Source of the DNA: a virus
IMG/VR virus record: IMGVR_UViG_3300048015_000369
Coordinates: 1-23,996 of that record
Direction: 5' to 3' (one strand)
Length of the DNA stretch: 23,996 nt
This document shows positions 1-23,996 of the stretch, one piece after another. A model generated the notes under the pieces. That model ran no database searches and was not told the DNA's origin. It worked only from the letters and a program-made list of their open reading frames with translations. How positions within the stretch are numbered: position 1 is the stretch's first letter; each line of letters starts with the position of its first letter. A program made the translations under genes and the position numbers.

Positions 1-450
1 ATGCGCACCCCCCTCGCCATGCTCCGGTTCGTTGCCAAGGCCGTCCTCAACGCCTTCGGGGGCGGGGTGGCCGGCGATTTCGTGGTAGAAGTCCTGCCGG
101 ACGTGGCCCGCGACGTGTGGGGCTGGTGGGGCGCCGGACAGCAGGAAGCGCAACTCCGCGCCGAGCTGCAGGCGGTCGCCGCACTCTCACCCGACGAGGC
201 GCGCCGCGCCGCGGCCGAGGTCGTCGCCGAGACCGCCGGCAGCGCCCCCGAGGAGGTGCGGCACCTCGTCACCTCCCTGGTGGCCCGCGTCCCCGCCACG
301 GTCCGCGCCTCGCAGCGCAGCATTGCCGACCCCACCGGGCGCACCGTCCGCCCCTCCCTGCGGCTGCGCGGCCCCACCGACCTGCTGCCCCTGCTGCCGC
401 ACCACCTGCCCCGCTTCACCGAGGGGCAGAAACTGCCCGGCGTGGACTGA
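1..450 (+). CDS. N-terminal fragment of the broken kinase-SUMF1 gene
   Basis: This fragment has 149 codons ending at TGA 448-450. The sequence is mostly helical, with a Trp-rich patch (VWGWWG near residue 40) and charged helices through residue ~105. It ends in the stretch LPGVD, just before where the kinase domain begins. The next codons read on in the same frame as QLVEPLGVGGF, the start of a kinase N-lobe. In relatives, as I remember them, this junction reads GVDW followed by -LVE-LGVGGF, so the TGA most likely replaced a TGG Trp codon. It may be translated as a short protein without a catalytic domain. A sequencing error is possible from one read-out. Confidence 0.7.
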   Translation: MRTPLAMLRFVAKAVLNAFGGGVAGDFVVEVLPDVARDVWGWWGAGQQEAQLRAELQAVAALSPDEARRAAAEVVAETAGSAPEEVRHLVTSLVARVPATVRASQRSIADPTGRTVRPSLRLRGPTDLLPLLPHHLPRFTEGQKLPGVD

Positions 451-1806
451 CAACTCGTCGAACCGCTGGGCGTCGGCGGCTTCGCCGAGGTCTGGCGGGC
501 CGTCAACCCCTTCACCAACGAGGACGCGGCCCTCAAGTTCTGCCTCGACAAGAACGCGGCCCGGGCCCTGCGCAACGAGGTCGAGTTGCTCGTCCGCGTC
601 CGCGACCAGGGCAACCACGCCGGCATCGTGCAGCTCCGCCGGACGCACCTCAGCGCCGAGCCGCCCTTCGTCGAGTACGAATACATTCCCGGCGGCGACC
701 TAACCTCCATCATCCCGTCATGGCAAGCCCTGCCGGCCGGGCAGCGCATCGAGAACGCCGCCCGGTTGATCCACACGCTCGCCGGCATCGTGGGCTTCGC
801 CCATCGCGTCCGCCCCAAGGCGATCGTCCACCGCGATCTCAAGCCCGCCAACGTGCTCGTCCAGGCGGCCGGGAAGAACCAGTTCGCCGTCAAGCTCGCC
901 GACTTCGGCATCGGCGGCGTGGTCGCCCGCCACAACCTGGCGACGGTCACGTCGCGGGGGGCGCTGGCCACCATCGCCCGGGGGTCCTACACGCCGCTGT
1001 ACGCCTCCCCCGAGCAGCGCCGCGGCGAGGACCCCGACCCGCGCGACGACGTGCACGCCCTCGGCGTGGTCTGGCTGCACCTGCTCACGTGCGATTTGAC
1101 GCTCGAAGTCGGCGAGGGCTGGCGCAGGGAGCTGGCCGGGTTGCCCCTGCCCGCCGCCATGCTCGACCTGCTCAGCGCGTGCATCTCGCAGCGCGCCGCC
1201 CACCGCCCCGCCGACGGCTCGGAACTCGAGGCCCGGCTCGGAAGCCTTCTGGGCGCCCCGAAAGTCCCGCCGCCCCCTCCCCCCCAGCAACCCCCGCCCG
1301 CCCCACCCTCCCAACCATCGGGTCGGGGACAGCGCCTGCTGCGGTTGCTGCAAGGCTTCGACCAGGCCCACGAGGAGGCGCGCGAGGCCATGAAACGTTA
1401 CGAGTTCGCCGAGGCCGTCCGCATCCTCGAAACCATCCCCGTCGAGCACAGCAAGCACGCCGAACACGCCCTCGCCTGTCGGGCCCGCGACCGGCGGGCG
1501 TTCCTCGACCCCGCCATCGACGCTGCCGAAGAGCAGCACAACCTGCTCCGGCTTCGCATCCTCCTCGCCGAGGCCCTGGAGTGGATGCCCCAACGCCCCG
1601 ATCTGGTGGAGATGCGCAAAGTCGTCTTCCCGCGCACCCAGGAGGCCGCCAACTCCCTCGGCATGCGGTTCGCCTTCATCCCCCAGGGCAAGTTCCCCAT
1701 GGGCTCGCCCGAAAACGAACAGGGAGCGCAGCCTTCCGAAAGGCCGCTGCACGAAGTGGAGATCACCCGGCCGTTCTATTACCCCGGCATGAAAGTTTCT
1801 CACTGA
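451..1806 (+). pseudogene. Kinase domain and linker fragment of the broken kinase-SUMF1 gene
   Basis: The frame continues from the TGA. Numbered from base 1, the Gly-rich loop GVGGFAEV is at residues 157-164 and the ATP-binding Lys (AALKF) is K179. The catalytic loop HRDLKPAN is at 277-284 with Asp279, and DFG is at 301-303. The activation-segment end reads YASPEQRRGEDP in place of APE. All the main catalytic motifs are therefore present. A proline-rich linker follows at about 1264-1310, then a helical region, then the first part of the SUMF1/FGE domain (LGMRFAFIPQGKFPMGS). That domain is cut off after RPFY by transposon sequence, which supplies the TGA at 1804-1806. The first non-ATG start left is a TTG at 586, downstream of the Gly loop and Lys, so a product from it would lack ATP-binding residues. 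Confidence 0.8.
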
Positions 1807-1891
1807 TACGGCCCGGAATCGGCATCGAATGGCTTGAAGAACCACGCAATAGCCTTCAGTCTCAGTGAGTATCTATGATGCCGGGGTAATA
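1777..1891. mobile_element. 111-bp MITE of Tc1/mariner-IS630 type with TA target duplication
   Basis: The element is 1779-1889. Its ends are perfect 12-bp inverted repeats, TTACCCCGGCAT at 1779-1790 and ATGCCGGGGTAA at 1878-1889. The similarity extends inward to about 30 bp with a handful of mismatches; both inner arms share CTCACTGA (1799-1806, and its complement at 1862-1869). TA dinucleotides flank it at 1777-1778 and 1890-1891. Deleting the element and one TA restores RPFY-LGVFPVTQEEYERVMGSNP, a normal SUMF1 reading, which proves the borders. It has no room for a transposase. TA duplication and ~30-bp ends are known traits of the IS630/Tc1/mariner superfamily, so a related full-length IS elsewhere in the genome probably mobilised it. 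Confidence 0.9.
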
Positions 1892-2480
1892 CCTGGGCGT
1901 TTTCCCCGTCACCCAGGAAGAATACGAACGAGTCATGGGCAGCAACCCCAGCCACTTCGGCGCGGCGACCGGCCTGGACACCCGGCGGTTTCCCGTCGAA
2001 AACGTGAGCTGGAACGACGCCGTCGAATTCTGCCGCCGGCTCTCGGTTCTGCCCGCGGAAAAACAATCTGGACGGACGTACCGCTTGCCGACCGAGGCGG
2101 AGTGGGAATATTCTTGCCGAGGAGGGGCTTCTTCACGAACCCTCTACCCCTTCGGCAACTCCATCACCGACAAGCACGCCAACTACAACAACCGCCGCAA
2201 ACGCACCTCTTCGGTCGGCGCCTACCCGCCGAACGGCTTTGGCCTGCACGACATGATCGGGAACGTGTGGGAATGGTGCGCCGACTGGTACGACGAGGCC
2301 TACTACGCGAAAAGCCCGGCACGCGACCCGGAAGGGCCCGCGTCCGGGCAACTCCGGGTCCTTCGCGGCGGCTCGTGGTACAACGACGCTTCGTACTGCC
2401 GCGCCGCCTATCGCGACTGCCACGGTCCCGGCTACCGCAACGACGGCTACGGTTTCCGCGTCGTGTTGCTCCCCGCGTGA
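1890..2480 (+). pseudogene. C-terminal SUMF1/FGE-like fragment of the broken gene
   Basis: The domain resumes at codon TAC 1890 (Y) and runs through LGVFPVTQ to the stop at 2478-2480. The first ATG after the transposon is 1935 (MGSNPSHFG), giving a possible 181-aa product. Family hallmarks are visible: PVENVSWNDAVEFC, YRLPTEAEWEY, GLHDMIGNVWEWCADWY, RVLRGGSWYN and a terminal GYGFRVV. The first Cys of the sulfatase-activating pair seems present (ASYC), but the residue five positions on is Arg, not Cys. Genuine formylglycine-generating activity is therefore unlikely; this is usual for kinase-linked copies. The fragment lacks the start of the domain, which lies before the transposon. Confidence 0.85.
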
Positions 2481-2601
2481 GCACTCCCACGGAATGCCTC
2501 GTTCCGGGCCAGGGCCGGTCGCTCCACGGATCGACCGGGTGTGCCAGAAGCGGAGTCCAGGTCTTCGTCCCGGTCGGGCAACGCCCTGCCGAATCATCCC
2601 C

Positions 2602-2650
2602 TCATCCCGCGCGGGCTGGTAGGCTGCGGCCGACGGCTCGCGCGGGATGA
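2602..2650. repeat. 12-bp perfect inverted repeat, possible terminator or boundary hairpin
   Basis: The arm TCATCCCGCGCG (2602-2613) pairs perfectly with CGCGCGGGATGA (2639-2650) around a 25-nt GC-rich loop. No T-run follows, so an intrinsic terminator of the classic kind is not supported. It may be a REP-like palindrome or mark the left edge of the phage-like element. Confidence 0.6.
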
Positions 2651-2775
2651 ATCCTTGCGCGACGAAGGCAACCGCCGCCAGCCCTGTCCGGCAAGCGGCA
2701 AATCCCCCTCCTCCACGACCTCCCCCGTCTTTCGCCGATTCTCGGCGACGACCCTTTCTGTCTACCATCCGGCTC

Positions 2776-2804
2776 TTTCTTTTCCGCCCACACGCCTGTA
2801 CACT
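2776..2804 (+). promoter_or_regulatory. Weak candidate promoter for the terminase operon
   Basis: A -10-like TACACT lies at 2799-2804 (4 of 6 consensus bases). Seventeen bases upstream is only a poor -35 match (TTTCTT, 2776-2781). The expected transcription start would be close to the GTG at 2812, so the mRNA could be leaderless. No purine-rich ribosome-binding site precedes that GTG. This is a guess from base pattern alone. Confidence 0.25.
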
Positions 2805-2811
2805 TATCCAT

Positions 2812-4125
2812 GTGAACCTGACGCAAACCCTGGCCCTGGCGCTCGACCCCTCCCGCATCCTGCTCGCCCAGGGGATGACGGCCGACGCCTGGCAGCGGGA
2901 CTTCCTGCTCTCGCCCGACCGCCGCGTGCTGCTCAACTGCTGCCGGCAGTCCGGCAAGAGCACGACCACCGCCGCCCTGGCCCTGCACACCGCCCTGTTC
3001 TCGCCCGGGGCGCTGGTCCTGCTGCTCAGCCCGACGCTGCGGCAGAGCCACGAGTTGTTTCGCAAGGTGCTCGCGGCCTACAACGCCGTCGGCCGGCCGG
3101 TGCCGGCGGTCAACGACGCCCAGACGCTCTCGCGGCTGGAGCTGGCCAACGGCGCCCGCGTCATCGGCCTGCCCGGCCGCGAGGGGACCATCCGCGGCTT
3201 CAGCAAGGCCGCCCTGCTCGTCCTCGACGAGGCCTCGCGCATCCCCGACGACCTCTACCGCACCGTCCGGCCCATGCTCGCCGTCTCGGGGGGGAGGCTG
3301 GTCGCCCTGAGCACGCCGTTCGGCCGGCGCGGCTGGTTCTTCGACGAATGGGAGCGCGGACAGGGGTGGAAGAAGGTCCGCATCACCTGGCAGGACTGCC
3401 CGCGGATCACCCCGGAGTTCATCGCCCTCGAGCGCCTGTCGCTGGGCGAGCAGTGGGTCGGCCAGGAGTTCGAGTGCCGCTTCACCGCCCTCGAGGGGCT
3501 CGTCTACCCCGACTTCGAGCGGTGCCTGCACCCCGGGGGGCCCACCCCGCCCGGCAAGCCCGTCGGCGGCATCGACTTCGGCTGGCGCAACCCCTTCGCC
3601 GCCGTCTGGGGCGCCCTCGACCGCGACGACGTGCTGTGGATCGACCAGGAGCGCTACCTGTGCCAGACGCCGTTGCACGAGCACACCGCCGCCCTGCGGC
3701 CCCTGGGCGTCAGCTGGGTCGCCGACCCCGCCGGGGCCACCGAGATCAGCGAGCTGCGCGCCGCGGGGCTCGTCGTGCGCCGCGGCGACAACGACGTCCG
3801 CGCCGGCATCGCCGCCGTCACCGCGCGCGTCCGCACCGGCCGGCTGAAGGTCGCCCGGCGCTGCGCCCACCTGTGGGAGGAGGCGCGGCTCTACCGCTAC
3901 CCCACCTCGCCCGGCGACACGGCGGCCCCCGGCGGCGAAAAGCCCGTCGACGAACACAACCACGCCCTGGGCGCGCTGCGGTATCTGGTGTCGAAACTGG
4001 ACGCGCGGTTCATCGCCCGGCTGCGGAAGCGCGGGACCGCCGACGGACCGCCGGAGGACGACGTCCCCGCCCGGCCGCCGGCCAGCTGGCGGGACGACGA
4101 GGAGTTGTGGGAGAGACTGACGTGA
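2812..4125 (+). CDS. terL: Phage terminase large subunit
   Basis: 437 aa; the two-domain DNA-packaging motor that pumps DNA through the portal and cuts it. ATPase domain: Walker A CRQSGKST (residues 44-51, K49), Walker B LLVLDE (135-140, D139/E140) and coupling motif STPFG (167-171). RNase H-like nuclease domain: acidic residues in GIDFG (D255), VADPA (D305) and VDEHNHALGALRY (D380). All expected acidic residues are present, so the enzyme looks active, and the length is normal. I chose GTG 2812 because the text from LDPSRILLAQGM onward looks family-like. The upstream ATG at 2647 would add a low-complexity Pro/Ser-rich leader not expected in the family. The portal gene overlaps its stop in a GTGA, so the two are translationally coupled. 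Confidence 0.93.
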   Translation: MNLTQTLALALDPSRILLAQGMTADAWQRDFLLSPDRRVLLNCCRQSGKSTTTAALALHTALFSPGALVLLLSPTLRQSHELFRKVLAAYNAVGRPVPAVNDAQTLSRLELANGARVIGLPGREGTIRGFSKAALLVLDEASRIPDDLYRTVRPMLAVSGGRLVALSTPFGRRGWFFDEWERGQGWKKVRITWQDCPRITPEFIALERLSLGEQWVGQEFECRFTALEGLVYPDFERCLHPGGPTPPGKPVGGIDFGWRNPFAAVWGALDRDDVLWIDQERYLCQTPLHEHTAALRPLGVSWVADPAGATEISELRAAGLVVRRGDNDVRAGIAAVTARVRTGRLKVARRCAHLWEEARLYRYPTSPGDTAAPGGEKPVDEHNHALGALRYLVSKLDARFIARLRKRGTADGPPEDDVPARPPASWRDDEELWERLT

Positions 4126-5483
4126 GTACGCGCTCGTTCCTGGCCGACGCAGTGGGAAAACTCGCGTGCTGGCTGCACCCCAAGGGGATGCCCCCGGTGC
4201 TGGCCGGCGGGCAGTGGGCCGGCACGGCCTACACCGACGCCTACCACCGCCAGCGCGCCCCGACGCCCAACGAACTGATGGCCGAGCTGAAAGGGGCCGC
4301 CTGGACGTGCGCCAGCATCAACGCCAGCGTCTGCGCCAGCTTCCCGCCGAAGCTCTACGCCGCCACCCGCCCGGGCGAGCCGGCCCCGCGCTGCCGCAGC
4401 CGGGCCGTCGCCCGCAAGACCGAGGAGCGGCTGCGCCGCTGCCCGTCGTGGTCGGTCTACACGCGGGCGGCACAGCACCTGGTCGAAGTAACAGAACACC
4501 CGCTGCTGGCGCTGTTCGACCACGCCAACCCGTTCCACAACGCCTTCGACCTGTGGGAGCTGACGACGCTCTATCTGGAGGTCCACGGCCGGGCGTACTG
4601 GTACACGGACTTCGACCCCGTGCTGGGCGTGCCGCGCGCCCTCTGGCCGCTGCCGTCGCAGAACGTCACGCCGGTGCGCGACCCGCAGAGCGCGACCATC
4701 GTGGACTACTACCTCTACCGCACCGGGACCCGGGAGCAGCACTTCGCCCCCGACGAGGTGGTCTGCTTCCGCTACCCCGACCCGCGCGACCCCTACACCA
4801 GCGGCCTGTCGCCGCTGCGGGCGTGCTTCGAGCAGGCGTCGCTGGCCTCCGACTACGCGGCGACCAAGAAGAGCGTCTACGAGAACCGGGCCATCCCCAG
4901 CGCCGTCGTCTCGCCCGACGACGTGCTGGGCGAGGAGGAGCGCGACCGCCTCGAGGCGCAGTGGAACCAGCGGTTCCGCCGCGGCGGCAGCGGCCGGGTG
5001 GTGGTGGCCGAGACCGGCCTCAAGGTGCAGCTGTTGCAGCAGTCGCTGGGCGACCTGGCCGCCCTGGCCGACATGAAGGCGACCAAGGAGGACGTGGCCA
5101 ACGCCTTCCACGTCCCGCTGAGCTTCCTGACCAGCGAGACCAACCTCGCCAACCTGCAGGCCGCCCAGCAGCAGCACATGGCCAAGGCGATCAGCCCGCG
5201 CCTGCGCCGCCGCGACGAGAAGGTCAACGAGCAGCTGGTGCCGTTGTTCGACCCCTCGGGCCGGCTGTTCGTCGCCAGCGAAGACCCGGTGCCGGAGAAC
5301 TTCGACGACAACCTGAAAGAGTTGGAGCTGTTCCTGAAATACGGCGTGCTGTCGGTCAACGAGGTGCGCGGCGGCGAGGGCATCGAGCCGGCCGCCTGGG
5401 GCGACGTGCCCTGGCTGCCCCTGCAGTGGGCCCCGACCGACTCCGCCGTGCGGGACCGTGAGCCGCCCGACCAGCACACCTGA
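4122..5483 (+). CDS. HK97-family phage portal protein
   Basis: 453 aa, starting at GTG 4122 within the terminase stop (GTGA). The portal forms the dodecameric ring at one capsid vertex, docks the terminase and nucleates the head. Visible portal features: HPLLALFDHANPFHN followed by LYLEVHGRAYWY; the segment LWPLPSQNVTPVRDP; FAPDEVVCFRYPDPRDPYTSGLSPLRAC; and the C-terminal clip/wing region with DMKATKEDVANAFHVPLSFLTSETNLANLQAA. Longer versions of this frame starting upstream run through the terminase gene and are not real. It follows terL directly and precedes the protease by a 114-nt gap holding a hairpin. Length and motif order match the HK97 portal family with no visible defects. Confidence 0.93.
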   Translation: MSTRSFLADAVGKLACWLHPKGMPPVLAGGQWAGTAYTDAYHRQRAPTPNELMAELKGAAWTCASINASVCASFPPKLYAATRPGEPAPRCRSRAVARKTEERLRRCPSWSVYTRAAQHLVEVTEHPLLALFDHANPFHNAFDLWELTTLYLEVHGRAYWYTDFDPVLGVPRALWPLPSQNVTPVRDPQSATIVDYYLYRTGTREQHFAPDEVVCFRYPDPRDPYTSGLSPLRACFEQASLASDYAATKKSVYENRAIPSAVVSPDDVLGEEERDRLEAQWNQRFRRGGSGRVVVAETGLKVQLLQQSLGDLAALADMKATKEDVANAFHVPLSFLTSETNLANLQAAQQQHMAKAISPRLRRRDEKVNEQLVPLFDPSGRLFVASEDPVPENFDDNLKELELFLKYGVLSVNEVRGGEGIEPAAWGDVPWLPLQWAPTDSAVRDREPPDQHT

Positions 5484-5512
5484 CACGGCCACATTCGTTG
5501 AGCCGCGGCCCG

Positions 5513-5533
5513 CGCCCGTTTTCTGAACGGGCG
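5513..5533 (+). promoter_or_regulatory. Repeated hairpin, copy 1, upstream of the prohead protease
   Basis: A stem of GCCCGTT pairs with AACGGGC around the loop TTCTG (5514-5532), and one extra C-G pair extends it to 5513-5533. The same 22 nt (5514-5535, including the trailing GAG) recurs exactly at 13292-13313 before the tail-fibre gene. There is no following T-run. A role in RNA processing, partial termination or protein binding is inferred from the repetition. Confidence 0.6.
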
Positions 5534-5597
5534 AGATCGATGACGGAGAACCGCGCTCGGCGCCACCCGCGCCCGTGCATCAGAAGAGGAAAATCGT

Positions 5598-6398
5598 ATG
5601 GCCAGCTTCCTGAGAACCTACGGCGCGACCCTCGGCCCCCTGGGCTTCCCCATGGCCGACAAGCAGGCCCGCGCCCTGGACCTGCTCCTGCGCAGCCTGC
5701 CGCGCGGCCGGGAGTACGACTACCGCAAGCAGGTGGCGGCCAAGGCCCCCACCGAGCTGAACCCGGGCGAGCGGTCCGACGTGTCGTGGATCAGCACCGA
5801 GTCGGTGGACCGCTGCGGCGAGGTGGTGATCGCGAAAGGCATGAACGACGGCCAGTTCCAGAGCAACCCGCTGGTGACGCTGGGCCACGCCTACGACCTG
5901 CCGCCGGTCGGCCGCAGCCTGTGGCGCAAGCGCGTCAAGGACGGCGGCGGCGAGCACGCCCTGGTCGGCGTGAAGGCCAAGACCCGCTACCCGGAGCGGC
6001 CCGACTCCTGGCCCGCCTCCGACAGCTGGCCCCCCGACCGCGTCTTCAGCCTGGTGCAGGCCGGCCTGCTGCACGGCAAGTCCATCGGCTTCCTGCCCAC
6101 CCAGGCGCACTTCGCCGACGCCCAGGAGGCCGAGGCCCGCGGCTGGCCGGCGGGGACGCTCGTCTTCGACGAGTGGCTGCTGCTGGAGTACGCCGTCTGC
6201 TCGCTGCCCGCCAACCAGGACGCCCTGGTCGAACAGGTGAGCAAGGGCAGCCTCGACGCGCCCCCCGCCGTCGCGTCGTTCACCGCCCTGTCGGAGGTGG
6301 AGCGGGCCGTCGAGGTGCGGCTGCAGCAGATCGACTTCGCCAGGCTGGCCGAGCAGCGCGTCGGGCAGGTCTACGACGCCCGCCGCGGCCGCGTCTAG
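5598..6398 (+). CDS. HK97-type prohead (capsid maturation) protease
   Basis: 266 aa, a serine protease that trims the capsid protein and scaffold during head maturation. ATG 5598 is preceded by AGAGGA at a good distance. The fold is recognised from VSWISTESVDRCGEVV, then the likely catalytic His97 in LVTLGHAYDLPPVG, the likely catalytic Ser162 in LHGKSIGFLP, and the segment LLLEYAVCSLPANQDAL with Glu197 as the probable acidic partner. Assignment of the triad is by alignment from memory to the U35/HK97 gp4 family. It sits in its standard place between portal and major capsid protein. The length, slightly above average, allows for a C-terminal tail of about 55 residues of unknown role. Confidence 0.9.
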   Translation: MASFLRTYGATLGPLGFPMADKQARALDLLLRSLPRGREYDYRKQVAAKAPTELNPGERSDVSWISTESVDRCGEVVIAKGMNDGQFQSNPLVTLGHAYDLPPVGRSLWRKRVKDGGGEHALVGVKAKTRYPERPDSWPASDSWPPDRVFSLVQAGLLHGKSIGFLPTQAHFADAQEAEARGWPAGTLVFDEWLLLEYAVCSLPANQDALVEQVSKGSLDAPPAVASFTALSEVERAVEVRLQQIDFARLAEQRVGQVYDARRGRV

Positions 6399-6413
6399 CG
6401 CCCCCGTGTAGCC

Positions 6414-6446
6414 GCGACGCGAAGTCTTCGCAGCGGAGCGCGTCGC
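6414..6446. repeat. 8-bp stem inverted repeat after the protease gene
   Basis: GCGACGCG (6414-6421) pairs with CGCGTCGC (6439-6446) around 17 nt. It lies just after the protease stop, in the 187-nt gap before the capsid gene. It could be a terminator or a processing hairpin that adjusts capsid expression relative to the protease. No T-tract is present. Confidence 0.4.
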
Positions 6447-6585
6447 CGCCGCCCGGCGCCGAACCGTCGCCCGTGAAAGCCGTCAGGGGCGGCCCGGAGA
6501 GGGGAACCCCAAGTCCCCGCCGGGCCCGGCCTGGAGACGGACCGTGTCCGCGTCTTTTCACCGCCCCAGAGCAAGAGACCCTCCC

Positions 6586-7899
6586 ATGTGGATCGAATTA
6601 CTCAAGGACTTCCTCGGCAAGAAGGCCGGCGAGCGCATCTTCCTCGACCCCGCCGAGGCCAGGGCCCTCGTCGCCTCCGGGGCCGCGCGTGAGCCGGCCG
6701 ACGACCCCCTCGGGCCGGTGATCGCCCGGGGCGTCGAGACCGCCCTGGCCGGCTTCACCCGCGGCCTCGACGGCATCATCAACGCCGCGCTGAAGCAGTT
6801 CGCCGAGGCGCAGGCCAAGAGCCGCAAGAACGCCGTCCCCGCCCTCTTCGGCCCCGACGCCCCGGGCGACCCGAAGAAGAGCTTCGGCGACTGGTGCCTG
6901 GCCGTGGCCCGCAAGGACACCGCCTACCTGGAGAAGCACTACGGCTCCGTGTTCAACGCCTGGGAGACCAAGGCCGCCCTGGCCGAGGCCTCGGGCCAGG
7001 CCGGCGGCTACACCGTGCCCCCGGAGTTCTACCAGCAACTGATGCAGGTGATGGCCGAGAACGCCTTCATCCGCCCCAACGCCTTCGTCGTGCCCATGGG
7101 CTCCGCGACCCTGCAGATCCCCTACCTCGACATCACCACGACGCAGTCGGCCGGCGTCAGCCCGTTCTTCGGCGGCGTGCAGATGTCGTGGACCGCCGAG
7201 GCCCAGACCCGCACCGAGACCGAGCCCGCCTTCAAACAGATGGAGCTCAAGGCCTGGGAACTCTCCGGCTACTCCGTCAGCTCCAACGTCCTCCTGCAGG
7301 ACAGCATCGTCGGCCTGGAGAAGTTCCTGTTCACCCTGTTCGCCAAGGCCATCGCCTGGTTCGAGGAGTTCGCCTTCCTGCAGGGCAACGGCGTGGGCAA
7401 GCCGCAGGGCGTCCTGGGGGCGTCCGCGGCGATTTCCGTCACGCGCAACACCGCCTCCGCCGTCAAGCTGGTGGACATCACCAACATGTGGGCCAAGCTG
7501 CTGCCCGTCAGCTGGGGCAAGGCCTTCTGGACCTGCTCGCCGTCCGTGGTCACCCAGCTGCTGCAGCTGTCCGACGCCAGCAACCGCGCCATCTTCATCA
7601 CCATCGACCAGGGCGCCGCGGTGGCGCCCCGGTGGAGCCTGCTCGGCCGGCCGGTCTACCCCACCGAAAAGGTCCCGGCCCTGGGGACCAAGGGCGACCT
7701 GATGCTCATGGACCCGAGCTTCTACGTCATCGGCGACCGCCAGCAGATCGAGATCGCCGCCAGCGAGCACGTCAACTTCCTGAAGAACCAGATGACCTGG
7801 CGCGTGGTCGAGCGCGTGGACGGCCAGCCGTGGATGGACAAGCCCGTCACCCTGCAGGACGGCAGCACCACCGTCTCGCCCTTCGTCGTCCTGAACTGA
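6586..7899 (+). CDS. HK97-fold phage major capsid protein
   Basis: 437 aa. Residues 1 to about 110 are a helical N-terminal region (for example IARGVETALAGFTRGLDGII), fitting the delta/scaffold domain that the protease removes. The HK97 capsid body then starts around SFGDWCLAVARKDT, with the typical AEASGQAGGYTVPPEFYQQL, the VPMGSATLQIPYLD strand, GVQMSWTAEAQTRTETEPAFKQMELKAWELSGYSVSSN and QGNGVGKPQGVLG. ATG 6586 is chosen because it follows a GAGA-rich stretch; the alternative GTG 6544 has no such site. Neighbouring terminase, portal and protease genes make this a true virion capsid, not an encapsulin. It is followed after 9 nt by the decoration-like gene. No frameshift or missing segment is visible. 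Confidence 0.95.
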   Translation: MWIELLKDFLGKKAGERIFLDPAEARALVASGAAREPADDPLGPVIARGVETALAGFTRGLDGIINAALKQFAEAQAKSRKNAVPALFGPDAPGDPKKSFGDWCLAVARKDTAYLEKHYGSVFNAWETKAALAEASGQAGGYTVPPEFYQQLMQVMAENAFIRPNAFVVPMGSATLQIPYLDITTTQSAGVSPFFGGVQMSWTAEAQTRTETEPAFKQMELKAWELSGYSVSSNVLLQDSIVGLEKFLFTLFAKAIAWFEEFAFLQGNGVGKPQGVLGASAAISVTRNTASAVKLVDITNMWAKLLPVSWGKAFWTCSPSVVTQLLQLSDASNRAIFITIDQGAAVAPRWSLLGRPVYPTEKVPALGTKGDLMLMDPSFYVIGDRQQIEIAASEHVNFLKNQMTWRVVERVDGQPWMDKPVTLQDGSTTVSPFVVLN

Positions 7900-7908
7900 G
7901 GCTCCCCC

Positions 7909-8364
7909 ATGTACACCGAACAACTCACCCAGCGGCTCGGCATCTGCGCGCCGGTGAACAACCAGACGATCAACAGTTCCGCCACCGCGTCGGCGACGGC
8001 CGGCCCGGTGGACATGCAGAAGTTCCACCGGGCGCTGTTCCTGGTGGACGTCGGCACGGTGGTCAGCGGCGGGGCGGTCACGCTGCAGCTCATCGAGAGC
8101 GCCAGCAGCAGCCTGTCCAGCCCGCAGAACTGCCCCGGCAGCAACACCGCCCTGACCGGCCTGAACACCAGCAACAAGCAGTACACGTTCGAGATCCGCG
8201 CCGACCAGATCGACGCCGGCTACCGCTACGTCGGCCTGCAGGCCACCGAAACCGCCGGCCACAACGTCGCCATCACCGTCGTCGGCTTCGGCGACGAGGC
8301 CGGCCACAAGCCCGGCAACCTCAACAACGATTCCAGCGTCGTCACCCAGCAGGTGGTGAGCTGA
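7909..8364 (+). CDS. Phage-like structural protein of unknown function, decoration-type position
   Basis: 151 aa, starting 9 nt after the capsid stop. It has no signal peptide or membrane segment. It is rich in Ser, Thr, Asn and small residues with alternating beta-strand patterns (FHRALFLVDVGTVV, VTLQLIES, YTFEIRADQI, YRYVGLQATET, NVAITVVGFGDEAG), suggesting a single beta-sandwich domain. Position directly after the capsid gene is where head-decoration or head-completion proteins usually lie. I do not recognise a named family with confidence. It could equally be an N-terminal part of a head-tail joining component. Confidence 0.75.
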   Translation: MYTEQLTQRLGICAPVNNQTINSSATASATAGPVDMQKFHRALFLVDVGTVVSGGAVTLQLIESASSSLSSPQNCPGSNTALTGLNTSNKQYTFEIRADQIDAGYRYVGLQATETAGHNVAITVVGFGDEAGHKPGNLNNDSSVVTQQVVS

Positions 8365-8396
8365 ACCCCCGTCGCCCAGCAAAAGCAGGAGACCGC

Positions 8397-9242
8397 ATGC
8401 GCCAGATCGTCGTTTCCAACGAGTCCACCGTGGTCGCCGACGCCGACGTGCAGGCCGCCGTCGCCGCCGTGCAGACGCAGATCACCGAGCACTTCGCCCC
8501 GGCCTACTCGGGCCTCTCGGCCGTGCTGCACTTCCAGCACGGCAAGCCGGCCGCCGGGGTGGAGGTCTGCCACGTCCTGGACGACTCCGACCAGGCCGGC
8601 GCCCTCGGCTACCACGAGCTGAAACCCCAGGGCTTCCCCGAGGGCTTCGTCTTCGCCCGCACGACCCAGGAGGCCGGCGACCCGTGGACCACCACGCTCA
8701 GCCACGAGATCCTCGAGCAGCTGCTCGACCCCTACGCCAACTGGGGCACCCAGGCCCAGCTCGGCGGCCAGACGGTCCTGGTGGCCCTGGAGGACGCCGA
8801 CCCCGTCGAGGGCGACTCCTACCCGATCAACGGCGTCGCCGTGTCCAACTTCGTCCTGCCCGCCTGGTTCGCCGGCACGGGCGGAAAAGTGGACTACCTG
8901 GGCAAGCTGTCGCGCGGGCTGAGCCTCGACGCGGGCGGCTACATCGCCTACACGGCCGACGGCGTCAACTGGCAGCAGCTCACCGGCCGGCACACCGCCG
9001 AGCGGCACAAGGGCGCGCCGCCGTTCACCCGGCGGGCGCGGCGGCTGCGGCACCCGCCGCACCTGGCCCGCCGGGCCGGCGCGGTCAACTGGACCAACCT
9101 GCTATCCGACATCCAGAAAGTCCTGCAGGCCGCCCCGCAGGTGCTGCAGGTGGTCGGCCAGCTCGGCGGCATCTTCTCCGGCCTGGGCCTGGCCCCGGTC
9201 GGCTCGGCCCCGCCCAGCCTGCCCGTGGTCCAGGCCCCTTGA
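8397..9242 (+). CDS. Uncharacterised HExxE-motif protein in the phage head operon
   Basis: 281 aa. ATG 8397 follows an AGGAG site. The centre carries SHEILEQLLDP (HExxE at residues 103-107, followed by D111) and, 25 residues on, an acidic stretch ALEDADPVEGDSY with VSNFVLPAWF. The His-Glu pair in a helix plus downstream acids suggests a metal-binding or metallopeptidase-like site, but the second His of the usual HExxH is Glu. Residues about 195-230 are Arg/His-rich, and the C-terminus (TNLLSDIQKVLQAAPQVLQVVGQLGGIFSGLGL) is an amphipathic-to-hydrophobic helix that could bind a membrane or oligomerise. There is no signal peptide. Its stop is only 10 nt from the start of the secreted cytochrome-like gene, which ties head genes and redox genes together. 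Confidence 0.78.
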   Translation: MRQIVVSNESTVVADADVQAAVAAVQTQITEHFAPAYSGLSAVLHFQHGKPAAGVEVCHVLDDSDQAGALGYHELKPQGFPEGFVFARTTQEAGDPWTTTLSHEILEQLLDPYANWGTQAQLGGQTVLVALEDADPVEGDSYPINGVAVSNFVLPAWFAGTGGKVDYLGKLSRGLSLDAGGYIAYTADGVNWQQLTGRHTAERHKGAPPFTRRARRLRHPPHLARRAGAVNWTNLLSDIQKVLQAAPQVLQVVGQLGGIFSGLGLAPVGSAPPSLPVVQAP

Positions 9243-9252
9243 GGGAGACGGC

Positions 9253-10812
9253 GTGCGCGCGCACCTCTCGTTGCTCTGGCCCCTGCTCCTCAGCCTGCCG
9301 GCGCCGGCCGCCCCCACTGCACCGCCCTCTCCCGGGGACGCGGTCGCGCTGGCGGCGCGGGACGTGGTCAAGCTGCGCCCCGACGACCGGCCGTTCGCCC
9401 GCTACCTGTGGGTGGTCGAGCCGTCGCCGGCGGCCCGGCGGGTCTGGAAGCTGCACCAGAACCTGCTGTCGCGCTACGCCGAGATGACCGACGTCGTGCC
9501 GGTCGCCCCCTGGCTGTGGCGCATCGACCTGCGCGACCCGGCCTGGGACCCCGCGACCTGGGAGAACGCCGGGGCGAGCGACCCGTTCTTCCACACCCGG
9601 GTGAAGCTGACGCGCGACACGGTGTTGCGCTCCGTCTGGCCCGGCGGCAAGGACGCCACCGGGCGGTTCTTCAAGCGGCAGAAGTACGACAAGCCGCGCA
9701 AGGCCGGCGAGCGCGTCGTCGTCGGCGCCCCCTGGCTGCCGCCGGCCGAGCTGAACCTCCTGCGCTTCGCCGTCTTCAGCGAGAGCCCGGTGCTCATGGC
9801 CGAATGGCTCTTCGCGCAGAGCGCCCGCCAGCGCAACCTGCTGAACAAGGACGACCACGGCGTCGGCTATTACGACTTCCTCAAGGTGAAGGACCGCGAC
9901 GACTTCTTCGGGCTCATCAAGCTGAACGTCAAGGACAGCGCCGCGTTCGGCCGGGACATGCAGGCCGCGCTGGAGAAGTCCGGCGTCAGCCCGCAGAACC
10001 GGCAGATGCTCCGCCAGCTGGCCGTCGGCGGGGCGGCCTGGGTGACCCTGGACACCGACCGCCAGCAGGGCCGCGGCGTCGCCCTGCGCAACCTCGAGCC
10101 CGGCCGGTTCCGCCACAACGCCGAGGAGTGGTACGGCGTGCTGCCCAACGGCCTGCCCGTCACCTTCCTGAGCAACGACAAGGGGGTGCGGCAGAATTTC
10201 GCCCCCGCCGACAGCCACGGCTTCGCCGACCGCAGCAGCCTCAACGAGAGCAACGACACGCGCATCCACGTCAACCTGGCGTGCTGGCGGTGCCACGCCG
10301 GGCAGGTGCTCAAGGACTTCCGCGACGACGTCCGCCGGCAGTTCAAGGCCGGCGGCTGGCTGCTGCTGGGGAGCACCGACCGCGAGCGGGACCTCCTGTT
10401 CCGCCGGCTGTACTTCTCCGACGTGTACAAGGCGCTGGCCCGCGACCGCAAGGACTTTCAGGACGCCATCACGCTGGCCACGCGGCTGAACCCCGCCGAC
10501 CCGCGTGACGCCGGGCTGACGGCGCAGAAAGCCGCCGCCGCCTACGCCCGGGCCTTCCACCGCTACGCCGACGACGACGTGACGCCCGCCCGGGCGGCCC
10601 GCGAGCTGGGCGTGACCGCCCCGGTGTTCCTGGCGGCGCTGCGGCACTACGCCCGGCCGCTGGGCCTGCCCACCCTCGCCGACGTCCCGCTGTCCCGCTA
10701 CCTGGCCGACGAGCCGATGCCCCTGTCCCGGCTCACCTGGGAAGACAGTTACCCGCTGGCGCAAAGCATCCTCGCCAGCTATTCCGCCGCGACCAAGAAA
10801 GGAAAGCGATGA
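9253..10812 (+). CDS. Secreted protein with a single c-type heme motif (CxxCH)
   Basis: 519 aa, from GTG 9253 with GAGGGAGA just upstream and overlapping the 10-nt gap after the previous stop. Residues 1-20 form a signal peptide (short basic start, Leu-rich core, Ala-x-Ala end), so the protein is exported. The only heme-attachment motif is CWRCH at 344-348 within IHVNLACWRCHAGQVLKD, and no clear distal Met (such as MPP) follows. The rest is charged and helical with no domain I can name; residues 40-330 contain many Trp/Phe-containing segments. Its stop overlaps the next start (ATGA at 10809-10812), implying coupled translation with a second cytochrome. A role in periplasmic electron transfer or heme-dependent sensing is inferred only from the motif. 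Confidence 0.82.
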   Translation: MRAHLSLLWPLLLSLPAPAAPTAPPSPGDAVALAARDVVKLRPDDRPFARYLWVVEPSPAARRVWKLHQNLLSRYAEMTDVVPVAPWLWRIDLRDPAWDPATWENAGASDPFFHTRVKLTRDTVLRSVWPGGKDATGRFFKRQKYDKPRKAGERVVVGAPWLPPAELNLLRFAVFSESPVLMAEWLFAQSARQRNLLNKDDHGVGYYDFLKVKDRDDFFGLIKLNVKDSAAFGRDMQAALEKSGVSPQNRQMLRQLAVGGAAWVTLDTDRQQGRGVALRNLEPGRFRHNAEEWYGVLPNGLPVTFLSNDKGVRQNFAPADSHGFADRSSLNESNDTRIHVNLACWRCHAGQVLKDFRDDVRRQFKAGGWLLLGSTDRERDLLFRRLYFSDVYKALARDRKDFQDAITLATRLNPADPRDAGLTAQKAAAAYARAFHRYADDDVTPARAARELGVTAPVFLAALRHYARPLGLPTLADVPLSRYLADEPMPLSRLTWEDSYPLAQSILASYSAATKKGKR

Positions 10813-11504
10813 CCCGCAACCCCACCCCGCTGCTCGGGCTGCTCGCCCTGCTGGCGACGGCCGCCCCGGCCCCGGCCACCACCTGCTACACCACCACGCC
10901 CTACGCGACGGCGTCCTACGCCTCGCCTGGCTACAGCTACGCCTACCCCGTGACGACCTTCCTGGGCGTGCCCATCCCCATCCTCTACGGCAGCGTCTAC
11001 ACGGGCCCCGCTTCCACCGCCGCCTACGCACCCGCAGCATCGATCTCGCCCGTCTCGCCCGTGCAGGGCACGGGCTCGGGCGACCTCGCCGAAGCGGTAA
11101 AGCTGCTCCGCGGCGTATCGACCCGCCTCGACGGCGTCAACAGCCGGCTCGACGCCCTGGAGGGGCGCATCCGCGCCCTGGAGCATCGCGCCGCCCCGCC
11201 GAAGCCGGCCCCCCCGTCGGCCGCGCCCGCCGACGTGAAACGGACGGACGTGCTGGCGGCCTACCGGACCTCCTGCGCCGCCTGCCACCAGCGCGGCAAC
11301 GAGGGGGCGGGGGGCAAGTTCGTCCTCCTCGAGGCCGACGGCTCCCGCGCCGCGCTGACCGCCGGGCAGGCGGCCCGCCTCGCCGAGCACCTCGCCGACG
11401 GCTCCATGCCCCCGCCGCGCAACAAAGTGGGGATCGCCCCGCTCGACGACCGCACCCAGGCCGCCATGCTCCTCGACGCCAGCAACTTCCCCCGGTCCCG
11501 GTAA
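10809..11504 (+). CDS. Secreted cytochrome c with coiled-coil stalk
   Basis: 231 aa. A signal peptide covers residues 1-24 (leader with LLGLLALLATAAPAPA). A Tyr/Ser/Thr/Pro-rich segment follows to about 85. A coiled coil lies at 92-127 (repeating LLRGV, RLDGV, RLDAL, RIRAL heptads). After a Pro/Ala linker comes a compact class I cytochrome c domain with CAACH at 156-160 and the distal-ligand motif GSMPPP (M200). Domain order suggests an oligomeric stalk that presents one heme domain outside the cytoplasmic membrane. It overlaps the upstream gene by 4 nt (ATGA). The partner and redox couple are not visible. Such cytochrome domains are common in planctomycete secreted proteins but not expected in a capsid operon. 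Confidence 0.88.
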   Translation: MTRNPTPLLGLLALLATAAPAPATTCYTTTPYATASYASPGYSYAYPVTTFLGVPIPILYGSVYTGPASTAAYAPAASISPVSPVQGTGSGDLAEAVKLLRGVSTRLDGVNSRLDALEGRIRALEHRAAPPKPAPPSAAPADVKRTDVLAAYRTSCAACHQRGNEGAGGKFVLLEADGSRAALTAGQAARLAEHLADGSMPPPRNKVGIAPLDDRTQAAMLLDASNFPRSR

Positions 11505-11538
11505 TCGCCCGTTCTTCGACCCTGTAAAGGAGTGTCTG

Positions 11539-12051
11539 ATGAAACGCACCCTCGTGTTCGCCCTGGCCCTCGCCGCCGCGGCGGCCGCCGACCGGCCGGC
11601 GCAGGCCGCCTTCCGCCGCGGCGCCCACGTCCGCGTGGGCTTCTTCGGCCGCCACGTCTTCGTCCCCGCCGTCGCCACCTCGACCGTGGCGGCGCCCCCC
11701 GTCCTGGTCGGCCCGCTCACCCCGGCGGCCCCCGCGCCGGCCGCGGCGGCCAGCGACCCGGCGCTGGCGGCTCAGCTCCAGCTGCTCGCCGCCCGGCTCG
11801 CGGCCCTGGAAGTTCGCCAGGCCGCCCCGGCGCCCGTCGCGGTGACGCCGGTCGCGGTGGCGCCGGTCAGGGTGGCGCAGCTGAACACCCTGCCGGCGGT
11901 GCAGCAGCTCACCTTCCTGACGGGCCTCTACGGCGTGACGGCCGGCCGGGCCCTGTTCGTCACCCACGGCGGCGCCTTCGCCGTGACCGGCCGGCCGGTG
12001 CGCGGCGCGGTGTTCGTCCGCGCCCCGTTCGTGCGAATCCGCGTCCGCTAA
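11539..12051 (+). CDS. Secreted Ala/Pro-rich protein of unknown function with short coiled coil
   Basis: 170 aa. ATG 11539 has a strong AAAGGAG site. A signal peptide covers about residues 1-24 (FALALAAAAAADRPAQA). Residues 40-75 are Ala/Val/Pro-rich, a short amphipathic helix at about 75-95 (AAQLQLLAARLAALEVRQ) could form a coiled coil, and the C-terminal third is Gly/Val/Arg-rich with beta-like alternation (FLTGLYGVTAGRALFVTHGG). The architecture resembles that of the cytochrome upstream without its heme domain, so the two may oligomerise through matching helices (inference). It sits 34 nt after that gene and 16 nt before the VTC-like gene, within the same operon. Confidence 0.75.
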   Translation: MKRTLVFALALAAAAAADRPAQAAFRRGAHVRVGFFGRHVFVPAVATSTVAAPPVLVGPLTPAAPAPAAAASDPALAAQLQLLAARLAALEVRQAAPAPVAVTPVAVAPVRVAQLNTLPAVQQLTFLTGLYGVTAGRALFVTHGGAFAVTGRPVRGAVFVRAPFVRIRVR

Positions 12052-12067
12052 CCCCAACGGGACCCCG

Positions 12068-12697
12068 ATGCAACCGCTTCCCGCGAGCGCGCTGCGGCGG
12101 AACGTCGGCACCTGGTGCGTGCCGACGTCCCTGCTCCCCGCCGTCAGCCACTTTTTGCATGACGCTTTACCCAACGAGCCGTACGACCCGCACTTCCTGG
12201 GCCAGCGGCTGGAAACCACCTACTTCGACACCGCCGCGTTCGACCTGCGGCGGGCCCGGCAGGCGAAGGGCCGATACCTCACGCTCCGCCTGCGCTGCTA
12301 CGCCGCGCCCGGCCAGCCCCACCAGTACGCCCTGTCGGCGAAGACCGAGGCGGAGAAGTGGCGGCGGGAAGTCGCCCCGGCGGACGCCGAGGCGGTCCTG
12401 GCCCGGCCGCAGGCGGTCGTCCCCTTCCTGCCCGGCCGCCTGCTCGCCCGGCTCCAGGAGCTGGCCGGCGGCGACCTGCTGTGTGCGGTCACCGTGTGCT
12501 GCCGCCGCTACGCCGTCGAGGACGCCTTGGACCGCTACACGCTCGACGTCGGCGTGACCACCGACCGCGGCAAGCGCCTCGGCTTCGCGGTGCTCGAGCA
12601 CAAGAGCGTGGACGGCGGCCCGCCGCCCGCGGCGCTGGCGGCCGTCGGGCTGCGGCGCATGAAACTGAGCAAGTTCCTGTGGGCCCTGGAGGTTTGA
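12068..12697 (+). CDS. VTC/CYTH-type tunnel-fold protein, polyphosphate-polymerase-like
   Basis: 209 aa. Hallmarks of the VTC domain: YFDT (52-55), K68, LTLRLRCY with R74 and R76, YALSAKTEAEKWRREV with K92 and K98, basic pair RR (146-147), LEHKS (177-180) and the terminal KLSKFLWAL (199-207). These positive and acidic residues match those that line the tunnel and hold triphosphate/polyphosphate and metal in VTC4-type enzymes. It is slightly shorter than usual and has no SPX or transmembrane part. It could be a polyphosphate polymerase, another phosphotransferase of the CYTH/VTC clan, or a binding protein. It lies in the cytochrome operon, 16 nt after the previous stop; the next, broken, gene starts 2 nt after its stop. 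Confidence 0.8.
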   Translation: MQPLPASALRRNVGTWCVPTSLLPAVSHFLHDALPNEPYDPHFLGQRLETTYFDTAAFDLRRARQAKGRYLTLRLRCYAAPGQPHQYALSAKTEAEKWRREVAPADAEAVLARPQAVVPFLPGRLLARLQELAGGDLLCAVTVCCRRYAVEDALDRYTLDVGVTTDRGKRLGFAVLEHKSVDGGPPPAALAAVGLRRMKLSKFLWALEV

Positions 12698-12698
12698 C

Positions 12699-12895
12699 AT
12701 GCGGATAGGTGCGCTTTGGGCGCTGGGGTCGTTGGCCGCGACGCTGTCCGCGGCCCCGGCCCCGTTCCGGCGGCCCGCCGGGCCGGCCCACCCCTGGCGG
12801 GGGCCTGGGTCCTGACCTGGTCGGCGGTGGGCGGCACGGTGGTCTTCGGGCCCGACGGCCGTTACGAGCACCAGTTCCTGGGCTGCCGTCCCAAC
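12699..12895 (+). pseudogene. Frameshifted, truncated secreted-protein gene remnant
   Basis: ATG 12699 opens a clear signal peptide (MRIGALWALGSLAATLSAAPAP) in frame 3, which hits a stop after 38 codons. The mature part is readable in frame 2 at about 12792-12890, beginning PPLAGAWVLTW and going on to VVFGPDGRYEHQFLGC. That is the opening of a small planctomycete secreted domain I recall as AGTW-LTWG---FGPDG-Y. A one-base deletion (or two-base insertion) between the two pieces explains the frame change. The rest of the domain is missing, and text turns into the upstream region of the tail-adaptor gene near 12890-12905. It is a dead gene at the junction of the cargo operon with the tail module. 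Confidence 0.65.
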
Positions 12896-12923
12896 AAGGG
12901 ATGCGCGAACGAAGGTGGTACGG

Positions 12924-13286
12924 ATGTCGGCGACGACCTGGCAAGAGCCCGCGAGGGCCAAACTCTGGAGCGCGACCGTGGCAAGCACGTTGACGAAGCG
13001 GGCCGCCGAGAGCCGGCTCTACACGATGGACTTCAGCCAGATGCCCGAGATCGTGGCCGGCGACACGATCAGCAGCGTGACCGCCGTCACGGGCACGGTA
13101 GAGAGCGGCTACAACGCCTCCTCGCTCACCGTGGGCACGACGGGCGTCGCCGGCAGCAGCAAGACGGCCACCGCCGTGCTCTCCGGCGGCACCGACGGGG
13201 CCATCTACAAGGTGAGCTTCAAGGTAGCCACCACCGCCGGCTACACCCTCATCGGGGTCGGTTACCTCTGCATCGACGACGAGTAA
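12924..13286 (+). CDS. Phage tail-fibre adaptor-like protein
   Basis: 120 aa from ATG 12924 (GAAGG upstream; GTG 12915 is a less likely start). The body matches, by pattern, the small fibre-tail adaptor family: MDFSQMPEIVAGDTISSVT, then a strand series with AGSSKTATAVLSGGTDGAIYKVSFKVATTAGYTL. In that family the G-D-I/T-I-S, SGGT-G-Y-V and T-AGRT motifs recur. It probably links the connector or tail tip to the fibre encoded next. The N-terminal 45 residues are Ala/Arg/Thr-rich and helical. A repeated hairpin follows its stop and precedes the fibre gene. Confidence 0.7.
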   Translation: MSATTWQEPARAKLWSATVASTLTKRAAESRLYTMDFSQMPEIVAGDTISSVTAVTGTVESGYNASSLTVGTTGVAGSSKTATAVLSGGTDGAIYKVSFKVATTAGYTLIGVGYLCIDDE

Positions 13287-13290
13287 CCCG

Positions 13291-13311
13291 AGCCCGTTTT
13301 CTGAACGGGCG
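13291..13311 (+). promoter_or_regulatory. Repeated hairpin, copy 2, upstream of the tail-fibre gene
   Basis: GCCCGTT (13292-13298), loop TTCTG, AACGGGC (13304-13310), identical to the hairpin before the protease gene. In this copy the bases flanking the 7-bp stem do not pair. The trailing GAG runs straight into the GAGGAG ribosome-binding site of the fibre gene, so folding could influence fibre translation. The exact repetition about 7.8 kb apart within one element supports a shared regulatory or processing role. Confidence 0.6.
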
Positions 13312-13322
13312 AGGAGATGATA

Positions 13323-14579
13323 ATGACCCTCGAACTCGCAACCAACGGGGCCCAAACAACGCTCGCCAGCGCGATCACCAGCTCGGCCACCAGCCTGACG
13401 GTGAGCAGCGCGGCCGCCTTCCCGGCCTCGGGAAACTTCCGCATCCGGGTGGACAACGAAATCATGCTGGTGACGGCTGTCTCGGGGAACTCGTTCACCG
13501 TCAGCCGGGCAGCTGAATCCTGGAACGGCAGCGCGACCGCATCGGCGCACGCCGCAGGGGCCGTTGTCACCCTGGTGTTCACCGCGGCCAGCGTGCCCCT
13601 CCTGGCGATCGCCGGCGGCGCGGGAAACATCACCCTCACGGGCGACCTGAGCGGGGTGGGATCCAACACCGTCAACGCCACGGTCACCGGGCTCCAGGGC
13701 GTCCCGGTGGGCAACACGACCCCAGGCAACGGCCAGGTGCTCACCTACAACGGGTCGGTGTGGGGGGCCGGGAACGCGTCGGGGGGCCTCGCAACGCCCG
13801 TGAGCGTGCCCAACGGCGGCACGGGGTTGTCAACCCTCACGGCGTACGGCTTGTTGTGCGGCGGGACGAACACGACGGCCCCCGCGCAAGGGGTGTCCCC
13901 GGCGGCGGCAGGGAAGATCCTCCTCTCCCAGGGCAACTCGACGCTCCCGGCCTGGCAGGCGATGGCCGGGGACGCGGGCATCGCAGGCAACGGGACCGTC
14001 ACCCTGGCCAACAGCGGGGTGACGGCGGGCAGCTACACGTCGGCCAACATCACCGTGGACGCCAAGGGCCGGGTGACGGCGGCGGCGAACGGGTCAGGCG
14101 GGGGCATCAGCATTGGCCAGGTCATAGCCGGGGACAACGGCGACGGGTCGGTGCTGTTCGAGAACGGCGCGGGGGAGTTGGCCCAGGACCTTCAGGGAAA
14201 CTTCGTCTACGACGCCGACGGCAGCCTCGGCTATTTCGGGACGGGCACCACCCTGTACGTGGGGGACACGTTCAACGGCAACTCGAGCGGGGCCATCGTC
14301 CTTTACGACGTCGACGGCCCCGGCTATTTGAGCATGTCGGTTAGTCGTGGCAACTGGACGCTCGGTGGTGTGAATGCCGCGCCGGGTGACACCAGTGGGA
14401 CCTTGCTACTTGCGAGCGTAAAGATCAATGTGAGCGCCGGCCTGACGCTCGTTAACCAAACGAGCGGCGCGGGCAGTCAGGCGGGCAGCCTCACCAACGC
14501 CCCGGCGGCGGGCAACCCGGCCTTCTGGCTGCCGGTCGTCGTCAACGGCTCGACCTACTACCTACCTTGCTGGGGTTGA
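13323..14579 (+). CDS. Phage tail fibre / receptor-binding protein
   Basis: 418 aa. GAGGAG at 13311-13316 is spaced six bases from ATG 13323, which I prefer to the ATG at 13317 that abuts the site. The N-terminus (LASAITSSATSLTVSSAAAFPASGNFRIRVDNEIMLVTAVSGNSFTVSRA) is a fibre base domain. Repetitive fibre motifs follow: NTTPGNGQVLTYNGSVW, VPNGGTGLSTLTAYGLLCGG, and GSYTSANITVDAKGRVTAAANG, the last a classic caudoviral fibre repeat. The distal third is Gly/Ser/Asn-rich with likely beta structure, and the end YYLPCWG matches host-recognition tips. It should bind the cell surface. The reading frame is intact. Confidence 0.85.
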   Translation: MTLELATNGAQTTLASAITSSATSLTVSSAAAFPASGNFRIRVDNEIMLVTAVSGNSFTVSRAAESWNGSATASAHAAGAVVTLVFTAASVPLLAIAGGAGNITLTGDLSGVGSNTVNATVTGLQGVPVGNTTPGNGQVLTYNGSVWGAGNASGGLATPVSVPNGGTGLSTLTAYGLLCGGTNTTAPAQGVSPAAAGKILLSQGNSTLPAWQAMAGDAGIAGNGTVTLANSGVTAGSYTSANITVDAKGRVTAAANGSGGGISIGQVIAGDNGDGSVLFENGAGELAQDLQGNFVYDADGSLGYFGTGTTLYVGDTFNGNSSGAIVLYDVDGPGYLSMSVSRGNWTLGGVNAAPGDTSGTLLLASVKINVSAGLTLVNQTSGAGSQAGSLTNAPAAGNPAFWLPVVVNGSTYYLPCWG

Positions 14580-14580
14580 A

Positions 14581-14913
14581 ATGAACGCCAAGCGGCTGAA
14601 CTGGATCATGACGGGCATGTACTACCTCTTCGGCATCACGGCGAGCGGGTACACGCCGCCGGTGCCCCTCTCACGCCTGGGGCTCTACCAGGTCGCAGGG
14701 ATCCTCTCGACGTGGCTCAACGAGGGGGTGGTGTGCGGGTTCATCCCGGCCACCCCCGGCGGGTCGGCGGCGAACAGCGTGGTCGATTCCGACTTCACGG
14801 CCAACTACCCGGCGGCGACGGCGGCGCTCTTCCTGTCGGCCGTGGCGGGCCTCCAGGCGATCACCGGGACCTACGGCAGCTACTACTCGGCCATCGCGGC
14901 CATCAAGCCGTAG
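14581..14913 (+). CDS. Small tail-associated protein of unknown function
   Basis: 110 aa, ATG one base after the fibre stop, so probably co-translated. It has Trp, Tyr and Leu-rich helices: KRLNWIMTGMYYLFGITASGY, SRLGLYQVAGILSTWLNEG and AATAALFLSAVAGLQAITG. It is moderately hydrophobic but shows no clean transmembrane segment. I recognise no family. A role as a fibre chaperone or minor tail component is inferred from position only. Confidence 0.6.
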   Translation: MNAKRLNWIMTGMYYLFGITASGYTPPVPLSRLGLYQVAGILSTWLNEGVVCGFIPATPGGSAANSVVDSDFTANYPAATAALFLSAVAGLQAITGTYGSYYSAIAAIKP

Positions 14914-14925
14914 GGCGGAATCCTC

Positions 14926-15093
14926 ATGCAGTACGACCAGGGCGCGATCCCGGGAGACGCCATCCCCGGGCAGTCCGAGCCGGGCCAGCAACTGCCCGAA
15001 GACGTGTGGGTCGAGCCGGCGCGGTGGGACCAGTGGCAAGAGAACCGGGCGGCGACGTGGACGGAGAACAGGGGCAGCAGGTGGAGCGCGTAG
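14926..15093 (+). CDS. 55-aa Trp/Gln-rich small protein
   Basis: ATG 14926 with GGCGGA upstream, and stop TAG at 15091-15093, three bases before the connector gene start. It begins MQYDQGAIPGDAIPGQ and ends in a charged Trp-containing tail (WDQWQENRAATWTENRG). It exactly fills the gap between two genes with tight spacing, the main reason to call it real. I recognise no family. Confidence 0.5.
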   Translation: MQYDQGAIPGDAIPGQSEPGQQLPEDVWVEPARWDQWQENRAATWTENRGSRWSA

Positions 15094-15096
15094 CCA

Positions 15097-16062
15097 ATGG
15101 CGAAGAAAGACCTGATCACGCTCAGCCAGGCGTACAGTCGGCTGCAGGGGGTGAGCGGGAGTGACGGCCTCGTCCAGTCGCTCATCACGGCCTACTCCGA
15201 CGCGGTGGAGAAGTGGTGCCGGCGGCGGTTCCTCACGCAGGCGTACGACGAGCTTTACAACGGCAACGGCGACCGTCGGCTGCTCCTGCGGCAGTACCCG
15301 CTGCAGAGCGTCCAGAGCGTACGCTACCGGCCGGTCACGGTGGTCAAGGTGGGGAACAACACGCCGGCCAACGTCCAGGCCCGGGTAAGCGTGACGAACG
15401 TCGGGCTCAAGTTCTTCCGCAGCAACGCGGGGACGGGCTACACGGACACGTCGGTCACGTTCGCGAGCTACCCGACGCTCACGCAGCTGGTCGCGGCGAT
15501 CAACGCCCTCGGCAACGGGTGGAACGCCCAGGTCGTCGGCGACAGCAACAACTACGGCGGCTGGCCCAGTGCCGATCTCTACTGGCCGAGCAGCTACGGC
15601 GACCCACTCGAAGGGGTCGGGATCCAGGAGAGTCAAGGCGCGCTGGGGTGCGTCAACGGCGGCGGCGGCCAGGCCTTCGCCGAGCTAAAGATGCACACGT
15701 ACGAGCTGCAAGGGTTCCAGTGGGACCCGAGGGGGTGGCTGCTGCGGGCCATCCCCTACACCGACCCCGAACTCTTGCACCCCGAAGACCTGATCTTCCC
15801 CGTCGGCATCAACAACTTCCGCATCCAGTACACCGCGGGCTACACCACGGTGCCCGAGGCGGTGCAGGAAGCGACGGGCCGGTGGGTGGCCTACGCCTAC
15901 TGGGAGGCCCAGCGCGACCCGGCGCTGTTGCACCAGGTGCCGACGAGCGGGGCGACCCAGGCCTGGGGCGGGGGGGCGGTGGGGAAGGGGAACCCGCCGG
16001 CGGACGTGGCGGTGTTGCTGCGGCCCTACCGGCGGTACACGGTAGGCATCGACCAGGGGTAA
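15097..16062 (+). CDS. Phage gp6-like head-tail connector protein
   Basis: 321 aa. The N-terminus LITLSQAYSRLQGVSGSDGLVQSLITAYSDAVEKWCRRRF is the four-helix start of gp6/gp15-type connectors (family motif: residues that initiate with I/L-x-x-A and end V-E-x-x-C/T-x-R). It is followed by the family strand YPLQSVQSV. The C-terminus IQYTAGYTTVPEAVQEATGRWVAYAYWEAQRDPAL is also characteristic of connector helices. In between lies a large insert (about 90-225) with a Gly/Asn/Tyr-rich sequence not usual for the family. The ring should sit below the portal. Unusually, the gene lies after the fibre, 10 kb from the portal gene. ATG 15097 follows the 55-aa gene by three bases. Confidence 0.8.
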   Translation: MAKKDLITLSQAYSRLQGVSGSDGLVQSLITAYSDAVEKWCRRRFLTQAYDELYNGNGDRRLLLRQYPLQSVQSVRYRPVTVVKVGNNTPANVQARVSVTNVGLKFFRSNAGTGYTDTSVTFASYPTLTQLVAAINALGNGWNAQVVGDSNNYGGWPSADLYWPSSYGDPLEGVGIQESQGALGCVNGGGGQAFAELKMHTYELQGFQWDPRGWLLRAIPYTDPELLHPEDLIFPVGINNFRIQYTAGYTTVPEAVQEATGRWVAYAYWEAQRDPALLHQVPTSGATQAWGGGAVGKGNPPADVAVLLRPYRRYTVGIDQG

Positions 16063-16065
16063 GCG

Positions 16066-16710
16066 ATGGCAGGCACGACGTGCTTCAAGGCGTTCACCGC
16101 GTTCTCCCCGTCGCACTGGGTCCACGCGATCGGCCTGAACTGCGACGGGGCGATCTGGGTGTGGTTCAACCACGGCCAGCGGATCATCCTGCGGCTGGAC
16201 CGGGGGCCAGGCCGCTACGTCGGGATCGGCGGGGCGCCGGCGGTCTGCTGCCTCTACCCGAACACGGCAGGGGGGCTCGGGCAGAAGCTCTACCAGTTCG
16301 CCCAGGCCTGGGCGTTCGCCGGGGAGTTCGAGCACTCGTTTTTATACCGGACCCAGGCGTACAGGATCATCGCACCGCCGACGCTGCCGTGCGCCGGGTG
16401 CGGCGACGCCGTGGGACTGACCAGCAGCGCGAACCCGACGACCCCGGGGACGGCGGTCACGTTCACCTGCACCGTGGCGAACACCTCGGGGGCGCTGGAG
16501 CCGACGGGGGGCGTCACGTTCAGCATCAACGGCACGGCCGTCGGGACCGTGGCCCTGTCCGGGGGCCAGGCGGCGCTGACGCACACGTTCACGGCCCGCG
16601 GGTCGTACACGGTGGTGGCGCAGTACACGGCCGACCCCGGTTGGCAGAGCGGGCAGGCGGTGTTGACGGAAGTGGTGGGGGTGTCGGCAGTCGTTGGGGG
16701 GAGTGGTTGA
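16066..16710 (+). CDS. Phage-associated protein with KTSC-like N-terminus and Ig-like C-terminal domain
   Basis: 214 aa, starting three bases after the connector stop. Residues 1 to about 110 (HWVHAIGLNCDGAIWVWFNHGQ through GEFEHSFLYRTQAYRII) recall the KTSC domain found in small phage-linked proteins; this is a tentative pattern match. Two Cys-rich spots (VCCLYP, LPCAGCGD) flank the linker. The C-terminal half is a Big_3/Ig-like domain: SSANPTTPGTAVTFTCTVAN, GGVTFSINGTAVGTVALSGGQAALTHTF and GSYTVVAQYTADPGW. Ig-like domains on phage virion proteins often aid weak binding to surface sugars. No signal peptide. It closes the fibre/connector module. Confidence 0.7.
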   Translation: MAGTTCFKAFTAFSPSHWVHAIGLNCDGAIWVWFNHGQRIILRLDRGPGRYVGIGGAPAVCCLYPNTAGGLGQKLYQFAQAWAFAGEFEHSFLYRTQAYRIIAPPTLPCAGCGDAVGLTSSANPTTPGTAVTFTCTVANTSGALEPTGGVTFSINGTAVGTVALSGGQAALTHTFTARGSYTVVAQYTADPGWQSGQAVLTEVVGVSAVVGGSG

Positions 16711-16787
16711 CCACGAGCAGCGGTGAGACCGACGTTGGGTGAAACGAAACGCCCCTGAACCAGGACCCGAGGAAAGGAACCGACCGC

Positions 16788-17360
16788 ATGTCTGAACCCG
16801 TCCGCAACCGCATCGTCCGCCACGTCCGCGTCCGGGCCGGCGACCTGGCCCCGCACGAGCTGAACCCGCGCCGCCACCCCGCCGCCCAGCGGCAGGCCCT
16901 GGCCGCCCTCTACGCCGAGGTGGGCTTCGCCCGCAGCCTGCTCGCCTACGAGCTGCCCGACGGCCGGCTCAAGCTCATCGACGGCCACCTCCGCCGCCAG
17001 CTCGACCCCGACATGGTGGTCGACGTGGAGGTGCTCGACGTCAGCGACGAGGAGGCCCGCAAGCTGCTCCTCAGCATCGACCCCCTGGCCGCCCTCGCCG
17101 ACACCGACCCCGCCGCCCTGGGCGAGCTGCGCCGGCTGACCGCGTCGGACTCCGACGCCCTCACCAACCTCTGGCGGTCCATCGACGCCGCCGGCGCCGC
17201 CGGCGAAGAAGCGCTCGAAAACGCCCGCGCCCGCAAGCCGGCCGCGCCCGCGCCGGAGCAGTACCTCGTCCTCGTCGAGTGCCCCGACGAGCCGTCGCAG
17301 CTCGCCCTGCTAGAACGGTTCCAGCGCGAGGGCCTGACCTGTCGCGCCCTGCTCTCCTGA
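16788..17360 (+). CDS. ParB N-terminal-domain protein
   Basis: 190 aa. ATG 16788 with a GAGGAAAGGA site. The ParB/Srx-like fold appears as VRAGDLAPHELNPRRH, a degenerate helix, YELPDGRLKLIDGHLRRQL with the central GHLRR motif (66-70; CTP-binding position in ParB), and VDVEVLDVSDEEARKLLLS. There is no HTH or long C-terminal dimer domain, so it is not a chromosomal partition protein. The end, YLVLVECPDEPSQLALLERFQREGLTCRAL, resembles a short C-terminal tail I recall from phage-linked ParB-domain proteins. Such proteins occur next to terminase genes and may license or regulate packaging or methylation. A 77-nt gap separates it from the Ig-domain gene. Confidence 0.85.
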   Translation: MSEPVRNRIVRHVRVRAGDLAPHELNPRRHPAAQRQALAALYAEVGFARSLLAYELPDGRLKLIDGHLRRQLDPDMVVDVEVLDVSDEEARKLLLSIDPLAALADTDPAALGELRRLTASDSDALTNLWRSIDAAGAAGEEALENARARKPAAPAPEQYLVLVECPDEPSQLALLERFQREGLTCRALLS

Positions 17361-17374
17361 GCCCCTGAAAAGCA

Positions 17375-17494
17375 ACCCCTCCCCCCAACCCCCTCCCCGA
17401 AGCGGAGAGGGGGGGCCGGAAGGGACGGGCCCAGCAGGCGTTGTGACTGTCTTACTCCCCTCTCCGCTTCGGGGAGGGGGTTGGGGGGAGGGGT
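17375..17494. repeat. 38-bp perfect inverted repeat
   Basis: The arm 17375-17412 is the exact reverse complement of 17457-17494, around a 44-nt spacer. The sequence is mostly runs of C (left arm) and G (right arm), with a CGAAGCGG core. It lies between the ParB-like and ATPase genes and its right end contains GGAGGGG about a dozen bases before the next ATG. It could fold into a long hairpin that hides that site. A dispersed REP/MITE-like element is the likely nature. Confidence 0.75.
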
Positions 17495-17505
17495 GATTTC
17501 TCAAC

Positions 17506-18624
17506 ATGCACACCCACGTCGTCGTCGAATCCGCCGTCCGGGCCACCCCGCGCGTCGCCCAGCTGCGCGGGCTGTTCGACCTGGCCGCCGAACCCACCTC
17601 CCGCCTGGAGTGGGACGTGGACCTGCCGCTGGAAGACCGGCCCTGGAACGTCGGGCTGATCACCGGGCCGTCGGGCTGCGGCAAATCGACCATCGCCCGC
17701 GCCCTGTGGCCCGACGAGGTCCGGCAGGCCGCCGGCCTCACCTGGCCCGCCGGCGCCGCCGTGGTAGACGGCTTCCCCGAGGGGCTGTCCATCCGCGAGG
17801 TGACGGGCCTGCTCTCGGCGGTCGGCTTCAGCGCGCCGCCCGCCTGGCTGCGGCCCTTTTCCGCCCTCAGCACCGGGCAGCAGTTCCGCGCCACCCTCGC
17901 CCGCCTGCTCGCCGGGGCCCTGGCCGCCGAGGTCCCCCCGCTGGTCGTCATGGACGAGTTCACCAGCGTGGTCGACCGCACCGTCGCCTGCATCGGCAGC
18001 GCCGCGCTGGCCCGCACCGTCCGCGCCCGCAAGATGCGCTTCGTCGCCGTCACCTGCCACGACGACGTCATCGACTGGCTGCAGCCCGACTGGGTGTATC
18101 GGCCCTCCGAGAAGACTTTTACCTGGAGGTCGCTTCGACGCCGGCCCGCCATCCCCCTCGAGGTCGCCCGCTGCGGAACCGACCGCTGGCCGCTATTCGC
18201 ACCGCATCACTATCTGAGCCACGGCCTGGCCCCCTCGGCGACGTGCTTCCTGGCGACCTGGCAGGGCCGGCCGGTCGCCTTCAGCGCCTGGCTGCCGTTC
18301 GTCGGGCCCGGCAGGCCGGCCCGACGCGAGCACCGCACCGTCACGCTGCCCGACTACCAGGGCGTGGGTATCGGCCACGCCCTGTCGGGCCTGATCGCGT
18401 CGATGTGGCGCGGCCTGGGCTGCCGGGCGGTGTCCACCACCACGCACCCCGCCCTCATCCAGAGCCGCCGCCGCTCGCCCTTCTGGGTGCTGCGGCGCAG
18501 CCCGTCGCTGGCCGCCGGCCGGTCCGACCGGCTGCGGCACGCGCAGACGCGCCTGACCGCCGGGTTCGAGTACACCGGCCCCGCCCTGCCGCGCCTCCTG
18601 GCCCGGCGGCTGTGCGGCGGCTGA
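17506..18624 (+). CDS. ABC-type ATPase fused to GNAT acetyltransferase
   Basis: 372 aa, one polypeptide with two domains. ABC ATPase: Walker A GPSGCGKST (54-62), signature-like LSTGQQFR (121-128), Walker B PLVVMDEFTSVVD (145-157, D150/E151) and switch His H185 in TCHDDV. No transmembrane part exists, so it is not a transporter. GNAT half (about 215-345): FLATWQGRPVAFSAWL, then the acetyl-CoA motif LPDYQGVGIGHALSGLI (Q285-G290) and AVSTTTHPALI. Known: such fusions appear in phages and mobile elements next to ParB-domain and terminase genes, with unknown activity. Start ATG 17506 follows the inverted repeat. It precedes the small terminase by 20 nt. Confidence 0.88.
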   Translation: MHTHVVVESAVRATPRVAQLRGLFDLAAEPTSRLEWDVDLPLEDRPWNVGLITGPSGCGKSTIARALWPDEVRQAAGLTWPAGAAVVDGFPEGLSIREVTGLLSAVGFSAPPAWLRPFSALSTGQQFRATLARLLAGALAAEVPPLVVMDEFTSVVDRTVACIGSAALARTVRARKMRFVAVTCHDDVIDWLQPDWVYRPSEKTFTWRSLRRRPAIPLEVARCGTDRWPLFAPHHYLSHGLAPSATCFLATWQGRPVAFSAWLPFVGPGRPARREHRTVTLPDYQGVGIGHALSGLIASMWRGLGCRAVSTTTHPALIQSRRRSPFWVLRRSPSLAAGRSDRLRHAQTRLTAGFEYTGPALPRLLARRLCGG

Positions 18625-18644
18625 ACCTCCCACGACCACCACCC

Positions 18645-19103
18645 ATGTCCCGACGCACCCTGCTGACGCCCGCCGTCCAAGCCAACATCCTCGCCTACAT
18701 CCGCGCCGGCGGCTTCCCCGAGGTCGCCGCCGAGGCGGCCGGCGTCCGGGCCGACGTGTTCGCCCGGTGGCGCGAGCGGGGCGAGTCGGCCGGCGCCAGG
18801 CCGCGCTACCGCGCCTTCGCCCGGGCCGTCCGCCAGGCCGCCGCCCAGGCCCGGCTGGGGGCCGAGCTGAGCGTCCGCCAGGACAAGCCGTTCGACTGGC
18901 TGCGGTACGGGCCCGGCCGCGAGACGGCCCGCTCGCCCGGCTGGACCTCTGCCGCCCGCCCCCGGGCCGCGGCCGCCGAGGCCCCCACCCTGGCCCACCC
19001 CGCCGTGCAGCGCCTCGCCGCCGCCGTCCTGGCCGCCCTCGCCGACTTCCCCGAGGCCCGCGCCCACGCCGCCGGCCTGCTCGCCGGCCTCACCCAGGCC
19101 TGA
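18645..19103 (+). CDS. Probable phage terminase small subunit
   Basis: 152 aa from ATG 18645, 20 nt after the ATPase-GNAT stop. A helix-turn-helix DNA-binding N-terminus is clear: LTPAVQANILAYIRAGGFPEVAAEAAGVRADVFARWRERGE. It is followed by RYRAFARAVRQAAAQARLGAELSVRQDKPFDWLRYGPGRE, a pattern I associate with small terminase subunits that recognise the packaging site. The C-terminal helices (AVQRLAAAVLAALADFPEARAHAAGLLAGL) could mediate ring formation. Against this reading, it is 16 kb from and downstream of terL; a general HTH regulator is the alternative. Confidence 0.7.
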   Translation: MSRRTLLTPAVQANILAYIRAGGFPEVAAEAAGVRADVFARWRERGESAGARPRYRAFARAVRQAAAQARLGAELSVRQDKPFDWLRYGPGRETARSPGWTSAARPRAAAAEAPTLAHPAVQRLAAAVLAALADFPEARAHAAGLLAGLTQA

Positions 19104-19137
19104 CCCCCGCCGGCCGCGATTGTCCACCACCCGCCTC

Positions 19138-19166
19138 TTGTTCTTTGTGCCGGCATACTGTATCTT
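19138..19166 (+). promoter_or_regulatory. Candidate sigma-70-like promoter before the zinc-ribbon gene
   Basis: TTGTTC (19138-19143), 17-nt spacer, TATCTT (19161-19166). The match to consensus is modest (3/6 and 4/6) but the spacing is ideal and this is a local AT-rich island in very GC-rich DNA. A small hairpin (CCCGCG, loop, CGCGGG, 19182-19197) lies between it and the start at 19228. Confidence 0.4.
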
Positions 19167-19227
19167 TGTACATATGCCCGCCCCGCGCTGGCGCGGGCGG
19201 AGAGTTGTCCCACGGGGAGGAGACGTC

Positions 19228-19455
19228 ATGCGGATCTATCGGAGCTGGGCGCCGGAAGGCGACGGGGCCGTCGTGCGGTTGCCGGCGGGGCGGGAGAACC
19301 TGGGCGGCCGCCGGCCGGAGCTGGCCGAGGCGGCCGGCCCGCCGCGCTGCCCGCGGTGCGGCGAGGTGCTGGTGGCGCGGATGCGGCGCGGCGCGCCGGG
19401 CATCGTGTGCCGCTGCCCCGTCCGCCGGGTGCGCGCGCTGCCGCTGCCGGCGTGA
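19228..19455 (+). CDS. 75-aa zinc-ribbon-like protein
   Basis: ATG 19228 is preceded by a perfect-looking GGGGAGGAG site. The middle carries CPRCG, and 16 residues further CRC, a C-x2-C then C-x-C set that could hold one zinc. The rest is Arg/Gly-rich with a basic C-terminus (RRVRALPLPA). A nucleic-acid-binding or regulatory role is plausible. An upstream in-frame ATG at 19173 would add 18 residues but has no ribosome-binding site. It lies after the small terminase gene and before the repeat cluster, and may close the phage-like element. Confidence 0.6.
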   Translation: MRIYRSWAPEGDGAVVRLPAGRENLGGRRPELAEAAGPPRCPRCGEVLVARMRRGAPGIVCRCPVRRVRALPLPA

Positions 19456-19472
19456 GCGGCCGGCGTCCCCTG

Positions 19473-19570
19473 GCGAGCCGGGAGCGTGAGCGACCGGAGG
19501 TCTTCAGCGAGCCGGGAGCGTGAGCGACCGGAGGTCTTGCTGCGGCAAGCCGGGCGTGAGCCGCCGGAGG
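19473..19570. repeat. REP-like tandem repeat cluster
   Basis: A 32-nt unit occurs twice exactly, at 19473-19504 and 19507-19538 (period 34 nt), and a degenerate third copy follows at about 19545-19570. Each unit centres on CCGG-GA-GCGTGAGC-GA-CCGG, which can fold into a short hairpin. Similar GC-rich palindromic repeats are, as I recall, widespread in Gemmataceae intergenic regions. Confidence 0.7.
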
Positions 19571-19596
19571 GGGCCAGGCGGGCCGGAGGAATCGGT

Positions 19597-19625
19597 TTGA
19601 CATCCCCCGCCCGCCTTTTCATACT
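19597..19625 (+). promoter_or_regulatory. Sigma-70-like promoter of the TPR operon
   Basis: TTGACA (19597-19602) is a perfect -35 box. A 17-nt spacer leads to CATACT (19620-19625), four of six -10 bases. It lies 72 nt upstream of the TPR gene ATG, giving a leader of about 65 nt. It is the best promoter match in the window. Confidence 0.55.
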
Positions 19626-19696
19626 GAAATGCGACGATCGGAAATAACGGGCCAGCCCTCCCGCCTGTCTTTCCCACCTCCGGGGACGTACGAGCC

Positions 19697-22600
19697 ATGC
19701 GTCGCTTTCTGATACTGACCGCCGCGGTGCTGGTGCTGGGCGTGCGGCCGGCCGCCGCCCAGGAGCCGAGTTTCCGCGAAGACCTCCGCTTCGTCGAGGC
19801 GCTGCGGGCGCGCGGCGACAACGACCTGGCGATGGAGTTCCTCAAGAAGCTCCAGGCGGACGCCCCGCCGGAGCTGGCGAAGGAGCTGCCGCTGGAGTTC
19901 GCCAAGACCGGCCTGCGCGTCGCCGCCGAACAGCCGGAGACCGGCAAGCGGCTGGCGCTGTACAAGGAGGCGCGCGACAACTTCCAGAAGTTCATCGACG
20001 CCAACCCCGGCCACCCGCGCGTGGCGGAGGCGAACGTCGACATCGCCCGGGTGCTGAACCTGGTGGGCAAGACCGAGCTGAGCCAGGCCCTGCTGGCCAG
20101 CGGCGACAAGACGCAGCGGGAGCTGGCGGCCCAGGCGCGCGCCACGCTGGAGCTGGCCGCCAGGCGGCTGAAGTCCGCCGTCGTCACCCTGCAAGCCACG
20201 CTGGACGGCATGCCCGCGCCCGACGGCGTCGCCGACCCCCAGAAGAAGAAGGAAGCGGCCCGCGCCCGCGCGCTGGTCGAGAACGACCTGGGGCAGACGC
20301 AGCTCGACGCGGCGCTCAACCTGTACGACCAGTCCACCACCTACCTGGGCGGCTACGGCAACGAGCAGGCGGCCGACCTGCTGGCCAAGGCCAAGGCCGC
20401 CCTGGGGCCGCTCTCCAGCGGCGCCCCGGCGAACCCGATCACGTGGAAGGCCCGCGCCTGGCTGGGCCGCGTGCAGATGCAGACCGACTCGGCGCAGCGG
20501 GCCCGCGCCTCCTTCCAGGAGGTGATCGACGCCAACATCCCCGCCGCCGCCGAGGGCAAGCGGCTGGCCGCCTACTTCCGCATGCTGTCCATGCGCGAGA
20601 AGCCCACCGAGGAGGACAAGAAGCGGTCGGGCAAGACGTTCGGCACCGGCGTGAGCCCCTACGTCCTGTGGCGGGCCACGCTGTGGCGCAGCGAGTACCC
20701 GCGCTTCCTCAAGACGCCGGAGGGGTTCGGCGTCACGTTCCTGCTGGCGAAAACCTACCTGGAGGAGGCGGCCAAGAAGAAGGGGGCCCAGGCCGACGAC
20801 TACCGCAGCAGGGCGCGGGCGCTCTTGCGCGAGGTGGAGGGGAGCGAGAACGAGTTCACCGACCAGGCCCGGCTGCTGAAGATCCGGACCATCGCGGCCC
20901 TGGGCGGCTTCAAGAAGAAGATCGCGCAGCTGCAGACCTTCGAGGACTGCTACGTGCGGTCACAGTACGAGGCGTTCCAGCTGGGCGAGGAGGTCAAGAA
21001 GGCCGCCACCGCCAAGGAGGCCGAGGAGAAGCGCAAGGCGCGCGTCGAGGCGATCGTGGAGGTGCTGCGGCGGGGGCTGAAGCTGGCCGCGGGCGGCAAG
21101 GCCCCGGCCGCGGAGCTGAACAACGCCCGGACCATGCTCACCTACTGGCTGCTGAACACGCGCAAGCTCCCCGAGGCGATCGCGGTGGGCGAGGGCTTCG
21201 CCCGCGACGACCCGCGGTCGAGCCAGGCCGAGATGTGCGCCGTCTACGCCCTGCAGGCCTACCAGCAGCTGATCGACCGCAAGAAGGCCCGCGACGAGGA
21301 CGCGTCGGACGACAAGGCCCGCCTGCTGAGCCTGGCGCGGTACATGGAGGACCGCTGGCCGGCCGGGATGCCCGGGCAGATGGCCCGGCACTCGCAGGCG
21401 CTGCAGATGATCAAGGACGGCAACCCCGCCGAGGCCGTCAAGAAGCTGGAAATGATCACCCCCGGCTACGGCAGCTACACGATCGTCTGCTACCAGCTCG
21501 CCGACACGGCGATGAAGGCCCACAAGGAGAAGGCCGAGCCGATCGCCGGCGACCGGCCGGGCGACTACCGCAAGCGGGCGCTGGCCGCGCTGCAGCGGAT
21601 GCCGGGCAGCGCCCTGGGACCCGACCCGGTGACCAACACCCTGTTCGTCGCGGGCAAGGCGATGCTCGGCCGCGAGCTGTTCACCTTCCACCGCTACCAG
21701 GAGATGCTGGACCTGGCCAACGGCCTGCTGCCGCGGCTGGCGAAGCTGAAGTTCAACGACGACGACGAGAAGGACAAGGGGACGCGCAAGCAGATGCAGT
21801 TCGAGCTGGTGGACGTGACCCTCTTCGCCCGCTACGGCCTGGCCGACGCGGCCTTCCGGGCCGGCGACAACGCCCAAGCGGCGAAGCTGCTCGACCCGCT
21901 GGTGGACGCGGCGGCGAAGGAGGGGGCGCAGGAGCGGGCCAACCTGCAGAACAACGCCCAGCTGGCGACGGCGCTGTTGCGCACCGCCCTGCTGGCGAAC
22001 CTGCAGCTGGGCAACGTCGCCCGCTGCGACCGGGTGCTCGACGTGCTCGACCAGGTGGCGGCGACCGGCAACTCCAACGACATCCTGAGGCTGCTGGCCG
22101 TGCTGATCCGCACCCAGGTGGAGGAGGTGCGCAAGAAGGGCGACAAGGACGCGCTGGAGAAGGCCGTCAAGGGCTACACGACGCTGCTGGACAAGCGCAT
22201 CGCCAAGCAGAAGAGCCTGACGCCCGACTTCATCCGCGTGCTGGCGGGGTGCTACTCGAGCATGGGCCAGCACGAGAAGGCGGCCGGCGAGCTGGCCAAG
22301 GTGCCGCCGCCCAAGGGCAAGCCGGGGAAAACGCCGACGGAGGAGGAAAAGAGCTACCGCGCGGTGCAGCTGGCGATGATCCGCGAGCTGCGGCTGAGCA
22401 ACACGGCGGCGACCCTGAAGAAGGCCCGCGCGGTGCTGGACGGCATCCTGGGGACGCCGAAGGCGCCGGGCTGGGGGCGGCGGGACTTCTACGCGCTGAA
22501 AGAGCAGGGCGTGCTGCTGGAGGCGGAAAAGAACTACAAGGAGGCGTTCACGCACTGGGCGGGCCTGATGAAGCGGCTGGCCCCGGTGGCCCGGGAGCGC

Positions 22601-22846
22601 GGCGGGCAGACGAAGGAAAACTACCTGGAGTGCTTTTACCACATGGTCAGCTCCTTTTTGGAGAGGGAGAAGGCCGGCGGCAAGGCGGGCGCGGCGGCCC
22701 GCACGGCGGCCAAGCAGATCGCCGATTTCGAGAAGAACTGGGAGGACTTCGGCAGCCCCGCGTCGAAGAAGCGGTTCGAGGACCTGCTCGCTTCCGACCC
22801 GGCGCTCAAGACGGAGTACGAGACGAGGAAGAACCAGAAGCGGTGA
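19697..22846 (+). CDS. Large secreted TPR-repeat protein
   Basis: 1049 aa. A clear signal peptide ends near residue 21 (ILTAAVLVLGVRPAAA then Q), so it acts outside the cytoplasmic membrane. Almost all the rest is helical hairpin repeats of TPR/SEL type, e.g. YKEARDNFQKFIDANPGHPRVAEANVDIARVLNLVGK, RLAAYFRMLS, LPEAIAVGEGFARDDPRSSQAEMCAVYALQAY and GLADAAFRAGDNAQAAKLLDPLV. Lys/Glu-rich helices join them. No catalytic motif is visible; a scaffold for protein complexes in the periplasm is the likely role. The codon and base use look like the rest of the host-type genes. It is followed 34 nt later by a second secreted TPR protein. Both look like ordinary planctomycete chromosomal genes, not part of the phage-like element. 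Confidence 0.88.
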   Translation: MRRFLILTAAVLVLGVRPAAAQEPSFREDLRFVEALRARGDNDLAMEFLKKLQADAPPELAKELPLEFAKTGLRVAAEQPETGKRLALYKEARDNFQKFIDANPGHPRVAEANVDIARVLNLVGKTELSQALLASGDKTQRELAAQARATLELAARRLKSAVVTLQATLDGMPAPDGVADPQKKKEAARARALVENDLGQTQLDAALNLYDQSTTYLGGYGNEQAADLLAKAKAALGPLSSGAPANPITWKARAWLGRVQMQTDSAQRARASFQEVIDANIPAAAEGKRLAAYFRMLSMREKPTEEDKKRSGKTFGTGVSPYVLWRATLWRSEYPRFLKTPEGFGVTFLLAKTYLEEAAKKKGAQADDYRSRARALLREVEGSENEFTDQARLLKIRTIAALGGFKKKIAQLQTFEDCYVRSQYEAFQLGEEVKKAATAKEAEEKRKARVEAIVEVLRRGLKLAAGGKAPAAELNNARTMLTYWLLNTRKLPEAIAVGEGFARDDPRSSQAEMCAVYALQAYQQLIDRKKARDEDASDDKARLLSLARYMEDRWPAGMPGQMARHSQALQMIKDGNPAEAVKKLEMITPGYGSYTIVCYQLADTAMKAHKEKAEPIAGDRPGDYRKRALAALQRMPGSALGPDPVTNTLFVAGKAMLGRELFTFHRYQEMLDLANGLLPRLAKLKFNDDDEKDKGTRKQMQFELVDVTLFARYGLADAAFRAGDNAQAAKLLDPLVDAAAKEGAQERANLQNNAQLATALLRTALLANLQLGNVARCDRVLDVLDQVAATGNSNDILRLLAVLIRTQVEEVRKKGDKDALEKAVKGYTTLLDKRIAKQKSLTPDFIRVLAGCYSSMGQHEKAAGELAKVPPPKGKPGKTPTEEEKSYRAVQLAMIRELRLSNTAATLKKARAVLDGILGTPKAPGWGRRDFYALKEQGVLLEAEKNYKEAFTHWAGLMKRLAPVARERGGQTKENYLECFYHMVSSFLEREKAGGKAGAAARTAAKQIADFEKNWEDFGSPASKKRFEDLLASDPALKTEYETRKNQKR

Positions 22847-22880
22847 GCGGCCCTGCGGGCGCATCAAGGGAGGGACGACG

Positions 22881-23996
22881 ATGAACGGCTTGTTGCGGGC
22901 AGCCCTGGCGGGGGCGCTGGTGGTGGCGGTCGTCGGCGCGTCGCGGGCGGACACCGTCCACTTCATCGACCGCGCGACGAAGAAGGAGAAAACGTACGTC
23001 GGGACGATCCAGGAGGAGAGCCTGGCCGGGATCAAGATCAAGCTGCGCTCGGGCAAGAACCCCCCCGTGATGACGGTGCCGCCCGGCGACGTGACGTACG
23101 TGGTGTACGAGACGAAGGACGTGGACGCGGTCTCCTACCGCGCCCCGTTCCGCAAGGAGGACCGGGCGCGCCTGGAGGCCAACCCCAAAAAGCGCGTCCC
23201 GCTGTACCTGGCGGCCATCGACGGCTTCCGGACGCTGGAGGGGCAGTTGCGCGGCCGGCCGGCGGCCCGGCGGTACATGCAGTACAAGATCGCCGAGGTG
23301 ACGGTGCAGCTGGCCAAGGACGACCCCACGAAGAAGGACGAGGCGATCAAGCTGCTGGCGGAGTACAAGAAGGACAACCCGGCGGGCTGGCAGATCCTGT
23401 CGGTGCTCAAGACGCTGGCGAAGCTCCAGGAGGACGCGGGCCGGACGGACGACGCGCGGAAGACCTACGAGGAGCTGGCCGAGGTGCCCGGCGTGCCCGC
23501 GGAGCTGAAGCAGGAGAGCGAGATCCTGGTGGGCCGGCTGCTGCTGCGCGGGGGCAAGTACAACGACGCGGAGGCCCGGCTGAAGAAGCTGGCCGACACG
23601 CTGAGCGCCGGCGACGCGCAGAAGCCGTTCGTGGACGCCTATTTGGCGGAGAGCCGGATCAGCCAGGGCAACCCCGCGTCGGTGGAGAAGCAGCTGCAGG
23701 ACCTGGTCCGCAACAACACCGACGCCCGCCTGCGCGGGGTGGTGTTCAACCTGCTGGGCGACCACTACCGCAAGCGGAACGAGCTGGACAAGGCGTTCTG
23801 GAGCTACCTGCGCGTGGACGCGATGTACAACGACGACGCCGAGGAGCAGGCCAAGGCCCTGTACCACCTCGCGACGCTGTTCGACAAGAAGAAGAACGAC
23901 CGGGTGCGGGCGAAGGAGTGCGCCGCCCGGCTGAAGACGCCGCGGTACGACGGCACGCTGTACCAGAAGCTGGCCGGGGGCGAGGCGAAGAAGTGA
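22881..23996 (+). CDS. Secreted TPR protein, second gene of the operon
   Basis: 371 aa. ATG 22881 has a GGGAGGG site and follows the large TPR gene by 34 nt. The signal peptide is residues 1-24 (LLRAALAGALVVAVVGASRA, cut before DT). A short beta-rich segment comes next (DTVHFIDRATKKEKTYVGTIQEES and PPGDVTYVVYET), which reads like a small barrel. TPR units occupy 110 to the end, for example RTDDARKTYEELAEVPGVP, LLLRGGKYNDAEARLKKLAD, LLGDHYRKRNELDKAFWSYLRVD and ALYHLATLFDKKK. The gene ends with the window. In planctomycetes I recall this type of TPR pair preceding ExbB/ExbD-like proton-channel genes, which would lie beyond the right edge; not visible here. Confidence 0.85.
   Translation: MNGLLRAALAGALVVAVVGASRADTVHFIDRATKKEKTYVGTIQEESLAGIKIKLRSGKNPPVMTVPPGDVTYVVYETKDVDAVSYRAPFRKEDRARLEANPKKRVPLYLAAIDGFRTLEGQLRGRPAARRYMQYKIAEVTVQLAKDDPTKKDEAIKLLAEYKKDNPAGWQILSVLKTLAKLQEDAGRTDDARKTYEELAEVPGVPAELKQESEILVGRLLLRGGKYNDAEARLKKLADTLSAGDAQKPFVDAYLAESRISQGNPASVEKQLQDLVRNNTDARLRGVVFNLLGDHYRKRNELDKAFWSYLRVDAMYNDDAEEQAKALYHLATLFDKKKNDRVRAKECAARLKTPRYDGTLYQKLAGGEAKK

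Follow-up and report, generated by a model that had tools for sequence, protein, structure and literature searches.

The closest described systems to the locus analysed here include the holin-endolysin(-spanin) cassettes of phages. Such cassettes sit in late operons, close to small membrane proteins, and combine exported partners with a single enzyme slot taken by non-homologous enzymes. The module to which the present locus (genes g08 to g11) belongs is alike in these respects, with small hydrophobic ORFs as the candidate membrane proteins. It differs in that its enzymes are general proteases (M10, M12A, S8, C1 and metzincin-like), not known peptidoglycan hydrolases, and in that what stays constant from locus to locus is two haem proteins, with no holin or spanin family recognised. 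In the planctomycete PSCyt1 proteins (PF07635), a single host polypeptide corresponds to the phage pair: g10 aligns with the PSCyt1 N-termini (hhalign probability 94.5, E 8e-8) and g09 with the second CxxCH domain. The host proteins are unlike the phage pair in their length (600-1170 aa) and their TPR, WD40-like, DUF4384-like or formylglycine-enzyme-like extensions. Phage auxiliary metabolic genes and morons likewise equip phages with exported proteins of an accessory kind, whereas the present locus belongs to a fixed multi-gene module with a protease across unrelated phages, and no metabolic pathway member was recognised in it. The multihaem cytochromes of Borg extrachromosomal elements, a term found in two reports (PMC11208441, PMC12660748), also associate virus-like or extrachromosomal elements with cytochromes; the likeness is one of description, and the present proteins differ in being two mono-haem proteins of bacterial tailed phages. 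We found no described counterpart of a cassette that joins a protease to exported haem proteins.

The walls of planctomycetes have been reported to be proteinaceous and to resist SDS (PMC3422733), and peptidoglycan is also present in them (PMC4432640). The protein-rich envelope of Planctomycetota is a matter of debate, and very little is known of phage entry into these hosts or of phage exit from them. The literature search returned nothing relevant on planctomycete phage cytochromes, PSCyt1 function, VTC in phages or cytochrome-bearing lysis cassettes.

The window is the whole stretch of viral DNA that was analysed, 23,996 nt in length, and it contains the capsid element listed in Table 1. 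As judged from sequence, the capsid gene product is certainly of the HK97 type. Immediately 3' of the HK97 head genes, g09, g10, g11 and a VTC-like gene follow in tandem on the + strand with tight spacing, and each of the four ORFs has a strong coding signal. The g09 ORF starts with GTG, has GGGAG just 5' of it and lies 10 nt behind the g08 stop at 9242. The g09/g10 junction is an ATGA overlap (10809-10812), and gaps of 34 and 16 nt precede g11 and the VTC-like gene. These ORF coordinates and coding signals reproduce the positions, spacing and overlap given in the preliminary description of this DNA.

Table 1. Genes of the capsid element and of the inserted module, with the basis of each call.
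Feature	Coordinates	Strand	Basis
Terminase large subunit	2647..4125	+	Pfam Terminase_6N/6C, phrog_7579 5e-59; best coding signal from 2812
Probable portal	4122..5483	+	Position, coding signal, family conserved in 28 sister loci
Prohead protease-like	5598..6398	+	phrog_80 4.7e-7; Pfam S78 0.013
HK97-type major capsid protein	6586..7899	+	Pfam Phage_capsid 2e-43
Small conserved decoration-like gene 3' of capsid	7909..8364	+	In 28 loci; phrog_28483 9e-7
g08, putative HExxE zinc metallopeptidase, metzincin-like predicted fold	8397..9242	+	Family motifs, AF2, Foldseek
g09, exported, one c-type haem motif CWRCH, central component	9253..10812	+	CxxCH in 15/15 homologues
g10, exported monohaem cytochrome c, CAACH and distal Met (GSMPPP)	10809..11504	+	Pfam, 15-member alignment
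g11, exported, Ala/Val/Pro-rich, low complexity	11539..12051	+	Position and composition
VTC-like (CYTH superfamily-like) protein	12068..12697	+	Pfam VTC E 0.023; core gene of capsid element
Head-tail adaptor	15097..16062	+	phrog_442 2e-25
ParB-like protein	16788..17360	+	phrog_620 1e-5
ATPase and GNAT fusion	17506..18624	+	phrog_11143 4e-96; Pfam ABC_tran, Acetyltransf_1
Terminase-small-subunit-like HTH protein, element end	18645..19103	+	7 loci; position and HTH-like start

The capsid element may be a capsid-forming satellite or a GTA-like element, since it has capsid and terminase genes of its own. Between the terminase large subunit and the terminase-small-like gene, neither a tape-measure nor a tube gene was recognised, and the only tail genes recognised in the window are adaptor- and fibre-like. 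No integrase was seen for the capsid element, and its flanks vary from genome to genome. The genes g09 to g11 are missing from all 28 of its closest sister loci. An exported protein of the sister elements ('cluster 10') was considered as papain-like and rejected, as neither Pfam nor the PDB gave support.

The CxxCH motif of g09 is invariant in 15/15 aligned homologues at 23-50% identity, and the CxxCH and distal Met (Met200) of g10 are invariant in 15/15; the haem motifs are therefore not a matter of chance. The CxxCH protein, the cytochrome c with CAACH and GSMPPP, and the Ala/Pro-rich protein named in the preliminary description were confirmed. The AF2 model of g09 has a pLDDT of 77 and a pTM of 0.80. 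In Pfam, g09 matched no significant family (noise only, e.g. Peptidase_M91 at 0.029); it had no match in the PDB by sequence or by fold, and none in BFVD. The 15-member alignment holds no invariant His or Met beyond the motif, so g09 was filed as a CxxCH haem protein and not as a classical cytochrome c. By its conserved motif, g09 represents a further family of c-type haem proteins, one for which no fold was recognised. Viral records were searched with a five-member alignment of g09, which succeeded; a single query was unsuccessful and the 15-member alignment was too divergent.

The g10 protein consists of a Tyr-rich N-terminal stretch, a coiled-coil-like stretch and a cytochrome domain that matches Pfam Cytochrome_CBB3 at 4.5e-4, below the curated cut-off. 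Its conserved ligands mark g10, at the level of sequence, as a genuine cytochrome c with a single haem ligated by Met. A single g10 query against 95 genomes of the same family gave no match at 1e-6, though adjacent g10 copies occur there, because these copies are too divergent. Most loci have an exported V/Q/A-rich protein 3' of g10 that resembles g11 in position and composition. N-terminal export signals are plausible for g09, g10 and g11 by crude hydropathy, and g09 and g10 both combine the conserved CxxCH with this predicted export, as is expected of c-type proteins.

The g09-g10-g11 set was found in 18 loci, of which 16 are viral records or prophages and two lie on host contigs where no phage genes were recognised; one copy (G010) is surrounded by host genes. 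Several of these loci have capsids unrelated to that of the window, and the module occurs in ordinary tailed phages as well as in huge phages of up to 595 kb. Judged by position only, it adjoins tail or terminase genes and lies on the same strand; in G052/L120 it has tail genes on one side and a gene for a collagen-like fibre on the other. On planctomycete chromosomes, a g10-like PSCyt1 domain is fused to a g09 domain, and in one prophage (G464) g09 is fused to a g11-like tail. These fusions indicate that g09, g10 and g11 are partners. That the three form a conserved phage module of Planctomycetota viruses is well supported by the sequence comparison. The preliminary description had taken the cytochromes to be exported and phage-borne and not capsid cargo, a view that holds; with 16 of the 18 loci viral or prophage, the pair is not found without phage genes in most relatives, the outcome it had named as contrary. 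Its suggestion of a domesticated particle with a surface redox function gained no support, because the module also sits in ordinary tailed and huge phages.

A protease gene adjoins the module in 16/18 loci, downstream of it in L121, and represents at least four classes in addition to the metzincin-like g08. The matches are to matrixins (M10, E 1e-10 to 1e-19), astacin (M12A, 4e-7), subtilase (S8, 1.2e-58) and, weakly, papain (C1, 0.004-0.02). The motif HExxHxxGxxH occurs in 4 of 478 ORFs from six phage records, each time immediately upstream of g09. In one of the matrixins, a PG_binding_1 domain (E 1.8e-5) is present at the N-terminus. Matrixins, astacins and subtilases are not known to serve as endolysins. 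A near-complete Pfam scan of three module phages (61, 51 and 49 kb), which covered 123 proteins between 90 and 700 aa in length, gave no peptidoglycan endolysin family at E<=1e-3, and Amidase_2 was found in none of 14 records. Around the module, short hydrophobic ORFs are over-represented (9/61 vs 12/268, p=0.007) in a crude test that also flags signal peptides; no clear holin was identified among the loci, and none in the window. The position next to structural genes agrees with the late-operon placement of a lysis cassette.

In the window, the protease position is filled by g08. The preliminary description had seen this HExxE gene but left it out of its account of the cytochromes. g08 belongs to a phage family of 16 members in which H73, H103-E104-x-x-E107, D135 and NFVLPAWF are invariant, and its C-terminus has an amphipathic stretch. 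As a sequence homologue of matrixins it was rejected, with only 15-19% identity and no confident alignment, and the comparison was therefore made by structure. The AF2 model has a pLDDT >90 across most of residues 1-200. Its top Foldseek matches in the PDB are nearly all metzincins, including MMP8, MMP13, snake venom metalloproteinases, ADAM and M7, with probabilities up to 0.96 and E values of 0.011-0.12 (all >1e-3). The family has HExxE in place of the metzincin signature HExxHxxGxxH, and g08 is accordingly a putative protease, metzincin-like in predicted fold only and not classed as a metzincin.

We propose, with a probability of about 0.42, that the swappable protease and the exported haem-protein unit form a late cassette for envelope breaching, that is, lysis or egress. 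The proposal draws on the recurrent pairing with proteases, the Pfam scans without an endolysin match, the small hydrophobic ORFs, the gene fusions, the position beside structural genes and the reported nature of planctomycete walls. Against it count the lack of a clear holin, protease classes not known as endolysins, the HExxE motif of g08, the G010 copy among host genes and the downstream protease of L121. On this reading, g08-g09-g10-g11 represent in the window a mobile late-gene module that recurs among phages of Planctomycetota, and the module was inserted here 3' of g08, within the head operon of a capsid element in which tail genes were not recognised. The protease would accumulate late in infection and cleave the protein-rich wall or protein-peptidoglycan links, which it would reach through its own signal or a signal anchor, or by way of a small membrane protein. 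The products of g09, g10 and g11 would be exported by Sec, with haem supplied by the host cytochrome c maturation system, and would assemble in the periplasm or wall, where a haem-dependent redox step may act on the wall or the outer membrane and weaken or modify it. We speculate, with considerable doubt, that redox-assisted breaching by the exchangeable protease and the two-haem unit, in which g09 would have a new fold, opens a wall that peptidoglycan endolysins alone cannot; if true, this way of lysing the host would have no described parallel. The module makes phage entry and exit in Planctomycetota testable with named genes, and it is the first lead to a function for the large uncharacterised family of planctomycete PSCyt1 proteins.

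The protease, the haem proteins and g11 might instead remodel or cross-link the host protein wall during infection or lysogeny, for example by haem-catalysed tyrosine oxidation, and so act in surface conversion or superinfection exclusion. In keeping with this, Tyr reaches 23% in the exported N-terminal region of g10 against a 2.5% background (p=1.5e-6), g11 resembles a secreted structural protein, and two loci lie on host contigs; no second axial ligand is invariant in g09, which would leave room for a peroxidase-like site. We consider this unlikely, given that the module lies inside late structural operons and not beside lysogeny genes, that Tyr is at 2-5% in 6/15 g10 proteins, and that peroxidase families gave no match. 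A contribution to host respiration, in which the cytochromes pass electrons to or from the host chain and aid phage production, appears quite unlikely. Phages are known to carry respiratory and photosynthetic auxiliary genes, c-type cytochromes are abundant in Planctomycetota, and the haem ligation of g10 would suit such a role. The cytochromes are, however, constantly accompanied by g11 and by a protease whose class varies, no respiratory enzyme was matched by g09, and a by-eye reading of the neighbours recognised no oxidase, quinone-linked or haem-maturation gene. The role in host respiration or phosphate metabolism raised in the preliminary description is likewise not favoured, because the protease partner is constant.

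It is very doubtful that the proteins are virion components for entry, with a tail-tip protease accompanied by haem proteins. The N-terminal export signals and the CxxCH motifs oppose this, since haem is attached outside the cytoplasm and virions are assembled inside, and so does the paucity of recognised tail genes in the window; the arrangement in G052/L120 and the adjacency to head genes in the window speak for it. Host genes inserted in a decaying prophage, or an assembly chimera, would leave the module without function. This reading could draw on the related host fusion proteins and on the 28 capsid relatives that lack g09-g11, but it is hardly credible when the same gene set and order recur in 16 viral records or prophages, with haem motifs invariant at such low identity, and when the genes are joined by 10-nt and ATGA junctions. 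The cassette for envelope breaching remains our preferred reading.

The preliminary description had also named a VTC-domain protein and grouped it with the cytochromes. The gene is present, but its Pfam VTC match (E 0.023, 14.7 bits) falls below the curated cut-off of 23 bits expected of a VTC polyphosphate polymerase, and it is termed VTC-like; the match in the sister locus L002 reaches E 0.0021 and 18.1 bits. The gene was removed from the cytochrome set because it is core to the capsid element: its family occurs in 18 of about 30 sister loci, at 50-67% identity, and 17 sister loci have the VTC-like gene without the cytochromes.

The g09–g11 module of the window was found at 18 loci, the window included, of which 16 are viral records or prophages. 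The other two lie in G010, where the module is surrounded by host genes, and in G090, at a contig end. A search of 95 genomes gave four stand-alone g09 homologues (30–36%), each with a matrixin-type metalloprotease gene before it and a g10 homologue after it. A five-sequence g09 profile gave 11 viral loci, including the G014 and G052 prophages. A g09 locus was found by tblastn in the 595-kb phage LR756511.1, further scans found the module in 341-kb and 57-kb viral records, and a phylum search found it in the G464 prophage. Since the profiles behind the 18 loci begin from the window, more divergent relatives may be missed; gene absence is weak evidence because IMG/VR contigs may be fragments. 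Genes were called with a codon model made for this analysis, not a published tool, and host statements are based on MAG titles and gene content.

Coordinates of the features discussed (window unless stated)
Feature	Positions	Strand	Description
ORF	117–1868	+	apparently spurious
Kinase-like gene	586–1806		favoured by coding signal
ORF	1865–2650	+	apparently spurious
Formylglycine-enzyme-like gene	1935–2480		favoured by coding signal
Capsid element	2647–19103		TerL to terminase-small-like gene
g08	8397–9242	+	HExxE putative metallopeptidase
g09	9253–10812	+	exported CWRCH haem protein
g10	10809–11504	+	exported monohaem cytochrome c
g11	11539–12051	+	exported Ala/Val/Pro-rich protein
VTC-like gene	12068–12697	+	VTC/CYTH-like protein
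Region of a short ORF	12700–12923		export signal
ORF in L114	12814–12972		begins like the short ORF (LVGRWDFTWG)

Different phages carry the module: the capsid of G489 is of the window type (47–53%) and is accompanied by tail genes, G493 combines a Phage_cap_E capsid with a Mu-type portal, and the HK97 capsid of G052 is a different one. The G052 copy of the module is located within the prophage tail operon, with tape-measure and tail genes on one side and a collagen-like fibre gene on the other (phage gene names assigned from sequence in this analysis). The cytochromes of the window belong to a phage module. In the huge phages L122 (LR756511.1, 595 kb) and L181 (a 340,934-base contig) the module is complete, with genes for a papain-like protease and a small amphipathic protein immediately ahead of g09.

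The gene next to the module encodes a protease, the class of which changes between loci. A matrixin was observed at L092/L114, L094, L095/L120, L096, L113, L115 and L117, an astacin at L116 and L119, and a subtilase in G464 (E 1.2e-58). L121 has an astacin-like zinc motif, there downstream. Papain-like neighbours were weak at L112 and L122 and assigned by eye at L181 and L184. No protease neighbour was recognised in L118, and the L111 sequence ends too close to the module. The motif HExxHxxGxxH occurred in only 4 of 478 ORFs of six phage records, all four just upstream of g09. In the window this slot is occupied by g08, which had no match in Pfam or PHROG searches. Its family has 16 phage members (GC 29–72%) with an invariant HExxE. 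Most of residues 1–200 of its AlphaFold2 model exceed 90 pLDDT, and the top PDB matches were nearly all metzincins (probability up to 0.96, E at least 0.011). The predicted fold of g08 is described as metzincin-like, and g08 is not called a metzincin. The family (HExxE, NFVLPAWF; L163–L179) extends to phages of up to 359 kb, and its gene in L177 is apparently interrupted by an intein/HNH-like insertion.

The coordinates, spacing, overlap and CWRCH, CAACH and GSMPPP motifs of the window genes agreed with the preliminary description. The CxxCH of g09 is unchanged in 15 homologues of 23–50% identity, as are the CxxCH and distal Met of g10 in 15 homologues; the haem motifs of both are under constraint. 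Many g10 members have a Tyr-rich N-terminal stretch. Searches of Pfam, PDB and BFVD gave no significant match for g09, although it was modelled with fairly high confidence (pLDDT 77, pTM 0.80). Because no other His or Met is invariant among the 15 homologues, the sixth haem ligand of g09 may vary or be missing. Fusions of an N-terminal PSCyt1 cytochrome domain to a g09-like CxxCH domain are encoded on planctomycete chromosomes, in proteins of about 600–1170 aa, and g10 matched these PSCyt1 N-termini (probability 94.5%, E 8e-8). The g09 protein of G464 has a C-terminal V/Q-rich tail resembling g11. These fusions indicate that g09, g10 and g11 are partners. The C-termini of the host fusions L142, L143, L080, L076, L082 and L126 are TPR, WD40-like, DUF4384-like or formylglycine-enzyme-like.

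In lysis cassettes, a constant unit lies in a late operon and one enzyme slot is filled by non-homologous enzymes. The module has the same pattern, a constant unit with an exchangeable enzyme in a presumed late operon, and lysis or egress is our first choice among explanations, with a probability of roughly 0.4. One module matrixin carries a peptidoglycan-binding domain, and small hydrophobic ORFs are weakly enriched near the module (p = 0.007). No peptidoglycan hydrolase family was found among 123 proteins of 90–700 aa from three module-carrying phages (G489, G491 and G493), whose family lists are complete (14, 19 and 15 families). For the planctomycete envelope, a protein wall that resists SDS has been described (PMC3422733), and lysozyme-sensitive peptidoglycan is present as well (PMC4432640), so a protease would make sense. 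The sequences show the module and its gene order, the exchange of proteases, the fusions and the conservation of the haem motifs. We speculate that the module genes would be expressed late and their proteins exported, as predicted from hydropathy, the sole criterion used. The exported proteins would be loaded with haem and then attack the envelope, to which a redox step might contribute.

The window is a complete virus record of 23,996 bases (GC 71%), and its relatives are located in Planctomycetota genomes. Its ends appear host-like, with kinase-like and formylglycine-enzyme-like genes before 2.5 kb and TPR-containing exported proteins past 19.7 kb. The gene order of the capsid element is large terminase, probable portal, protease, HK97 capsid, decoration-like, g08, g09, g10, g11, VTC-like, gp77-like, fibre-like genes, head-tail adaptor, Ig-domain gene, ParB-like, ATPase-GNAT and terminase-small-like. 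Elements of this kind (13–16 kb; also L099, L101/L102 and L097/L098) have HK97 head, ParB-like and ATPase-GNAT genes; no tail-tube, tape-measure or integrase gene was recognised in them, the window included. Dozens of divergent versions exist, chiefly in metagenome 3300047160, and host flanks differ among G001, G002 and G005. The element may represent a capsid-forming satellite or be GTA-like. It looks permuted, because ParB, ATPase-GNAT, terminase small-like and terminase large-like genes are continuous in that order in the G464 prophage.

Capsid relatives were found at 28 viral and 7 genome loci, and 44 of 95 genomes from a single family gave some capsid match. They share TerL, portal, protease, capsid, decoration-like, adaptor, ParB-like and ATPase-GNAT genes. 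The VTC-like protein had been grouped with the cytochromes, but its gene is present in 18 of about 30 sister loci, whereas g09, g10 and g11 occur in 0 of the 28 viral ones; the grouping was therefore abandoned. The VTC/CYTH-like protein is a conserved capsid-operon member (window and 17 sister loci). In sister L165, g08 lies directly behind the decoration-like gene, as in the window, without cytochromes. Given this arrangement and the absence from 28 sisters, g09–g11 were probably added behind g08. In eleven cytochrome-free sisters (L003, L004, L006, L010, L011, L012, L027, L028, L098, L099 and L101) the gene for an exported protein containing Cys and His (cluster 10) follows downstream of the adaptor gene, often together with those for another exported protein (cluster 12) and for a small protein of the membrane (cluster 17). 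These clusters are missing from the window and are possibly an alternative to g08–g11. Between the VTC-like and gp77-like genes of the window, the short ORF seemingly continues in a downstream frame (GAWVLTWSAVGGTVVFGPDGRYEHQF), which suggests a frameshifted exported gene.
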